A stretch of DNA of 64,000 bases from Roseobacter sp. (GTDB taxonomy: Bacteria > Pseudomonadota > Alphaproteobacteria > Rhodobacterales > Rhodobacteraceae): NCBI GenBank assembly GCA_002731875.1, contig PCCY01000019.1:195666-259665 (forward strand). Reading direction: 5' to 3'. A program made the position numbers and the translations under genes. The notes beneath the pieces were generated by a model that made no database searches, had not been told where the DNA came from, and saw nothing but the letters and a program-made list of their open reading frames with translations. Of this stretch, positions 1 through 64,000 are shown one piece after another (the stretch's first letter is position 1; each line of letters starts with the position of its first letter).

Positions 1-1362
1 GTCGGGCTTTATGGGGCTTGGGGCCTTCTGGCCAGCGCCATCCTTGGACTGAACGTGATGCTTACGCTGACCGCTTTGGGACTTCTTGGTGCCACACTGA
101 CATTGCCTGGGATTGCGGGGATCATCCTGTGCTTTGGCATCGCTGTGGACAGCAACATCCTGATCTTTAGCCGTATCCGTGAAGAAACGGCCAAGGGATC
201 GATTGCGATCAAGGCGCTGACGCTTGGTTATGGGCGGGCCTGGGCGACAATCCTTGATGCCAACATCACCACGCTTCTGGCGATGGTATTGCTGTTCATG
301 TTTGGTGCCGGTGCTATCCGGGGATTTGCCGTCACGATGAGCTTTGGCATCGTCATCTCGATGTTCACGGCCGTCGCGCTGATGCGGTTCATGATGGAAA
401 CGCTGGTGCGTCGCCGCAAACTCAAGCGGCTCGACATCGCGCCGCTGTTCGGTGGCGTGCCAGCGCCGGGGAAACTGCCCTTCATGCGGCGCGGACGCCT
501 GGCGCTTGTGATATCGGCAGTGCTGTCTGTGGGGTCGCTCGGTTTGCTCGTGATGCCCGGGCCGAATCTTGGAATTGATTTTACGGGTGGGGTGCAGATG
601 GTCCTACGCTCGGACGCGCCCGTCCCGTTGTCCGAGCTGCGTGCCGCCATCGCGCAACAGGTTCCGGGCGACGCGAGCCTGCAGGCCTTCGGCGACCCCA
701 ATGAGGTGCTGATCCGAGTGCAGGGAGAGGTCGGACAGGCCACGGTTGCCGCTGTCGAACGTGCTGCAGCAGACGTGATCCTTGATGCGGTGTTCAACCA
801 GATCGACCTTGTCGGCCCGACGATCAGTGGCGAGCTGGCAACCACCGGCCTGCTGGCGCTTGGCCTCGCCGTACTGGCGATGCTGGCCTATATCTGGGTC
901 CGGTTCGAGTGGTATTTTGCCGCTGGGGCCATTGCTGTGCTGTTCCTCGACGTCACCAAGACCTTCGGCGTCATCGCCCTGATGGGATGGGAGGTGAACC
1001 TAACCACCATCGTCGCCCTACTGACGCTGATCGGCTATTCGGTCAACGACAAGGTCGTGGTATATGACCGGATCCGCGAACACCTTGCAGGCGGCAGTGA
1101 AGAACCCTTGGCGGATGTCATCGACCGCAGCCTCAATCAGGTTCTGGCACGGTGCATCTTCACCTCTGGCACGACGCTCGCAGCGATTGTGCCGATGGCG
1201 ATCTGGGGCGGGCCAGCGGTATCCGGATTTGCCTGGCCGATGATTGCGGGCGTGACCATTGCCACCGCGTCTTCGTTGTTTGTGGCGGGGCCGGTCCTTG
1301 CTTGGCTCGCGCAGCGCAAAAAGGTTGCGGCTATGCAGGATGCCCTGAGCAATCAGGCCTGA
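1..1362 (+). CDS. secDF: Protein translocase SecD/SecF fusion, C-terminal part (5' truncated by window)
   Basis: The frame is open from base 1, so the gene starts before the window. The first ~115 residues are the membrane end of SecD, with a GIAVDSNILIFSRIREE motif equivalent to the SecD TM4 signature. They run directly into SecF: an N-terminal membrane segment near residues 160-185, the GIDFTGG periplasmic motif, and TM segments with LDVTKTFGVIAL and SVNDKVVVYDRIRE. SecDF assists Sec export by using the proton motive force. SecD and SecF in one polypeptide is the fused arrangement; the joint lies around base 440. A 9-bp hairpin follows the stop codon. I see no defect in the visible part. 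Confidence 0.93.
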   Translation, partial: VGLYGAWGLLASAILGLNVMLTLTALGLLGATLTLPGIAGIILCFGIAVDSNILIFSRIREETAKGSIAIKALTLGYGRAWATILDANITTLLAMVLLFMFGAGAIRGFAVTMSFGIVISMFTAVALMRFMMETLVRRRKLKRLDIAPLFGGVPAPGKLPFMRRGRLALVISAVLSVGSLGLLVMPGPNLGIDFTGGVQMVLRSDAPVPLSELRAAIAQQVPGDASLQAFGDPNEVLIRVQGEVGQATVAAVERAAADVILDAVFNQIDLVGPTISGELATTGLLALGLAVLAMLAYIWVRFEWYFAAGAIAVLFLDVTKTFGVIALMGWEVNLTTIVALLTLIGYSVNDKVVVYDRIREHLAGGSEEPLADVIDRSLNQVLARCIFTSGTTLAAIVPMAIWGGPAVSGFAWPMIAGVTIATASSLFVAGPVLAWLAQRKKVAAMQDALSNQA

Positions 1363-1372
1363 AAGCGACCAT

Positions 1373-1396
1373 CGCCGGGGGCGCAATCCCCCGGCG
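1373..1396 (+). terminator. GC-rich hairpin after secDF
   Basis: CGCCGGGGG and CCCCCGGCG form a perfect 9-bp stem around a 6-base loop, starting 11 bases after the secDF stop. No clear T tract follows, so it may act with Rho or only stabilise the mRNA end. Confidence 0.5.
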
Positions 1397-1540
1397 AGAT
1401 ACCTCCTATTGCGGTCGACGGAGCAATGTCACGCTGACCGTTTCTTGCAGCTGAGTGTATGATCAAAAAACAAGGATGCGGTTCAAGTCGAGAAAATCTG
1501 AACCCGCGTCGCCACTGGCCCAACGGAGCCTTAACACATC

Positions 1541-3331
1541 ATGGCAATCGACCTTTTGACACTGGCTCCTTACGCTGCCGTAATCTTGTTCATCGGCGTA
1601 TTCACAGCCTTTGTCATGGAACTGCGATCCCCAGATGTTATCGCCTTTTGCGGGGCGGCCGCAGCTCTTGCCATTGGACTTGTCAAGCCGACCGATGTTC
1701 TGGACGCGCTCGCTAATCCTGCACCTGCAACCATCGGCGCGATGTTCGTCCTCAGCGCGGCCCTTGTCCGGACTGGCGTACTTGAGGCCCTCAGCAATGT
1801 CCTTGGTCGATATGCATCGACCCGTCCGTTCCTGACACTCGCGCTGTTCTTCAGTGCCGCCGCCGGGGCCTCGATGTTTATGAACAACACACCGGTGGTC
1901 ATCGTGCTGATCCCGGTGGTGATCACCCTTGCGCGTCAGATGAAGATTGCGGCTTCGCACCTTCTTATCCCGCTGTCCTACATGGTCATTCTTGGCGGAA
2001 CCTGTTCGCTGATCGGGACCTCGACGAACCTGCTGGTGGATGGCGTTGCGCGCGATCTGGGGATGGCACCGTTCAGTCTGTTCGAGATCGCGCCTGTCGG
2101 AATCGTTGTCACCGTCGTTGGTGGAGTTTTTCTGGTAATCGCCGCCCCGCGCCTTCTCGCTGTGCGACAGACGGTTGGAGAGGTTCAGTCCAAGCGCGAC
2201 GGGCGCACCTGGCTGGTCGAGTTGTTTATTCCCGCAGGCTCGCCATTGATCGGCAAGACTGTGCTGGAAGTTGACGCTTTCAAGAATGCCGGAAGTCGGG
2301 TCGTTGATCTTGTCAGTGGAGACCTTTCCCTGCGCACAACTCTTGCCACATCGACGGTGGCGGCTGGCGATGTCGTGGTTGTGAAGACCACAGATACCGA
2401 GATTATGGGTTTTCGCGACGGCGCAGCCGTGGGCAACACCGTTCTGGGCACCGAGCCGTCGACCGCGAGACGAACCTCTGTGGTAGAGGTTTTAATCGGC
2501 CCAAATTCGAAAGCGCTGCACAGAATGGTCGGGCGTTTGCAGTGGCGTCGTCGTTTTGGGGTCTATCCGGTCGCACTCCACCGAAAGGGAGCAGCGGTCG
2601 ACATGCGCCTTGCGATGATGAAATTGGAGGTCGGGGATACTTTACTACTTGACGGTGCGCCGGAAGACATCGCGCGGCTTACCGATGAAGAACAATTGAT
2701 CGAACTGTCCTTGGTCACCTCTCGTAGTTTTCGCCGCAAGAAAGCCCCCATTGCGATCGCCACCATGGTTGCCGTCGTCGTTTTGGCGGCTCTGAATGTG
2801 GCGCCAATCTTGACCCTTGCGCTGATCGGGGTCGCTGTGGTTTTGCTGACAAACTGCATTGACGCGGATGAAGGTGTGGGCGCGATTGATGGCCGGTTGC
2901 TGTTGTTGATCGTCTCGATGCTGACATTGGGGAGTGCATTGGACAATTCGGGCGCGCTTGCGCTGATTGTGGCCAAGGTTTCACCGCTGCTGTCGACGGT
3001 CCAACCTATCGTCGCCCTTGCGCTGGTCTATGCCCTGACGTCGATCCTGACGGAACTTGTCACCAACAATGCCGTCGCGGTCCTGCTGGCACCAATCGCA
3101 GCTGGTGTGGCCATTCAACTTGGCCTTGACCCGCGCCCTTTCGTTGTGGCCGTGATGTTCGGCGCAAGCGCAAGTTTTGCGACGCCAATCGGTTATCAGA
3201 CCAATACGCTTGTCTACAACGCCGGAGGGTACAAGTTCACCGATTTCCTAAAAGTTGGTGTTCCAATGAACATTATCATTGGGTCAGCAACCGTTGTTCT
3301 GATCCCGCTCATTTGGCCACTGATGCCCTAA
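1541..3331 (+). CDS. SLC13/CitT-type anion permease with internal TrkA-C (RCK_C) domains
   Basis: This 596-residue inner-membrane carrier has an N-terminal helix bundle containing the MNNTPVVIVLIP motif and GTSTNLLVDG. A central soluble stretch (about residues 210-395) follows, with two TrkA-C-like modules (the first around VELFIPAGSPLIGKTV, the second around VEVLIGPNSKALHRMV). The second helix bundle carries ELVTNNAVAVLLAPIA and a PIGYQTNTLVYNAGGY end. This is the usual layout of SLC13/DASS-like permeases annotated for sulfate or dicarboxylates. Substrate cannot be read from the sequence. It is monocistronic; the gap on the left holds the secDF hairpin. Confidence 0.88.
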   Translation: MAIDLLTLAPYAAVILFIGVFTAFVMELRSPDVIAFCGAAAALAIGLVKPTDVLDALANPAPATIGAMFVLSAALVRTGVLEALSNVLGRYASTRPFLTLALFFSAAAGASMFMNNTPVVIVLIPVVITLARQMKIAASHLLIPLSYMVILGGTCSLIGTSTNLLVDGVARDLGMAPFSLFEIAPVGIVVTVVGGVFLVIAAPRLLAVRQTVGEVQSKRDGRTWLVELFIPAGSPLIGKTVLEVDAFKNAGSRVVDLVSGDLSLRTTLATSTVAAGDVVVVKTTDTEIMGFRDGAAVGNTVLGTEPSTARRTSVVEVLIGPNSKALHRMVGRLQWRRRFGVYPVALHRKGAAVDMRLAMMKLEVGDTLLLDGAPEDIARLTDEEQLIELSLVTSRSFRRKKAPIAIATMVAVVVLAALNVAPILTLALIGVAVVLLTNCIDADEGVGAIDGRLLLLIVSMLTLGSALDNSGALALIVAKVSPLLSTVQPIVALALVYALTSILTELVTNNAVAVLLAPIAAGVAIQLGLDPRPFVVAVMFGASASFATPIGYQTNTLVYNAGGYKFTDFLKVGVPMNIIIGSATVVLIPLIWPLMP

Positions 3332-3670
3332 AAGCTGCGAGCTTTAACTGGGTGTCGGAACAACGAGGTGAAAAAGACTTTCCTGCATCGACACAACAGC
3401 GCTTTTGTACTCACGAAGTCGTTGAAATTCAAAGTGCCTCAGCCACCTAAATCGATTGATGGATTCCAACGGAAAAAAACTAAAGGAAATGAAGTGCAGG
3501 GATAGTCCCTGACTAATTCATATGAAGGTGGAACAGCATCTGCCGGATTGGCAAAACCGGAAGGCTTGGTTGGCGGAGAATGGTACCCAAGTTGAGTGCC
3601 TATAGGGCCCAATGCTCCGGGACCCCCAGGCGATCAGTGAAGGGAAGCGTCTCGACAGAAATCGTGTTTT
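3332..3670. other. Intergenic, no convincing gene
   Basis: No recognisable gene is seen. A 27-codon frame from an ATG near 3522 reads through without family resemblance. The stretch separates the permease from the convergent methyltransferase-like gene and begins a region of visibly lower G+C. Confidence 0.4.
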
Positions 3671-4534
3671 TCAACGCGAATTAGCCTTTAGCTCGGAGTA
3701 AAGTGCAACGATCTCCGTCTTCGCGACTGAGGCTTGCCCCGCCGTTCTGGCTTTGACTTCAGAAAAGTCGATCTCCCGGAAGAGTGCGAGTTGCTCTTGA
3801 ACAGGTATATTTGCGCGTATGAAGTAGTGTGTTGTTTCGACAAGATTTTCAAAATTCTCTTTAACCGCGCCTGCACGAGAGCCAACCCGCTGAACAGCGA
3901 AGTCTGCGTCAGCTCGCGCAACGAACTTGAAATCCGGATGTTCAGTTCGCAATTTAATTTTAGGTCGCAGATTCTCACTTCGCTGCCAAACCTGGAAGAC
4001 GCAAGGAACTGGGTGGCTTTTACCCTCAAACGTAAAGCTATCGCATTCAAGCACGCGCTTCTCAAGGAGATGGAATTGAGGAGCAAGGCGATTTTGGATG
4101 CTGACCTTCTCAAAGGTGCGCGGAACAATGAACGCTATCTGGTCGGCGAACGTTACCGCGTGATTGAAAAACTGGATTGCGAGGCAGCAGCTCCTTCCGA
4201 AAGGCGGGTTGCCAATTACGATAGCAGGCGTGCGGCGCTCAAGTTTCAAGAAATCTTGTTGCGCTATCCTCGGGTCTTCGGGCAGTAGGTCGTAGGCCAG
4301 CGTGCGCGACGGCAGGAAGTCGAGGAACGCCCCTGCGCCGGCGCTTGGCTCCAAGATGTCAGTTTTCGTCGTGTTCAGATTTATACCTGTCCAACTTTCG
4401 AAGTCAGCTACACACTGGCGTGCTATCTCCGGCTTCGTGTAAAATTTGTCGAGATTTCGCGACAGCTCTTTACTGCTGATCGGGAGATCGACCGGGGCGG
4501 GTATAAATGATTTTTGGTTTTGATAGATCGACAT
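3671..4534 (-). CDS. Orphan N6-adenine DNA methyltransferase-like protein
   Basis: This 287-residue protein has a class I SAM fold. LEPSAGAGAFLD (about 61-72) is the SAM-binding motif I and IGNPPFG (107-113) is the catalytic NPPF/Y motif of N6-adenine methyltransferases. DKFYTKPEIARQCV precedes them, as in a family of small viral and bacterial NPPFG proteins. The C-terminal third is not recognised. No restriction endonuclease, specificity subunit or vsr-like gene lies nearby, so it looks solitary. G+C is lower by eye than in flanking core genes, consistent with acquisition. Activity on DNA versus RNA or protein is not proven. Confidence 0.7.
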   Translation of the reverse strand: MSIYQNQKSFIPAPVDLPISSKELSRNLDKFYTKPEIARQCVADFESWTGINLNTTKTDILEPSAGAGAFLDFLPSRTLAYDLLPEDPRIAQQDFLKLERRTPAIVIGNPPFGRSCCLAIQFFNHAVTFADQIAFIVPRTFEKVSIQNRLAPQFHLLEKRVLECDSFTFEGKSHPVPCVFQVWQRSENLRPKIKLRTEHPDFKFVARADADFAVQRVGSRAGAVKENFENLVETTHYFIRANIPVQEQLALFREIDFSEVKARTAGQASVAKTEIVALYSELKANSR

Positions 4535-4614
4535 GAAGAAGATTTGGGTTCATGCCGATCTGGCCGGAAATCTGATATGATGATTTATTGCGACCTGCCG
4601 AGAGGACTGCGCAA

Positions 4615-4776
4615 ATGGACCTATTCGAGATAATGATATCGGCTGGGAGTGTCGCCATTGCACTCTGCGGCCTTTGGTATGTTCGAAAAATCATCCGTAC
4701 GAGCGGACGGGATCGACCTCATGATCCTGAGCGCGTTCGGCGTTTGGTTGAGAGAACAAAGCGTTGGCGTAGCTGA
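4615..4776 (+). CDS. Small single-span membrane protein, unknown
   Basis: An ATG at 4615 opens a 53-codon frame with a hydrophobic segment at residues 6-23 (IMISAGSVAIALCGLWYV). A strongly basic, Arg-rich tail follows, as expected for an N-out/C-in single-span peptide. A TTG at 4588 would add nine residues. It is divergent from the methyltransferase-like gene. No family is recognised, and it could be a chance frame. Confidence 0.35.
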   Translation: MDLFEIMISAGSVAIALCGLWYVRKIIRTSGRDRPHDPERVRRLVERTKRWRS

Positions 4777-5083
4777 TTTTAAGGCGTTTTTCGATCATTG
4801 CAGACATCGATAGTGAGGTCATGCGCGCAATATCGAGTTAAATTTCTTCTCGGCTGGATCGGGCGCCAATTCTTCCGCCCAAGTTCAACGTGAAGCTGAA
4901 CAACGTGAACTTCTTTCACCTCACACTCGGCCATGTGAAGCGAAGGGCTGGATGCAGCACAAGGATACCTAAACAGGCCTCTGTGCTTTGAGCGGCAGCA
5001 TCATCGAAAACCCCAAGTCGTCGGTCATAAATGGAAGCGAACGGCCCTAACCGGCCATTGACTAAGGCGCCCATCGCCGCGAT

Positions 5084-5133
5084 GCAGCTTTCGCATTGCT
5101 GACATTCATGCGCAGTGCAGCATTTTGTCGGCT
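5084..5133. repeat. Dispersed degenerate repeat, copy A
   Basis: This stretch resembles 9380-9429. The common core is TTTCGCATTGCTG (5089-5101 and 9385-9397), followed by a similar TTCATGC and GCAGCA-TTTG-CGGCT pattern. The two copies lie 4.3 kb apart in the decayed region and are not inside genes. Confidence 0.6.
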
Positions 5134-5192
5134 GGAACGTCGGTCCGCGGACTTTTCTGCCGTCCGCCCCAGCATGCCGAATGTCCCCTTTT

Positions 5193-5213
5193 CTGATACT
5201 GCGCAAGTATCAG
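5193..5213. repeat. Perfect inverted repeat
   Basis: CTGATACT (5193-5200) and AGTATCAG (5206-5213) are exact inverted arms around GCGCA. It lies in an intergenic stretch. It could be an operator or a hairpin; no T tract follows. Confidence 0.5.
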
Positions 5214-5285
5214 CGACCAAGTTGCAGCCCCCGATACCGAATCTGCGCTCCATTTTCGAAGTAAACCCGGTATCGCGCTCCGAAT

Positions 5286-5510
5286 GACACCACCAGCGCA
5301 CGTGGCGCAATCGACTTGAACAAAGGCGTCAGGTCGTCAATGTCACGCCTTCTGCGACATCAACATTGTGGTTCAGGCGGAACAGGTTGTTCGGGTCATA
5401 TTTTCCCTTGATCTGGCGCAGCTTGTCGATGTTGGAGCCGTAAGCTTCCGACATCCGGACATTGTCGTCGGATGGCATGAAGTTCACATAGACACCACCA
5501 GCGCACGTGG
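5286..5510. repeat. Exact 20-bp direct repeat spanning the 3' part of the BBE pseudogene
   Basis: GACACCACCAGCGCACGTGG occurs at 5286-5305 and again at 5491-5510. The second copy lies where the oxidase reading frame changes (codons for the GGVYVNF motif); the first lies just outside the 3' end of the gene. Confidence 0.8.
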
Positions 5511-6693
5511 GGCGCAGTGCGGTCAAAGAGGTCTCGGGCCCAAGCAATACAGCTTTTGTCCTTTGCAGCGTCCGACCACCGCGTATGGACGTTCATCACG
5601 AAGTGCCGCGCGCGCTGTGGAAAGGGGGTCGCTGCTGGGTCGACACGGGTCATGGCGCCAGCTAAGTGGGCGATGAAAATCTCCGATTGTGGGTCCGGAA
5701 GTGCTGTGACGGCGGCGAGAGCGCTATCAATCACCTCATCGGTGAGTTGCAAGAAGTCATTGCTTTTCCAGTAGTTGCGCGCACCGGGCGTCAAAAGCGG
5801 ATCGAATGCCTGTTGCCACCCCGCGTAGGGATGCGGGCCGATTACGTCGGCAATCGGCTGTCCAAGGCCACGCAGTTCCTCCAGAGCCTTTTCACCCTCT
5901 TTCATATCGCCCGCAAGACGGCCCATATGGTCAGTTCATCCGGCGCGCGAGCGCAGATATCGCGATAGCTTTGCAACAAACTGCGCGCGTCAGCCAAAGG
6001 ATGCACGACAAGGCCCGAAAGGACCTCTGGACCGATCGGATGCAGCGCAAATTCAAAAGACGATATGACCCCGAAATTCCCACCGCCCCCACGAATTGCC
6101 CAGAACAGATCAGCGTTTTGTGTGGCGCTTGCAACGCGCACCTCACCGTCGGCACAGACAACTTCGGCAGACAGCAAGTTGTCGATGGTCAGGCCATGCT
6201 TGCCCGTAATCCAGCCGAAACCGCCGCCAAGCGTCAGACCGGCGACGCCCGTGGTCGAATTGATCCCCAGCGGCACGGCAAGGCCATAACGTTGGGTCTC
6301 TTGATCCACATCGGCCAAAAGGCAGCCTGGTTCTACGGTTGCAGTCGCCTTATCGGAATCCACATGGACGGCTTTCATCTGCGAGAGGTTCAGCAAAAGG
6401 GCACCGTCAGCCACTGCATGCCCCGCGATCTGGTGCCCACCGCTTTTAACGGCCAGTAAAAGATTGTTTTTACGCGCAAAGTTCACGGTAAGCCGGATGT
6501 CGTCTGTGTCCTGCGCAAGGACGATCAGGCCTGGGCGTCGGTCGACCATGCTGTTCCACAGCGCCCGGGCATCGTCGTAACCCGCACTCATTTTGTCGAT
6601 CAGGCTACCGCGAAGTGATGCTCTAAGGTTGGCCAGTTTGGCATTCTCGACATCAACGGTATCGCCGTTCAATGTCTTCAGGATCTGGGTCAT
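5329..6693 (-). pseudogene. FAD-linked BBE-type oxidase, broken by two frame changes
   Basis: Three pieces line up with one berberine-bridge-type FAD oxidase. The N-terminal FAD-binding PCMH domain (6693 to about 5925) carries AVKSGGHQIAGHAVADG, where the His is the usual 8-alpha FAD attachment site, and GGGFGWITGKHGLTID. A middle domain in a shifted frame (about 5926-5512) includes NYWKSNDFLQLTDEVI. The BBE C-terminal motif is back in the first frame (about 5512-5329; GGVYVNFMPSD, YDPNNLFRLNHNV). At the first joint roughly 20 residues usual in the family also seem lost. The start at 6693 gives MTQILKTLNG. It is divergent from hxlR. Probably inactive, unless the joints are sequencing errors. 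Confidence 0.8.
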
Positions 6694-6756
6694 GACGGTT
6701 GCTCCAATTGAGTTTCGGTATGACCAAAGGCTGCGCCCTAACCCGTAACCAGGCCA

Positions 6757-6771
6757 GTCCTGAAACTGGAC
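6757..6771 (-). promoter_or_regulatory. Probable HxlR operator, copy 1 (oxidase/hxlR divergent promoter)
   Basis: On the minus strand it reads GTCCAGTTTCAGGAC: GTCC and GGAC arms around a 7-base centre. It sits 63 bases upstream of the oxidase start and 83 bases upstream of the hxlR start. The same sequence with one change occurs at 7573-7587. Including flanks, 18 of 19 bases are shared. Confidence 0.6.
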
Positions 6772-6854
6772 CGGGCCTTTTTCTGCCTGAATCGGGGTTA
6801 TTTGTGATACGATGTCAGCCGGCAAAGATGAAATTGCCGCGAAGGATTAGCACA

Positions 6855-7547
6855 ATGACGCTTGGGAGTTACGGGCAATTCTGTCCGGTCGCGATGGCGG
6901 CCGAGAAACTCTGCACGCGCTGGACGATGGTACTGGTGCGCGAAATGGTGGCCGGTTCGACCCGGTTCAACGACCTGCGGCGCGGCGTGCCGCGCATGTC
7001 GCCAAGCCTTTTGTCGCAGCGCTTGAAAGAGCTTGAGGCCGCCGGGATCGTCACCCGCACGCCTGCCGCCGACGAACCAGCCGTCCAGGAGTACCGTCTC
7101 ACAGAGTCTGGTCGAGACCTGCAATCTATTGTCGAGGCCTTCGGGACTTGGGGGCAAAAGTGGATCGAGACGCAGGCCACGCTGAAGAACCTCGACCCCT
7201 CACTGCTTATGTGGGACATGCGCCGCAATCTCGATCCTTCGCCGATGCCTGCGCGCCGGATTGTTGTCAATTTCAGGTATCCTGAGCTGGTCGAATCCCG
7301 ACGCAACTGGTGGCTGGTTGTGGACCCAGAGGCAGAGGTCGACATCTGCTCTACCGATCCGGGTTTCGACGTCGATCTTTGGGTGACGACCGACCTGCGC
7401 ACGATGACCGCGATTTGGATGGGACTGAACAGAGTCTCGGGCGTACGTGATAAAATCCAACTCGACGGCGATCCGGCAATTGCCCGAACGATGCAGACTT
7501 GGCTTGGTCTCAGCCCATTCGCGGCGCAGTCGAAGTTGGTTCACTGA
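6855..7547 (+). CDS. HxlR-family winged-helix transcriptional regulator
   Basis: Start at 6855 (MTLGSYGQFCPVAMAAEKLC) places the family Cys at the N-terminus as in other HxlR proteins. The wHTH spans about residues 8-100: RWTMVLVREMVAGSTRFNDL, then GVPRMSPSLLSQRLKELEAAGIV. The C-terminal ~120 residues form an extra domain resembling the SCP2-like tail found on many alphaproteobacterial HxlR regulators. HxlR proteins bind DNA as dimers and often sense reactive electrophiles or aldehydes through the N-terminal Cys. It is divergent from the FAD oxidase gene and upstream of an exported-protein gene; both promoters carry the same palindrome, which makes those genes its likely targets. Confidence 0.88.
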   Translation: MTLGSYGQFCPVAMAAEKLCTRWTMVLVREMVAGSTRFNDLRRGVPRMSPSLLSQRLKELEAAGIVTRTPAADEPAVQEYRLTESGRDLQSIVEAFGTWGQKWIETQATLKNLDPSLLMWDMRRNLDPSPMPARRIVVNFRYPELVESRRNWWLVVDPEAEVDICSTDPGFDVDLWVTTDLRTMTAIWMGLNRVSGVRDKIQLDGDPAIARTMQTWLGLSPFAAQSKLVH

Positions 7548-7572
7548 CGCTGCACTCCAGCAGGCCCAACCG

Positions 7573-7587
7573 GTCCAGTTTCTGGAC
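7573..7587 (+). promoter_or_regulatory. Probable HxlR operator, copy 2 (upstream of exported protein gene)
   Basis: GTCCAGTTTCTGGAC has GTCC and GGAC arms around AGTTTCT. It lies between the hxlR stop (7547) and the next start (7675) and matches the site at 6757-6771 on the opposite strand in 14 of 15 bases. The flanking CCG and T also match. Confidence 0.6.
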
Positions 7588-7674
7588 TATCGGCCCAAGG
7601 CCCGCTGCCTCAACCTCAGGAATGTTTCGTCATCCGATCAGGACAGGCGAACTTCTCTTGAAAGGAGCTTTAAT

Positions 7675-8316
7675 ATGCTTTCTCACATGATCTCACCTCG
7701 CCGCACTTATTGCCCGGAACAGGGCAGCCGTGCTCCCTGCATGATCAGCGGACTGCGCAGCGTAACGGGCATGGCTATTGCTTGCACAGCACTGGCTACT
7801 TCGGCTTTCGCCCAGTCATCCCCCGAAGCCACCGCAATGATTGCCGAAGCCCTTACCGCGGCTCCGGCAGGTATTTTTGCAACCGCGACCGTTTCCGATC
7901 TGGAAGGCAATATCCTGCGCGAAGGTACAAGCGACTACACCTGCTTTCCCGCACCAGATGGGCTTGCGGGACCGATGTGCATGGATGCCGAATGGCGGCG
8001 CTGGATGGCGGCGTGGATGAGCGGCAAGCCGTTTACGGCTGAGCATGTCGCCATTGCCTACATGCTTGCCGGCGACGGGCCAGAAGGCGGTGCCAGCAAC
8101 ATCGACCCCGCAGCCACCCAACCGACTGCCGATAATGAATGGGTCGTCGAAGGGCCGCACATGATGGTCATCACACCAGATCCAGCCGTCTTTGCAGATC
8201 TGCCGACGGTTATTGAAACGGACGGCCCCTATGTAATGTGGACTGGAACGCCCTATGTTCACCTCATGGTGCCGGTCGCCGCCCGCCCAGAACAGCGCAG
8301 CGTCCCGACGAACTGA
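7675..8316 (+). CDS. Exported protein of unknown function
   Basis: The start at 7675 follows a strong AAAGGAG (7661-7667). Of 213 residues, positions about 26-46 form a signal peptide core (MAIACTALATSAFAQ) with an AFA-Q cleavage site, after an unusually long basic n-region; an internal Met at residue 23 or 33 is an alternative start. The mature part has TSDYTCFPAPDGLAGPMCMD with two Cys, then a region ending in EGPHMMVITPDP and GPYVMWTGTPYVHLMVPV. Similar periplasmic hypothetical proteins exist, but I know no assigned function. The upstream palindrome suggests HxlR control. Confidence 0.75.
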   Translation: MLSHMISPRRTYCPEQGSRAPCMISGLRSVTGMAIACTALATSAFAQSSPEATAMIAEALTAAPAGIFATATVSDLEGNILREGTSDYTCFPAPDGLAGPMCMDAEWRRWMAAWMSGKPFTAEHVAIAYMLAGDGPEGGASNIDPAATQPTADNEWVVEGPHMMVITPDPAVFADLPTVIETDGPYVMWTGTPYVHLMVPVAARPEQRSVPTN

Positions 8317-8681
8317 CATAATAACGGCCTTCGGAAGAGCGTCGCGACTTCCGGGGGCCGACCGATGCTGGCTCTTATGAAAAACTTTTGAAAGTGTCTC
8401 TTTTTAAGATCATCGGATTTCCCAACTGATCCTCGTAGGCAAGCACATCCGATGTTGTGGTCACTTTTATGTTGGGGCGGCAAACATTCAGGTTGAAAGC
8501 CTGATCGGTGGTCTTCTGCTTTACATGCTACGCACTCAGTTGCAAACGTTCGCTAAGACCAATAACCGCATCAAGAAGGGCTCCCAGCCGACCTCGGATG
8601 CAGCTCAGCATTTCATGATATGATGCAATGTCAATGTCGGGTTGTCGATGTGGGAGGGCATGGTGGATCGGAGGAACTGTC
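8317..8681. other. Intergenic with a stem-loop after the exported protein gene
   Basis: A 13-bp stem with two G-T pairs (8325-8337 with 8348-8360, loop of 10) follows the stop at 8316 and may end transcription, though no T tract follows. The rest holds no recognisable gene and leads into the decayed integrase. Confidence 0.45.
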
Positions 8682-9314
8682 GTGCAAACACCAAACTTAC
8701 CGGCTATTCGCGCACTTCGCCCCGCGTGGAATTAGGGGCGCATTGTTGGTCAAAAGCGACCACTGAAGCCCAAACATGTCTGGGCGATCCGTGTCAGGCT
8801 GGAACTTGCTGAAAACTATCGCGATCTGGCTTTGTTCAATATGGCGATCGACAGCAAGCTGCGCGGCTGTGACCTTGTGCGGATGAAAGTCGTCGATGTC
8901 ATGGCGTCCGCACAGATCAAAGAACGGGCATCGGTGCTGCAAAACAAAACCCAAAAACCGGTGCGGTTCGAGATTTCCGAAGGCACCCGCGCCTCGGTGG
9001 CGAAGTGGATGGACGATCCGTTGATGGTCGGCTCCGTATATCTCTGGCCTGGGCGTTTTCACAAGCGGCTTCACATCTCAACACGCCAATATGCCCGCAT
9101 CGTGCGGGATTGGGTTTCATCTATCGGTTTGGAAGTGACCGCCTATGGCACCCATTCGATGCGACGCACGAAGGTCACCCAGATCTATAAGAAAACGGGC
9201 AACCTGCGTGCCGTTCAGCTGCTGTTGGGGCATACGAAGATGGACAGCACAGTTCGTTACTTGGGCGTTGAACTTGAAGATGCGTTGGCAATAGCAGAGG
9301 CTATTGAAATATAA
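8682..9314 (+). pseudogene. Tyrosine recombinase/integrase with in-frame amber codon
   Basis: Reading from GTG at 8682 gives QTPNLPAIRALRPAWN, then TAG at 8733-8735, then GRIVGQKRPLKPKHVW and the rest of a short (~210 residue) integrase family. The amber codon stands where that family, as I remember it, has a Lys/Arg-type codon. The catalytic domain after it is intact: Arg in KLRGCDLV, the THSMRRT box, LLLGHTKMDSTVRYLG with the second His and the Tyr nucleophile. Internal starts (TTG 8832, ATG 8841) would remove the N-terminal part and cut close to the first catalytic Arg. It is not flanked by a tRNA gene or visible att repeats. Confidence 0.75.
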
Positions 9315-9912
9315 GTACTTGGGCCGTTCGACAAGGACGGCCCTAAGGAGACCTTCATCGGCCAGTTCCGCGCTGCGCTGCAGTTTTCGCATTGCTGCCG
9401 TTCATGCATTTCGCAGCAATTTGACGGCTCAATAGGCGATCAGCGTACTGAGCGTGAATTTGCAGGACTGCAATAAGTATGAGCTGATACCGTGCTTGAC
9501 GCACGAAACTACGTTGGCACGCCGGGGCGGCTTTCAAAATCGCGTTGCTGTGCCGCTGAGTTCCGCCGAGAACTGACAATGTTCCCTAATGCCAAACAAG
9601 ACGATCAGGTCGACAGTCTGTCACAGTTTCTCAGATGGTTCGATCAACCGCAGTTTGAGTGATACGTGAGCAATTCATAAAATCAGCAAACCGATGTTCC
9701 ATGAGCATTTGGATCCAGAAGTGCGTCTTGGTCGAAAACGCTGTGCAGCCGTTTCTTGCTCGGCTGATCTCTCACCTTCTTCTGATTGCGCTTTCGGATA
9801 AAAACGCTTCAAAAGCAAAGGAAACAGGGCTTCGGATCGGATTCGAAACGAACTTTTTGGCTAAGTCTGCACATAATTTTCGAACTATCGTAAGCGTCTT
9901 ACAGCTTTGTGT
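9315..9912. other. Intergenic, decayed
   Basis: A 7-bp hairpin (9321-9327 with 9337-9343) follows the integrase stop. Copy B of the dispersed repeat lies at 9380-9429. An 85-codon frame at 9659-9916 has no family resemblance and I do not call it a gene. Confidence 0.45.
9380..9429. repeat. Dispersed degenerate repeat, copy B
   Basis: Partner of 5084-5133, sharing TTTCGCATTGCTG and the following pattern in the same orientation. Both copies lie in non-coding stretches of the accessory region. Confidence 0.6.
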
Positions 9913-11133
9913 CTAACGCGCCCGAAGACGGATATTTCGTGTTGGCTCCGACTTCACCTTCGACGTGTCGAAGGCATGGATCCAGCCAAATTCGTCTGGG
10001 AATTTCTTCAACCGCGTGGCCCTGGCCTGCAGGTCTTCTTCATCGTGCAAATGCAAGACATGATTTGTCGCCGTAGCGCTTTTTTGAATGGCCGTCGTTC
10101 GCACCCGACGTAAGCCCGTGAAACGGGTCAGCAAGCCCTCAAGGTCCGAAAGTCCCAAGCTCGCGATCAGACCGGCCAGTGTCACGGCATCCTCGATAGA
10201 GGTGTTGGCACCTTGCCCGTGGTGCGGCACCATCGCATGTGCCCCGTCGCCGATCAGCACAGCACGGCCCTTGTGCCAGTGCCGCAGCGGCTTGGTAATG
10301 AAGAGGCCCCAACGGGCAAAATGGTGCGACTGGCCGACCATTTCCGTCACCGCTTCGTCCCAGCCCTGAAACGGTTTCAGGTGGTCGTCGCGCGTCGCCT
10401 CGATCACCCAGCGGTCGGGGTCGGGCCATGTGTCAGGTCCTTCGGTCACTGCGAAGTAATTGACATCTTCGCCGTTCGGTCCGATCGCATAATGCAGCAG
10501 ATGCGCGTCCGGGCCCATCCAGAATTGAATAGCTTCGGGGTCAGGCAGATGCGGCAGATCTTTCGTCGGCACGATTCCGCGAAATGCCGATGTTCCTGAA
10601 TAGCGGATTGCGCCCGGCCCCGCGACATGGTCGCGCACGCGGCTTTTGATGCCGTCAGCACCGATGACCAGATCGACGACGGCGCTATCCTCACCATAGA
10701 AGTCAAGCCGGATGCCCTGATCGGTCTCGGTCAGGCCGGTCAGGCGGTGGCCCATGCGAATGGCGTTACCGCGCAATTGCGCGCGCATAACCTTCTGCAG
10801 ATCTGCGCGGTGGATGCCGAGGTAAGGTGCACCATACGCTTCTCGATAGGTGCCGTCTTTGCGCACAGGATGGGCAGCAACACGGGTCTGGTCCCGCCAG
10901 CCGCGCCAGATCAGTTCGGTGGGTTCGCATGAAGCGGCCTCCAGCCCCGGCAGACAGCCGAAACGCGCCAATTCCCGCGACCCGTTGGCAGAAAGTGCGA
11001 TGGCGGCACCGATTTCGGTCAGAGCCGGGGCCTGTTCGTAGATCGTGAAGGGGACACCTGCCTGTTGGAGGGCAAGCCCGCAAGCAAGTCCGCCGATCCC
11101 GGCACCAATGATGGCAATGCGTGATTCAGTCAC
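9913..11133 (-). CDS. FAD-dependent aromatic hydroxylase, salicylate/3-hydroxybenzoate type
   Basis: The 406-residue protein begins with the FAD Rossmann motif IAIIGAGIGGLACGLAL (6-22). It has the NAD(P)H/FAD DG motif VIGADGIKSRVR mid-protein and the second FAD motif GRAVLIGDGAHAMVPHHGQGANTSIEDA near residue 290. This is group A flavoprotein monooxygenase architecture, closest in feel to salicylate 1-hydroxylase or 3-hydroxybenzoate 6-hydroxylase. Such enzymes turn hydroxybenzoates into catechol or gentisate. It lies 1 kb from the benzoate/catechol cluster but is transcribed alone. The exact substrate is not deducible. Confidence 0.82.
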   Translation of the reverse strand: MTESRIAIIGAGIGGLACGLALQQAGVPFTIYEQAPALTEIGAAIALSANGSRELARFGCLPGLEAASCEPTELIWRGWRDQTRVAAHPVRKDGTYREAYGAPYLGIHRADLQKVMRAQLRGNAIRMGHRLTGLTETDQGIRLDFYGEDSAVVDLVIGADGIKSRVRDHVAGPGAIRYSGTSAFRGIVPTKDLPHLPDPEAIQFWMGPDAHLLHYAIGPNGEDVNYFAVTEGPDTWPDPDRWVIEATRDDHLKPFQGWDEAVTEMVGQSHHFARWGLFITKPLRHWHKGRAVLIGDGAHAMVPHHGQGANTSIEDAVTLAGLIASLGLSDLEGLLTRFTGLRRVRTTAIQKSATATNHVLHLHDEEDLQARATRLKKFPDEFGWIHAFDTSKVKSEPTRNIRLRAR

Positions 11134-11485
11134 GATGTTTTCCTTGTTTCAAATCACCAGGCCAGGGGCGCGGCGTCAATATTGTCGCTCAGGATGGCAG
11201 ATATCGAACGCGCAATCCAATACCCGTTCGGTCTGAAGTGATACCCACCGGGCGGCGGACGTGTTGCGAGTTTTCGTGAAAAGCGTGAAGGGTGTCAGTC
11301 CTGAGGGAGAGCCTTCTTTCAAACAGAGCAATACAGTTCGCAGCCTCTCAGTTCTGTCGTTCTCAATGATGCCAGCCTAATCATTGTCGAGAAATGCCAT
11401 TGAAATGTAGGAACCCCGCAAGCATCCGGCCTTACCGCCCCAATGAGTTGATCGGTCTATTGCAGAAGGCATCCCCGGTAGGTTT
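11134..11485. other. Intergenic, nothing recognised
   Basis: Presumably holds the promoter of the leftward hydroxylase gene. I see no gene, repeat or clear operator. Confidence 0.4.
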
Positions 11486-11779
11486 TTACTCGAGCGCCTG
11501 CCCGCGCCAGAGCATCATGGCAAGTGCGAGGGCCAGGACCACGTCGATCCCAAGACAGAACTGTCCCCACCAACCCGGCGCGGGGTTCGTTATGACCGGT
11601 CCGGCGAACACATCAAATATCCCGTGCGCGAGTAGCGCAGCAGCCAGTATCCACGATGAAGTGCGTGCACCGAAGCTCGCAAGCGCCACGAAGCCTTCCG
11701 CGAGGCCGGTATGGACGACGATTTCCACCGTGACGCCGGTCTGGATCTTGAAGACCTGGCAGAACAAGGCGATGGCCAC
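11486..11779 (-). CDS. Small integral membrane protein, possibly N-terminally truncated
   Basis: A GTG at 11779 opens 97 codons rich in hydrophobic residues with three likely helices. The segment HGIFDVFAG-(9)-GWWGQFCLGIDVVLALAL resembles the C-terminal end of small DUF6010-like membrane proteins. In the same frame upstream the sequence remains hydrophobic (VIVIVVGV) but has no ATG before a stop. This suggests the original N-terminus is lost, or that GTG is the true start. Function unknown. Confidence 0.45.
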   Translation of the reverse strand: MAIALFCQVFKIQTGVTVEIVVHTGLAEGFVALASFGARTSSWILAAALLAHGIFDVFAGPVITNPAPGWWGQFCLGIDVVLALALAMMLWRGQALE

Positions 11780-12160
11780 GGCTTTGTTTTTGGCTTGAAC
11801 GCCTACGACAATGACAATGACACATTGCGATGCCGTCGAGAGGAGGTATCCACGCCATCAACAAAGCCATCCAACTCGGTAGCCGCGTCGCAATTTAGAA
11901 CTGACTTTTGCGTGATTAGCTCCAAGCGCCGCTACACTTTCCGGCAGGCCTTGCGCCGCAGTAACGATCGGCCCAAAGCGACTTTGGAAAGCGTCGCCAT
12001 TGCCTTAATGTAGCTGCTCAAAAGTTGACTTTCAACACTGAGGTCACTTGGTAAAGATCGTCGCTCAACGCCGAGCTAAGTACGGCCGTCACTGCGACTG
12101 GACCGCGAAACTGTCTCCATCAAGCAGAAACCCTTCAAATTGGCACGACATCGGCCTCGT
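11780..12160. other. Intergenic, nothing recognised
   Basis: This stretch lies between the end of benE and the small membrane protein gene, both leftward. No terminator with a T tract and no gene is seen. Confidence 0.4.
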
Positions 12161-13369
12161 CTAAGAAGGTTTGAACCTTGCGGCGATCCGCGTCAAATAC
12201 CATGCAGCGAGGCCTACAACGACACCCCAGAAGGCCGATCCTATCCCACCCAATGTCACGCCCGAGGTGGTGACAAGAAAGGTCAGCAACCCAACCTGCA
12301 CGTTGTCGGCAGACATCATATCCGACAGGCTTTTCTGAATGGCACCCAGCAGCGCAAGGCCTGCGAGAATTGAAATCATCGCTGTAGGAATCAGGACTAA
12401 TAGGTCAACAAGCGTGCCTGCAAAAATGCCCCCTAAACAAAAGAAAACACCCGCCGCAACACCTGCGATGTATCTGCGGCTCCGGTCGGGGTTACATGCC
12501 TCGCTTGCGAAGAAGGCAGAAGTGATCGCCGCCGAAGCAACCGTAACGCCACCATAAAATGCCGCTCCAGCCGAGGCGATCCCAGCGCTCACCAGAACAC
12601 CACGCGACTTCGCTTCAAAACCATAAGTCCGAAGAACAGCCATGCCCGGCAAGAACTGTCCGCTAAGCGTTGTGATGAAGAGTGGAACTGCAAGGCCCAG
12701 TACCGCAGCCATCGAGAACACAGGTTGAACCAGCATGGGCGATGCAAATGCCAGACCAACGTCACCAATCGGTGCGTCGAACACAGTTGCAGTCAATGCA
12801 ATCGCAATGCCGACAAGGCAGATAATCGCATAGCGCGGTAAAAGAACGGTGAGCAGGACAAATGCAACAACCAGAACAGTGAAAATCAACGGATCAGCAG
12901 CAAGGCTGCGTGCCGCATTCAATCCGAATCCGAATAAGATACCTGCCATCATACCGTCGGTCACACTGGGGGGCAAAAACTGGACCAAACGCTCGAAAAG
13001 GCCCGACAAGCCCAGCAGGATCAATGCCAGAGCAACCAGCAAATACGCACCGACAATTTCTCCCAATGTCAGTTGGGTGCCGATGGAGATCAGCAACACG
13101 GTTCCCGGGATGGACCATGCCAGCGCTACGGGCGCGCGCAACCAAAGGCTAAGAAAGATACATGACAAACCCGCCCCCATCGATATCGCAAAGACCCACG
13201 ACGTGAAAACAGCAGGCGGCACTGCCATCGCGTTAGCCGCCTGAAGATAGATCAGCAACGGGCCAGAATACGAGATCAGCACCGCGAGAAATCCCGCGCC
13301 GATTGCCGTGCCTGATACATCCCGCCACCACGGCCGCTTTGTGGAGATCCCCTCAGACAAGGTTGGCAT
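12161..13369 (-). CDS. benE: Benzoate/H+ symporter, BenE family
   Basis: About 402 residues with 11-12 predicted membrane spans match the BenE family in length and pattern. Signatures include LAWSIPGTVLLISIG, PSVTDGMMAGILFGFG and FYGGVTVASAAITSAFFASEACNPD. The ATG at 13369 overlaps the stop of the CoA-transferase B gene, so it is the last gene of the leftward operon. BenE imports benzoate with protons; its place here supports benzoate as the growth substrate. A longer reading from 13453 would sit wholly inside the upstream gene, so I chose 13369. Confidence 0.9.
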   Translation of the reverse strand: MPTLSEGISTKRPWWRDVSGTAIGAGFLAVLISYSGPLLIYLQAANAMAVPPAVFTSWVFAISMGAGLSCIFLSLWLRAPVALAWSIPGTVLLISIGTQLTLGEIVGAYLLVALALILLGLSGLFERLVQFLPPSVTDGMMAGILFGFGLNAARSLAADPLIFTVLVVAFVLLTVLLPRYAIICLVGIAIALTATVFDAPIGDVGLAFASPMLVQPVFSMAAVLGLAVPLFITTLSGQFLPGMAVLRTYGFEAKSRGVLVSAGIASAGAAFYGGVTVASAAITSAFFASEACNPDRSRRYIAGVAAGVFFCLGGIFAGTLVDLLVLIPTAMISILAGLALLGAIQKSLSDMMSADNVQVGLLTFLVTTSGVTLGGIGSAFWGVVVGLAAWYLTRIAARFKPS

Positions 13370-13976
13370 CAGTGGCAGCGACCATCTCATCCATGCTGAC
13401 TCCGTCAGCCAGTTCCATGACGCGCAGTCCCTTGTCGGTGACTTCAAGAACACCGAGATTGGTAATGATCAGATCGACGACCCCCTTGCCCGTCAGCGGT
13501 AACGTGCATTCGCGCAAAACCTTGCTATCGCCGTGTTTGGAGGTGTGATCCATAACAACAACGACACGGCCAACGCCCGCGACGAGATCCATCGCACCGC
13601 CCATGCCTTTGACCAGCTTGTCGGGGATCATCCAGTTCGCCAGATCGCCGTTTTCCGCCACTTCCATGGCACCCAGAATAGCCATAGCGATTTTGCCGCC
13701 GCGGATCATGCCAAAGCTGGTGGCGCTGTCGAAATACGACGTCTGCGGCTGCTCGGTAATGGTCTGTTTGCCTGCGTTGATCAGGTCGGCGTCCTCGGTT
13801 CCTTCAATTGGAAACGGCCCCATACCCAGCATGCCATTTTCCGATTGCAGGGTTACTTCGATGCCTTCGGGGATATGATTGCTGACCAGCGTCGGGATGC
13901 CGATGCCAAGATTGACGTACCAGCCATCTTGCAGCTCAAGTGCGGCGCGTGCCGCCATCAAATTGCGATCCCACAT
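13353..13976 (-). CDS. 3-Oxoacid CoA-transferase, subunit B
   Basis: 207 residues with the SENGMLGMGP active-site segment of family I CoA-transferase B subunits; the Glu carries the CoA thioester intermediate. The N-terminal GWYVNLGIGIPTLVSNHIP is typical. It starts at the stop of subunit A. The same fold serves 3-oxoadipate (PcaJ) and acetoacetate (ScoB); sequence by eye does not decide. Because a BKACE gene precedes it and no thiolase is present, acetoacetate may be the acceptor here. Confidence 0.88.
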   Translation of the reverse strand: MWDRNLMAARAALELQDGWYVNLGIGIPTLVSNHIPEGIEVTLQSENGMLGMGPFPIEGTEDADLINAGKQTITEQPQTSYFDSATSFGMIRGGKIAMAILGAMEVAENGDLANWMIPDKLVKGMGGAMDLVAGVGRVVVVMDHTSKHGDSKVLRECTLPLTGKGVVDLIITNLGVLEVTDKGLRVMELADGVSMDEMVAATDANLV

Positions 13977-14671
13977 TATGCTGTCCTCACTGTGCGTTGC
14001 TCTATCCGCTTTTCATGGGTGCCCTGAATGATGCGATGCACATAAATGCCGGGCAGGTGGATGTGATCGGGATCAAGGCTGCCGACAGGCACAATTTCTT
14101 CGACCTCCATGACGCAGACCTTGCCGCACATGGCTGCGGGCGGATTGAAGTTGCGCGCTGTCTTGCGGAAGATTGCGTTGCCCGTGGCATCCGCCTTCCA
14201 TGCTTTGACGATGGACAGATCGGCGAAAATACCTTCTTCGAGGATGTAATCCTGTCCACCCCAACTTTTTACGTCCTTACCCTCGGCAATCACGGTGCCT
14301 ACGCCGGTTTTGGTGTAGAACCCGGGAATACCGGCACCTCCTGCGCGCATCCGCTCGGCCAATGTACCTTGCGGGTTGAACTCCAGCTCCAGCTCACCTG
14401 ACAGGTATTGGCGCATGAATTCAGCGTTCTCACCCACATAGGACGCCATCATTTTGGAAATCTGACGTGTGGCGAGCAGTTTGCCCAAACCGAAATCATC
14501 CACGCCTGCGTTATTGGACGCAACCGTCAGGTTCTTGGCGCCATGCGCGACAATTCCGTCGATCAGCAATTCGGGTATGCCGCAGAGGCCAAAGCCGCCG
14601 GCCGCAATCAGCATCCCATCCTCCAGCACCCCGTCGAGCGCTGCCTGCGCTGTCTCAAACACCTTTTTCAT
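13976..14671 (-). CDS. 3-Oxoacid CoA-transferase, subunit A
   Basis: 231 residues with [19 protein letters not shown] and VASNNAG near the N-terminus and [16 protein letters not shown] in the middle, the standard A-subunit motifs. The ATG at 14671 overlaps the end of the BKACE gene by 4 bases and the stop touches the start of subunit B, implying translational coupling and a matched A:B ratio. Candidate roles are PcaI (3-oxoadipate:succinyl-CoA) or ScoA (acetoacetate:succinyl-CoA). Confidence 0.88.
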
Positions 14672-15507
14672 GCTGATACTTCTTTCAATTCAAGGATCGC
14701 GCGGGCCTGCCGCCAGTTGGCCACGGGCCGTTCGTATTTCTCGCACAGTTGCGCTGCTCGGGTTACGAGGGCCGCATTCGATGGGGCCAGCGTGTCGCGA
14801 TCAAGGCGGACGTTATCCTCCAGACCTGTGCGCGCATGACCGCCCGAAGAGATCGCCCAGTCGTTCAGTGTGAACTGCTGCGCACCGATCCCCGCTGCGC
14901 ACCAAGGCGCATCTGCCCCAAACAGGCGGCGCACGGTGCGGATGTAGTAATCAAACACATCACGGTCCACGGGCATCGCGTTCTTCACACCCATGACAAA
15001 CTGTACATAAGGCGTACCCGCCAGCTGGCCTTTGTCGGCCATGTCCTTGGCCTTGAGGATATGCGACAGATCAAACGCCTCGATCTCGGGCTTCACATCA
15101 TGCTTGAGCATCTCCCCCGCAAGCCAGTCGACCAACGCGGGCGGATTTTCATACACGCGATTCGGAAAGTTGTTGGACCCAACAGACAGCGAGGCCATAT
15201 CAGGCGAAAGCGGCAGCATCCCACCACGCGTCTCCCCCGCGCCCGAACGTCCACCCGTTGAGAACTGGATGATCATGCCCGGACAGTGTTTCTCCAACCC
15301 CTCCTTGAGGCGCGCAAATTTCTCGGGGTCCGACGACGGTGTCTCGTCCTCGTTACGCACATGGGCATGGCAGATGGTGGCGCCCGCCTCGAAGGCTTCG
15401 TGGGTGCTCTCAATCTGCTCAGCGACTGTCACAGGCACGGCGGGGTTGTTGGCTTTTGTCGGCAATGATCCTGTGATGGCAACGCAGATGATACATGGGT
15501 TACTCAT
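14668..15507 (-). CDS. Beta-keto acid cleavage enzyme (BKACE/Kce, DUF849)
   Basis: 279-residue TIM-barrel protein. [17 protein letters not shown] holds the H-x-H metal ligands, [13 protein letters not shown] and the late [11 protein letters not shown] motif complete the active site. BKACE enzymes use Zn to exchange a beta-keto acid with acetyl-CoA, giving acetoacetate and the acyl-CoA. In a catechol operon the natural substrate would be 3-oxoadipate, giving succinyl-CoA plus acetoacetate. It overlaps both neighbours by 4 bases. The assignment to 3-oxoadipate is inferred from context. Confidence 0.88.
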
Positions 15508-16355
15508 GCGGCACCTCCCGCAGGCATCCGCTTGAGTGCGTCGACAAAGAAGGGACGGAACCCCACAGGATGCTCGCTCATCGGGAAGTGGCCCAGCTTG
15601 TCCATCACCGCGAGGGTTGCACCGTCAATGGCGTCGGCCGTGCGCTTTGCGTCCTCGGGCGTGCAAGTCAGATCATATGCACCCACGATCAGATGAACTG
15701 GCGTTTTGGCCGTGTCGATATCCCCCAAACGGGCAATCAGACTGTCATCCTTGGTGTAGAAACTCAGGTCCCCACGGAACACGCCCGGACCACTTTGCAT
15801 GAACATCCACAGCGTATTCCACCGCTCGGCGTTTGGCGCAAAGGGCGAGATATTGGCAGAGACGAGCGCCGCACCCATTTCGCCGCCATGGGCATCGGGG
15901 CGGTGAAACCAGTCGATGTCATACCAAGCGGGTTGGAAATCCGACGCCTCGATGGCGATAAAACCGCTGAATTTATCCGGATGCAGCGCCGCAAGTTGCA
16001 GCGCAATGCGGCCGCCCATGGAACAGCCTGCAAGCACGGGGCGGTGCAGCCCCAGCCCATCAATCACGGCAAGGACTGTCTCTATGTAGGCCTCGGTGGT
16101 GAGCAGGTATTCTTCCGTCTCAAAGCCTTCAGGCGGCAAGGATTTGCCGTGCCATGGAAGATCAAAGGCGATCATGCGATTGTTTGCCGTTATGCCCGCA
16201 TCATTCATGAGATGCCGCCATTGCCGCGTGTCCGCACCCGCCGTGTGCAGGCACAAGACAGGACGGCCCTGCCCCGCTTCCTCGAAATAAATCCGGCGCG
16301 GCGCGCCCTCAACAGTGACGGTGAGGTAGCGGCCTGTGATCGGTTCAATGCTCAT
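15504..16355 (-). CDS. Alpha/beta hydrolase, probable 3-oxoadipate enol-lactonase
   Basis: Start at 16355 (MSIEPITGRY) overlaps the stop of the SCP2-like gene as ATGA and gives 283 residues. The hydrolase fold shows the oxyanion region LCLHTAGADTRQW, the nucleophile elbow AGCSMGGRIAL (Ser) and GHFPMSEHP with the catalytic His. In a ben-cat cluster this fits the CatD/PcaD step, opening the enol-lactone to 3-oxoadipate. It is longer than classical PcaD (about 260), so another ester or C-C hydrolase role is possible. Confidence 0.75.
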   Translation of the reverse strand: MSIEPITGRYLTVTVEGAPRRIYFEEAGQGRPVLCLHTAGADTRQWRHLMNDAGITANNRMIAFDLPWHGKSLPPEGFETEEYLLTTEAYIETVLAVIDGLGLHRPVLAGCSMGGRIALQLAALHPDKFSGFIAIEASDFQPAWYDIDWFHRPDAHGGEMGAALVSANISPFAPNAERWNTLWMFMQSGPGVFRGDLSFYTKDDSLIARLGDIDTAKTPVHLIVGAYDLTCTPEDAKRTADAIDGATLAVMDKLGHFPMSEHPVGFRPFFVDALKRMPAGGAA

Positions 16356-16732
16356 GCTGCGTCCTCCCGCTTGGCGCGGGGCAGCGCCATGAATTCTTTG
16401 AAAAAGCGCAGGTTTTTGACGAGGCACAGAATATCACCATCAATGTTGCCACGGCCGACTTTTAGAAGACCAAAGATGTCGTGAAACCCCGGTGCCGGCA
16501 GCGGTTGCCAAAACTGCGCCAGCGCCTCTCCATCGGTGCGCAGCGCAAAGCGCCAAGGCGTCTTGCGACTGGGGCCTGCGGTTACGTGGGTCAAATGCCC
16601 CTTATCGAAGGTCAGGTAAATCTCATCATCGCCCACCTGAACAAGAACGTTCTCGGAGAACAAGCGCCCGAGGCGCAGCAAATGCGGCGTGGCCTCCAGC
16701 TTTGCCTGCATGGTGTGGAACGTCTCAATCAT
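16352..16732 (-). CDS. SCP2-like small protein in catechol operon
   Basis: Starting at the ATG at 16732 (MIETFHTMQ) gives 126 residues. The pattern of a beta-rich N-terminal part (VLVQVGDDEIYLTFDKGHLTHV), a PSRKTPWRFALRTD segment and a hydrophobic C-terminal helix resembles the SCP2 sterol-carrier fold. It is the first gene of the leftward operon and overlaps the hydrolase gene by 4 bases. No enzymatic motif is visible. Because the cluster lacks a CatC-type muconolactone isomerase, this is the only uncharacterised member that could supply or assist that step; that is speculation. Confidence 0.65.
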   Translation of the reverse strand: MIETFHTMQAKLEATPHLLRLGRLFSENVLVQVGDDEIYLTFDKGHLTHVTAGPSRKTPWRFALRTDGEALAQFWQPLPAPGFHDIFGLLKVGRGNIDGDILCLVKNLRFFKEFMALPRAKREDAA

Positions 16733-16790
16733 CGCGCTTTCCTCTTCATATCCCTGACACTGTGGTGCCATGAGGGCGGGCTTTACGGCC

Positions 16791-16817
16791 ATACCGATGC
16801 GGGTATTACGCAATACC
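16791..16817. promoter_or_regulatory. Probable LysR (CatM/BenM-like) operator between catA and the leftward operon
   Basis: GGTATT (16802-16807) and AATACC (16812-16817) are perfect arms around ACGC. A further ATACC half-site at 16791-16795 makes another pair with the GGTAT. The elements resemble ATAC/GTAT half-sites of BenM/CatM. They lie 59 bases from the leftward start and 107 bases from the catA start, suited to control both. Confidence 0.5.
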
Positions 16818-16923
16818 GCCCACGGCATTGGATCATCTGCCCCTTTCGCAGACGGTACACACCAAGGGTCGCCCGCCAAGGCGCCCAAACCGGCACCAAC
16901 ATTGCCACTTTGGAGGAAGAAAA

Positions 16924-17787
16924 ATGGGTATCGTTAACATCGACAACATCAGCGACGTGGTCATCGCAAGTCTGGGTCAGCACGGTGACATCACCGACCG
17001 CCAGCGCGAGATCATGTCATCGCTCATCCGTCACCTGCACGGTTTTTGCAAAGACGTGAACCTGCAGCACGGCGAATTCCTTGAGGGCTGCGAATACCTC
17101 AAGCGCGCAGGCCAGACCTGTGACGAGAACCGTCAGGAATTCATCCTGCTGGGTGACATTCTGGGCGTCGAAGTGCTGGTGGATATGTTGTCCAACCCCG
17201 TTGACGGACCCGAGAGCGAGTCCACCGTGCTTGGACCCTTCTACCGTGAAAACCCGCCGGTTCTACCAAAAGGTGCGTCTACCATCAAAAAGCACTACGA
17301 CAACGAAGAAACCGCCTATTTCGAGGGGTACATTCGTGACGCAAACGGCAATGGCGTGGCCGGTGTCCAGATGGACGTCTGGGAAGATGCGCCAAACGGC
17401 GTGTATGAAAACCTCGACCCCGATCAGCCGGAATATAATCTGCGCGGCCGCTTCGAGACGGACGAGAATGGCCATTATGCCTTTGTCGCCGTGCGCCCCG
17501 TGCCTTATCCGATCCCCGACAATGAAACCGCTGGCGAATTGCTGCGCTATATGGGGCACCACCCAAACCGTCCGGGGCACATGCACTTCATCATTTCCAA
17601 AGACGGCTTCCGCCCGCTGATCAGCCAGATTTATGATGCAGAGAGCAAATGGCTCGACGATGATAGCGTGTTTGCTGTCAAGGAAAGCCTGATCGGTACG
17701 TTCAAAAAAGCAGCACCCGAGTTGAAGACAGACCTGCACTTCGAATTCGACTTTGTCATCAAGTCTGAGGCCATCGCCGCCGAGTAA
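16924..17787 (+). CDS. catA: Intradiol ring-cleavage dioxygenase, probably catechol 1,2-dioxygenase
   Basis: ATG at 16924 follows a GGAGGA box. The 287-residue protein has the N-terminal helical domain of catechol/hydroxyquinol dioxygenases, then STVLGPFYRENPP and the catalytic beta-sandwich. The non-haem Fe(III) ligands are two Tyr, expected around the ENGHYAF/PVPYPIP region, and the two His of RPGHMHF. It converts catechol to cis,cis-muconate. Adjacent benABCD and catB genes make catechol the likely substrate; hydroxyquinol 1,2-dioxygenase is the alternative. It is divergent from the downstream-pathway operon and ends at a clear terminator. Confidence 0.88.
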   Translation: MGIVNIDNISDVVIASLGQHGDITDRQREIMSSLIRHLHGFCKDVNLQHGEFLEGCEYLKRAGQTCDENRQEFILLGDILGVEVLVDMLSNPVDGPESESTVLGPFYRENPPVLPKGASTIKKHYDNEETAYFEGYIRDANGNGVAGVQMDVWEDAPNGVYENLDPDQPEYNLRGRFETDENGHYAFVAVRPVPYPIPDNETAGELLRYMGHHPNRPGHMHFIISKDGFRPLISQIYDAESKWLDDDSVFAVKESLIGTFKKAAPELKTDLHFEFDFVIKSEAIAAE

Positions 17788-17809
17788 ACCGCAAAATCTC
17801 CCTGAGACT

Positions 17810-17838
17810 GGCCTCCGCTAATGCGGGGGCCTTTTTTT
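17810..17838 (+). terminator. Rho-independent terminator after catA
   Basis: GGCCTCCGC (17810-17818) pairs with GCGGGGGCC (17823-17831) over a TAAT loop, followed by seven T. It separates catA from the LysR gene. Confidence 0.9.
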
Positions 17839-17926
17839 ATGCAAACACGCGGTCTAAGGTAGCAAACCGGAAACGATTGCTTGGGAGAGCAGTTTGCGGG
17901 AGATCTCCATTTTCACGGGAGGATAA

Positions 17927-18817
17927 ATGAACTTCAAACAGATGACCTATTTCATTGCCGTCGCGGAGGAGCTGCATTTCGGCCGCGCCGCAGAGCGGCT
18001 GGATATGGCGCAACCGCCGCTGAGCCGACAGATCAAACAGATCGAGGAGGAGCTGGAAGCGGTCCTATTCAACCGCGGGCGCAGTGCAATCAGCCTGACC
18101 CAAGCGGGCGAGAAACTGCTGGAGCGCAGCCGCGCGATCCTCGCCTTGCTGGATGATACAAAGCTCGAAATGCGCAGGCTTGGCCAAGGGGCGGAAGGGC
18201 GTTTGCGCATCGGCTTTGTCGGCTCCTCCACCTATGGAATTTTACCGAATATCGTCAAAGCGTTCCGCGCCGCCTATCCGTCGATCAACCTGAGCCTCCA
18301 GCCGATGAACAACGCCCAATTACGAAAGCAACTGGTGGCGCGCATGATTGATGTGGCTGTTGCACGTCCTGCGCTGGATGATGCAGAATTTGCGGTAAAG
18401 CATTTAGTTAAAGAGGATCTGATCCTGGCACTTCCCGACACGCTGGATACAGGCACGCGCGAGGTCGCCGACCTTCGGCGCCTTGAGACGCACAACCTGA
18501 TCCTATACCCTGAATACCCCCGCCCCAGCTATGCCGATACAGTGATAAACGCCTGCACAGAAGCAGGGTTTCCTGTGCCAAAGCGAGTATTCACCATGGA
18601 CCTGCAAACCGCGCTGAGCCTTGTGGCGATTGGCGAAGGGGTTTGTGTCGTGCCCAGCTCTGTAGGTTCTGCCCCGCGCAACGGGATCAAGTTCCTGCGG
18701 ATCGAGCCGGAGATTGCGCGGACATCCCTATCCGTCAACTACCGCGTCGACGAACAGGGTGTGCATGTGCAGAACTTCATCAAGGTGGCACAAAGCGTCG
18801 CACGCGAGGCACGGTAA
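17927..18817 (+). CDS. LysR-type regulator, CatM/BenM/CatR-like
   Basis: 296 residues. The HTH (about 1-60) reads MTYFIAVAEELHFGRAAERL then QPPLSRQIKQIEEELEAVLF. The effector domain contains LRIGFVGSSTYGILP, closely like the RIGFVGSLLFGLLP stretch of BenM/CatM, and ends VAIGEGVCVVPSS. Those proteins bind muconate (and benzoate) and activate ben and cat promoters. It sits between catA and the catB-ben-ABC operon and is the natural regulator of the cluster. Confidence 0.87.
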   Translation: MNFKQMTYFIAVAEELHFGRAAERLDMAQPPLSRQIKQIEEELEAVLFNRGRSAISLTQAGEKLLERSRAILALLDDTKLEMRRLGQGAEGRLRIGFVGSSTYGILPNIVKAFRAAYPSINLSLQPMNNAQLRKQLVARMIDVAVARPALDDAEFAVKHLVKEDLILALPDTLDTGTREVADLRRLETHNLILYPEYPRPSYADTVINACTEAGFPVPKRVFTMDLQTALSLVAIGEGVCVVPSSVGSAPRNGIKFLRIEPEIARTSLSVNYRVDEQGVHVQNFIKVAQSVAREAR

Positions 18818-18837
18818 AACCCGCACCTCTCCGGGTT
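18818..18837. terminator. Short hairpin between convergent lysR and ABC genes
   Basis: AACCCG and CGGGTT form a 6-bp stem immediately after the LysR stop and reaching the stop of the converging ATPase gene. It could serve both directions; no T tract. Confidence 0.3.
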
Positions 18838-19529
18838 CAGACACCCAGCCATTTATGCTGTGTTTCAACGTCGGCACGGATTTCATCCGCGCTGCCGCTC
18901 CAGACCACCTGACCTTTACCCACGACGACGACATCGTCGGCCAGAGATGTGGCAAACCCGAAGTTCTGCTCGACCAGCACCATCGACAGGCCTTCGCGGC
19001 GCAGATCCTGCAATTTGTCATGGATCAGCTTCACAATGATTGGAGCAAGCCCCTCTGTCGGCTCATCCAGCACCAGCAGGCGCGGATTCATCAGTAGCGC
19101 ACGTGCGATGGCAAGCATCTGCTGCTCTCCGCCCGACAGTTGCATGCCGCCATTGTCCAACCGCTCGCCCAGCCGCGGGAACAGGTCGATCACCCGCTCG
19201 ATCGTCCACGCACCATCACCAAAGCGTTTCGAGGCGATCTCGAGGTTTTCGCGCACGCTGAGCGAGGGGAAGATATCGCGCGTCTCAGGCACATAGGCGA
19301 TGCCGGATTTGGCGATGTCAAAAGGCCGCTTGGCAATGGGTGCGCCATCAAATGTGATCGTGCCAGACTTCGTCGGCAACAACCCCATGATCGTCTTGAG
19401 GGTAGTAGATTTGCCCGCTCCGTTGCGCCCCAGAATGGCCAGCACGCGGCCAGGTTGCGCGGTGACGTTCATCCCGTACAGGACCTGTGTTTCGCCGTAG
19501 CCGGAATTCACTGCATTCAGTTCAAGCAT
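18837..19529 (-). CDS. Branched-chain-type ABC transporter ATPase, LivF-like
   Basis: Start at 19529 (MLELNAVNSGYG) gives 230 residues, normal for LivF. It has Walker A GRNGAGKSTT, signature LSGGEQQMLAIARAL and Walker B LLVLDEPTEGLAP. The start overlaps the end of the LivG-like gene. It is the last gene of the catB-ben operon. With the other four ABC genes it forms a complete HAAT-family importer, here most likely for benzoate or a related aromatic acid. Confidence 0.9.
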   Translation of the reverse strand: MLELNAVNSGYGETQVLYGMNVTAQPGRVLAILGRNGAGKSTTLKTIMGLLPTKSGTITFDGAPIAKRPFDIAKSGIAYVPETRDIFPSLSVRENLEIASKRFGDGAWTIERVIDLFPRLGERLDNGGMQLSGGEQQMLAIARALLMNPRLLVLDEPTEGLAPIIVKLIHDKLQDLRREGLSMVLVEQNFGFATSLADDVVVVGKGQVVWSGSADEIRADVETQHKWLGV

Positions 19530-20265
19530 CTTCCCAGCTCCCCAAATAGATTTCTTTGAGCAGATCAGACCCGCGTGCAGCATCCGGCAGCCCATCAAAG
19601 ACGACCTCGCCATAGTTCAGCACGGTGATCGTATCGGCCACGTCAAAAGCGAGGTCCATGTCATGCTCGATGATCAACAAGGTCAAATCACGTGGCAGGT
19701 TGTTCAGCAGATCATGGAAACCTTTGGCCATCTCCGGCCCCACACCGCTCGTCGGCTCGTCCATCAACAGAACCAGCGGACGCGTGGCCAGCGCCACACC
19801 GACCTCCAGCTGACGCCGCACACCATAGCTGATCTGCGAGACTTTTGCATGCAGGAACGGCATCAGGTCCACCTGATTGGCAACATCCTTGACGATCTCG
19901 CGCACCTCCGCTTTGCCAAGGCTGTCCGACCATAACGTGGTTGCATTGCCCGTATGGATCGCAGCCGCAAGGCCAAGGTTCTCTTCAACGGTCAGTCCGT
20001 CGAACAACGTGTTTTTCTGATAGCTGCGCGATAGTCCTTGCCGCGCACGCTTGGCCACCGGCAGTGCGGTAACATCCTCACCCGCCAGATTCACAGTTCC
20101 ACTGTCGGGCGTCAGCTCGCCAACCAGCTGGTTAAACAGCGTAGTCTTGCCCGCCCCATTCGGCCCGAGGATCACCCGCCGCTCGCCGCGCTCAAGCTTG
20201 AGCGAGACATCTCGGGTGACATGAACCGCGCCGAAGCTTTTGTTCAAGTTGCGTGTCTCAAGCAT
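19522..20265 (-). CDS. Branched-chain-type ABC transporter ATPase, LivG-like
   Basis: 247 residues with Walker A GPNGAGKTTLFN, Walker B LLMDEPTSGVGPE and the switch His in LLIIEHDMDL. SYGVRRQLEVGVAL stands where the family usually has an LSGGQQQ-like signature; the first part reads ISYG rather than LSYG/LSHG, a mild deviation seen in aromatic-type LivG proteins. It overlaps both neighbours, so the ABC genes are translationally coupled. Confidence 0.9.
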   Translation of the reverse strand: MLETRNLNKSFGAVHVTRDVSLKLERGERRVILGPNGAGKTTLFNQLVGELTPDSGTVNLAGEDVTALPVAKRARQGLSRSYQKNTLFDGLTVEENLGLAAAIHTGNATTLWSDSLGKAEVREIVKDVANQVDLMPFLHAKVSQISYGVRRQLEVGVALATRPLVLLMDEPTSGVGPEMAKGFHDLLNNLPRDLTLLIIEHDMDLAFDVADTITVLNYGEVVFDGLPDAARGSDLLKEIYLGSWEDA

Positions 20266-21250
20266 CTTTTGTCACCTCCATGGCTTTCGGGTTTATCTCT
20301 GTCGTCTTGCTGCGCGCTGCGAAGGAATTCTCGATGAAGCCGAAAATCCCATTGGCGCGGCTCATCACGACACCGATCAGAATGACGCCCACGATCAGGT
20401 GCCAGTAGGTCGTGAGGGAGCTCAGCTCGTGCTTGAGCACCACAAAGACTGCAGCTCCCACCAGCGGCCCAACCAATGTGCCAAGCCCGCCAAGGATCAC
20501 GACAACAAGGGCTTCGCCTGAGACGGTCCAGGCCATCAATCCGGGCGAGATATACATGATGTGTTGTGCTGCCAGAACGCCGGCAACGCCTGCAATCATG
20601 CCCGAAAGCCCGAAGACATCGGCCTTTATCCGCCACACGGTCAGGCCGAGTGCGCGCATCCGCTGCTCATTGTGCATCACCCCTGAGAAGGAGCGGCCAA
20701 GCCCCGAGCGCAGGATCATAACCGCAAGCCCGTACATGGCGGCCAGTGTGACGAGGCAGAACAGTGCAAATGTGCGCGTGTCATTCAGATCGACGCCGAT
20801 GATGGACAGATCAAGACGCTCGATCCCGCCCAAGCCGTCATCACCGCCAAAGATCGGAGCCTCGAACACATAGGAATAGGCCATCTGGCCAAAGGCGAGC
20901 GTTGCCATGATGAAATAGATGCCATGGCTGCGCGAACAGATCGCACCGATGACCCATGAGATGCCAGCGGTGATACCCACGGCCGCCGCCATCGCTACTG
21001 GCGGGGTGAGACCTGCCGTGGTGGAGAGCACAGCATAGCCATAAGCCCCCACCCCCATTAGCGCGCCGTGGCACAGTGATACCATGCCGCCAAATCCGGC
21101 TACCATATCAAGCGCCAGCACCAACATGGCGAGGATGAGAATTTCGGTCAGAATTTCCAGCCCGAAGTATTGTGCCGTGAAGGCCTGAAACAGCGCACCC
21201 GATGCCAAGAGCACCAAGGCCGCATATCGGAAAGGCGTGTGATGGAACAT
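20258..21250 (-). CDS. Branched-chain-type ABC transporter permease, LivM-like
   Basis: 330-residue membrane protein with the family motif AGFGGMVSLCHGALMGVGAYGYAV and the late GGLGTLVGPLVGAAVF (the ATPase-contacting EAA-like segment). It overlaps the LivG-like gene at its 3' end and lies 3 bases after the LivH-like gene. It forms the membrane channel with LivH. Confidence 0.9.
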   Translation of the reverse strand: MFHHTPFRYAALVLLASGALFQAFTAQYFGLEILTEILILAMLVLALDMVAGFGGMVSLCHGALMGVGAYGYAVLSTTAGLTPPVAMAAAVGITAGISWVIGAICSRSHGIYFIMATLAFGQMAYSYVFEAPIFGGDDGLGGIERLDLSIIGVDLNDTRTFALFCLVTLAAMYGLAVMILRSGLGRSFSGVMHNEQRMRALGLTVWRIKADVFGLSGMIAGVAGVLAAQHIMYISPGLMAWTVSGEALVVVILGGLGTLVGPLVGAAVFVVLKHELSSLTTYWHLIVGVILIGVVMSRANGIFGFIENSFAARSKTTEINPKAMEVTKDA

Positions 21251-21253
21251 GAT

Positions 21254-22123
21254 CTATCCTTTCGCCGGAAAGAGGCCCACCGGCTTGATCACAAGGACCG
21301 CGGCCAACAGGGCGTAAATGAGAACAGAAGAGAGTTGCGGTGCCAACACGGCCCCGAAAGTCTGCACAAAGCCGTAGATAAGCGATCCCGCGACAGCGCC
21401 CTTGAGCGACCCGAGACCGCCGATCACGATCACGATCAGCGTGGGGATCAGGATTTGCAGCCCCATATCGGGCGAGACGCTGAGCAGCGGCGCAGCGACT
21501 GCACCGGCCAGACCCGCCAGCGCGCAACCGACGCAGAAAACGCAGAAGAAAAGACGCTCCACGTTGATGCCCAGACAGGCGGCCATCTCGTCGTTGTCGA
21601 CACCTGCCCGGATCATCGCACCGATCTGAGTCCGCCCCAGAACGAAGGCGAGACCGGCTAAAACGACGAGGCCAAGAACAATGATAAACAAACGATAAGT
21701 CGGATATTCGACACCGAGGAACGCGAGCCGTCCGCCCAGCATTGCTGGCACTTCGATCGCAAGAGGCAGATCGCCCCAGACGATGCGGGTCAGGTCTAAC
21801 AGCACGAAAATAAGGCCAAAAGTCACCAGAACTTGCGCCATCGGCCCCGATTTGCGCATCCGCTGGATGAAGCCAGAATAGAGCAGAACCCCCACTCCCG
21901 CGACAGCCACAGGCGCGAGTAAAAACGCCGCCCAGTAGCCCCAGATCGCGGCAAAAGAGGCCGCGAAATACGCACCAAGGGCATAAAGCGCACCATGGGC
22001 AAGGTTAACGAAATGCATCAGGCCGAAGATCACAGTCAGGCCGACAGATAGAAGAAACAAAAGCATCGACAGCTGTAGCGCGTTGAGCGCCTGTAGCGTC
22101 CAGAAGCCAAGATCGGTTGTCAT
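21254..22123 (-). CDS. Branched-chain-type ABC transporter permease, LivH-like
   Basis: ATG at 22123 (MTTDLGFWTLQALNALQLS) has a GGAGG ribosome site at good distance. The 289 residues show VIFGLMHFVNLAHGALYALGAY near the N-terminus and VIVIGGLGSLKGAVAGSLIYG near the C-terminus, both LivH hallmarks. A hairpin with a T tract lies just upstream, between this gene and the binding-protein gene. Confidence 0.9.
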   Translation of the reverse strand: MTTDLGFWTLQALNALQLSMLLFLLSVGLTVIFGLMHFVNLAHGALYALGAYFAASFAAIWGYWAAFLLAPVAVAGVGVLLYSGFIQRMRKSGPMAQVLVTFGLIFVLLDLTRIVWGDLPLAIEVPAMLGGRLAFLGVEYPTYRLFIIVLGLVVLAGLAFVLGRTQIGAMIRAGVDNDEMAACLGINVERLFFCVFCVGCALAGLAGAVAAPLLSVSPDMGLQILIPTLIVIVIGGLGSLKGAVAGSLIYGFVQTFGAVLAPQLSSVLIYALLAAVLVIKPVGLFPAKG

Positions 22124-22144
22124 TTTAGGACCTCCCCCCACATG

Positions 22145-22172
22145 AAAAACCCGGCCACAAAACGCAGCCGGG
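22145..22172 (-). terminator. Hairpin with T tract between binding-protein and permease genes (attenuator)
   Basis: On the minus strand CCCGGC (22172-22167) pairs with GCCGGG (22155-22150) and is followed by five T. It stands 8 bases after the binding-protein stop and before livH. This is typical of partial termination that raises binding protein over membrane components. Confidence 0.7.
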
Positions 22173-22180
22173 TTGTTGTT

Positions 22181-23353
22181 TTAGTTAGATACCGGATCCA
22201 TCACGCAACCATTGGCAGGATCAGCTTCGGACGGCAGCTGGGCCAGAACTTTTTGCGTGAGGCCATCTGCACCTGCGACAGTCTCGTAGACATAGATCGG
22301 CTGCACGATGTTGTTGGTCGCAGGATCAATCGACAATGTGCCGCGTGGTCCGTCGAACGTGACCTGACGCAGGGCGGCAGCAAGCGAAGCGCGGTCTGTC
22401 GCACCCGCTTTTGTCGCCTCGATGAGCGCGCGTGCGGCATCATAGCCCTGAACCGCAAACTCGGACGGGGCGCGGCCGATTTTGGCCGTAAAGCCGTCCA
22501 CGAAGACCACATTCGCATCGTTTTCGATTGTTGGGACGTAATGTGACGCAGCGATCACACCCTCAGCCGCAGGACCTTGTGCGTTCACATAAAGCGACGA
22601 TGTGAGAAAACCCGAGCCATAGAGCGGCAGTTCAGCCTTCAGACCAAAGCTGTCGTATTGTTTGACGAAGGAGATCGCCTCACCGCCTGCATAGAACACA
22701 TAGACCGCATCGGCACCGCTGGATTTGGCTTGGGTCAGGTAGGGGCCAAAATCTTGTGTTTTCTGGAAGGGCGTGAAGTCTTGCCCGACAATCTCGCCAC
22801 CTGCGGCAGTGAATGTGGCCTCGAATGCTTCGATCATCTGACGACCGGCCGCATAATCAGGGGCAAGGGTATACACCTTGCGGACACCCTGCTCATACAT
22901 CCATGTGCCCATGGGGCGATTTACCTGACCGTTGGAAAACGACATACGTGTGATGAATGGGGAGCAATCTGCGCCCGTCGCCTCATCATTGCCCGCGTTA
23001 GACACAATCAGCGGCACGCCTGCACCGTGGACCATATCGCGAACAGCGCCCAGAACGCCCGAGCTTACGATACCCGCAATCACGTCCACATTTTCTTGCA
23101 AGATCAGCTTCTTGGCTTTGCCAAGGGCAACCGGTGGTTTCACTTCGGTGTCCTCGCGGACAATCTCGAAAGTAGCATCTGTCTCGCCGCCGAATTGCTC
23201 AAGCCCCAGCGCAAAGCCTGCGTCAATCTCGTTGCCAAGGGCCGCATAAACGCCGGAATAGGGCAGCAGCAGGCCGATCTTGATGTCCTCGGCGGTTGCT
23301 GTGGTCGCGATAGTGGTGGCAAGGCCGATGGCCGCCAGTGTTGTCGTTTTCAT
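22181..23353 (-). CDS. ABC transporter periplasmic binding protein, probable aromatic-acid type
   Basis: 390 residues with a Sec signal peptide (MKTTTLAAIGLATTIATTATA, cleavage after ATA). The mature type-1 periplasmic-binding fold begins EDIKIGLLLPYSGVYAALG and includes IVSNAGNDEATGADCSPFITRMSFSN. The family includes amide, branched-chain and aromatic binders. Position between benD and the LivHMGF-like genes, in one operon with benzoate catabolism, suggests benzoate or a hydroxylated benzoate as ligand. A C-terminal Cys (NGCVMD) can pair with the Cys at GADCS. Confidence 0.85.
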   Translation of the reverse strand: MKTTTLAAIGLATTIATTATAEDIKIGLLLPYSGVYAALGNEIDAGFALGLEQFGGETDATFEIVREDTEVKPPVALGKAKKLILQENVDVIAGIVSSGVLGAVRDMVHGAGVPLIVSNAGNDEATGADCSPFITRMSFSNGQVNRPMGTWMYEQGVRKVYTLAPDYAAGRQMIEAFEATFTAAGGEIVGQDFTPFQKTQDFGPYLTQAKSSGADAVYVFYAGGEAISFVKQYDSFGLKAELPLYGSGFLTSSLYVNAQGPAAEGVIAASHYVPTIENDANVVFVDGFTAKIGRAPSEFAVQGYDAARALIEATKAGATDRASLAAALRQVTFDGPRGTLSIDPATNNIVQPIYVYETVAGADGLTQKVLAQLPSEADPANGCVMDPVSN

Positions 23354-23395
23354 TTTGGTTCCTCCAGTTGATTTTCAGACCGTTCTTATGTCGGC

Positions 23396-24175
23396 CTATC
23401 CAAGGTCGCCGCCGCCCACGGGCACAGTGAGGCCCGTGATGTAGGAGGCGTCATCCGACGCCAGAAACAGGATTGGCCCTGCCTGTTCGTCGAGTGTTCC
23501 GTATCGTTTCATGGGCGAGGACTGGATCGTCTGGTCGACGATGGTCTGGTACCAATCCGCGCGTTGTTCCTGCTCTGCGTCCGGGTTGCGCGGGGTCACA
23601 CGTTCGGGGGCTTCAGTGCCGCCCGGTGCCGTGGCTACAACGCGAATACCGCGCTCAGCCATTTCCCACGCCAGACTGGCAGTGATGGCATTCACGCCGC
23701 CCTTCGCCGCTGCGTAAGGCACACGGTTCAACCCGCGTGTCGCGATGGAGCTGACATTGACGATCACGCCTGACCCTTGAGGCAGCATCCGCTCGATCGC
23801 GGCGCGGCAACAATAAAGCGTCGGGAACAGCGAGCGGCGCACTTCGGCGTCGATTTGCGCGGGCTCATAATGCTCATATGGTTTGGCCCAGATGGTCCCG
23901 CCCACGTTGTTGACCAGAATATCAATGCGGCCCCAGAGGCTCTGGGCCTTTTCCATCGCCTCGTCGCAACCGGTCCATGTCTCCAGATCGACATTGATCG
24001 CCTCTGCTACACCACCGTTGGCGCGGATCGCTGCCACCACGTTGTCGCGCGCGGGCGAGCGGTCTACGATCAGCACCTTTGCGCCCTCACCCGCTGCACG
24101 CTCGGCCACGCAGCGGCCGATGCCCTGGGCGGCACCGGTCACGACCATCACCTTATCTTCAAAGCGGCGGATCAT
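23396..24175 (-). CDS. benD: cis-1,6-Dihydroxycyclohexa-2,4-diene-1-carboxylate dehydrogenase
   Basis: Start at 24175 (MIRRFEDKVMVVTG) overlaps the benC stop as ATGA and gives 259 residues. Classical SDR: TGAAQGIGR cofactor motif, LVNNVGGT, catalytic Ser in VNVSSIATRG, and Y-x3-K in VPYAAAKGG. BenD oxidises and decarboxylates the benzoate cis-diol to catechol with NAD+. Its presence argues that the BenABC system acts on benzoate rather than anthranilate, whose dioxygenation needs no diol dehydrogenase. Confidence 0.9.
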   Translation of the reverse strand: MIRRFEDKVMVVTGAAQGIGRCVAERAAGEGAKVLIVDRSPARDNVVAAIRANGGVAEAINVDLETWTGCDEAMEKAQSLWGRIDILVNNVGGTIWAKPYEHYEPAQIDAEVRRSLFPTLYCCRAAIERMLPQGSGVIVNVSSIATRGLNRVPYAAAKGGVNAITASLAWEMAERGIRVVATAPGGTEAPERVTPRNPDAEQEQRADWYQTIVDQTIQSSPMKRYGTLDEQAGPILFLASDDASYITGLTVPVGGGDLG

Positions 24176-25194
24176 GCGGCATCCGCCTCTGTTTCTGTCG
24201 GGTTGAACTTCTCGAAGTAGAAATTGGCAGGTTCCACACCAAGTGTAGCGAAATGGCCACGCACCGCATCCACCATGGGCGGCGGGCCACACAGATAGAC
24301 ATCGACATTGCCCCCGTTCAGATCATCCCCCGAGAGATGATCGGTGACAAAACCCTTACGTTCGTGCGCGTCCTCTTCTGCCGCCAGAACCGTGATCACT
24401 GTGACATTGCCGATCTGCTTGGCCAGCGCTTGCACGCGGTCCAGTTCCACCAGATCCGCAGCACGGGTTACTGCATAATAGAGCGTGATCGGCTGATCGT
24501 TGCCCTGCTCCGCCAGATGCTCCAGCATCGACAGGAAGGGGGCAAGACCCGTACCACCTGCCAGCCAAAGCTGGGGACGTTCCATCGGGCGCAAGTAGAA
24601 TGCGCCCATCGGTCCGGTCAGCGTGATTGCATCACCACCCTTGGCGCGCTCGCCCAGATAGCTGCTCATCACACCACCGGGGATGTTGCGGATCAAAAAA
24701 TGGCCTTCATCCGCGCCCGGTTTGGACGAGAATGAATAGGAGCGGTGTTTGTCTGTGCCCGGCACGCTGACGTTCACATATTGACCGGGCAGAAAGCCCA
24801 TAGTCTTGGCCATCTTAACGCGCAGGCCAAACGACGTATCGGACAGCCGGTCCACACCCAGAACTTCGCCGACCACAGGCTCAGGCGCTGTTTTGCAGAC
24901 AGCAGAGGTAGCAGGCACCCGCACGACACAATCGCTCAACGGTGACATCTGACAGGTCAGGACATAGCCTTCGGCGGCTTCCTCCTCCGTCATCGCTTCG
25001 TCAAGGTAGAATTCCAGCTCGAACTCGCCCTTTTCGGCAAAGCACTTGCACGTCCCGCAAACGCCATCACGGCAATCCATGGGGATGTTAATTTTCTGGC
25101 GAAAGGCGGCCTCGGTCACCATCTCGTCGTCTTCACATTGAATGACGCGGGTGACGCCATCCTCGAAATTCAGGGCTACGTTATAGGTTGTCAT
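24172..25194 (-). CDS. benC: Benzoate 1,2-dioxygenase reductase component
   Basis: 340 residues with three domains. The first is a plant-type [2Fe-2S] ferredoxin (about 1-95), with the cluster Cys in CRDGVCGTCKC and VLTCQM. Next is an FAD-binding barrel (HRSYSFSS at the flavin). Last is an NAD-binding lobe (WLAGGTGLAPFLSMLEHL, VYLCGPPPMVDAVR). It passes electrons from NADH to the BenAB oxygenase in the cytoplasm. It lies 73 bases downstream of benB. Confidence 0.93.
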   Translation of the reverse strand: MTTYNVALNFEDGVTRVIQCEDDEMVTEAAFRQKINIPMDCRDGVCGTCKCFAEKGEFELEFYLDEAMTEEEAAEGYVLTCQMSPLSDCVVRVPATSAVCKTAPEPVVGEVLGVDRLSDTSFGLRVKMAKTMGFLPGQYVNVSVPGTDKHRSYSFSSKPGADEGHFLIRNIPGGVMSSYLGERAKGGDAITLTGPMGAFYLRPMERPQLWLAGGTGLAPFLSMLEHLAEQGNDQPITLYYAVTRAADLVELDRVQALAKQIGNVTVITVLAAEEDAHERKGFVTDHLSGDDLNGGNVDVYLCGPPPMVDAVRGHFATLGVEPANFYFEKFNPTETEADAA

Positions 25195-25267
25195 GGCATA
25201 CTCCTCCCTTGGTCGCGCGCCCGTCGGTGGGCGCGCGCTGTGTCAAAAACCGCAGTATTGGCCTGCT

Positions 25268-25786
25268 TTAGATGTGGTAGACGTCAATCACGTGGTGGAT
25301 GTGGTCGTTCTTGAGCACGATTTTCTTGTCCGTGATCAGAGGCTTGGGGCCGGACGTATCCAGCGTGTAGAACGACATCCCCCAATGGCTGTCCGTATTG
25401 CCATAGCGGTAGGTCAGCGTGTGCCAGTTAAAGCGCAATTTGATCTGCGTCCCTTCGCGGCTCAGTACCTCAATGTTGGCAAGGTGGTGCTGGGTACGCG
25501 GCTCTGGCAGAGACGTGGCCGAGGAACGGTCCGTCTGGATGCGGAATACGCGGTCCTCGATCCCCGATTTGTTCGGGTAATAGATCAGGGACATCTCGTT
25601 TTGTGGATCTTCCGTCAGCATGTCCTCATCGTCCCATGCGGGCATCCAGAACGGGCAGTCAGCGTGATAAAACCCCAGCCATGTATCCCAATCGCGATCA
25701 TCAAGGGCACGCGCTTCGGCATAAAGGAACGACTGGATGTCTTCGAAACCCAACGATGATGTCTTCTCGAGTGTTGCAGTTGTCAT
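25268..25786 (-). CDS. benB: Benzoate 1,2-dioxygenase small (beta) subunit
   Basis: 172 residues matching ring-hydroxylating dioxygenase beta subunits: FLYAEARALDDRDWDTWLGFYHADCPFWMP at the N-terminus and a cone-shaped beta-sheet core with RFNWHTLTYRYG near the C-terminus. The subunit is structural. It begins 12 bases after benA. Confidence 0.92.
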   Translation of the reverse strand: MTTATLEKTSSLGFEDIQSFLYAEARALDDRDWDTWLGFYHADCPFWMPAWDDEDMLTEDPQNEMSLIYYPNKSGIEDRVFRIQTDRSSATSLPEPRTQHHLANIEVLSREGTQIKLRFNWHTLTYRYGNTDSHWGMSFYTLDTSGPKPLITDKKIVLKNDHIHHVIDVYHI

Positions 25787-25798
25787 GATCTTATCTCC

Positions 25799-27187
25799 TC
25801 ATTCAGCCGCAACTTGGGCACTGGCTGCGTTTTCGCGTTCCTTGGCAACGGCTGCTGCCATACGCTCGGCCCATTGAGTGTGCTGGATCACGAACAATCC
25901 CTCGTCCTCGGTGCGCGCACCTGACATGATCGGATTGATCCCCAATGCCTTTGCATCCTCGTCCGGCCCCTCGATCCACTGGGTTGCACCCCGGCAGATG
26001 TCGTTCCATTTGGCGTGTGCAGCGCCCGCATACCCGCGCTGGGTCGCACGGAATTCTTCGGTGTCATCGGGCGTCGCCATGCCGGAAGCGTTGAAAAAAT
26101 CCTCATATTGGCGGATGCGCAAGGAGCGTGACACCTGATCTTCGCCCTTTGGCGCGATGCAATAGATCGTGACTTCGGTCTTATCGACACTGATCGGGCG
26201 AAACACTCGGATCTGGCTGCTGAACTGGTCCATCAAGAAGACGTTGGGGTAGACGCAGAGGTTGCGCAGCACGCCGACCATCCATTCGGCCTTGGTCTTG
26301 CCGTAGGTCTCGGTCCATTCGTCCAGACGGGCATAGTTCGGGCGTGTGGTCGGATTGTCCCATGTGGTCCAGAGCAGCAGGTGGCCGTTCACATAGGAAT
26401 GAAAACCACCCTTCTGCTTGGCCCATTTGGAGGCATCAGTCGCTTTGATATTGTCCTCTTTACCGTCCACGGTGCGGTGCGATGTGGTGGCAACGTAATT
26501 CCAGTGAACCGCCGAGACGTGGTAGCCATCCGCGCCGTTCTCGGCCTGAAGCTTCCAGTTGCCATCGAAGGTGTAGGTGGAGGAGCCGCGCAGCACTTCC
26601 ATGCCGTCCTCGGACTGGTCAACGATCATGTCGATCATCTTGCAGGCCTCGCCGAGGTATTCCTCGAGCGGTGCAACATCAGCATTAAGCGAGCCGAACA
26701 GGAACCCGCGATAGTTCTGGAACTTCGCCACTTTTGTCATGTCGTGGCTGCCGTCTTTGTTGAACTGCTCGGGGTAGCCCGCGCCTTTGGGGTCTTTGAC
26801 CTTCAGGAGCTTACCGGTGTTGGCAAAGGTCCACCCGTGGAATGGGCAGGTAAATGTCTTTTGGTTGCGGCGCTTGAACCGGCACAGCATGGCACCGCGG
26901 TGCGAGCAGGAATTGACCAGTGCGTTCAGCTCGCCGTCTTTGTCTCGGGTGATGACCACAGGTGTGCGGCCCATATGCAGTGTGAAATAATCGCCCGGGT
27001 TCGGGATCTGGCTCTCGTGGGCCATGTAAATCCAATTGCCCTCATAGATGTGCTTCATCTCCAGCTCGAACAGCTCTTCGTCTGTAAACATGTCGCGGCG
27101 GGCGCGGAAAATTCCCTTTTCTGGGTCGTCTTGCACGATGCCGTCAAGGCGGCTTTCAAGCTCGTCGAGATTTGAATGGGTAAACAT
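25799..27187 (-). CDS. benA: Benzoate 1,2-dioxygenase large (alpha) subunit
   Basis: 462 residues. The Rieske cluster ligands are in CSHRGAMLC and CPFHGW (about residues 93-116). The mononuclear iron site is in [16 protein letters not shown], with the bridging Asp and the two His. It oxidises benzoate to the cis-1,2-diol-1-carboxylate. Anthranilate or toluate dioxygenases share these motifs; adjacency to benD and catB favours benzoate. It follows catB by about 50 bases. Confidence 0.92.
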
Positions 27188-27241
27188 ATTCAGTCCTCCT
27201 CTGGGTGCCGCGCCTTTGTGGCTGGCGGCGTTTTGATGGTG

Positions 27242-28390
27242 TTAAACTTCCGCGAGATGCTTTTGCGGGGTGCTCTTGTTACGGTCGAAATAGGCGACCT
27301 TGTCGTCGTCGAGCGCCACGCCAATGCCGACGCCTTGCGGGACCTCAACGCAGAAATCATTGTAATTTATCGGCTCTGCCAGAATATCGTCGGTCAGCAG
27401 AAGCGGGCCGAACAACTCGGTCCCCCAACTCAGCTTCTCGACGGTGCAGAAAAGCTGCAGCGCCGCCGCCGTGCCCAGCCCAGTCTCCAGCATGGTGCCT
27501 GCGTAGAGGCCAAGGCCCGCTGCCTGCCCGATGGCCACAACCTCGGAGGCGCGCTTGATCCCGCCCGATTGTGCGACTTTCACCGCGAAGACATCCGCCG
27601 CCGCATTGGCAGCAATCTCAAGCGCGTCCTCGGGGCCGTTCAGTACCTCGTCCGCCATGACCGCAATCTCGTATTTCGCTGTCAGTTCGCGCTGCGCCTC
27701 GACATAGCGGCCCTGCACTGGCTGCTCGACCAGCTCACAACCAGCGTCCTGCAACCCTTTGAGACCCCAGCGCGCATCGTGTAACGACCACGCTTGATTG
27801 ATGTCCACCCGCACAGAACCTGCATCGCCCACAGCGCGTTTGATGGCGGCCACATGGGCTACATCATCGCGAACAGAGCGTTTGCCGATCTTGAGCTTGA
27901 ATATATTATGGCGGCGCGTCTCGATCATCTCCAGCGCCTCAGCGATATCGGTATCGGAGGAGCCGGAAGCCAGCGTCCATGCCACCGGCATGCGGGCATA
28001 CACCTGCCCGCCAAACAACTGCGAAACCGGCACACCAAGACGCTTGCCCAGCCCGTCCCATAGCGCGATCTCAACTGCCGCTTTGGCAATCCGGTTGCCG
28101 CGCACAAGCTTGTCCATCAGCTGGATTGAGGTGTTCACATCGTCCGCACCTTTGCCCTTGAGTGCAGGTGCGATGTAAGTAGCGATGGCAGATTGAATAC
28201 TTTCGGGGCTCTCGACACAATATGTGAGGCCGCCGATTGTCGTGCCTTCCCCGATTCCAGTCGATCCATCCGAAAACCTGATCCGCACAAGAACGGCCGT
28301 TTGCGAGCGCATCGTCGCCATCGAAAGTACATGGCCGCGAATGGTCGGGACATCGACAACGACGGTTTCAATCTGATCAATCTTGGTCAT
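27242..28390 (-). CDS. catB: Muconate cycloisomerase (enolase superfamily)
   Basis: ATG at 28390 (MTKIDQIETVVVDVP) gives 382 residues. Catalytic residues of muconate-lactonising enzymes are visible: K-x-K in FKLKIGK, Asp in VRVDIN, Glu in VEQPVQ, Asp in MADEVL and Lys in VKVAQSGG, with MLETGLGTAA near the end. It converts cis,cis-muconate to muconolactone. It heads the long leftward operon catB-benABCD-ABC importer. Confidence 0.9.
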   Translation of the reverse strand: MTKIDQIETVVVDVPTIRGHVLSMATMRSQTAVLVRIRFSDGSTGIGEGTTIGGLTYCVESPESIQSAIATYIAPALKGKGADDVNTSIQLMDKLVRGNRIAKAAVEIALWDGLGKRLGVPVSQLFGGQVYARMPVAWTLASGSSDTDIAEALEMIETRRHNIFKLKIGKRSVRDDVAHVAAIKRAVGDAGSVRVDINQAWSLHDARWGLKGLQDAGCELVEQPVQGRYVEAQRELTAKYEIAVMADEVLNGPEDALEIAANAAADVFAVKVAQSGGIKRASEVVAIGQAAGLGLYAGTMLETGLGTAAALQLFCTVEKLSWGTELFGPLLLTDDILAEPINYNDFCVEVPQGVGIGVALDDDKVAYFDRNKSTPQKHLAEV

Positions 28391-28992
28391 GCGGCGTCCT
28401 CTGGTAGCAATGATGCTTCGAGGATCAGAATGCGCAGGAGGAGTGGTTGTCGGCGATACACGGGCAGGTCTTGGTTGATACCCTTCGCGGCAATGCTGCA
28501 TTTGAGAGCCCGCGCCTGCGCCGCATCATGACTTGGATCATCAGCCGATTATCGAGCCTTGCACGGGCAACCAAAACCATGGCTGATTGCAGGTCGAAAC
28601 ATAGAATAGGACCTAAAAAAAACCGCCGTTCAGGCCGCGGCTCCATTTGCGACACAAATTGGCTGTGCATGGAGATTGACAGTATAGGGTACAGCGGTCC
28701 GTCAGTTGGAATAAGCCAATGGCCGAGTAAACCTTTCTTTTTCTAATTTCTGTTCATGAAGCGTAGCTATCATCAAACCAAATGCACAGTCTCAGGAATG
28801 TCGACTTTCGAAATCGCGAGAAATCGTATTTTAAGCCGCTGCGAACGACCGCATTCCGCCCGTTATACCTATAGTCGCTCCCGGCACAGACCGGACCGTC
28901 GTCAGGTAGATTATCGCTGCGTCGCAACCTACCCGAAGCTGTCATTCTTGTTGCGTCGATTGACCCCACTCGGATTGGCTTTTCGCGCCTCT
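28391..28992. other. Upstream region of the catB-ben operon; no gene
   Basis: This 600-base stretch must contain the catB operon promoter and the end of the upstream LysR transcript. On the minus strand a weak GC-rich stem is followed by eight T (about 28640-28615), a possible lysR terminator. I did not find a convincing copy of the GGTATT-N4-AATACC operator seen at catA. Confidence 0.4.
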
Positions 28993-29883
28993 TCAAGGCA
29001 AGGCGCGCACATCTTCGGCAGCGAAGTCGATGAGCGTCCGTATCTTTCGAGGTAAGGTCCGACCCTCAAGATAAACGGCAGTAATCGGCCCCCCATCCAT
29101 GTCGAAATCCTCCAGCAAAGGAACAAGGCGCCCGGTCTCCAGCATGTCCGAGATAGCAAACCGCGGCGCATAGGCGACTCCCATGCCGACCGCGGCCAGC
29201 TCGATTGCTGCCCTGGCTGAGTTGACATGGAATCTGCCTCGCACTTGGGCGATGACCTCAGCACCGTCCTTTCTGAACCTCCACCGATGTGGCTGGCGCC
29301 GGTTGGTGTCGACGATGCAGGCGTGTCGAGAGAGGTCATCTGGTATTTGCGGACAACCATATTTATTCACGTAGTCCGGATGTGCCACCAGTGAGGTGTG
29401 AAACATGCCGAGCTTGCGCGTCTTCAGTGACAGCGTCTCCGACACGCCCATCCGGAACGCGAGGTCGATGCCGTCGGCGGCCAAGTCGACGTAGCGATCG
29501 TCCAGCCTCAGGTCAAAAGTCACATCCGGGTGTGCTTCGGCAAAGCGGGCCAGCATGCCAGCCACGTAGACCTCACCAAAAGTTACAGGCGCCGAGACCC
29601 GGATGATCCCGGTCAAACCGCGCGACCCCTCTGACACGGAGCCCAGAAGAGCGTCGAGTTCATCGAGGACGGCTGGCGCCCTCGCGAGAAGATCCTCTCC
29701 GGCCGGCGTTAGCCCGACCTTCCGGGTCGTTCGCTGGAGTAGCCGCGTGCCGAGGCGCGCTTCCAATTCGGCCACGTATTTCGAGGTCAGGCGGTTCGAT
29801 ACACCCAGTTGTGCGGCGCCCGCGGTGAAGGAGCCGGTCCGCGCGGTGGCCACGAAGGCCTTGAGCTCGTCGACAATATCCAT
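28993..29883 (-). CDS. LysR-type regulator of the divergent quinone-detoxification operon
   Basis: Start at 29883 is chosen because AAAAGG lies six bases upstream; the ATG at 29889 would touch it. 296 residues: HTH with FVATARTGSFTAGAAQLGVSNRLTSKYVAELEARLG, and an effector domain in the AaeR/DhcR-like group (DLRLDDRYVDLAADGIDLAFRMG; AAVGMGVAYAP). It is divergent from the Rossmann reductase-DoxX-VOC-GST operon across 131 bases, the usual LysR arrangement with its target. Confidence 0.88.
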   Translation of the reverse strand: MDIVDELKAFVATARTGSFTAGAAQLGVSNRLTSKYVAELEARLGTRLLQRTTRKVGLTPAGEDLLARAPAVLDELDALLGSVSEGSRGLTGIIRVSAPVTFGEVYVAGMLARFAEAHPDVTFDLRLDDRYVDLAADGIDLAFRMGVSETLSLKTRKLGMFHTSLVAHPDYVNKYGCPQIPDDLSRHACIVDTNRRQPHRWRFRKDGAEVIAQVRGRFHVNSARAAIELAAVGMGVAYAPRFAISDMLETGRLVPLLEDFDMDGGPITAVYLEGRTLPRKIRTLIDFAAEDVRALP

Positions 29884-29917
29884 GGGCATCCTTTTAGGAA
29901 CAAAATCGCGACAGTCA

Positions 29918-29943
29918 TTCCATAACATCGTCATTTGATGGAA
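29918..29943. promoter_or_regulatory. Inverted repeat in lysR/operon divergent promoter
   Basis: TTCCAT (29918-29923) and ATGGAA (29938-29943) are exact inverted arms. Inside them CATC and GATG form a second pair spaced by seven. It lies 35 bases from the lysR start and 72 bases from the operon start, a fitting place for a LysR box. Confidence 0.4.
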
Positions 29944-30014
29944 GATTGGGAAGCCTTACTTTCGCTCCAGTGAACACAGGCTGCCCCGAGGGCGGCGAAG
30001 CGAAGGAGAGTGCA

Positions 30015-30590
30015 ATGCGTATCGCTGTAATAGGAAACGGAAACGTCGGCTCCGGGCTTGCTTTGGCGCTGGGCCGGGCCGGTCACGAGGTGACCACCAT
30101 CGGCCGCAGCGACGATCTCTCCGCCGCCGTCTCTTCGGCGGAGCTGGTGGTTCTGGCCACGCCATACGGCGCCCTTGCGGAACTTGCCGGCAAGGCCGAC
30201 TTCATCGGCAAGACCGTCATCGATGTCTCGAACTCGGTAACCGAGGATTTCTCAGGTCTTCAAGTCAGGCACAAAACCTCGGCCGCCGAGGAGATTGCAT
30301 CCCTGCGGGCTGGCGCGACGATGGTGAAGGCTTTTAACACGATCTTCGCCAAGAACTACGGCAAGGGCCTCAAGGTGAACGGACAACCGATCCGGGCTTT
30401 CGTCGCCGCCGATGACGATGCCGCGCGCGGAACGGTCAAGACCCTGGCAGCCGATATTGGCCTCGAGCCGGTCGATGCCGGCCCGCTCGTCAACGCTCGC
30501 TATCTCGAACCCATCGGCTTCCTCAATATCCAGTTCGGCTACGTCTTCGGTCACGGCACCGAGATCGCACCGCGCTGGCAGTTTTCTTAA
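30015..30590 (+). CDS. Rossmann NADP-binding reductase (NADPH:F420-reductase/prephenate-DH-like family)
   Basis: ATG at 30015 follows GAAGGAG. 191 residues begin MRIAVIGNGNVGSGLALAL, a dinucleotide-binding motif, followed by TIGRSDDL and VVLATPYGALAELA. ATMVKAFNTIFAKNYG matches the segment after the nucleotide domain in Fno-like proteins. Such small NADP-binding proteins (YrpB/DUF2000-like annotations vary) act as reductases of unknown substrate. It heads an operon with a DoxX protein, a VOC dioxygenase and a hydroquinone reductase, so a role in redox handling of quinones is plausible. Confidence 0.75.
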   Translation: MRIAVIGNGNVGSGLALALGRAGHEVTTIGRSDDLSAAVSSAELVVLATPYGALAELAGKADFIGKTVIDVSNSVTEDFSGLQVRHKTSAAEEIASLRAGATMVKAFNTIFAKNYGKGLKVNGQPIRAFVAADDDAARGTVKTLAADIGLEPVDAGPLVNARYLEPIGFLNIQFGYVFGHGTEIAPRWQFS

Positions 30591-30613
30591 CCTACCCCCA
30601 CGGAGTATTTCAC

Positions 30614-31036
30614 ATGACCACGCAAACTAATACCGCCTATGCCGCCGCCGCCCTTCGCATCTCGACCGGTGTCCTATTCCTCGCCCATGGCTGGATGAAG
30701 GTAAGCGTCTTCACGATCCCCGGCACGGTAGCCTTCTTCGAAAGCCTCGGCCTGCCCGGCGTGCTCGCCTACTTCACGATCTTCGCAGAGCTGGCGGGCG
30801 GCATCGCCCTGATCCTCGGCGTCGGCACCCGCCTCGTCTCGCTCGCACTGATCCCTGTCCTCCTGGGCGCGACTTGGGCCCATTCCGGCTTTGGTTGGAG
30901 CTTCTCGAACGAAGGTGGCGGCTGGGAATACCCGCTGTTCTGGGCGGTAGTGCAAGGTGTTGTTGCCGTCCTGGGACGCGGAGCCTTCGCGCTGCACATC
31001 ACGGAACTCGACCGTCGGCGCGGCCAGTTCGCCTGA
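30614..31036 (+). CDS. DoxX-family membrane protein (CatD-like)
   Basis: 140 residues with four hydrophobic segments and the DoxX signatures RISTGVLFLAHGWMKV, FESLGLPGVLAYFTIFAELAGGIALILG and GWEYPLFWAVVQGV. In Bacillus subtilis the DoxX protein CatD is encoded with the VOC dioxygenase CatE and protects against catechol and quinones. The same pairing is seen here with the next gene, so a CatD-like role is inferred. Confidence 0.85.
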   Translation: MTTQTNTAYAAAALRISTGVLFLAHGWMKVSVFTIPGTVAFFESLGLPGVLAYFTIFAELAGGIALILGVGTRLVSLALIPVLLGATWAHSGFGWSFSNEGGGWEYPLFWAVVQGVVAVLGRGAFALHITELDRRRGQFA

Positions 31037-31096
31037 ACGCCCTTGGCGGCCGCGAGCCACCGCCCGCGGCCGCGCTCTCTACGAAGGAGAACTGAC

Positions 31097-31960
31097 ATGA
31101 CCATTAACAATAACTTTTTCGACACGCATGCAGCACCGCTTCGCGTTGGGACTGTCCGGCTCAAGGTGCGTGATCTCGATGCGGTCTCCACCTTCTACCA
31201 GAGTGTACTCGGGCTTAGCGCGGTCGCGACCAGCGACCATCGCGTCACCCTTGGCGTCGGCAGCTCTCCACTTCTGGTACTTGAGGGCGACTCGAGTCTC
31301 TCCCCGCTTGATCCGCGCCAGGCCGGACTTTTTCACACCGCCTTCCTTATGCCAACCCGATCTGACCTGGCCCGCTGGGTCGCCCATGTCGCCGAGGCGC
31401 GGGTGCCGCTTCAGGGGGCCTCGGATCATATCGTCAGCGAGGCAATCTACCTTGCCGATCCAGAGGGCAATGGCATCGAGGTCTATGCGGACCGACCGGT
31501 CTCGGCATGGCTTGGTGAGGCCGGCGAGATCCAGATGAGCACTGACCCGTTAGATCTGCCAGGCTTGCTGCAAAGTGCCGAAGGCACCGAATGGTCAGGA
31601 TTTCCGAACAACGGCAGCATCGGCCATGTCCACCTGCAAGTGGGCGGCACGGCCGAGGCCGATGCTTTCTACCGCGACGTGCTCGGCCTTGATATCGCGG
31701 CGCGCTATCCGGGTGCCAGCTTCTACGGCAGCGGCGGTTACCACCATCAGCTTGCCGGCAATATCTGGAACAGCCGGCGGGTCGGCAAACGCCCCGAGGG
31801 GATGGCCGGTCTCGATGCTGTAGAGATTCTTGTCCGGAGCCCGAACGACCTCGCGGCCATTGCCGCACGAGCCGAAAGCGCCGGCAATGCAAGTATCACG
31901 GACACGAACGGCCTCACCCTGCACGACCCCTGGGGCACCGCCATCACGCTCAGGACCTGA
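31097..31960 (+). CDS. VOC-family extradiol dioxygenase, CatE-like (catechol 2,3-dioxygenase)
   Basis: ATG at 31097 follows AAGGAG. 287 residues contain two VOC modules. The first begins VGTVRLKVRDLDAVSTFYQSVLGLS; the second begins SIGHVHLQVGGTAEADAFYRDVLGLD. The metal ligands are probably the His of IGHVHLQV, the His of the AGLFHTAF/NGLTLHDPWG segments and a Glu (GNGIEVY). It resembles B. subtilis CatE, which cleaves catechol between C2 and C3. It sits in a stress-type operon rather than the ben-cat operon. Confidence 0.82.
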   Translation: MTINNNFFDTHAAPLRVGTVRLKVRDLDAVSTFYQSVLGLSAVATSDHRVTLGVGSSPLLVLEGDSSLSPLDPRQAGLFHTAFLMPTRSDLARWVAHVAEARVPLQGASDHIVSEAIYLADPEGNGIEVYADRPVSAWLGEAGEIQMSTDPLDLPGLLQSAEGTEWSGFPNNGSIGHVHLQVGGTAEADAFYRDVLGLDIAARYPGASFYGSGGYHHQLAGNIWNSRRVGKRPEGMAGLDAVEILVRSPNDLAAIAARAESAGNASITDTNGLTLHDPWGTAITLRT

Positions 31961-31972
31961 GGAGAGACGACC

Positions 31973-32911
31973 ATGCTGAAAAACGGAAAATGGGTTGCCG
32001 ACTGGCAGCCGGTCCAGGCCAAGGACGAAAAAGGCGGCTTTGTCCGCCAGACCTCCAGCTTCCGCAACTGGATCACGCCGGACGGCAGCGCCGGGGCGAC
32101 CGGCAAGGGCGGCTTCAAGGCCGAGCCGGGGCGCTACCACCTCTACGTTGCACTGATCTGCCCGTGGGCCTCGCGGACGCTTATCGGGCGCAGGCTGAAG
32201 GAGCTGGAAGATGCGATCTCGGTCTCCGTGGTCGAACCGGAGCTCTCCGACCAGGGTTGGCGGTTCGGCGATCCGGCCGAGGCTGAGGGTGCTTCCTACA
32301 TGCACGAGATCTACACCCGGGCCGATCCGACTATCTCGGGCCGGGCGACGGTACCGGTGCTTTGGGACAAGAAGCGCGGGACCATCGTGAACAACGAGTC
32401 CGCCGACATCCTGCGGATGCTGAACTCCGGCTTCGGAGAGCTAACAGACGAAAACATTGATCTCTATCCGGTGGACCTTCGCGAGAAAATCGACGCTCTG
32501 AACGACCGCATCTATCCAAGCTTGAACAACGGCGTCTACCGCACGGGCTTCGCGACGACGCAGGTCGCCTATGAGGAAGCATTCCACGATGTCTTCGCGA
32601 TGCTCAATGAACTTGAGGAGCGCCTCGCTGACGGCCGCAAGTTCCTTTTGGGAGATCGCTTCACCGAGGCCGATCTGCGGCTCTTCGTGACGTTGGTGCG
32701 CTTCGATGTGGCCTATTTCGGTCTCTTCAAGTGCAACCTGCGCCGCATCGCGGACTATCCCGCCCTGAGCCGCTATCAAGCCCGTATCCTCGCCATCCCC
32801 GGGGTGCGCGATACGGTCAGCATTGACCACATCAAGCGCGGCTACTACTCGATCAAGGCGCTGAACCCCACCGGTATCGTTCCTCTCGGACCGGAGCGGG
32901 CCCCGGTCTGA
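31973..32911 (+). CDS. Glutathionyl-hydroquinone reductase (Xi-class GST)
   Basis: 312 residues with the thioredoxin-fold active site LICPWASRT; the Cys is residue 63, the same position as in E. coli YqjG. The family motif GRYHLYVALICPWA and the late FTEADLRLFVTLVRFDVAYFGLFKCNLRRI are typical of Xi-class GSTs. These enzymes remove glutathione from glutathionyl-hydroquinones. As last gene of the operon it completes a set that traps and clears electrophilic quinones. Confidence 0.9.
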   Translation: MLKNGKWVADWQPVQAKDEKGGFVRQTSSFRNWITPDGSAGATGKGGFKAEPGRYHLYVALICPWASRTLIGRRLKELEDAISVSVVEPELSDQGWRFGDPAEAEGASYMHEIYTRADPTISGRATVPVLWDKKRGTIVNNESADILRMLNSGFGELTDENIDLYPVDLREKIDALNDRIYPSLNNGVYRTGFATTQVAYEEAFHDVFAMLNELEERLADGRKFLLGDRFTEADLRLFVTLVRFDVAYFGLFKCNLRRIADYPALSRYQARILAIPGVRDTVSIDHIKRGYYSIKALNPTGIVPLGPERAPV

Positions 32912-33368
32912 AGCTTCGGTCATCCGCCCGGATCAAAACCTTGGCACGCGCGGGGCGCACCAGCGCCGCCAGCCACTGCTCACTCGGAACCCGAAGGCCG
33001 CCACGACGTTGGTGACGGCAGTCCAAAAATGTCCGCTTTAAGATCACCGAAGTCGCCGCTTCGCACTTGCAGCGGAGGTCCGCTTTCCGCCCATTCTGTT
33101 GAAAAACTCTTCGCTGCGTCTGCAAATTTTCAGAAATCAGAAACCTGTTCTCCGTTAATCATAGCACACTCAGAAAATACGGAAAAACTTTAGAAAATCA
33201 AAATAGTATTCTGCCAGATTTGCCCTGAAGGTCCGATATCGGAGTTTTTCAACGAAATACGCCTATTGTGTTGAAAAACTTTAATGCACCGCATCAGGGC
33301 CAAATTTGGGAGAACAAAATTCCGAACTACCCAAATTTCGACGGCGTCAGGTGGCGCGATAAAACTCG
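32912..33368. other. Non-coding, repeat-bearing border of the mobile region
   Basis: No gene recognised. G+C drops after about 33110. Three copies of an 11-base element lie within 185 bases (see the repeat entry). The stretch leads into the decayed cupin gene. Confidence 0.5.
33098..33280. repeat. Three copies of GTTGAAAAACT (two direct, one inverted)
   Basis: GTTGAAAAACT is at 33098-33108 and 33270-33280, and its inverse AGTTTTTCAAC at 33243-33253. The last two form an inverted repeat with a 16-base spacer. Such elements could be transposon-end remnants, but no full inverted repeat or target duplication can be assigned. Confidence 0.55.
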
Positions 33369-33640
33369 TCAGAGAACCGTTTCCCACATTCCCGAAATTT
33401 TCAGTTGCAGCAGAGAGTTGGTGAACCCGGCCCGCAGGATGAAGCTGCGGCCTTCGTGAACCTCGTAATCGGTTCCGTCGTGGCTGGTGACGATGAAATG
33501 GCCGTTCAGGATGCCGCACTATTTCCATTCATCGTTCGGATGCGCGACTTGCCCAGTGTCGAACGCCAGATGCCACAATAAAGGCCATCGCGCTCATCGA
33601 CATTCCAAGTCGTGAACACCGGGGTCCATTCTATGAGGCA
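33369..33640 (-). pseudogene. Degenerate cupin (DUF861-type) gene
   Basis: Conceptual reading gives TPVFTTWNVDERDGLYCGIW then STLGKSRI. After a frame change it continues CGILNGHFIVTSHDG-TDYEVHEGRSFILRAGFT, the cupin pattern in which a Trp-rich GTWE motif normally follows. Here a 27-base stretch (NSLLQLKIS) separates AGFT from GMWETV, then a stop. At least one frameshift, an in-frame stop (TAG) and this insertion mark it as dead. Confidence 0.6.
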
Positions 33641-34073
33641 GTCGGGCGCCGGCCTGTCGGTCTCGGACGCGACTTAGGTATCTACTCTGAAAAAAGCGTC
33701 GGTCACGTGGCACTCCCGGCATGCCCTCTGGATAGGTACTTCCTCATTTCGTTTTGCTCGTCGAACGGTCTTCGACAGGCATCTATATGCATGACAGTCC
33801 TGGGTATGAGATGGAACGAATGCCGTCAGCTCAAAACGGTTTCGTCCAGAAATGCCTGCACGCCGCGGATAGACGATGCACCAGCCTATGCGAACGGGGT
33901 TACAATTCGCAGGACAGCCAAATTTTTTATCTATTAAGATCATCGCATTACGCTGCAAACGGCCAGATTTCTGAGATTTCTGCCGAAGATTCCTTCCGTC
34001 ATTTTCATATCGACCAACCTCCTTCTTAGGTCGGGCATTGTCCGGCCATTAGCATAGCAAAAAGGGAACAAAG
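33641..34073. other. Upstream region of the TnsA-like gene; no gene recognised
   Basis: A leftward 94-codon frame shows no family resemblance. Fragments such as GVQAFLDETV on the minus strand hint at decayed coding sequence. The stretch before 34074 is A+T-richer and should include the transposase-operon promoter and perhaps the left end of the element. The ribosome site (AAAGGGA) is weak. Confidence 0.4.
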
Positions 34074-34814
34074 ATGGATCAAGACCGGATTGGCACTTCC
34101 AGCGAGAGGGCTGAGGGCATGATGCCCCATCGGGCCGACGATGCCACCGCCAACGCGCCCGCCAATGATGCGCTGCCTGAGCGTCCGGACACCGACCGCA
34201 AACCGGGGGTGGGTGCCAAGAAGCACTTCTCCTGTGCCTTCGTGTACGGCCCTGGCGCGGGTGTTGTTATGAACACGGACAGCCTCACCGAGAAACGTGT
34301 CGCGCTCGTGCTGCTGGCGCGACCCGATGTCGTCAAGCTGGAAAACCAGGTAGGCTTCATCTGGGAGGCACGCGACGGGTCGACTCACACGCACTTCTTC
34401 GACTTCCGGGCGACAATGGTGGATGGCATCCGTGTGGCGATCATGGTCAAGTACGACGCGAAGCTCAAGCAGGAAGAGTTCCGGGCCGAGATCGCCGAAA
34501 TTGCAACCCAGGTCACCCCGGAGTTCGCGGACCGCGTAACACTGATGACCGAGAAGCATCTCGATCCCATCGACGTGTTCAATGCAACCCTGTTCAATTC
34601 CGTCCGGCACCCGGACGATGAAGCCGACGCCATCATGCGCCAAACCATCCGCAGGCTGAATGGCGCCGCGAAGGTTGGTGACCTAATCGCTCATACCGGC
34701 CTGAAGGGTCGTGGTTTTCGGTCCATAGCGCGCCTCATCGGGTCCCGCGAACTCGCACTCCAGGAACGGGTCCGCGTGGATTACGATAGCCTGGTCATGC
34801 GGGGTGTTGCCTGA
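34074..34814 (+). CDS. TnsA-like PD-(D/E)xK transposon endonuclease
   Basis: 246 residues. After a disordered N-terminal ~50 residues, the catalytic pattern of TnsA can be followed: Glu73 in SLTEKRVALVLLARPDVV, Asp110 in THFFDFRA and Lys126 in IMVKYD, equivalent to E. coli TnsA Glu63, Asp114 and Lys132. LARPDVVKLENQV matches the 'PDV..I..QP' stretch before the core. The C-terminal ~100 residues could be the winged-helix TnsC-contact domain (VGDLIAHTGLKGRGFRSIARLI). Its stop overlaps the TnsB start (TGATG). In Tn7 TnsA cuts the 5' ends so that the element moves by cut-and-paste. Confidence 0.75.
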   Translation: MDQDRIGTSSERAEGMMPHRADDATANAPANDALPERPDTDRKPGVGAKKHFSCAFVYGPGAGVVMNTDSLTEKRVALVLLARPDVVKLENQVGFIWEARDGSTHTHFFDFRATMVDGIRVAIMVKYDAKLKQEEFRAEIAEIATQVTPEFADRVTLMTEKHLDPIDVFNATLFNSVRHPDDEADAIMRQTIRRLNGAAKVGDLIAHTGLKGRGFRSIARLIGSRELALQERVRVDYDSLVMRGVA

Positions 34815-37057
34815 TGCTCAATTTACAATGCAGCCCGAACATGCCGCGCTTTGCCTTTGGCGAATATGATGAGGTGCTCATCGACGGGGTTTCGTACCGC
34901 GCGACGGATTGCTCCGTCGACGGCTACGTGTTCGTCCGAACCGACGCCAGAGGCGTTGCAGAGTCCTTTCCCCACGCCGTCCTGTCCCAGCGCGTAGCAA
35001 ACGGGACGCTCGAACATCGGCGTGACGAGTTCCTCCCGGAAAATGCAAAACGGCGCCTTCGCCAGCCGACCCGGGAACTATCGACCCTTTCGCCGAAGGC
35101 TCAACGCAGGGCCAAGTATCACGAGTCACTCGTTCTGGCGTTCCTCAAAATGGAAAAGGAGGGCAAGGTCAAACGTACCGAAGCGTCCACCAAGACCGTC
35201 CTTGAAGAGATAAAATATCGAGCAGGTAAATACTACTCGGTGCCCAGCGACTCCGATGAAGGACAAGTTAAAAGGAACACGCGAGTGTCACCCAACAAGG
35301 TCAGTGCAGGCAGGCTGCTGAAGCGCGTTGCGGCATACTCCCGGGATGGTCTCACGGCGCTGTACGGGCAGGACATTCAGAACAACCGCGCGCGGCGCAT
35401 CGGTCCGGATGAACTGTGCCTGCTGTCGAGGACAATTCGCAACTACCTGTCCCCAGAGCAGCCCACGATTGCTTTCGTTGTCGAAGACGTCCATCGCGCC
35501 TTCCTTGCGGAAAACGAACGCCGAAAGGCACTGATCGAACAGGAACGGAATGGCGAAGTTCGGGGGCGAAAAACTTCCCTCTTGGAATTGCCATCCCGCG
35601 AAACCATTCGGCGAGAAATCGGCAAGCTCGACCCTTTCGAAGTCGTCGTTTCGCGTGAAGGCCTCGAGAAGGCACGCAAGAAATTTGCCCCAGTTGGCAT
35701 GGGGCTGACCGTGACCCGGCCGCTCCAGCGGGTCGAGATGGACGCATGGAAGGTCGATCTCAAGACTATCATGGCGACCGCTGGGATTTGGTCGAAGCTC
35801 GAAGACAAAGAGAAAGCTGCCTTCGGCCTGGAGGATGGCAAAAAGACCCGCTGGTTCTTGATCGCGGCCATGTGCACGACAACGCGGTGTATCCTCGCCA
35901 TGAAGCTGGCCCGCGCCGAAAGCGGCCGGGCTGCGGTCCAGACGATCGATATGATCGTGCGCGACAAGGGGGTCTGGGCTGATGCCGTGGGCACCCTAAC
36001 CCCTTGGAACATGTCTGGAACGCCCGAACTCATCGTCACCGATGCCGGTTCGGGCTTCATCGATTTCGACACCCGCGCAGGGGCTACCGACTTGGGCATC
36101 GCCATCGATGCAGGGCCGGCCGGCATGCCCGAGTTTCGCGCCAGGATAGAGAGGATGTTTGGCACCATGGCCAGCAGTTTCATCGGGCGCTTCACGGGCC
36201 GCACATTCCGCAACACGGTCGTCAAGGGCGACTACGATTCCGACAAGCGGGCGGCACTGACGTCTGAAGAGCTCAGCGAAGCCCTCGTGCGTTGGGTCGT
36301 GGACGTCTACCACCGCCGCCCGCATGCGGGCCTTGGCGGGGAAACGCCGCTGAATTGCTGGAACCGCCTCGTCGAGAAATTCGGGGTCGCCCCAATGCCG
36401 TCGCTGGAACGTCGCCGCAAGGCGCTGGGAACGCGCACAAAATACACCGCGCAGAAAGATGGCATTACTATCTTGGGCGTTCGCTACCACTCGAAGGTAT
36501 TTGCACGGTGGTTCATGCATGCACGGGACAGGGAAGTCCGTGTTCGCTGGTATTCTGAGGACATCGGTGCCATCGCAGTAGAACTGAACGGCGCTTTCGT
36601 CGAGATCCCTGCGGTTCTGACGCGATTCTGTGGTCAGCGTGCGCAGACGTGGCTGATGGCCGTGCGTGAAATCCGTGCGGCGCGGGCTGCCGAGGCCAAG
36701 GTTAGCGAGCAGATCATCGCCCAGACCATGGACCACATCGTGGCCATGAATGCCAACGCGATGGCGCGCCAGGGACTGTTCGTCGAGGATTTCTCCGAGG
36801 AACGGCTCAAGCGGCTCGAAGACACACAGCTGATCGGCTTCGAGGTCGAGGACACGCCCCGCGAGCCCATTGCTCCGTCCGGAGACGATGGCCTCGGCGC
36901 GGAGTTGCTCACTAACCAATCGCGCTCGGGTCGCCAGCGCGCCGCGCGCTCTAAAGCTGCCGCAACTGACGCGACCGCAATCCATGGTGCCACGGACGCG
37001 GTCGACGTCTACGGCCTCACCAACTCCGACGTGGGCTGGTCCATCGAGGACAATTAA
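34814..37057 (+). CDS. TnsB/Mu-type DDE transposase
   Basis: 747 residues. N-terminal DNA-binding helices precede an RNase H-like rve core with the DDE triad Asp310 (VEMDAWKVDL), Asp410 (LIVTDAGSGF) and Glu446 (RARIERMFGT). A Mu-transposase-type beta-barrel follows (GVRYHSKVFARW, VRWYSEDIGAIAVEL), then a long charged tail that in TnsB/TniA proteins contacts the ATPase. Coupling to the TnsA-like gene shows they act together. No TnsC-type AAA ATPase or TniQ follows; instead a strong terminator does. Confidence 0.9.
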   Translation: MLNLQCSPNMPRFAFGEYDEVLIDGVSYRATDCSVDGYVFVRTDARGVAESFPHAVLSQRVANGTLEHRRDEFLPENAKRRLRQPTRELSTLSPKAQRRAKYHESLVLAFLKMEKEGKVKRTEASTKTVLEEIKYRAGKYYSVPSDSDEGQVKRNTRVSPNKVSAGRLLKRVAAYSRDGLTALYGQDIQNNRARRIGPDELCLLSRTIRNYLSPEQPTIAFVVEDVHRAFLAENERRKALIEQERNGEVRGRKTSLLELPSRETIRREIGKLDPFEVVVSREGLEKARKKFAPVGMGLTVTRPLQRVEMDAWKVDLKTIMATAGIWSKLEDKEKAAFGLEDGKKTRWFLIAAMCTTTRCILAMKLARAESGRAAVQTIDMIVRDKGVWADAVGTLTPWNMSGTPELIVTDAGSGFIDFDTRAGATDLGIAIDAGPAGMPEFRARIERMFGTMASSFIGRFTGRTFRNTVVKGDYDSDKRAALTSEELSEALVRWVVDVYHRRPHAGLGGETPLNCWNRLVEKFGVAPMPSLERRRKALGTRTKYTAQKDGITILGVRYHSKVFARWFMHARDREVRVRWYSEDIGAIAVELNGAFVEIPAVLTRFCGQRAQTWLMAVREIRAARAAEAKVSEQIIAQTMDHIVAMNANAMARQGLFVEDFSEERLKRLEDTQLIGFEVEDTPREPIAPSGDDGLGAELLTNQSRSGRQRAARSKAAATDATAIHGATDAVDVYGLTNSDVGWSIEDN

Positions 37058-37080
37058 CACGCCACCTCGAGTGCAATCTA

Positions 37081-37116
37081 AGCCCTCGCAGTCATTGACG
37101 GCTGCGGGGGCTTTTT
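37081..37116 (+). terminator. Strong terminator after the transposase
   Basis: AGCCCTCGCAG (37081-37091) pairs with CTGCGGGGGCT (37102-37112) with one G-T pair and a 10-base loop, followed by a T tract. It closes the two-gene transposition operon, so the absence of TnsC is not simply a cut in mid-operon. Confidence 0.85.
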
Positions 37117-37351
37117 CCTGGCCGCGTCAGACATGTTTTCTTCTGGTCGAAGCGACTTTCCAACTGCCCCGAGAAAACTTAGCGCGGTCCCTGTTTTTTT
37201 CTTCGTCATCGGTAGAGTCGGCCAATCTCTTCTATGCAAGGGCAGCAGATACGCTGCGCGCGCGACAACGAAACGACCAGCAAAGGATGACATCGGCGGA
37301 CAGGCTTGAAGCTGCCATGAATGGCTCAGCACAGCTCACAGGAGGAATACC

Positions 37352-37762
37352 ATGCTGCGCACCCTATCAACGAACCAGTCCACTGACCCTCAACACGCTG
37401 CTGTCAGCGGGCACCTTGCTCAGCAGGGCGAGGCGCTCCGCAATGCCGCCAACCTCTTACACGGCCAGACCGGCGAGGCCCGCGTGTTGCGGATCATGTC
37501 CGACCTCCGCACGACGACCAAGTTGAAGCTCGCCACGCGGCGCCGTCTGGTCAATCTCCACCGCATGATCTCTCTCGACCCGCTGTTCGGCGATCCGGAG
37601 ACAGATGCGGGCCCCTGGCAATTCCTCGATCCGGGCAGCCGGGAGGTCGAGGATATCTGCCTGCTGGCGGAGGGACTCTTCGCCCTGCTCGTCGAAATCG
37701 GGAAACTGGACGACAAAATGGACGTCTTCGCGCTGGCAGTCCACGACCAGGACGCAGCCTGA
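37352..37762 (+). CDS. Unknown small protein downstream of transposase
   Basis: 136 residues; AGGAGGA at 37340-37346 supports the ATG at 37352. No family recognised. The N-terminal half is polar; a basic stretch (RTTTKLKLATRRRLVNLHRM) lies in the middle, followed by an acidic, helical C-terminal part (EVEDICLLAEGLFALLVEIGKL). No membrane segment or signal. It precedes another unknown gene by 42 bases and the pair shares one terminator, so they form an operon. They may be cargo of the element or host genes beside it. Confidence 0.7.
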   Translation: MLRTLSTNQSTDPQHAAVSGHLAQQGEALRNAANLLHGQTGEARVLRIMSDLRTTTKLKLATRRRLVNLHRMISLDPLFGDPETDAGPWQFLDPGSREVEDICLLAEGLFALLVEIGKLDDKMDVFALAVHDQDAA

Positions 37763-37804
37763 ACCCGCCCCCGGCCCACCTTCAAACGACATGAGGATAC
37801 CGCG

Positions 37805-38242
37805 ATGAAGCACTTCGAACACCTGTCCCTGGAAGAGTTCTGGACCCGGACGCTCCAAGAAATAGACCGCCTCCACGCTCAGACCGAGCGGACCGAAGAA
37901 GAGCTATCGGCAACCGAACGGAACACGCTGTTGCAATCCATTGCCAGGCTCCGCCACGATGGCCCCCTGGCAGACGGTGCCGAGGATCATGTCAGCCGTA
38001 TCGAGGCCCTGCTGGTCGAAGCCGTCGACCGCGAAACCCTCGGCTTTCGCGGGGTATTCGACGGCCACAACGACCCGGATCACGGCGCAGTCGGCATAGT
38101 CCGCGCAGTCCCCATCCTTTCGGAACAGGGATGCGTTCTGGAAGGCATGCTCCAGGGTTTGCGGATGATCGCCGCGATGCGGGCGCTGCTCTCGGCGCGG
38201 GTCGATGCGCACCGCCAGATGGCCCTGCTGAAAGCGGCGTGA
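37805..38242 (+). CDS. Unknown small protein, second gene of the pair
   Basis: 145 residues, mostly helical, starting MKHFEHLSLEEFWTRTLQEI and with a second helix-rich end (GMLQGLRMIAAMRALLSAR). Acidic overall. GAGGATACCGCG precedes the ATG. No family is recognised. Its terminator is an unusually long perfect palindrome. Function cannot be assigned. Confidence 0.7.
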   Translation: MKHFEHLSLEEFWTRTLQEIDRLHAQTERTEEELSATERNTLLQSIARLRHDGPLADGAEDHVSRIEALLVEAVDRETLGFRGVFDGHNDPDHGAVGIVRAVPILSEQGCVLEGMLQGLRMIAAMRALLSARVDAHRQMALLKAA

Positions 38243-38616
38243 AGCGGGCTCGCGTCATCAGCTGATTGCGTCTCAGACGCCAGGCCGGACCTCGGCCTGC
38301 AAGGTCGTCAGCTCACCACCGCACCAAGAAGGCCGCAGGGAGACCTGCGGCCTTCTTCGTTGGAATGGTGTGCGCCGGGTATCACTCCCATCAGGATTAC
38401 CGCTCGAAAAAAGTTTCGACTTTCGCTTTCCGTCTCGGCCTACCGGACCCATATTCCAATCAAGGCCGACAAAGCGCGAAATCGACCGCACAGGCACGGG
38501 AACCCCGCTTTCCCAGCGGAATTCCCCAATGGACGTCGTTAGCGTGCGAATAGCCGTTTTTTCGGCCAAAATGGCCAAAGTAAGCGTGTTATCTCAACAA
38601 AATATCAAAACCAACG
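38243..38616. other. Non-coding; possible right border of the mobile region
   Basis: Apart from the terminator, no gene. Near 38570 there is GGCC-AAAAT-GGCC, and read leftward from 38605 the sequence starts TGTTGAGATAACACGC. That shares TGTTGA with the left-side repeats, but no flanking duplication was found. Confidence 0.4.
38326..38357. terminator. Perfect palindromic terminator after the unknown gene pair
   Basis: AAGAAGGCCGCAGG (38326-38339) is exactly complementary to CCTGCGGCCTTCTT (38344-38357), loop GAGA. The A-rich left and T-rich right flanks make it potentially bidirectional, serving the unknown pair and the converging nrdJ. Confidence 0.85.
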
Positions 38617-40902
38617 TTAGCCACTGCACTTGCTGTATCCGCAACTGCCGCACGTCATGCATCCTTCGATCATGCGCAAGTCGAATTGCCCACAACTGCT
38701 GCATGCCTTGCCGCGCGGTGCGTCAATGCCCACGACCTTGGCCTGAGGGTCTGATTTCAACCCCATTCCTTCACCCGCGATGAATCCTGTGGCAATCATG
38801 TGTTGTTCGATGACACCTCCAATTGCCGCCAGCATCGATGGAATATATTTGCCTCCCATCCATGCCCCGCCCCGGGGATCAAAGACGGCCTTCAACTCTT
38901 CCACAACAAAGGACACGTCGCCGCCGCGCCGGAATACGGCTGAAATCATCCGGGTCAACGCTACCGTCCAGGCGAAGTGTTCCATGTTCTTGGAGTTAAT
39001 AAACACTTCGAACGGGCGGCGATGGCCACTTATGACCACGTCATTGACAGTAATGTACAGCGCGTGTTCACTGTCAGGCCACTTGATCTTGTAGGTTGAT
39101 CCCTCCAGCTCTTGCGGGCGATCAAGAGGGTCCGACATATAGACCACTTCCCCGCCCTCCTGAACAAGCGGTTGAGCCGCTGTTTCACCCGGAGCGCTGT
39201 CCGTCGCCTCGGATACCGACAGAACCGAACCGGTGACATCGTTGGGTCGGTACGTTGTACAGCCTTTGCACCCTTGATCCCAAGCGGCCATGTATACATC
39301 CTTGAAAGAGTCAAAACTGATGTCTTCCGGACAGTTGATGGTTTTGGAAATGCTGGAATCCACCCATTTTTGTGCAGCCGCCTGCATCTTCACATGGTCA
39401 AGCGGGGCTAGGGTCTGGGCATTCACGAAATAATCCGGCAACGGAGCATCGCCTTTCAGGTCGCGCCACAGTTGCACCGCATAGTCCACGACCTCCTCTT
39501 CGGTCCTGCTTCCATCCTTCTGCAGCACCTTTCGCGTATAGGCATAGGCAAACACCGGTTCGATCCCGGAGCTCACGTTACCTGCATAAAGACTTATCGT
39601 GCCAGTAGGCGCGATCGAGGTCAGCAAGGCATTGCGGATACCATTGTCCGCGATCGCAGCGCGTACTTCCTCATCCATCTGTTGCATCGTACCGGACGCC
39701 AGATAGGCATCAGCGTCAAAAAGCGGAAAAGCGCCCTTCTCCTTGGCCAGTTCCACCGAAGCCAGATATGCCGCGCGCGCAATAGCCTTGAGCCAACTTT
39801 CGGTCTGCGCCGCAGCTTCGTCTGATCCGTATTTCAACCCGACCATTAACAACGCATCAGCAAGACCGGTGACGCCCAGGCCAATGCGACGTTTCGCCTT
39901 GGCCTCAGCCTGTTGCGCTTCCAGCGGGAATTTCGACACATCTACGACGTTATCCATCATGCGCACCGCAGTGGCGACCAGATGGTTCAACGCGTCGACG
40001 TCCAGATGGGCAGCTGCATCGAACGGATCGGCGACCAGACGGGCCATGTTGATTGATCCCAGCAAACAGGCCCCGTAGGGTGGCAGGGGCTGCTCTCCGC
40101 ACGGGTTGGTCGCGGCAATGGTCTCGCAATAGCTCAGGTTGTTGGCAGCATTGATACGATCAATGAAAATCACGCCGGGTTCCGCAAATTCATAGGTCGC
40201 CTTCATGATGCGGTTCCATAGATCGCGCGCCTGCACCGTACGGTACACCTTACCGCCGAACTGCAAATCCCAAGCACTGTCAGATTTCACGGCATCCATG
40301 AAAGGGTCAGTGATCAGGACGGACATATTGAACATGCGCAACCGAGCCGGATCAGACTTCGCGGCAATAAAGTCTTCAACGTCAGGATGGTCACAGCGCA
40401 TCGTCGCCATCATCGCACCGCGTCGAGATCCCGCAGACATAATCGTGCGACACATGGCGTCCCATACGTCCATGAAGCTCAGCGGCCCGGACGCATCTGC
40501 GGATACCCCCAGCACGTCCGCTCCTCGGGGCCGGATTGTCGAGAAATCATACCCGATCCCGCCGCCCTGCTGCATGGTCAACGCGGCCTCTTTGAGCATA
40601 TCAAAGATCCCGCCCATACTGTCAGGTACCGTGCCCATGACAAAACAGTTGAACAAAGTCACGCGACGAGCCGTACCCGCCCCGGCAGTGATACGACCCG
40701 CGGGCAGAAACTTGAAATCTTCCAAGGCTTCGAAAAAGGTTTGCTCCCAAGCCTCGGGGGCTTTTTCCACCTGCGCAAGATCGCGCGCGATCCGCCGCCA
40801 ACTATCCTCGACAGTCATATCGCGCGGCGTGCCGTCCGCATCTTTAAAGCGATACTTCATATCCCATATCTGTTCGGCAATGGGGGCAGCAAATCGTGAC
40901 AT
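38617..40902 (-). CDS. nrdJ: Adenosylcobalamin-dependent (class II) ribonucleotide reductase
   Basis: Start at 40902 (MSRFAAPIAEQIW) gives 761 residues. It has the radical-domain loop NPCGEQPLPPYGACLLGSIN with the thiyl Cys and Glu, FNCFVMG with the redox-active Cys, QQGGGIGYDFS for substrate binding and PTGTISLYAGNVSSGIEP. The C-terminus carries Cys pairs (CSSCGQFDL and CMTCGSCGYSKCSG) that reduce the active site. It reduces ribonucleotides to deoxyribonucleotides using vitamin B12 coenzyme, independent of oxygen. It is divergent from the DUF1489 gene. No cobalamin riboswitch is evident upstream. Confidence 0.95.
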   Translation of the reverse strand: MSRFAAPIAEQIWDMKYRFKDADGTPRDMTVEDSWRRIARDLAQVEKAPEAWEQTFFEALEDFKFLPAGRITAGAGTARRVTLFNCFVMGTVPDSMGGIFDMLKEAALTMQQGGGIGYDFSTIRPRGADVLGVSADASGPLSFMDVWDAMCRTIMSAGSRRGAMMATMRCDHPDVEDFIAAKSDPARLRMFNMSVLITDPFMDAVKSDSAWDLQFGGKVYRTVQARDLWNRIMKATYEFAEPGVIFIDRINAANNLSYCETIAATNPCGEQPLPPYGACLLGSINMARLVADPFDAAAHLDVDALNHLVATAVRMMDNVVDVSKFPLEAQQAEAKAKRRIGLGVTGLADALLMVGLKYGSDEAAAQTESWLKAIARAAYLASVELAKEKGAFPLFDADAYLASGTMQQMDEEVRAAIADNGIRNALLTSIAPTGTISLYAGNVSSGIEPVFAYAYTRKVLQKDGSRTEEEVVDYAVQLWRDLKGDAPLPDYFVNAQTLAPLDHVKMQAAAQKWVDSSISKTINCPEDISFDSFKDVYMAAWDQGCKGCTTYRPNDVTGSVLSVSEATDSAPGETAAQPLVQEGGEVVYMSDPLDRPQELEGSTYKIKWPDSEHALYITVNDVVISGHRRPFEVFINSKNMEHFAWTVALTRMISAVFRRGGDVSFVVEELKAVFDPRGGAWMGGKYIPSMLAAIGGVIEQHMIATGFIAGEGMGLKSDPQAKVVGIDAPRGKACSSCGQFDLRMIEGCMTCGSCGYSKCSG

Positions 40903-41024
40903 ATTCGATTCCTTGGAGGCTTTGCGGGAAGGTCTCAACCTTAACTCAAAATCAAAGACAAGCACAACAGCTTGAAGCAACTCAGAGATCGACTACCTTA
41001 TATCGTGCCGAACCGGAGGGATTC

Positions 41025-41033
41025 TGTGGATAA
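41025..41033 (-). promoter_or_regulatory. Consensus DnaA box in the nrdJ/DUF1489 divergent region
   Basis: TTATCCACA on the minus strand is an exact match to the DnaA box. It lies 123 bases upstream of nrdJ and overlaps the GTG start of the DUF1489 gene. A single 9-mer can occur by chance. Confidence 0.35.
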
Positions 41034-41457
41034 GTTTATAAATATCATAAAGTTGTCAGTGGGTACTGAAACTGTGGATGATCTGGCCGAATGGCAGAAG
41101 AACAAACGGAGCCAAACCTCAGACGGCCTGCCGCGCCACATCACGCGAATGTGGCCCAAGCGCACGGCGGAAATCCTTAATGGCGGGTCGATCTATTGGG
41201 TAATCAAAGGCGTAATCCAGTGCCGCCAAAGAATAGTCCGCCTCGATGAAACTTCGGGTCAGGACGGTATTCGCCGCTGTGCCATTGTTCTTGACCCCGG
41301 GATGATCCGCGTCCAGGGCAGCTTGAAACATGCCTTCCAAGGCTGGCGCTACCTCGCTCCCGTGGATGCCCCACGAGATCTGCCGGAAAATCGTGACCAC
41401 GAAGACCCCTTGCCCGTTGACCTGACCAGAGCCCTTGCGGAAATCGGCGTGCTATAG
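41026..41457 (+). CDS. DUF1489 family protein
   Basis: GTG at 41026 is preferred: GGAGGG lies at 41015-41020 and the family starts near VDKFINIIKLSVG. The resulting 143 residues carry the family hallmarks TRMWPKRTAEILNGGSIYWVIKGVIQCRQ, RCAIVLDPGMI and FQGWRYLAPVDAPRDLP. DUF1489 proteins are conserved in alphaproteobacteria and of unknown function. A longer start at 40972 lacks a ribosome site. Confidence 0.88.
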   Translation: MDKFINIIKLSVGTETVDDLAEWQKNKRSQTSDGLPRHITRMWPKRTAEILNGGSIYWVIKGVIQCRQRIVRLDETSGQDGIRRCAIVLDPGMIRVQGSLKHAFQGWRYLAPVDAPRDLPENRDHEDPLPVDLTRALAEIGVL

Positions 41458-41604
41458 CCACTGGTTTGACATCCGAGGGTTCGGGATTTGAGTTTATTTT
41501 GCAAAATGAAATTGACGACGGGCAGAACCCTCTTTTCATTTTGCCTTTAAACTCCCGCCGGAGGCACCCTTGGAGAAAGATCGCGCGTCAGCGCGGCCTT
41601 TTGG

Positions 41605-42294
41605 TCATGTCAGCCGCTCCAGAAGTGACGTCAGGGTCTCGCGTTGTTTATCATCCAGCTCAGCGGTGCGGCTACGCCACAAGGTAGCCTGGGATTTCAG
41701 GATCAACCCGTCTGACAAAATCTTGAGGTGATTGGCGCGCAGGGTTTCTCCGCTCGACGTGATATCGGCAATAGCTTCCGCTGTCTCGTTTTTAACCGTG
41801 CCTTCAGTCGCACCCTGGCTGTCGATCAGCGCGTAATCGGCGACACCGGCCACCCGGAGATAGTCTCGTACCAGGCGGTGATACTTGGTGGCAATCCGCA
41901 GACGAAAGCCATGGTGCGCCCGAAATGCTGCGGCGGCTGCGTCCAGATCGCCCAGTGTATCTACGTCCACCCAAGCCTGAGGGACCGCGATGATAAGATC
42001 GGCTTGCCCGAAGGCCAGTTCCTCGACGGGCGCGACCAACTGGTCCCACCTTGCGAGCTTTTCCTGGATGAGGTCCGTGCCGGTGACGCCAAGATGGATA
42101 CGGCCGGAGGCCAGTTCGCGCGGGATCTCGCCCGCAGACAACAATATGAGCGAAACGCCGTCGATGCCATCGACGGTGCCGGCATATTCACGCTCGGATC
42201 CGGTGCGCTGCAAAGAAACACCGCGCGCACCGAACCAATCAAACGTCTTCTCCATTAGCCTGCCTTTGGATGGCACCCCTAATTTAATGGTCAT
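41605..42294 (-). CDS. hisG: ATP phosphoribosyltransferase catalytic subunit, short form
   Basis: 229 residues from ATG 42294, overlapping the hisZ stop by 11 bases. Motifs are LGVPSKGRLMEKT, GVTGTDLIQEK and GATEGTVKNETAEAIADITSSG, the PRPP-binding loop. The short form lacks the C-terminal regulatory domain and needs HisZ, which is encoded next to it. It catalyses the first step of histidine synthesis. Confidence 0.92.
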   Translation of the reverse strand: MTIKLGVPSKGRLMEKTFDWFGARGVSLQRTGSEREYAGTVDGIDGVSLILLSAGEIPRELASGRIHLGVTGTDLIQEKLARWDQLVAPVEELAFGQADLIIAVPQAWVDVDTLGDLDAAAAAFRAHHGFRLRIATKYHRLVRDYLRVAGVADYALIDSQGATEGTVKNETAEAIADITSSGETLRANHLKILSDGLILKSQATLWRSRTAELDDKQRETLTSLLERLT

Positions 42295-43369
42295 TCGCAC
42301 CCTCCAGTTCCAGCATGAGACCAGGGCGCATCACACCGCCCACTGCGGGAATCTCGCCCCCCTCGCCCAGCCTTTTGGTCAAGGCGTCATATCGACCGCC
42401 ACTGGCTATCATTGGCCAATCGGGACGCGCATCCGCGCGGAACCCGAAAACGAAACCATCGTAATATTCCATGGATACCCGACCAAAGCTTGCTTCGAAC
42501 ATCAGATTTTCGGTATCGACACCGCGTTCGGTCAACGCTTTTTCCCGCAATGCCAGCCGATCGACAGCGTCGGAAATCGCCGGAAGGTCCACCGCGATGT
42601 CACGCAGTTGACTTATCGCGTTGTGCATGGTTTCGCGAATATCCAGCAAAGCCTGGATCAATTCAACCTGCCCCGCCCCAAGCGGCCCACAAGCGGCATC
42701 TTCGCGGAGCGCCTGGATACGTGATTGAATTTCGGCGGCGCTGCGTAAGCCGATCAGCGGCGCATCAATCTTCCCGTCACCCGCCAGCAGCGCAGAACGA
42801 GCGGCAGGGACAGGCGTTTTGCCGCTATACCGGTCCAGCAACGCCCGAAATCGGCGGGGTCGCCAGATATGCCGCATCAGAGCGGACTTGCGAGGCACAG
42901 AGGTATCCAGCCCTTTGACCGCAGCCATCAAGATGCCTATGTCGCCTGTAACAGCTGCCACCGGCAGCCCGCTCAGTCCTTGCGAAATTGACGCGAACAC
43001 CTCTGCATCCGCCGCGGCAGGGTCGGCGTCGTCGAACACTTCGTATCCGACCTGTATGTATTCATTTGCGCGGGTCGGGTCTTTTTCCTGACGGCGGAAC
43101 ACCTCTCCGGCATAGGTATATCGCGCAGGTTTTGCACCATGCGTCATGTGCATTTGTACGACTGGAACCGTATAGTCTGGGCGCAGCATCTGTTCGCCAC
43201 GCAGCGCATCCGACGTCACATACGCCCGGGCACGAATATCTTCGCCATACAAATCCAGCAGGGTTTCTGCGGGCTGCAAGATCGGCGGGTCGACGACCAT
43301 CGCGCCTCGCGCCTCAAACAGCGCGCGCAGGGCGCTGGCCTTGGCAAGTATTTCCGAACGTGTGGCCAT
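42284..43369 (-). CDS. hisZ: ATP phosphoribosyltransferase regulatory subunit
   Basis: 361 residues with a class II aminoacyl-tRNA-synthetase-like core (MLRPDYTVPVVQMHM, YTYAGEVFRRQEK, SGGRYDALTKRLGE) but shorter than HisS and lacking its anticodon domain. It binds short-form HisG and mediates histidine feedback. It begins at the hisS stop and overlaps hisG. Confidence 0.92.
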   Translation of the reverse strand: MATRSEILAKASALRALFEARGAMVVDPPILQPAETLLDLYGEDIRARAYVTSDALRGEQMLRPDYTVPVVQMHMTHGAKPARYTYAGEVFRRQEKDPTRANEYIQVGYEVFDDADPAAADAEVFASISQGLSGLPVAAVTGDIGILMAAVKGLDTSVPRKSALMRHIWRPRRFRALLDRYSGKTPVPAARSALLAGDGKIDAPLIGLRSAAEIQSRIQALREDAACGPLGAGQVELIQALLDIRETMHNAISQLRDIAVDLPAISDAVDRLALREKALTERGVDTENLMFEASFGRVSMEYYDGFVFGFRADARPDWPMIASGGRYDALTKRLGEGGEIPAVGGVMRPGLMLELEGANDH

Positions 43370-44877
43370 CAGCGGTTCAGCTCCATTATCTCGCGCACTT
43401 TAGAGACAAGATCCCCACGCGCCACTTCGTACTGGCTGGGGCGGTCCTTCCATTCCTCGAGCGTGGCGCTTTCGGCGATTTTCGCGCCAAGGATCAGGTC
43501 CTTGATCTGGATCATACCCTTGTCGAATTCATCCTCGCCCGCGATCACCGCCACCGGGCTGGCGCGGCGGTCTGCATATTTCAGCTGGTTGCCAAAGTTC
43601 TTGGGGTTGCCCAGATAAACCTCGGCCCGGATGCCTGCCTGACGCAATTCGGCAACCATCGCCTGATAGTCGGACATGCGCGCCTTATCCATGACGGTCA
43701 CCACAACGGGCCCTTCGGCCTGCGCCGACATCCGGCCCTTGGCCTGTAGCGCGGCAAGCAGCCGGTCGACGCCGATAGAGACACCGGTTGCAGGGACTTC
43801 CTGACCGGTGAAGCGCTTGACCAGATCGTCGTAACGCCCACCCCCTGCGACAGAGCCAAAGTTGCGTGGTCGGCCTTTTTCGTCCTGGATCTCGAAGGTC
43901 AGTTCCGCCTCGAACACCGGACCGGTGTAATAGCCAAGACCCCGCACGACAGAGGGGTCGATCTCCACGCGGTCAGCGCCGTAGCCGCCGACCGCCATTA
44001 GATCGGCGATGGTTTCCAACTCGTCCACGCCCTGCGCGCCTGTCTCGGAACCGGCGACCAGATCACGCAGCCGCGCGACGGTTTCCGCACCGCTGTCGCG
44101 TTTGGCTTGCATAAAGCCCATGACCACATCGGCCTGAGCATCGCTCAGCCCTGCCCCATCGGTAAAGTCGCCGCTGTCATCCTTGCGGCCCGCGCCCAGC
44201 AATGCGCGCACCCCGTCCAGCCCCAGCCGGTCGAGCTTGTCAATCGCACGCAGCACGATGCCGCGCTCGTGGGCGAAATTGTCGGGGTTGGCAGGGTCGA
44301 GCACGCCTGCGACCTCCATCACACCGTTGAGCACCTTGCGGTTGTTCACCCGCACGATGTAGTCGCCGCGGTCGATCCCGACTTCTTCCAGACAATCGGC
44401 CAGCATCGCGCAGATCTCTGCATCGGCCGCGACCGACGGTGCGCCGACCGTATCGGCATCGCATTGATAGAACTGGCGGAAGCGGCCCGGCCCCGGCTTT
44501 TCGTTGCGCCAGACCGGCCCCATCGCATAGCGCCGATAGGGCGTGGGCAGATCGTTGCGATGTTGTGCATAGACGCGTGCCAGCGGTGCGGTCAGGTCAT
44601 AGCGCAGGGCCAGCCAGTCGCCGGGCTTGTCCGCCTCTGCATCCTCTTGCCACGCGAAGACGCCCTCATTGGGGCGATCCACATCGGGAAGGAACTTGCC
44701 CAAAGCCTGCACCGTCTCGACCCCAGAGCTTTCCAGCGCGTCAAAGCCATAGCGATGATAGACCTGCGCAATCTTATGCAGCATCTCGGCGCGCTGTGTT
44801 ACTTCTGCACCGAAATAGTCACGAAACCCCTTTGGCGTTTCGGCCTTGGGGCGGGGGGTCTTTTTTGGCTTGGCCAT
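43369..44877 (-). CDS. hisS: Histidyl-tRNA synthetase
   Basis: ATG at 44877 ([17 protein letters not shown]) gives 502 residues. Class II motifs are [13 protein letters not shown], motif 2 [23 protein letters not shown], the histidine-specific [12 protein letters not shown] and motif 3 [12 protein letters not shown]. The C-terminal anticodon domain starts near [14 protein letters not shown] reading from 44988 would add an unlikely leader. It heads hisS-hisZ-hisG. Confidence 0.94.
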
Positions 44878-45035
44878 TGGATCACATCCTGTGGGCTGAA
44901 TATCGCGCTTCGCGTCTAGCCCAACCCCCCGCCAAGGGCAAGCGACGCGGCCCCGCTGCGGGACGCATCCCCCCTTATCGAACGCCATACAACCTGTTAG
45001 GAGGACGGCAAACGCGCAAGCTGCAAGGTGCCCTC

Positions 45036-45230
45036 ATGGATAAGCTCGAAGAACAAATGGCCCATCTGATCCGTACGGTGGATGACCTGTCCGATGTCGT
45101 CGCCCGTCAGGAGACAGAGATCGCGACCCTGACACGGCGGGTTCATATGCTGATGCAGCGCGAGGGCGAACGCGAGGCAGCGGGCTCCGACGGGGTTGTC
45201 ATCGGCAACGAACGCCCGCCGCACTATTGA
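45036..45230 (+). CDS. slyX: SlyX family protein
   Basis: 64 residues from ATG 45036: MDKLEEQMAHLIRTVDDLSDVV, a coiled-coil heptad run through to RRVHMLM, ending in the family's NERPPHY tail. SlyX proteins are small cytoplasmic coiled coils of uncertain role. It is convergent with dnaE, 44 bases away. Confidence 0.85.
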   Translation: MDKLEEQMAHLIRTVDDLSDVVARQETEIATLTRRVHMLMQREGEREAAGSDGVVIGNERPPHY

Positions 45231-45274
45231 TCGGAGCCTCGTCCAGGAAGCTGCCGTCGCCCCAGTGGGCCGCG

Positions 45275-48200
45275 TCAGATTTCCTCTACCTCCATCACGC
45301 CGGTCAGGGACCGGATGGCACCCTTGATCTTGGGGGTGACAGGGTATTCGGCGCAAAGATCGACCTCCACCTCGCCGGGCAGGGTCGGGTCCATCAAGCA
45401 CAGTTGCACCGGCCCCTTGCCCGCGCTGCGCGCCGCGGATCGGGCACCGGCCAACACATCGGCGACCGCCTGAATAGCCCCCGCATCATCCACAAAGATC
45501 CGCAGCCCCATGTTGCCCGCATCCTCGACCACCGTGTCGATCGGCACCACCGACCGGCCCAGCAGTTTCAACTGGTCGCTTTCCATCGTCGCCTCGACCA
45601 TGACCACGACCTTAGACCCTGTTTCAAGGTGGTCGCGCGCCAGTTCCAGCGTGTCCGAAAACAGCGTCACCTCGTAAGCGCCCGTCGGGTCCGACAACTG
45701 CGCAAAAGCAAAGCGGTTGCCGCGCGCCGATTTACGTTCCTGCCGACCGGCGACGATCCCTGCCAGACGGGCATTCATCGCCCCTTTGACCGAGACTTTC
45801 TCGGTCAACTCGTCCAGCGTCAGGAACGGCACACCGCCCGTGGCGGATTTGCGTTTCATCGGCCCCATGTAATCGTCCAGCGGGTGGCCCGACAGATAGA
45901 AGCCCACGGCCTTGAACTCTTCGGTCAGGCGTTCGGCGGCCTCCCAATCGTCGCAGGGCACGATGCGCGGCTCTGGCAAGTCATCCCCCGCCTCGCCAAA
46001 CAGCGACACCTGATTAGAGGCCTTCTGTTCGTGGATCGCGGCGGAATAGCTGACCAACCCGTCCAGCGACTGCCAGACGCGGCGTCGGTTGTTGTCCAGC
46101 TGGTCGAACGCACCGGACCGGGCCAGCATCTCAAGCGGACGTTTTCCCACCCGTTTCAGATCAACCCGCCGCGCCAGATCAAAAAGCGTGGCAAAGGGCT
46201 TGTCCACACCGTCCACCTTGCGGCCTTCGGTGATCAGCTTCATTGCTTCCACCCCGACGTTTTTCAGCGCGCCCAAGGCATAGACCAACGCGCCCTCGAC
46301 CACCTTGAACGTCGCATCACTGCGGTTCACACAAGGCGGCACCCAAGGCAGTTCCAGCCGTTTGCGGACCTCTTCGAAATAGACCGCCAGCTTGTCGGTC
46401 AGATGGATATCGCAGTTCATCACGCCGGCCATGAATTCGACCGGATGGTTCGCCTTGAGCCATGCGGTCTGATAGCTGACCACCGCATAGGCGGCGGCGT
46501 GGGATTTGTTAAAACCGTAGTTGGCGAATTTTTCCAGAAGGTCAAAAACCTCAGACGCCTTTTTCTTATCGACCCCGTTGGCCATCGCGCCTTTTTCGAA
46601 CTTGGGGCGTTCCTTCGCCATTTCCTCGGCGATCTTTTTACCCATCGCACGACGGAGCAGGTCGGCGCCGCCAAGGCTATAGCCCGCCATGACCTGCGCG
46701 ATCTGCATAACCTGTTCCTGGTAAACAATAATCCCCTGCGTTTCCTCCAGGATGTGGTCAATCGACGGATGCACGGATTCCCGCTCGCGCTGGCCGTTCT
46801 TGACCTCGCAATAGACCGGAATATTCTCCATCGGGCCGGGCCGATACAGCGCCACAAGGGCCACAATATCCTCGATACAGGTCGGCTTCATCCGCTTGAG
46901 GGCATCCATCATGCCGCTGGATTCCACCTGGAACACCGCAACCGTCTTGGCGCTGGCATAAAGCTTGTAAGAGGCCTCGTCGTCCAGCGGGATGGTGGCG
47001 ATATCGTCGATCAGCCCCTCGGGCGGCTCGAACAGTTCTGTCCCGTCGGCGGCCACATGCAGGTGACGGCCCGAGGATTTGATCTGGTCTACCGCGTTCT
47101 GGATGACGGTCAGGGTCTTGAGGCCCAGAAAGTCGAACTTGACCAGACCAGCCTGTTCGACCCATTTCATGTTGAACTGCGTCGCGGGCATATCGGACCG
47201 CGGGTCTTGATAAAGCGGCACCAGCGCGTCCAGCGGCCGGTCCCCGATCACAACCCCCGCCGCGTGGGTCGATGCGTTGCGCAACAGCCCCTCGACCTGC
47301 TGGCCATAGTTCAATAACCGCGCGACGACTTCCTCGTTCTTGGCCTCCTCGCGCAGGCGTGGTTCATCCGCCAGCGCCTTTTCGATGCTGACAGGTTTCA
47401 CGCCCTCGACAGGGATCATCTTGGACAGACGATCCACCTGCCCGTAGGGCATCTGCAATACCCGTCCGATGTCACGCACTGCCGCCTTGGACAAAAGCGC
47501 CCCAAAGGTGATGATCTGCCCCACCTTGTCGCGCCCGTATTTGCGCTGCACATATTGGATCACCTCTTCCCTGCGATCCATGCAAAAGTCGATGTCAAAG
47601 TCGGGCATCGATACCCGTTCGGGGTTCAGGAACCGTTCAAACAGCAGTTGATAGCGCAGCGGGTCCAGATCGGTAATCGTCAGCGCATAGGCCACCAGCG
47701 ATCCCGCTCCCGACCCGCGCCCCGGCCCGACGGGTATGTTCTGATCCTTTGCCCATTTGATGAAATCCGCAACGATCAAGAAATAGCCGGGAAACCCCAT
47801 GCCTTCGATGATACCCAGTTCGAAATCCAGGCGCTTTTCATATTCGTCTACAGAGGTCGCGTGGGGGATCACCTTGAGCCGGTTTTTCAGCCCCTCATGC
47901 GCCTGCCGCTTCAGCTCTTCAATCTCGTCATCCGCGAACTTCGGCAGAATAGGGGCACGGCGATAGGCCATGAATGCGCAGCGCCTTGCAATCTCGACGG
48001 TGTTGTCGATCGCTTCGGGAAGGTCGGCGAACAGCGCCAGCATTTCGGTTTGAGACTTGAAATAATGCTGATCCGTCAAGCGGCGACGATCCTGCTGCTG
48101 GTCCACATAGGCCCCTTCGGAAATGCATATCAAAGCGTCATGCGCCTCGTACATCGTCGATTTGGGGAAATAGACGTCGTTGGTTGCCACCAGCGGCAAC

Positions 48201-48808
48201 GCCATATCATACGCCATTTCAACAAACCCGCGTTCGGTCAAACGTTCCGCCTCGGGCAGGCCACTCTCGCCGGGATGGCGTTGCAGCTCGATATACAGAC
48301 GGTCGCCAAAGGCGCTGTGCAGACGTTTCACCAATTCTTCCGCGGCAGTCCTTTGACCAGCCTGCAACAAATGCCCCACCGGGCCATTGGCCCCTCCTGA
48401 CAGGCAAATCAAGCCACCACTCAATGTCTCGAGCTCGGCCAACGTGACCTGAGGCAGCTCCCCGCCCTTGTCGATATAAAGGCAGGAATTCAGTTTCATC
48501 AGGTTTTCATAGCCGGCCTCTGACTGAGCCAGCAAAACCACCGGTGCGGGCGCGCGGGGCTTTTCCCCGGGCTGAAGCTTCACATAGGCCAGATCGACCT
48601 GACACCCGATGATCGGCTGCACGCCAGCATCAGACATCGCAACAGAAAATTCCAGTGCTGCAAACATGTTGTTGGTATCGGTCAGCGCCAGTGCCGGCAT
48701 ATCCGCGGCCTTGCACAGGTCGGGCAGCTTTTTCAGCCGCAACGCGCCTTCCAACAACGAATATTCCGAATGCGAGCGCAGGTGAATGAATCGGGGTGCT
48801 TGTGCCAT
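45275..48808 (-). CDS. dnaE: DNA polymerase III alpha subunit
   Basis: 1177 residues, normal for type 1 DnaE. The N-terminal PHP domain begins FIHLRSHSEYSLLEGALRL. The polymerase core includes VGPGRGSGAGSLVAYAL and PDFDIDFCMDRREEVIQYV with the catalytic Asp pair, and KSHAAAYAVVSYQTAWLKA. Helix-hairpin-helix and OB domains follow. It is the replicative polymerase. It is divergent from xdhA. Confidence 0.96.
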   Translation of the reverse strand: MAQAPRFIHLRSHSEYSLLEGALRLKKLPDLCKAADMPALALTDTNNMFAALEFSVAMSDAGVQPIIGCQVDLAYVKLQPGEKPRAPAPVVLLAQSEAGYENLMKLNSCLYIDKGGELPQVTLAELETLSGGLICLSGGANGPVGHLLQAGQRTAAEELVKRLHSAFGDRLYIELQRHPGESGLPEAERLTERGFVEMAYDMALPLVATNDVYFPKSTMYEAHDALICISEGAYVDQQQDRRRLTDQHYFKSQTEMLALFADLPEAIDNTVEIARRCAFMAYRRAPILPKFADDEIEELKRQAHEGLKNRLKVIPHATSVDEYEKRLDFELGIIEGMGFPGYFLIVADFIKWAKDQNIPVGPGRGSGAGSLVAYALTITDLDPLRYQLLFERFLNPERVSMPDFDIDFCMDRREEVIQYVQRKYGRDKVGQIITFGALLSKAAVRDIGRVLQMPYGQVDRLSKMIPVEGVKPVSIEKALADEPRLREEAKNEEVVARLLNYGQQVEGLLRNASTHAAGVVIGDRPLDALVPLYQDPRSDMPATQFNMKWVEQAGLVKFDFLGLKTLTVIQNAVDQIKSSGRHLHVAADGTELFEPPEGLIDDIATIPLDDEASYKLYASAKTVAVFQVESSGMMDALKRMKPTCIEDIVALVALYRPGPMENIPVYCEVKNGQRERESVHPSIDHILEETQGIIVYQEQVMQIAQVMAGYSLGGADLLRRAMGKKIAEEMAKERPKFEKGAMANGVDKKKASEVFDLLEKFANYGFNKSHAAAYAVVSYQTAWLKANHPVEFMAGVMNCDIHLTDKLAVYFEEVRKRLELPWVPPCVNRSDATFKVVEGALVYALGALKNVGVEAMKLITEGRKVDGVDKPFATLFDLARRVDLKRVGKRPLEMLARSGAFDQLDNNRRRVWQSLDGLVSYSAAIHEQKASNQVSLFGEAGDDLPEPRIVPCDDWEAAERLTEEFKAVGFYLSGHPLDDYMGPMKRKSATGGVPFLTLDELTEKVSVKGAMNARLAGIVAGRQERKSARGNRFAFAQLSDPTGAYEVTLFSDTLELARDHLETGSKVVVMVEATMESDQLKLLGRSVVPIDTVVEDAGNMGLRIFVDDAGAIQAVADVLAGARSAARSAGKGPVQLCLMDPTLPGEVEVDLCAEYPVTPKIKGAIRSLTGVMEVEEI

Positions 48809-49031
48809 TGGTCAAGCTTACCCAAGCGCGCTCCCCGCCACCAGACCCGACGTTGCAGCCGATCAGGTTTTCCGCCAAACGGCCGGCTGCTGGTGCTGAT
48901 GCCCCATAATACCCCTTGCCAAGCCCCCCCGCACCCGCCTAGCCTCTTTCGACATCTGCCCGCACCGCGTTCTACGTCGCATCGAACGCAGCGCAGCTCA
49001 GGGGCCCTGGTACCGCGGCGGAACGAACCCT

Positions 49032-50438
49032 ATGGACATCACTTTTCTTCTCAACGGAGAAGTCGTGTCGCTGACCGACATCTCTCCTTCCACCACTTTG
49101 CTGAACTGGTTGCGCGATACCCAAAGCCTGACTGGCACCAAGGAAGGCTGTAACGAAGGCGACTGCGGGGCGTGCTCCGTGATGGTCAGTGATGCGCAGG
49201 GGCACCGCGCCGTTAACGGTTGCATCCTGTTCCTGCCCCAGATCCATGGCAAATCCGTCACCACCGTCGAAGGCGTCAGCGCCCCCGGTGGGGCCCTGCA
49301 CCCCGTGCAACAAACCATGATCGACCATCACGGCAGCCAATGCGGCTTCTGCACACCTGGGTTTGTCGTGACCATGGCCACCGATCACCTGAACGGAAAA
49401 ACCGATCACGCCACGCAATTGGCCGGCAACCTGTGCCGCTGCACCGGCTACGCCCCTATCATACGCGCCGCTCGGGCCGCCGAGACCGCACCGGTACCGC
49501 CCCATCTCAGGGACCTGAAAATTCCAGATGGCAAAATATCCTCGGGGGGGCCGGCGCAGCCGGACGGGGGCAGACAGCCCCCTCGCCCCTGCCAACCCGA
49601 AACCACCGACGATCTGGCCCATTGGTACGCTGACAATCCCGATGCGACGTTGGTTGCTGGGGCTACCGACGTGGGCCTCTGGGTGACCAAACAATTCCGG
49701 GATCTTGGACCGATGGTTTTTCTGAACCGACTCCAGGACCTGGGCGGTATCAGTGACGAAGGCAGCGCCTGGCGCATCGGCGCAACCACCACGATTGCCG
49801 ACCTCGAAGCCCACTTTGCCCCCCTCCACCCGAGCCTCGGTGCGATGCTGCGGCGCTACGGCTCGGCGCAGGTGCGCAATGCCGCGACCATCGGTGGCAA
49901 TATCGCCAATGGCTCTCCTATCGGCGACGGCCCCCCTGCATTGATCGCGATGGGGGCAACCCTACACCTGCGGTACCGTGACACGCGCCGCGCGCTCCCG
50001 CTCGAGGATTTCTTTCTCGACTACGGCAAGCAGGACCGGAAGCCGGGCGAATTCGTCGAAGCGATCACGGTACCCAAGCAGCCCGACACCCTGCGGTGTT
50101 ACAAGCTAAGCAAACGGTTTGATCAAGACATCTCGGCAGTGTGCGGCTGCATCAACCTCACGCTCGAAGGCAGCGTCATCACCGATGCCCGTATCGCATA
50201 CGGAGGCATGGCGGGCATCCCCAAACGTGCGGCGGAGACCGAAGCGGCGCTGATCAATCAATCGTTTGACGAGACCAGCATACGCCGTGCGATGATCGCC
50301 CTGCCGATGGACTTCCAACCGCTGACCGACATGCGCGCCTCGGCGCAATACCGGTTGCTGACAGCACAAAACCTGCTGCTGCGCTATCTGTACGAAATGA
50401 ACGGCGTGCCAACCAACCTGCACGAGGTGACCGCATGA
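49032..50438 (+). CDS. xdhA: Xanthine dehydrogenase small subunit (FeS/FAD)
   Basis: 468 residues. The plant-type [2Fe-2S] cluster is bound by [13 protein letters not shown], the second cluster by CGFCTPGFV and [10 protein letters not shown]. The FAD domain starts near residue 200 with [12 protein letters not shown] and [17 protein letters not shown]. It passes electrons from the Mo site to NAD+. It overlaps xdhB by 4 bases. Confidence 0.94.
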
Positions 50439-52837
50439 GCGTCGCCAAACCCCTGCCCCATGATGCCGCCAGATTGCATGTGACGGGGGCAGCCCGCTAT
50501 GTCGATGACATCCCGGCGCCCGCCAGCGCGCTGCACATTGCCTTTGGCCTCAGCCCGGTCGCCGCGGGTACGATCAACGCGGTAGACCTGCGCGACGTCG
50601 CCGCCGCCCCGGGTGTCGTGGCGGTACTTACCGCCGCGGACCTGCCATTTGAAAACGATGTGTCGCCTTCCAACCACGACGAACCGTTGCTGGCCAAAGA
50701 GGCGGTGCATTATGCGGGCCAACCCATCTTCATGGTGGTGGCCACCAGCCACCTCGCGGCCCGGTATGCTGCGCGGCTCGGGCATGTTGAGATTACCGAA
50801 ACGACCCCTATCCTGACCATCGAAGATGCGCTTGCCGCCAATTCCCGGTTTGAAGATGGGCCGCGCATCTACCGGAAAGGCGACGCCGATGCCGCGCTGA
50901 AAACCGCCCCACATATCTTGACCGGAACCATTCATATCGGCGGACAGGAGCACTTTTACCTCGAAGGGCAAGCGGCATTGGCCCAACCCCAGGATAATGG
51001 TGACATGGTCGTGCAATCCTCAACCCAGCACCCCACCGAGATCCAGCATAAAGTGGCCGAAGCCTTGGGCAAACCCATGCATGCCGTGCGCGTCGAGACC
51101 CGCCGGATGGGGGGCGGCTTCGGTGGCAAGGAAAGTCAGGGCAACGCGCTTGCCGTTGCCTGCGCCGTCGCCGCCGCGCGGACGGGGGGCACCTGCAAAA
51201 TGCGGTATGACCGCGACGATGACATGATCGTCACGGGCAAACGCCACGACTTTCGCATCGACTACAGCGTCGGCTTCGGCGCAGACGGGGTCATTACGGC
51301 GCTGGATGTCACCCACTATACCCGTTGTGGCTGGGCGATGGATCTGTCGCTGCCCGTGGCCGACCGCGCGATGCTGCACGCGGACAACGCCTATCATCTG
51401 GACAACATACGTATTACGTCGCACCGTTTGCGCACCAACATGCAAAGCGCGACGGCATTTCGTGGGTTCGGCGGCCCCCAGGGGATCGTCGGGATCGAAC
51501 GGGTCATGGACCACATCGCGCAGCATTTGGCCATTGATCCGCTGGCGGTGCGCCGGGCTAATTACTACGCCGACGTGATGCAACCTGACAACAGCGGTAT
51601 CGCGCATGACAATCGCGGCGTGCCTGACCCCTCGGCCGATCTTGCCTCTCGGGGTGCGCCCGCGGTGTCACAGACCGGACCGGTGCAAACCCGAACCGAC
51701 GTACAGACCACGCCCTATCACCAACCCGTCCAGGATTGCATTATCAACGCGCTGACGGATCGCCTGGCCGAAACGTCGAATTACACCGCCCGCCGCGCCG
51801 CCGTTGCCGAATGGAACGCGGCGCAGCCGGTCTTGAAACGCGGTATCGCGCTCACCCCGGTGAAGTTCGGCATCTCCTTCACTCTGACCCATCTTAACCA
51901 GGCAGGCGCGTTGGTGCACGTCTATCAGGACGGCTCGATTCACCTGAATCACGGCGGTACCGAAATGGGCCAGGGGCTGTTTCAGAAAGTCGCCCAAATC
52001 GCAGCCAGCCGATTTGGCGTCGATATCTCGGCTGTCAGGATTACCGCGACCGACACCGGCAAAGTGCCCAATACGTCGGCGACGGCAGCGTCCTCCGGTA
52101 CCGATCTGAACGGCATGGCGGTACAGGCTGCCTGTGACACGATCCGTGACCGCATCGCCGCACATCTCGCCGAGCGGCACCAGACCCGGCCCGATGCCGT
52201 GCATTTTGCAGATGGCAAGGTCATCGTCGGTGGCGAACAGCTGAGCTTTGCGCAGGCTGCCGCGTCGGCCTATGAAAACCGCGTATCGCTGTCATCGACC
52301 GGGTATTACAAGACGCCGGAAATCGAATGGGACCGGATTGCTGGCCGCGGGCGTCCGTTTTTCTACTTTGCCTATGGTGCCGCTGTCACCGAAGTGGTGA
52401 TCGACACCTTGACCGGAGAAAACCGCATTTTACGCGCTGACATTCTGCATGACGCCGGCACGTCGCTGAACCCGGCGCTCGATATCGGCCAGATCGAAGG
52501 TGGTTATGTCCAGGGCGCAGGGTGGCTGACCACCGAAGAGCTGGTCTGGGATGCCAAGGGCGCGCTGCGGACCCATGCGCCATCGACCTACAAGATACCG
52601 GCCATCTCGGACACGCCGGATGTGTTCAACGTGGCCCTGTGGGATCAACCCAACCCTGCGCAGACGGTATATCGGTCCAAAGCGGTTGGTGAACCGCCGT
52701 TGATGCTGGGGATATCCGCTTTCATGGCGTTATCGGATGCCGTCAGCGCCTGCGGTGACGGGTTCGGAGATCTCCAAGCACCTGCAACCGCCGAGGCCGT
52801 GTTGACCGCCATCGGGAAGGCCCGCAATGCCCTTTGA
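50435..52837 (+). CDS. xdhB: Xanthine dehydrogenase large subunit (molybdopterin)
   Basis: 800 residues, with [13 protein letters not shown] at the N-terminus and the molybdopterin motifs [20 protein letters not shown] and [18 protein letters not shown]. The C-terminal [20 protein letters not shown] contains the catalytic Glu region. It oxidises hypoxanthine and xanthine towards urate. Confidence 0.94.
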
Positions 52838-53798
52838 CCGCGAAGCCCTTGCGGATGCTGTCGCCGTCCACGGCGTTGTGGCCCGGATTGTGCTGGTCCA
52901 GGTGAAGGGGTCGGCCCCCCGCCCCGCCGGTACGTCGATGCTGGTTTGGCGGGACGGCAGCAGTGGCACGATCGGCGGCGGGCAGCTGGAACTACAATCC
53001 ATGAAGGCCGCAGCCGAGATGCTCATGGGTGGACCAGCGGCCAAGGTATCGCGTCGGGCCTTGGGCCCATCGTTGAACCAATGCTGCGGCGGGGCCGTCA
53101 CAGTGGTGACCGAGGTTTTCGACCGGCAAACGCTGGAGCAACTGCGCAGCGATTTCACGCGCATCTATCTGCGACAGGTCGACCCCGACGCCCCGGCCCT
53201 GCCCGCCGCGCTTGTTGCAAAGCTGCGGCGGGCCGACATCGCCGATACGCCGCTTTCCATCACCCTTCAGAACGGGTGGCTGGCAGAAGCGATGTGGCGT
53301 CCGAGCAGACAGGTAGTGATCTATGGTGCGGGTCACGTCGGCAGCGCCTTGGCGCGCGTCCTTGCCCCGCTTCCGCAGTTTCGCACGGTGCTTGCTGACC
53401 CGCGTCCCGGATACCTGGACAGTTGCCCGGTCGGAATCGCCGCCGCCGCTGGCCCCTGGTCCACCGCCATGTCCCAGGCCGAACCTGATGCCGCCCATTT
53501 TATCATGACCCCTGCACATGACCAGGACCTCGAGCTTTGCCACCTGTTGCTAAGCCGCGACTTCGCCTTCGGCGGGTTGATCGGGTCTGGTACCAAATGG
53601 GCCCGGTTCCGAAGCCGTCTGGCCGCACTGGGCCACCCGACGGAGCGGATAGACAAGATCCTCTGTCCGATCGGCGACCGGACCCTGGGGAAACATCCGC
53701 AGGCGATTGCCCTTGGCGTGGCCACGCAACTGTTGCACTTTAGGCCCGTACATAGGAATAACACCGCAGGCATGGACGAAAAGGAACGCAGCGCATGA
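52827..53798 (+). CDS. xdhC: Xanthine dehydrogenase accessory protein
   Basis: 323 residues. The N-terminal XdhC/CoxI segment has RIVLVQVKGSAPRPAGTSMLV and TIGGGQLE; a Rossmann domain follows (VIYGAGHVGSALARVLA). The C-terminus has FGGLIGSGTKWARFRSRL. XdhC binds and sulfurates the molybdenum cofactor before insertion into XdhB. It overlaps xdhB by 11 bases and the following ABC gene by 4. Confidence 0.92.
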   Translation: MPFDREALADAVAVHGVVARIVLVQVKGSAPRPAGTSMLVWRDGSSGTIGGGQLELQSMKAAAEMLMGGPAAKVSRRALGPSLNQCCGGAVTVVTEVFDRQTLEQLRSDFTRIYLRQVDPDAPALPAALVAKLRRADIADTPLSITLQNGWLAEAMWRPSRQVVIYGAGHVGSALARVLAPLPQFRTVLADPRPGYLDSCPVGIAAAAGPWSTAMSQAEPDAAHFIMTPAHDQDLELCHLLLSRDFAFGGLIGSGTKWARFRSRLAALGHPTERIDKILCPIGDRTLGKHPQAIALGVATQLLHFRPVHRNNTAGMDEKERSA

Positions 53799-55315
53799 CC
53801 GATACGCCCCTTTTGGCGCTTTCCGGCTTGACCAAGGCCTATCCCGGTGTCGTTGCCAATGATGGTGTATCGCTGCGCATCGCCCCCGGCGAAGTCCACG
53901 CCCTGTTGGGTGAAAATGGTGCCGGAAAGTCCACGCTGGTCAAGATGATTTATGGGCTGGTCAAGCCCGATAGCGGCAAGATGGAGATGAACGGCAGCGC
54001 CTATACCCCGCAAGAGCCACGCGACGCCCGCGCCGCCGGTGTCGGCATGGTGTTCCAGCACTTTTCGCTTTTCGATGCGCTTAGCGTCGCCGAGAACATC
54101 GCGCTCGGTATGGAACATGCCCCGAAGTTGCGTCGGTTGAGCCACCAGATCCGCGAGGTATCAGAGGCGTATGGCCTGCCGCTTTCCCCGGATCGCATCG
54201 TCGGAGACCTATCCGCGGGGGAACGCCAGCGGGTCGAAATCATCAGATGTCTGCTGCAAGACCCCAAGCTGTTGATCATGGACGAACCGACGTCGGTCCT
54301 GACGCCGCAAGAGGTTGAGATTCTTTTCAAGACACTGCGCAAACTCAGCGCCGAAGGCACGGCGATACTATATATTTCGCATAAGCTTGAGGAAATTCGT
54401 AACCTCTGTGACAGTGCGACGATCCTGCGATTGGGTCGGGTGGTCGGTCATTGCACGCCCGCACACACCACCGCGCGCGAGATGGCCGAGATGATGGTGG
54501 GCAGCACGCTGAAAACCCCGACACGGGCCGGCAAGACGCCGGGGAAGGTGGTTCTGGATATCCAGCGGCTGAGTGCGAAGTCTCCGAGCGCGTTTGGCAT
54601 GCCGCTGCGCGAAATCACCGTGCAGGTCCGCGCGGGAGAGGTTCTGGGGATTGGCGGGGTTGCCGGCAACGGCCAGGACGAATTGCTGGCCGCCCTGTCG
54701 GGCGAGGCACCATGCGCCGCCGGGATGATCGTCTTTGACGGTCAAGATGTCGGCCCGCTGGGGCCAACCGCGCGGCGCAGGTTGGGCATTCTTACAGCGC
54801 CTGAAGAACGCCTGGGGCACGCTGCGGTGCCCGATATGACGCTGGTGGAGAATGCGATGCTTACCGGTGCGGCACGCGAAAAGCTGGAACGCAGGGGGAT
54901 GCTTGATTGGCAGGCTGCCAAACGGTTTGCCGAAAACATCGTCGCGAAATTCGATGTGCGCACCCCTGGAGCTGCAAACGTCGCACGGTCGCTGTCGGGG
55001 GGCAACTTGCAGAAATTCGTGATCGGCCGCGAAGTCTTGCAACGCCCCCGCGTGTTGGTGGTCAACCAGCCCACATGGGGGGTTGACGCGTCGGCGGCTG
55101 CTGCCATTCGGCAGGCGCTGCTGGATCTCGCCGAAAATGGTGCCGCGGTGATAGTGGTCAGCCAGGATCTGGACGAGTTGATGGAAATTTCGGATCTGTT
55201 CGCCGCATTGAACGAGGGCCGCTTGTCAGTGCCGCGTCCCGCGCAGGGGCTTACGGTAGAGGAGATCGGGTTGATGATGGGCGGTGCCCACGGCATGGAG
55301 GTCGCACATGTATAA
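53795..55315 (+). CDS. BMP-family nucleoside ABC transporter, double ATPase
   Basis: 506 residues with two ABC domains, as in YufO/RbsA-like proteins. The first has Walker A GENGAGKSTLVK, LSAGERQRVEIIRCL and LLIMDEPTSVL. The second domain begins near residue 260, with a degenerate Walker A-like GVAGNGQDELLAAL and LSGGNLQKFVIGREV. Coupled to xdhC, so purine nucleosides or bases are the likely cargo. Confidence 0.9.
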   Translation: MTDTPLLALSGLTKAYPGVVANDGVSLRIAPGEVHALLGENGAGKSTLVKMIYGLVKPDSGKMEMNGSAYTPQEPRDARAAGVGMVFQHFSLFDALSVAENIALGMEHAPKLRRLSHQIREVSEAYGLPLSPDRIVGDLSAGERQRVEIIRCLLQDPKLLIMDEPTSVLTPQEVEILFKTLRKLSAEGTAILYISHKLEEIRNLCDSATILRLGRVVGHCTPAHTTAREMAEMMVGSTLKTPTRAGKTPGKVVLDIQRLSAKSPSAFGMPLREITVQVRAGEVLGIGGVAGNGQDELLAALSGEAPCAAGMIVFDGQDVGPLGPTARRRLGILTAPEERLGHAAVPDMTLVENAMLTGAAREKLERRGMLDWQAAKRFAENIVAKFDVRTPGAANVARSLSGGNLQKFVIGREVLQRPRVLVVNQPTWGVDASAAAAIRQALLDLAENGAAVIVVSQDLDELMEISDLFAALNEGRLSVPRPAQGLTVEEIGLMMGGAHGMEVAHV

Positions 55316-55326
55316 ACCAGTGCCGC

Positions 55327-55347
55327 GCGGGGGTTTCACACCCCCGC
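55327..55347 (+). other. Perfect hairpin between ABC ATPase and permease genes
   Basis: GCGGGGGT (55327-55334) and ACCCCCGC (55340-55347) form a stem 12 bases after the ATPase stop. No T tract follows, so a role in mRNA stability or partial Rho-dependent termination is more likely than a simple terminator. Confidence 0.5.
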
Positions 55348-55390
55348 ACCCCCGTGGAGTTTACCGGCAAAATGAAAACGGCGGTGCGGC

Positions 55391-56473
55391 ATGGTAAGGC
55401 TGGAAAAACGGCCTCAGCCGAGCCGGGCGTTTTCCTGGGCCGCGCCGGTCCTGGCGGTGGTGGCGACCATGATCTTTGGCGGATTGTTGTTTGCGGCCTT
55501 GGGTAAAGACCCGGTTGCGTCGATCGAGACGATTTTTTGGGAGCCTTTGTTCGGCGATTTCGCCTTTTACTATCGCCCGCAGCTGTTGATCAAGGGAGCG
55601 CCGCTGGTGTTGATCGCCATCGGCCTGTCATTGGGTTTCAAGGCGGGAATCTGGAATATCGGTGCCGAAGGCCAGTATATCATGGGGGCGATATTCGGGG
55701 CGGCGGCGGGATTGGCTTTCTATCCTGAGCAAAGCGTTTTCATCTTTCCGCTGATGGTGGTGGCGGGCGCGTTTGGTGGTTGGTTATGGGCGATGATCCC
55801 TGCGGTGCTGCGGGTCAAGTTCGGTACGAACGAGATTTTGGTGTCTTTGATGCTTGTCTATGTCGCGGAACAGTTCCTTGCCTCTGTCAGTCTGGGCCTG
55901 CTGAAAAACCCCGAAGGCTTTGGCTTTCCTGGTAGTCGCAACCTGCAGCAGTATGCGTCGGCTCACAATGGCGAGCTGATTGCCGGTTCGGGCATGCATT
56001 GGGGGGTGGTCGCCGCCCTGATCGCGGTGATATTCGCCTATGTTCTGTTGACCCGTCATCGTCTGGGCTTTGCCATCCGCGTCACCGGCCAAGCGCCCAA
56101 GGCGGCACGTTTTTCAGGGGTGAACCCGACGCGGCTGGTTTTGTTTTGCATGGGAGTTTCGGGGCTGCTGGCCGGCTTGGCTGGGCTGTTCGAAGTTGCA
56201 GGTCCTGCCGGGCAGATCACCATTGATTTCAATGTAGGCTATGGATTTACCGCGATCATCGTCGCATTTTTGGGCCGGTTGCATCCGGTTGGCATACTTC
56301 TTGCCGGCGGATTGCTGGCGTTGACCTATATTGGCGGGGATATTGCGCAAAGCCAACTGGGCCTGCCCGCCGCGGCGATACAGGTATTTCAGGGGATGTT
56401 GCTGTTTTTTCTCCTGGCCTTTGATCTTTTCACGCAGTTTCGTCTGCGCTTCGGCCAAGCGGAGGTCATATAA
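55391..56473 (+). CDS. Nucleoside ABC transporter permease 1 (YufP-like)
   Basis: 360-residue membrane protein with LIAIGLSLGFKAGIWNIGAEGQYIMGA and FGTNEILVSLMLVYVAEQ, both standard for BMP-type permeases, and ATGQAPKAARFSGV-type coupling loop (ITGQAPKAARFSGVNPTRL region). It ends where the second permease begins (1-base overlap). Confidence 0.9.
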   Translation: MVRLEKRPQPSRAFSWAAPVLAVVATMIFGGLLFAALGKDPVASIETIFWEPLFGDFAFYYRPQLLIKGAPLVLIAIGLSLGFKAGIWNIGAEGQYIMGAIFGAAAGLAFYPEQSVFIFPLMVVAGAFGGWLWAMIPAVLRVKFGTNEILVSLMLVYVAEQFLASVSLGLLKNPEGFGFPGSRNLQQYASAHNGELIAGSGMHWGVVAALIAVIFAYVLLTRHRLGFAIRVTGQAPKAARFSGVNPTRLVLFCMGVSGLLAGLAGLFEVAGPAGQITIDFNVGYGFTAIIVAFLGRLHPVGILLAGGLLALTYIGGDIAQSQLGLPAAAIQVFQGMLLFFLLAFDLFTQFRLRFGQAEVI

Positions 56474-57393
56474 TGGATCTGTCGGCAATCAACCCGGTTC
56501 TGTTTGTCGCGGGTTTTCTTGTGGCGGCGACCCCGTTGATTTTTGCCGCGCTCGGAGAGTTGGTGGTCGAACGATCCGGTGTGTTGAACCTAGGTGTCGA
56601 GGGGATGATGATCATCGGCGCGATTTGCGGCTTTGCCGCCGCGGTCGAGACCGGGTCGCCGCTTCTTGGCTTTTTCGCGGCGGCGGTTGGGGGGGCGGTC
56701 CTGAGCCTGTTGTTCGCGTTTCTGACCCAGATCACGTTGGCAAACCAGGTCGCATCGGGATTGGCACTGACATTGTTCGGCCTTGGGTTTTCCGCCCTGT
56801 TGGGACAGCGTTACGTCGGCATAAAACCACCGCGTCTGCCGGAAGTGAACTTTGGCCCGCTGCATGATATTCCGGTGTTGGGGCCGGTCCTGTTTTCCCA
56901 TGACATCATATTATATCTTGGTTTGGCATTGGTTGTCGCTGTCTGGGCTGGCCTGAAATTCACCCGGGCCGGTTTGGTCCTGCGCGCAGTCGGGGAAAGC
57001 CACGATGCCGCCCACGCGCTTGGTTACAAAGTTGTGCGTATCCGCACCCTTGCCATCATGTTTGGTGGGGCATGTGCAGGGCTGGGCGGGGCTTACATCA
57101 GCCTGATCCGCGTGCCGCAATGGACCGAAGGCATGACCGCAGGCGTGGGGTGGATCGCATTGGCCCTGGTGGTTTTCGCCAGCTGGAAACCCTGGCGGCT
57201 CTTGCTGGGTGCCTATCTTTTTGGCGGTATCACCCAGCTTCAGCTGAATCTGCAGGGTGCAGGCGTTGCCATTCCGGTAGAATATCTGGCAATGTCACCC
57301 TATGTTATCACCATACTTGTACTGGTGGTTCTTTCAGCCGATAAAAACGCTGCTCCGGCGTCGCTTGGTCGCACCTTCCATGCGTCAAACTAG
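56473..57393 (+). CDS. Nucleoside ABC transporter permease 2 (YufQ-like)
   Basis: 306 residues with the ERSGVLNLGVEGMMIIGA motif near the N-terminus, a coupling loop VGESHDAAHALGYKVVRIR and late GMTAGVGWIALALVVFASWKPW. Pairs with the previous permease to make the channel. Confidence 0.9.
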   Translation: MDLSAINPVLFVAGFLVAATPLIFAALGELVVERSGVLNLGVEGMMIIGAICGFAAAVETGSPLLGFFAAAVGGAVLSLLFAFLTQITLANQVASGLALTLFGLGFSALLGQRYVGIKPPRLPEVNFGPLHDIPVLGPVLFSHDIILYLGLALVVAVWAGLKFTRAGLVLRAVGESHDAAHALGYKVVRIRTLAIMFGGACAGLGGAYISLIRVPQWTEGMTAGVGWIALALVVFASWKPWRLLLGAYLFGGITQLQLNLQGAGVAIPVEYLAMSPYVITILVLVVLSADKNAAPASLGRTFHASN

Positions 57394-57447
57394 GGGTTCT
57401 ATTTTTCAAGCGCCTGCGAAAAGGCGCGTTATTCAGGGGACTATGTT

Positions 57448-58527
57448 ATGAAACTATCCACACTTCTGACCAGTGCAGCCCTTGCACTTGGTGTTGCGAG
57501 CGGGGCCTATGCCGACGCTCACGAAAAAACCAAAGTCGGATTTGTCTTTGTCGGCCCGGTCGGCGACGGAGGCTGGACCTATGAACACAATCAGGGACGT
57601 CTGGCCGTCGAAAAGGAATTTGGCGATGCTGTGGAAACCGTCTTTGTCGAAAACGTGGCCGAGGGCCCGGATTCCGAACGCGTCATGACCCAGATGGCGC
57701 TGGATGGGGCCGACCTGATCTTTACCACATCGTTTGGCTATATGGACCCGACGATCAATATCGCCGCCAAATTTCCGGATGTGAAATTCGAACATGCCAC
57801 CGGCTATAAACGCGCCGATAACGTGTCGACATATTCGGCGCGCTTCTATGAAGGTCGCGCTATTCAGGGCCATATCGCTGGCAAGATGACCAAGTCGAAC
57901 ATCATCGGCTATATCGGTTCTTTCCCGATCCCCGAGGTGATCCGTGGTATCAATTCGGCCTACATCCACGCCAAGAAGGTGAACCCCGATGTCGAGTTCA
58001 AGATTGTCTGGGCCTACACATGGTTTGACCCGGCCAAGGAAGCCGACGCGGCGAAAGTGCTGATCGAACAAGGGGCAGACGTGATCCTTCAGCATACCGA
58101 CTCAACCGCGCCGCAGGCGGCTGCTCAGGAAGCCGGTAATGTGATCACCTTTGGTCAGGCATCCGACATGGCACAGTATGCACCATCTCCCCGTGTGTCA
58201 TCGATCATCGACAACTGGGCTCCCTACTACATCGCCCGGACCAAGGCCGTCATGGACGGCACATGGGAAAGCAAAGATACATGGGACGGTATCGGTGCCG
58301 GCATGGTCGGTATCGGAGAGATTTCCGATGCGGTGCCCGCCGATGTCAAAGAAGAAGCGCTGGCGTTGAAAGCCTCTATCGCTGATGGGTCGTACCATCC
58401 CTTTACAGGTCCTCTGAAAAAGCAGGATGGGTCGGACTTTCTGGCAGAAGGTGCAACAGCGGATGACGGTACGTTGGCCGGTATGAATTTCTATGTTGAG
58501 GGTATCAAAGGCGACATCCCAAAATAA
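57448..58527 (+). CDS. BMP-family nucleoside-binding lipoprotein-like periplasmic protein
   Basis: 359 residues with a Sec signal peptide (MKLSTLLTSAALALGVASGAYA). The BMP/Med fold starts TKVGFVFVGPVGDGGWTYEHNQG and includes LIFTTSFGYMDP and GSFPIPEVIRGINS. No lipobox Cys is seen, unlike the PnrA/Med lipoproteins, so it is probably a free periplasmic protein. It ends at a clear terminator, closing the xdh-transport unit. Confidence 0.9.
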   Translation: MKLSTLLTSAALALGVASGAYADAHEKTKVGFVFVGPVGDGGWTYEHNQGRLAVEKEFGDAVETVFVENVAEGPDSERVMTQMALDGADLIFTTSFGYMDPTINIAAKFPDVKFEHATGYKRADNVSTYSARFYEGRAIQGHIAGKMTKSNIIGYIGSFPIPEVIRGINSAYIHAKKVNPDVEFKIVWAYTWFDPAKEADAAKVLIEQGADVILQHTDSTAPQAAAQEAGNVITFGQASDMAQYAPSPRVSSIIDNWAPYYIARTKAVMDGTWESKDTWDGIGAGMVGIGEISDAVPADVKEEALALKASIADGSYHPFTGPLKKQDGSDFLAEGATADDGTLAGMNFYVEGIKGDIPK

Positions 58528-58551
58528 ATCGCGCACCGCGCGACGTGATCC

Positions 58552-58580
58552 AAGGCCCCGCCGCAGCGGGGCCTTTTTTT
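58552..58580 (+). terminator. Terminator after the nucleoside importer
   Basis: AAGGCCCCG (58552-58560) and CGGGGCCTT (58567-58575) are perfect arms around CCGCAG; eight T follow from inside the stem. Confidence 0.92.
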
Positions 58581-58724
58581 TGGGGGGGTATGCCCTTTGA
58601 GCGAACGGAACATAGCCACCGTTCCTAACGGCCAGTCAGCGGGATTTCGCAGCACGCAGCGTAATCTGGTCAGCGCTTCGCAATCGCTGTATCCATTACC
58701 CCGACGGCCCGTTATCATCGTGTC

Positions 58725-59336
58725 ATGATCAAAGTTCATCACCTCAACCGGTCCCGCTCCCATCGGATTTTATGGCTTCTCGAAGAGATTGAGCAGCCCT
58801 ATGAGATCGTTCATTACACACGCGACGAAAAGACCAACCTCGCCCCGCCCGAGCTGAAGCTCGTGCACCCTTTGGGGAAGTCACCGATGCTTGAGATTGA
58901 CGGGACGTTGATCGCTGAAAGCGCCGCGATCACCGAAGTGTTGTGTAACCGCTTTGCCCCGGAAATGATTCCTGACCGCGATAGTGCCGCCTATTTTCAG
59001 CATCTTGAGCTGATGCATTTTGCCGAAGGGTCCGCGATGACGCCGATTCTGCTTAACCTATATGTCAGCCGATTGGGGGACGCGGGCGCACCCTTGCACC
59101 CGCGCATCACGTCGGAACTGGACAACCACTATAGCTACATGAACAGCCTGGTGCGCCCCTCGGGCCATTTCGTGCAAGATCGTTTATCCGCAGCGGATAT
59201 CATGCTTAGTTTTCCTGCGGAAATCGCGATCCACCAAGGGCGCGCAAATGACTACCCCGCCTTGAAGGGGTTCGTCGAAATGATCCATGCCCGTCCTGCC
59301 TATATCCGGGCCACCGAAAAAGGTGGGGCCAAATGA
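58725..59336 (+). CDS. Glutathione S-transferase family protein
   Basis: 203 residues with a thioredoxin-like N-terminal domain (MIKVHHLNRSRSHRILWLLEEIEQPYEI, then GKSPMLEIDGTLIAESAAI, the GSH-binding Ser region) and a helical C-terminal domain ending in the N-capping LSAADIMLSF. The catalytic residue is probably a Ser of NRSRSHR. It overlaps the next gene by 4 bases. Confidence 0.88.
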   Translation: MIKVHHLNRSRSHRILWLLEEIEQPYEIVHYTRDEKTNLAPPELKLVHPLGKSPMLEIDGTLIAESAAITEVLCNRFAPEMIPDRDSAAYFQHLELMHFAEGSAMTPILLNLYVSRLGDAGAPLHPRITSELDNHYSYMNSLVRPSGHFVQDRLSAADIMLSFPAEIAIHQGRANDYPALKGFVEMIHARPAYIRATEKGGAK

Positions 59337-60409
59337 GCACCGATATCATCGTTATAGGCGGTGGTATTGCAGGTATTTCCGCGGCAGCGCGCCTGTCCGA
59401 ACACGCCCACGTCACCTTGATCGAAGCCGAAAGGCAACTTGGATATCACGCGTCTGGCCGGTCCGCGGCGCTGATCGAGGTTAACTACGGTGCCGCTTCG
59501 GTGCAGGCGTTGAATCGCGCCAGTATCGCGCATCTTGAGGAGGGCGGATATCTGTCGCCGCGCGGTCTGATGATCGTCGCGAGCCAGAACGAAAAGGCTG
59601 CATTTGATTCTGACCTGGCCGCAATGGGTGTCGTGCAAATCACCGTGCAGGAAGCGCTGGATTTTGTACCGGTGCTGGATCCCGACACGCTGGCATATGC
59701 AGGATATCACGCGGACGCGCATGACATCGACACGGACCGCCTGATGCAGGATTTCGCCAGACAGTTGCGGGGCAATGGTGGCACTGTCTTGACAGGGCAG
59801 CGTGTGCAGGCAATTCGACGGATGAACGATAAGTGGCAGATTGAAACCGCCAGCCAGACCCTTGAAGCCAAAACCTTGGTAAACGCAGCCGGAGCATGGG
59901 CCGACACAATCGCCGATCTTGCCGGAATTGCGCCGCTTGGTATCGTGCCGCACCGCCGGTCGATGGCACGGATCGCGGCACCGGGCGGGCAAGACCCTGC
60001 CCGCTGGCCGATGTTCTTTGGCGTAGGCGAAACATGGTACGCCAAACCGGACGCGGGTGCGCTGTTGGTTTCCCCCGCCGACGAGGACCCCGTTGAACCG
60101 CATGACGCCTGGCCCGACGACATGGTGCTTGCCGAAGGGCTTGACCGCTATCAGACGATGGTGGCGACACCTTTAACCAAGCCCATCGCGACCTGGGCGG
60201 GGCTGCGCAGTTTCGCCCCTGATCGTACATTGGTTCTGGGGCCTGATCCCTCCATGCCGGATTTTGTCTGGTGTGCGGGCCAAGGCGGGTATGGTTTCCA
60301 AACCTGCGTCGCGGCGTCGCGTCTGGTGGCCAACCTGACCTTTGGTCGCCCTACTGAGCTACCGTCAGGCGTGGTTTCAGCGCTACGCCCGGACCGGCTG
60401 CGCCAATGA
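59333..60409 (+). CDS. FAD-dependent oxidoreductase, DAO (amino acid/amine oxidase) family
   Basis: 358 residues with an N-terminal FAD motif IIVIGGGIAGISAAARLSEH and YHASGRSAAL, a mid-protein VNAAGAWAD, and a C-terminal FVWCAGQGGYGFQTCVAAS. The family oxidises D-amino acids, sarcosine, glycine or similar amines. It is coupled to the GST and DUF938 genes. Substrate unknown. Confidence 0.88.
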   Translation: MSTDIIVIGGGIAGISAAARLSEHAHVTLIEAERQLGYHASGRSAALIEVNYGAASVQALNRASIAHLEEGGYLSPRGLMIVASQNEKAAFDSDLAAMGVVQITVQEALDFVPVLDPDTLAYAGYHADAHDIDTDRLMQDFARQLRGNGGTVLTGQRVQAIRRMNDKWQIETASQTLEAKTLVNAAGAWADTIADLAGIAPLGIVPHRRSMARIAAPGGQDPARWPMFFGVGETWYAKPDAGALLVSPADEDPVEPHDAWPDDMVLAEGLDRYQTMVATPLTKPIATWAGLRSFAPDRTLVLGPDPSMPDFVWCAGQGGYGFQTCVAASRLVANLTFGRPTELPSGVVSALRPDRLRQ

Positions 60410-61056
60410 CAGCAAAACTGCCCCCCAATGCCAGCGTTGCCCGACCAGCTGGCCACAAGAAGCTTTATGCACCTGCCGCGGATCGCAACAAGGACGCGCT
60501 TTGTGATCTGCTGCTTGCCCACGCCCCACGCCAAGGCACGGCTCTCGAGATTGCGAGCGGAACGGGCCAGCATGTCATCGCCTTTGCCCACGCCCTGCCC
60601 GGCTTGTCGTGGTGCCCAACTGACCCTGACCCCGCCCGCCGCGCCAGTATCGATGCCTATGTAGCTGAAACCGGTATGACCAATATCGCCCCTGCCCAAG
60701 CTCTGGATGCGACGGTCGAAGGCTGGCATGAAACCATGCCCGGCCAAGACCTTATCTTTTTGGCCAACCTACTGCACCTGGTCTCTGCGCCCGCAGTTGA
60801 ATGTTTGATCACGCAAGCTGCATCCGCCCTGGTGCCCGGCGGGACCTTGATCCTGTATGGCCCGTTCATCCGTGACGGACAGCTTACGTCAGAGGGCGAC
60901 GTCAAGTTCGACGCTGACCTTCGGGCGGCCGACCCCGACATTGGATACAAAGACACAGCCGACGTGACCCGGTGGCTTAGCGATGCAACGCTGAGCCCGA
61001 TTGATCTTGTCCCGATGCCAGCAAACAATCTGGCATTCATTTCGCGAAAGCCATAA
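60406..61056 (+). CDS. DUF938 SAM-dependent methyltransferase-like protein
   Basis: 216 residues. APAADRNKDALCDLLL and LEIASGTGQHVIAFAHALP (SAM motif I) then LSWCPTDPDPARRASIDAYV are characteristic of DUF938. NLLHLVSAPAVECLI and GTLILYGPFIRDGQLTSEGD follow. Four-base overlap with the oxidoreductase gene. Methyl acceptor unknown. Confidence 0.9.
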   Translation: MTAKLPPNASVARPAGHKKLYAPAADRNKDALCDLLLAHAPRQGTALEIASGTGQHVIAFAHALPGLSWCPTDPDPARRASIDAYVAETGMTNIAPAQALDATVEGWHETMPGQDLIFLANLLHLVSAPAVECLITQAASALVPGGTLILYGPFIRDGQLTSEGDVKFDADLRAADPDIGYKDTADVTRWLSDATLSPIDLVPMPANNLAFISRKP

Positions 61057-61058
61057 TC

Positions 61059-61841
61059 ATGTCGCCATATCCCACCCTTGCCCTGCTTATTGCGCTGACA
61101 TTATCAGCGTGCGGATCAACCACAGCCACCGTGCCGCCCGGGACCGTCACCACAGCCACATTCGGAGACCGAAAACCTTTCGAGTGGACTGACCGGGCCC
61201 CAAAGCACTATGCGGTGCACGGTATTGACGTCGCACGATTTCAACAGCCGCTGAACTGGACCACCGCACGCGCATCCGGCGTTAACTTTGCGTTCATCAA
61301 GGCGACCGAGGGCGGCGACTTCTTCGACCCGATGTTTTCGGATCATTGGAACGGTGCGGGACAGGCGGGGGTCGCCCGTGGCGCATATCACTTTTATTAC
61401 TTCTGCTCGTCGCCTCAAAAGCAGGCCCGCTGGTTCATCGCCAACGTACCCAGAACCGCCGGCATGTTGCCCCCGGTTCTCGATATGGAGTGGAACCCGT
61501 ATTCCCCCACCTGTACCGTGCGCCCGCCCGCCGAAATCGTGCGCGAGCACGCCGCGAGCTTCTTGAGCATCCTCAAGGCGCACTACGGTCAACAACCCAT
61601 AGTCTATACAACGCCGGAGTTTTATGCCCACAACGATATGGGCCGGCTGCGCGGTGTGGAATTCTGGCTTCGATCCACCGCGGCCCACCCAGCCGATAAA
61701 TACCCCAATGAGCGTTGGACCTTTTGGCAATATACCAGCACCGGCCAGGTCCCCGGTGCCACCGGTGATATCGATATCAATGTGTACGAAGGAACGGCTG
61801 CAAGCTGGAGCACATGGCTGGCCCGGCGTCGGGTACGCTAG
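61059..61841 (+). CDS. GH25 lysozyme-like lipoprotein
   Basis: 260 residues. The first 18 form a lipoprotein signal with lipobox LSAC (Cys near residue 18). The GH25 muramidase barrel follows: VHGIDVARFQQPLNW with the first acidic residue, FAFIKATEGGDFFDP, VLDMEWNPYSPTC with the D-x-E pair, and RWTFWQYTSTGQVPG. It probably acts on peptidoglycan from the inner leaflet of the outer membrane. It starts 2 bases after the DUF938 stop. Confidence 0.9.
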   Translation: MSPYPTLALLIALTLSACGSTTATVPPGTVTTATFGDRKPFEWTDRAPKHYAVHGIDVARFQQPLNWTTARASGVNFAFIKATEGGDFFDPMFSDHWNGAGQAGVARGAYHFYYFCSSPQKQARWFIANVPRTAGMLPPVLDMEWNPYSPTCTVRPPAEIVREHAASFLSILKAHYGQQPIVYTTPEFYAHNDMGRLRGVEFWLRSTAAHPADKYPNERWTFWQYTSTGQVPGATGDIDINVYEGTAASWSTWLARRRVR

Positions 61842-61929
61842 ACCGGCAACAATCTATCGGTGCGCGATATTTTACATTGCCATTGGGGGTTGAACCTGGC
61901 ACGGTTTTCCACGCGGAAACGGCAGGTAC

Positions 61930-62697
61930 ATGGCAGAACGTCGAAACTGGACCGAAGACGAAGTAACAGAAGCTTTGTCGCTCTATTTGCGGCTGCCTTT
62001 TGGCAAGTTCCATTCCCGCACCCCGCAGATCATCCGTATGGCAGAGCGGATCAAACGCACCCCATCCTCAGTGGCGATGAAGCTGTCCAACCTCGCCGCA
62101 CTGGATGAAACCTTGCCGCAAAAAGGACTTGCCAAAGCTTCTGCGATGGGCCGGCAGGTGTGGGCGAGGTTTCGTCGCGACCCGTCCTTCGTGCTCGTCG
62201 CCTTTGAAGCGCAACTTCAGCCTTCACGGCCCCAGATGCCCGGTTTTTCGGAACAACGCCAAGCGGATTGGATCGCAAAGCAGTCCGAGGTCACCCGACG
62301 CGCTGTGGTGCAGCGTCGCGGACAAAGCTTCTTTCGCGAGATGATCCTCAACAACTACCGGTCGCGCTGCGCCCTGACCGGTCTTGACGACGCGCGCCTG
62401 CTGACCGCAAGCCACATCATCGGGTGGCAAGAAGATGACACCCACAGGCTCTACCCCGAAAATGGCATCTGTCTGAACGCATTGCATGATCGTGCCTTCG
62501 ACCGCCATTTGATCAGTTTTGACGATGACTACCGCATGATCCTTGCCGATGACCTGCCTTCCGAAACCAAACGAAAGCTGACAGCCGGGGCCTCGGAACG
62601 CCTGCAACTGCCCGAGCGGTTCCTGCCCGGCCCTGCTTTTCTAATGCACCACCGGCAGCGCATGGTCGAGCGGCAGAACACGCCACCGCTCGGCTAG
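61930..62697 (+). CDS. HNH endonuclease domain protein
   Basis: 255 residues. The N-terminal part (WTEDEVTEALSLYLRLPFGKFHSR) looks like a DNA-reading domain. The C-terminal HNH segment has CALTGLDDARLLTASHIIGW, then NGICLNALHDRAFDRHLISFD with the conserved Asn and His. This is the standard HNH_2-type arrangement of restriction-like nucleases common as single genes in bacterial chromosomes. No partner methyltransferase is adjacent. G+C matches its neighbours. Confidence 0.85.
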   Translation: MAERRNWTEDEVTEALSLYLRLPFGKFHSRTPQIIRMAERIKRTPSSVAMKLSNLAALDETLPQKGLAKASAMGRQVWARFRRDPSFVLVAFEAQLQPSRPQMPGFSEQRQADWIAKQSEVTRRAVVQRRGQSFFREMILNNYRSRCALTGLDDARLLTASHIIGWQEDDTHRLYPENGICLNALHDRAFDRHLISFDDDYRMILADDLPSETKRKLTAGASERLQLPERFLPGPAFLMHHRQRMVERQNTPPLG

Positions 62698-62706
62698 TTT
62701 CTCGCT

Positions 62707-64000
62707 CTATCCATCGACCCGGATCGTCGCGTTCTTTGGGTCATAGGGGCTATCCTCAACCACCTCGGCGTCCCATAGCTGATCGAACATCTTGACCTTC
62801 AGCTTGGTACCCACCTCGGCACTTTCGGGCTTCACATAGCCCATGCCGATGGATTTGCCAAAAGCCACCGAATACCCGCCCGAGGTCAACCGCCCCACGC
62901 GTTTGTCACCGTGATACAACACTTCGCGGCCCCACGGATCGGCATCCTCAGGACCATCTATCAACAGCGTCACACATTTGCTGCGGATACCATGGGCCTG
63001 CATTGCCTCTTTACCGTGAAACTCTTTTGACAGATCGACAAATCGTGGCAGGTCAGCTTCAAGCGGCGTGGCATCCCGCCCCAATTCGTTACCAAAGGCG
63101 CGATAGGATTTTTCCTGGCGCAGCCAGTTCTGCGCCCGAGCGCCGACCAGTTTCATCCCGTGTTTTTCACCTGCCTTTTCCAGCAGATCGAACAGATGGT
63201 TCTGCATCTCGATCGGATGGTGTAGCTCCCAGCCCAACTCTCCGGTGTACGCCACGCGGATCGCGCGCACGGGTACCATGCCCAGTTCGATATTGCGCAT
63301 GGTCAGCCACGGAAAACGCTTGTTGCTCAATACGGTATCGGGATCGGCATCCTTGACGATCTCTTTCAATACGTCGCGTGATTTCGGCCCTGCAATGGCA
63401 AAAACGCCCCATTGCGTAGTGACATCATGGCATTCGATATAGCCAAACTCCGGTGTCTTATCGGCAATCGCCTTGCGCAGGAAATCACTGTCATAGGCTG
63501 TCCACGCCCCTGCAGATACAAGGTAGTATTCATCTTCGGCCAGCCGCACGATGGTGTATTCGGTCCGCGTGGTGCCGTTGACCGTCAACGCATAAGTCAG
63601 GTTGATCCGCCCGACGGATGGTAATTTGTTACAGGTAAACCAACTCAGGAATGCGGTGGCACCCGGACCTTTGACCAAATGCTTGGTAAAGGCAGTCGCG
63701 TCGATCAGACCGACACCCTCACGGATCGCCTTGGCTTCCTCTACGGCATATTGCCACCAGCCGCCGCGCCGGAATGACCGGCTGTCGTGATCGCTGAAAC
63801 CCATTGGCGCAAAATAGTTCGGGCGCTCCCAGCCGTTTACCTGGCCAAACTGCGCCCCACGCGCGGCCTGACGATCGTAGGCCGGCGATGTACGCAGGGG
63901 CCGGCAGGCCGGGCGTTCCTCGTCTGGGTGATGCAGAATATAGACGTGCTCATACGCTTCTTCGTTCTTGCGCGCGGCATATTCGGTGGTCATCCAGTCG
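62707..64000 (-). CDS. Dimethylglycine/sarcosine-dehydrogenase-like protein, C-terminal part (truncated by window)
   Basis: The frame is open to base 64000, so the gene starts beyond the window. The visible ~430 residues are the end of the FAD domain (DEERPACRPLRTSPAYDRQAARGA) and the GcvT folate-binding domain: GLIDATAFTKHLVKGPGATAFLSW, YTGELGWELHHPIEMQ and the C-terminal barrel (GYVKPESAEVGTKLKV). These flavoproteins demethylate methylated glycines and pass formaldehyde to tetrahydrofolate. An internal Met at 63993 is not the true start. Exact substrate unknown. Confidence 0.88.
   Translation of the reverse strand, partial: DWMTTEYAARKNEEAYEHVYILHHPDEERPACRPLRTSPAYDRQAARGAQFGQVNGWERPNYFAPMGFSDHDSRSFRRGGWWQYAVEEAKAIREGVGLIDATAFTKHLVKGPGATAFLSWFTCNKLPSVGRINLTYALTVNGTTRTEYTIVRLAEDEYYLVSAGAWTAYDSDFLRKAIADKTPEFGYIECHDVTTQWGVFAIAGPKSRDVLKEIVKDADPDTVLSNKRFPWLTMRNIELGMVPVRAIRVAYTGELGWELHHPIEMQNHLFDLLEKAGEKHGMKLVGARAQNWLRQEKSYRAFGNELGRDATPLEADLPRFVDLSKEFHGKEAMQAHGIRSKCVTLLIDGPEDADPWGREVLYHGDKRVGRLTSGGYSVAFGKSIGMGYVKPESAEVGTKLKVKMFDQLWDAEVVEDSPYDPKNATIRVDG

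Follow-up and report, generated by a model that had tools for sequence, protein, structure and literature searches.

In the 64,000-nucleotide stretch of Roseobacter sp. DNA analysed here (the window, part of contig PCCY01000019.1, in the following C19), a tnsA-like and a tnsB gene are followed by two small genes, ORF1 and ORF2 (Table 1), which raises the question of whether such a pair can form a transposon without TnsC and TniQ. The core genes of Tn7-like elements usually, although not universally, lie in one operon. A preliminary description of the locus had proposed either an unusually small cut-and-paste element, possibly regulated by the two small proteins, or a loss of the ATPase gene.

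The TnsA-TnsB pair is genuine. TnsB matched the phrog_310 transposase profile in a PHROGs profile search (1.9e-43) as well as chains of solved TnsB and TnsAB structures (best 1.7e-18), and Asp310, Asp410 and Glu446 are found at the positions previously assigned to them. The match of TnsA to Pfam TnsA_N was weak and under the cut-off (0.0085), and a search of solved structures with this protein gave no meaningful match; Glu73, Asp110 and Lys126 are present as described, the first two being invariant in the TnsA alignment (8/8) and the position of the third holding lysine in seven of the eight sequences. The translational coupling of both genes was likewise confirmed by the overlap of the tnsA stop with the tnsB start (TGATG). 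Both proposed terminators, one directly 3' of tnsB and one after ORF2, correspond to hairpins that fold better than 200 of 200 shuffled sequences. Thus a native-looking terminator does sit directly behind tnsB, and tnsC is absent from this operon.

Table 1. Features of the element and its surroundings (window positions, unless marked C19)
Feature	Position	Strand	Basis or remark
tniQ, tnsC and left end	C19:181947-185069		10.6-13.7 kb left of the window start
Cargo of the same element, in-window part	1..33000		
Benzoate-type catabolic cargo cluster	12161..28501	-	
LysR-like gene within the catabolic region	17927-18817	+	
tnsA-like endonuclease gene, 246 aa	34074..34814	+	catalytic E73/D110/K126; weak Pfam TnsA_N match
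tnsB, DDE transposase gene, 747 aa	34814..37057	+	phrog_310 and solved-structure matches, catalytic residues
Hairpin, probable tnsAB terminator	37080..37113	+	folding versus shuffles, z -4.6
ORF1, element-end gene, 136 aa	37352..37762	+	ORF call, copies beside nrdJ
ORF2, element-end gene, 145 aa	37805..38242	+	ORF call, conserved order
Hairpin, probable ORF1-ORF2 terminator	38325..38358	+	folding versus shuffles, z -6.8
Transposon right end with GGCCATT-like sites	38447..38596		last base 38596
Target duplication ACAAA (5 bp), right copy	38597..38601		left copy at C19:181942-181946, beyond the window
Host nrdJ, B12-dependent ribonucleotide reductase	38617..40902	-	start codon assigned visually at the MSRFAAP motif; presumed attachment site at the 3' end

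The statement that TnsC and TniQ are lacking holds within the window but not for the contig, where both genes were found about 45 kb upstream of tnsAB on the minus strand (C19:182165-185069). TniQ (649 aa, a TnsD-like size) matched PF06527 with 3e-19 and is the sole PF06527 match in the genome; TnsC (C19:184031-185069) matched TniB, PF05621, with 1.1e-15, and no second relative of it was found in the genome. The core genes are therefore not in one operon, tnsAB and tnsC-tniQ lying far apart on opposite strands. A loss of tnsC from this copy is ruled out by the gene in cis, and such a loss applies to a relative from Pararhodobacter marinus instead.

The element comprises 52,315 bp (C19:181947-234261) and is thus far from unusually small. 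Matching 5-bp repeats flank homologous ends in each of the three elements with both ends identified (ACAAA, ACAAG and ACAAC); an earlier candidate for the repeat, AAATA, was replaced by ACAAA, a shift of 3 nt, after alignment with the Paracoccus seriniphilus element. GGCCATT-like sites, counted with up to one mismatch in 150-bp windows, number five at the left and three at the right end; 1036 inner windows average 0.57, one of them containing at least five and 29 at least three, and the right-end count by itself is only moderately unusual. The corresponding counts are 4 and 4 in P. seriniphilus and 4 and 3 in P. marinus. The GC content is 57.4% within the element versus 64.5% and 59.6% outside. 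The cargo includes a catabolic cluster with genes for BenE, a CoA transferase, BKACE, an alpha/beta hydrolase, an ABC transporter, a short-chain dehydrogenase, the beta and alpha subunits of a ring-hydroxylating oxygenase and a muconate cycloisomerase-like protein.

The termini of this copy are TAT...TCA (read inward TAT and TGA), those of the P. seriniphilus and P. marinus elements TGT...ACA. As TGT is the usual Tn7-like terminus, the window copy may be impaired or the called end slightly off. Searching for the left end with the sequence of the right end, at up to 4 mismatches, returned no more than chance would. In the comparison with empty sites that had been suggested, the left flank is not simply adjacent to nrdJ in the 13 relatives fetched, and other elements fill several of the sites.

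The insertion point is 15 nt past the stop codon of nrdJ, and this position recurs in several genomes: in all five loci with this end type, 12-16 nt plus 5 nt separate the nrdJ stop from the end. In P. seriniphilus and P. marinus, visual inspection showed that a right end of another type abuts the left end on its left side; in the window genome, the DNA on that side holds a degraded gene resembling ORF1 and a repeat resembling an end. nrdJ clearly collects elements in tandem, and its 3' end is probably a new attachment site, common to several related element types that fill it one behind the other; a search among openly accessible articles found no report of nrdJ in this role.

Such tandem insertions suggest another explanation for the 52 kb, namely a tandem array or patchwork in which tniQ-tnsC with the left end would be left over from one insertion at nrdJ and tnsAB-ORF1-ORF2 with the right end would belong to a different one whose left half is gone. 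The target repeat fits one insertion and an array alike, since homing to a single site gives the same repeat at every tandem junction, so that the repeat alone cannot pair the two ends. In addition, a DnaQ-like exonuclease gene beside the tnsC of the window element also adjoins nrdJ in two other genomes (G294 and G299), for which reason parts of the 52 kb may derive from older insertions. Against this, a single left and a single right end of this type are present, no further intact ones having been found from C19:165000 to 259665, and the other two end types have no close match inside the element, the one exception in kind being a 4-mismatch match of the third type at C19:191638. Moreover, this layout is shared by a second element, of 26,266 bp and with the repeat ACAAG, on a closed plasmid of P. 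seriniphilus with the order tniQ-tnsC ... tnsA-tnsB-ORF1-ORF2-nrdJ, and the identities to the window element, 67% for TnsC, 56% for TniQ, 65% for TnsB and 70% for TnsA, show matching divergence of both halves. The P. marinus copy, although shortened (18,107 bp, repeat ACAAC), also pairs a left end and a tniQ remnant with tnsAB. We thus consider a patchwork unlikely, and the genes in the window very probably represent the right end of one Tn7-like cut-and-paste transposon beside nrdJ with a split core.

The order tnsA-tnsB-ORF1-ORF2 does recur in other genomes, as the preliminary description had asked, namely in P. seriniphilus, P. marinus and genome G146, and no tnsC lies between tnsB and ORF1 in this clade. 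The complete split, with both tnsC and tniQ, is found in two elements only, P. marinus keeping the tniQ remnant; the search in G146 revealed no left end of the window type, its tniQ piece adjoins another end type, and a second contig (L163) showed no clear left end. The layout is unusual, as 41 of the 51 related loci carry tnsC immediately after tnsB. Split rows are monophyletic in the TnsB tree (four rows, 100/100) and in the TnsC tree (two rows, 100/96), and in both they group with the same canonical relatives.

Would TnsAB nevertheless function as a small element without TnsC, with ORF1 and ORF2 replacing the regulator? The conservation of the gene order in four loci might suggest so, as might the P. 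marinus genome, in which no relative of the window TnsC was detected, and Rhodobacter sp. CZR27, where tnsAB and two small genes adjoin nrdJ on a replicon that holds neither TniQ nor a relative of the window TnsC (a search of this replicon only). However, the truncation of tniQ in P. marinus is what a decayed copy would show, the CZR27 TnsB falls outside the window TnsB clade, and relatives of ORF1 are found next to canonical elements with tnsC in place (genomes G050 and G098) and in islands with other recombinases. Since tnsC and tniQ lie in cis in the window genome and in P. seriniphilus, ORF1 and ORF2 need not replace the ATPase, and the idea that they supply a missing regulator falls away; we rejected the small TnsAB-only element on this ground and regard it as very improbable.

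Both small proteins remain without family, as neither had a match above the cut-off in Pfam, NCBIfam, PHROGs or PADLOC, the best sub-threshold match being CorA for ORF2 (0.0054). Pfam searches with 14 ORF1 and 14 ORF2 relatives gave one sub-threshold CorA match and nothing else, and solved structures, searched with profiles from 14 relatives of each, gave nothing convincing (best 0.024 for ORF1 and 0.51 for ORF2). Structure models were poor (mean pLDDT 58.9 for ORF1 with three sequences, 65.6 for ORF2 with two), and Foldseek found no match at E<=0.001 for the poor ORF2 model.

It had also been considered that the transposon landed beyond two ordinary host genes, ORF1 and ORF2, that neighbour nrdJ, and indeed, of the 15 ORF1 copies most similar among 390 genomes, 12 adjoin nrdJ. 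Both genes, however, are located on the element side of the right end, and ORF1 is patchy (47/390 genomes, often in several copies), ORF2 joining it in fewer loci. Within the genus, 17 of 18 other genomes have an nrdJ match, yet none of the 14 examined of these 17 carries a high-identity ORF1, and the nrdJ flanks inspected differ from each other. Relatives of both do occur without tnsAB, as the host-gene explanation expected, but in other mobile islands. This explanation was rejected in view of the location inside the transposon end and the patchy distribution and has hardly any probability left; ORF1 is an element gene, and both are genes of the nrdJ-side end and no substitute for TnsC.

With Tn7 (TnsABCDE) the element shares the TnsA, TnsB, TnsC and TniQ/TnsD-type core, a target duplication of 5 bp, TnsB-type sites clustered at either end and insertion just past a conserved gene. 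It differs in that tnsAB and tnsC-tniQ are at opposite ends and diverge outward, in the target, which is nrdJ and not glmS, downstream of which attTn7 lies, and in the additional ORF1 and ORF2; TnsE was not recognised. The canonical Rhodobacterales nrdJ elements of G050 and G098 contain the nearest TnsB and TnsC relatives and form the best-supported common clade with it; they share the nrdJ target and ORF1 at the nrdJ-side end, whereas their tnsA-B-C-tniQ genes form one operon at the far end, their right-end sequence is another one and ORF2 was not detected in them. No target repeat was found that pairs the ends of the G098 element. A described system also has its target selector gene apart from tnsABC in one element, but there tnsC remains with tnsAB; in the present element no CRISPR genes were noticed. 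A phage Mu-like element has MuB beside the transposase, phage genes and no TnsA; this does not fit the present element, which encodes TnsA and TniB/TniQ, and no phage genes were noticed among the cargo genes examined. The Tn5053 and Tn6022 families, as far as the portions of the publications seen describe them, likewise combine TnsB- and TnsC-type proteins with target selection by TniQ, at other targets and with other partner proteins (TnsF in Tn6022), and these portions report no comparable split. Nor was a separation of tnsAB from tnsC-tniQ found in the accessible parts of the literature, including PMC10293859, PMC8649781 and PMC11406308; an earlier mention is possible, and the split core layout appears to be new.

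By analogy with Tn7, TnsB would bind the GGCCATT-like sites of either end, the element would be excised by TnsA together with TnsB, the long TniQ would recognise the nrdJ 3' end and TnsC would link TniQ to TnsAB. The core is divided, the left end carrying tniQ and tnsC on the minus strand and the right end tnsA-tnsB on the plus strand with ORF1 and ORF2, and the cargo lies between them; proteins encoded at opposite ends would cooperate. The split may have been made by a single inversion of tnsA-tnsB plus cargo in a canonical nrdJ element with the putative order LE-tniQ-tnsC-tnsB-tnsA-cargo-ORF1-RE. A more far-reaching suggestion, which we put forward tentatively and with considerable doubt, is that of a distinct nrdJ-homing Tn7-like lineage whose core was halved by one inversion and still works, with ORF1 and ORF2, always by the nrdJ-side end, as an accessory module for control of the target site or the tandem array, shared with unrelated recombinase islands.

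The locus is also a warning that a sequence window can make a complete transposon look defective. As a probable attachment site, the nrdJ 3' end can help to locate cargo islands in marine Rhodobacterales and might perhaps serve integration tools as a place to land. Here a large, naturally occurring element encodes the DNA-cutting half of a Tn7-type machine at one end and the half that chooses the target at the other, and this natural split tests to what extent the core needs to be co-expressed. If the lineage described above is real, separate expression of TnsAB and TnsC-TniQ from opposite ends would guarantee that only the complete element is mobile.

Re-reading confirmed the positions assigned in the preliminary description to the tnsA-tnsB pair, to the hairpins and to two small genes between tnsB and the right transposon end, here called ORF1 and ORF2. 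TnsB is clearly a TnsB-type transposase by profile and structure-sequence matches. The profile match of TnsA is weak, yet its catalytic residues are present, with E73 and D110 found in all eight aligned relatives and a lysine at position 126 in seven of them. The pair had been described as lacking TnsC and TniQ, which holds inside the window, where tblastn with the proteins of relatives found neither gene, but not for the contig, where both lie upstream. This TniQ (PF06527) is the only one found in a search of the window's own genome, in which no second relative of this TnsC was found and two further, distant TnsB-like genes are located on contigs C36 and C9.

Features of the split element and its left flank (C19, contig PCCY01000019.1; positions without prefix, window, which spans C19:195666-259665)
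Feature	Position	Strand	Remarks
Left flank	C19:180850-181946 (L101 15800-16947)		abuts left end
Left end	C19:181947		just past tniQ; ACAAA immediately before
TniQ match (PF06527)	C19:183595-183993		ahead of window start
tniQ		minus	649 aa; adjoins tnsC; about 45 kb upstream of tnsA
tnsC		minus	346 aa; adjoins tniQ
Methyltransferase-like gene	3671-4534		
Phage-integrase-family ORF	8832-9314		160 aa; within cargo
Catabolic cluster			benzoate transporter BenE, ring-hydroxylating oxygenase subunits, muconate cycloisomerase-like enzyme, BKACE, CoA transferase, short-chain dehydrogenase, ABC transporter
ORF1	37352-37762		
ORF2	37805-38242		
Right end	last base 38596		beyond ORF2 and terminator
Right target repeat ACAAA	38597-38601		nrdJ stop codon 15 nt further

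The same two ends bound a 26,266-bp element on the Paracoccus seriniphilus plasmid NZ_CP067132.1, with ACAAG on both sides, and an 18,107-bp element in Pararhodobacter marinus (G187:C24, which corresponds in length and position to NZ_QEYD01000003.1), with ACAAC on both sides. The placement of the ACAAA repeat in the window copy includes a 3-nt adjustment based on alignment with P. seriniphilus, and older neighbours carry the repeat too, since elements of this kind share a single insertion site. GGCCATT-like sites are enriched at the element ends. P. seriniphilus and P. marinus carry TGT termini, which are typical according to a review (PMC11406308); those of the window copy, TAT and TGA, deviate from this, so that its activity may be reduced or lost.

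In the closed P. seriniphilus record the left end carries tniQ and tnsC on one strand, the right end carries tnsA-tnsB-ORF1-ORF2 on the other, and restriction-modification cargo lies between them; the gene order sought in other genomes does recur, there with tniQ-tnsC at the opposite end. P. marinus retains the left end together with the last half of tniQ and a short N-terminal fragment of it; its genome yielded no relative of this TnsC, and four other TniQ matches lie on other contigs. Our survey of tnsB comprised 51 distinct, score-selected loci, namely 40 from a search of 292 genomes (match in 111), seven plasmid loci, three genome-contig loci and the window. In 41 loci a same-strand tnsC lies no more than 1.5 kb behind tnsB and in two (L059, L065) it lies 1.5-4 kb behind; a contig end interrupts two more (L045, L052). 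That leaves six loci: the window, P. seriniphilus, P. marinus, genome G146, Rhodobacter sp. CZR27 and, with a match to only the last part of tnsB, Loktanella S4079. The split is real and unusual. Benler et al. (PMC8649781) give a tnsC-family ATPase for 96% of 6,549 Tn7-like transposons, and a minority lacking it at the customary position is therefore already known; neither an nrdJ attachment site nor a tnsAB/tnsC-tniQ split is reported in the portion of the literature searched.

The TnsB tree (50 rows, excluding L030 and a duplicate) unites the window with P. seriniphilus, P. marinus and G146 in a single clade (100/100) and places CZR27 elsewhere; in the TnsC tree the window's genome pairs with P. 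seriniphilus (100/96). The split rows group in both trees with G098, G050, G219 and L029, of which only G098 and G050 are shown at nrdJ. On the CZR27 plasmid (L036 8291-14939) tnsAB of the different clade also lies at nrdJ, accompanied by two small genes in the opposite orientation; neither TniQ nor a relative of this TnsC was found on that 860-kb replicon.

Split-type ends start 12-16 nt plus 5 nt past the stop codon of nrdJ, the adjoining host ribonucleotide reductase gene, in all five readable cases (window, P. seriniphilus, P. marinus, G146, G322), and a second end type was seen by eye at the same position in seven genomes (G050, G098, G233, G331, G279, G388, G204). In G050 and G098 the element at this position is canonical, with ORF1 adjoining nrdJ and tnsA-B-C-tniQ on the far side, directed away; no repeat pairing the ends was found in G098. 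The TniQs of these two share 41-45% identity with the split-element TniQs, the others compared reaching at most 32% except G219 (41-44%). In window orientation the canonical order is LE-tniQ-tnsC-tnsB-tnsA-cargo-ORF1-RE-nrdJ (LE and RE, left and right ends), and inversion of the segment from tnsB through the cargo would give LE-tniQ-tnsC-cargo-tnsA-tnsB-ORF1-ORF2-RE-nrdJ, the order observed; no intermediate was seen among the loci examined.

The left flank, with its degraded ORF1-like gene, ORF2-like remnant, GC-rich hairpin and end-like repeat (all recognized by eye except the ORF1 match), probably represents an older element inserted in tandem at this site. A third end-like repeat type (GTAGTTATGCCA / GTAAGTTTTGCC) adjoins nrdJ together with a DnaQ-like exonuclease in L122, L124, L211 and L041 (about 14650-15668), and stands in tandem with a split-type element in G146. 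Also in G146, GTTTGCG repeats and relatives of ORF2 and ORF1 (58% and 54%) lie beside the gyrB 3' end (L103 8435-11011); related elements may use gyrB as a further attachment site.

The window part of the cargo includes a benzoate-type catabolic cluster. BenE matches of at least 60% occur in one of the 18 other genomes of the genus, with 32-34% in four more, and GC content is 57.4% inside the element versus 64.5% to its left and 59.6% to its right. The methyltransferase-like gene matches PADLOC type II methyltransferase models (3.6e-39) and had no Pfam match at 1e-5; the short phage-integrase-family ORF is probably a remnant. By eye only, cargo of G050 (L194 13215-16294) resembles a Gabija-type defence pair of ATPase/nuclease and UvrD-like helicase.

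Among 390 genomes of the order, 47 contain an ORF1 relative. Identity is 48% or more at 15 places, 12 of which adjoin nrdJ; of the others one adjoins gyrB (G146:C34, L103) and two lie on roughly 5-kb contigs without nrdJ. Beyond these 15, a second P. seriniphilus ORF1 (54%) is separated from nrdJ by about 35 kb, and a Loktanella copy (74%) is on a contig without it. ORF2 is rarer (19 of 292 genomes); among nine additional close ORF1 loci it was present in G322 and not detected in the other eight. Two ORF1/ORF2-like copies in the window's genome, on C11 and C12, have identical scores and may be duplicates. More distant pairs belong to islands in which tyrosine or serine recombinases were recognized by eye from translations (L205 9413-10420, L206, L107, L109, L203). 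Occurring both at nrdJ ends and in such islands, ORF1 and ORF2 are therefore element genes, located close to the ends of several element types.
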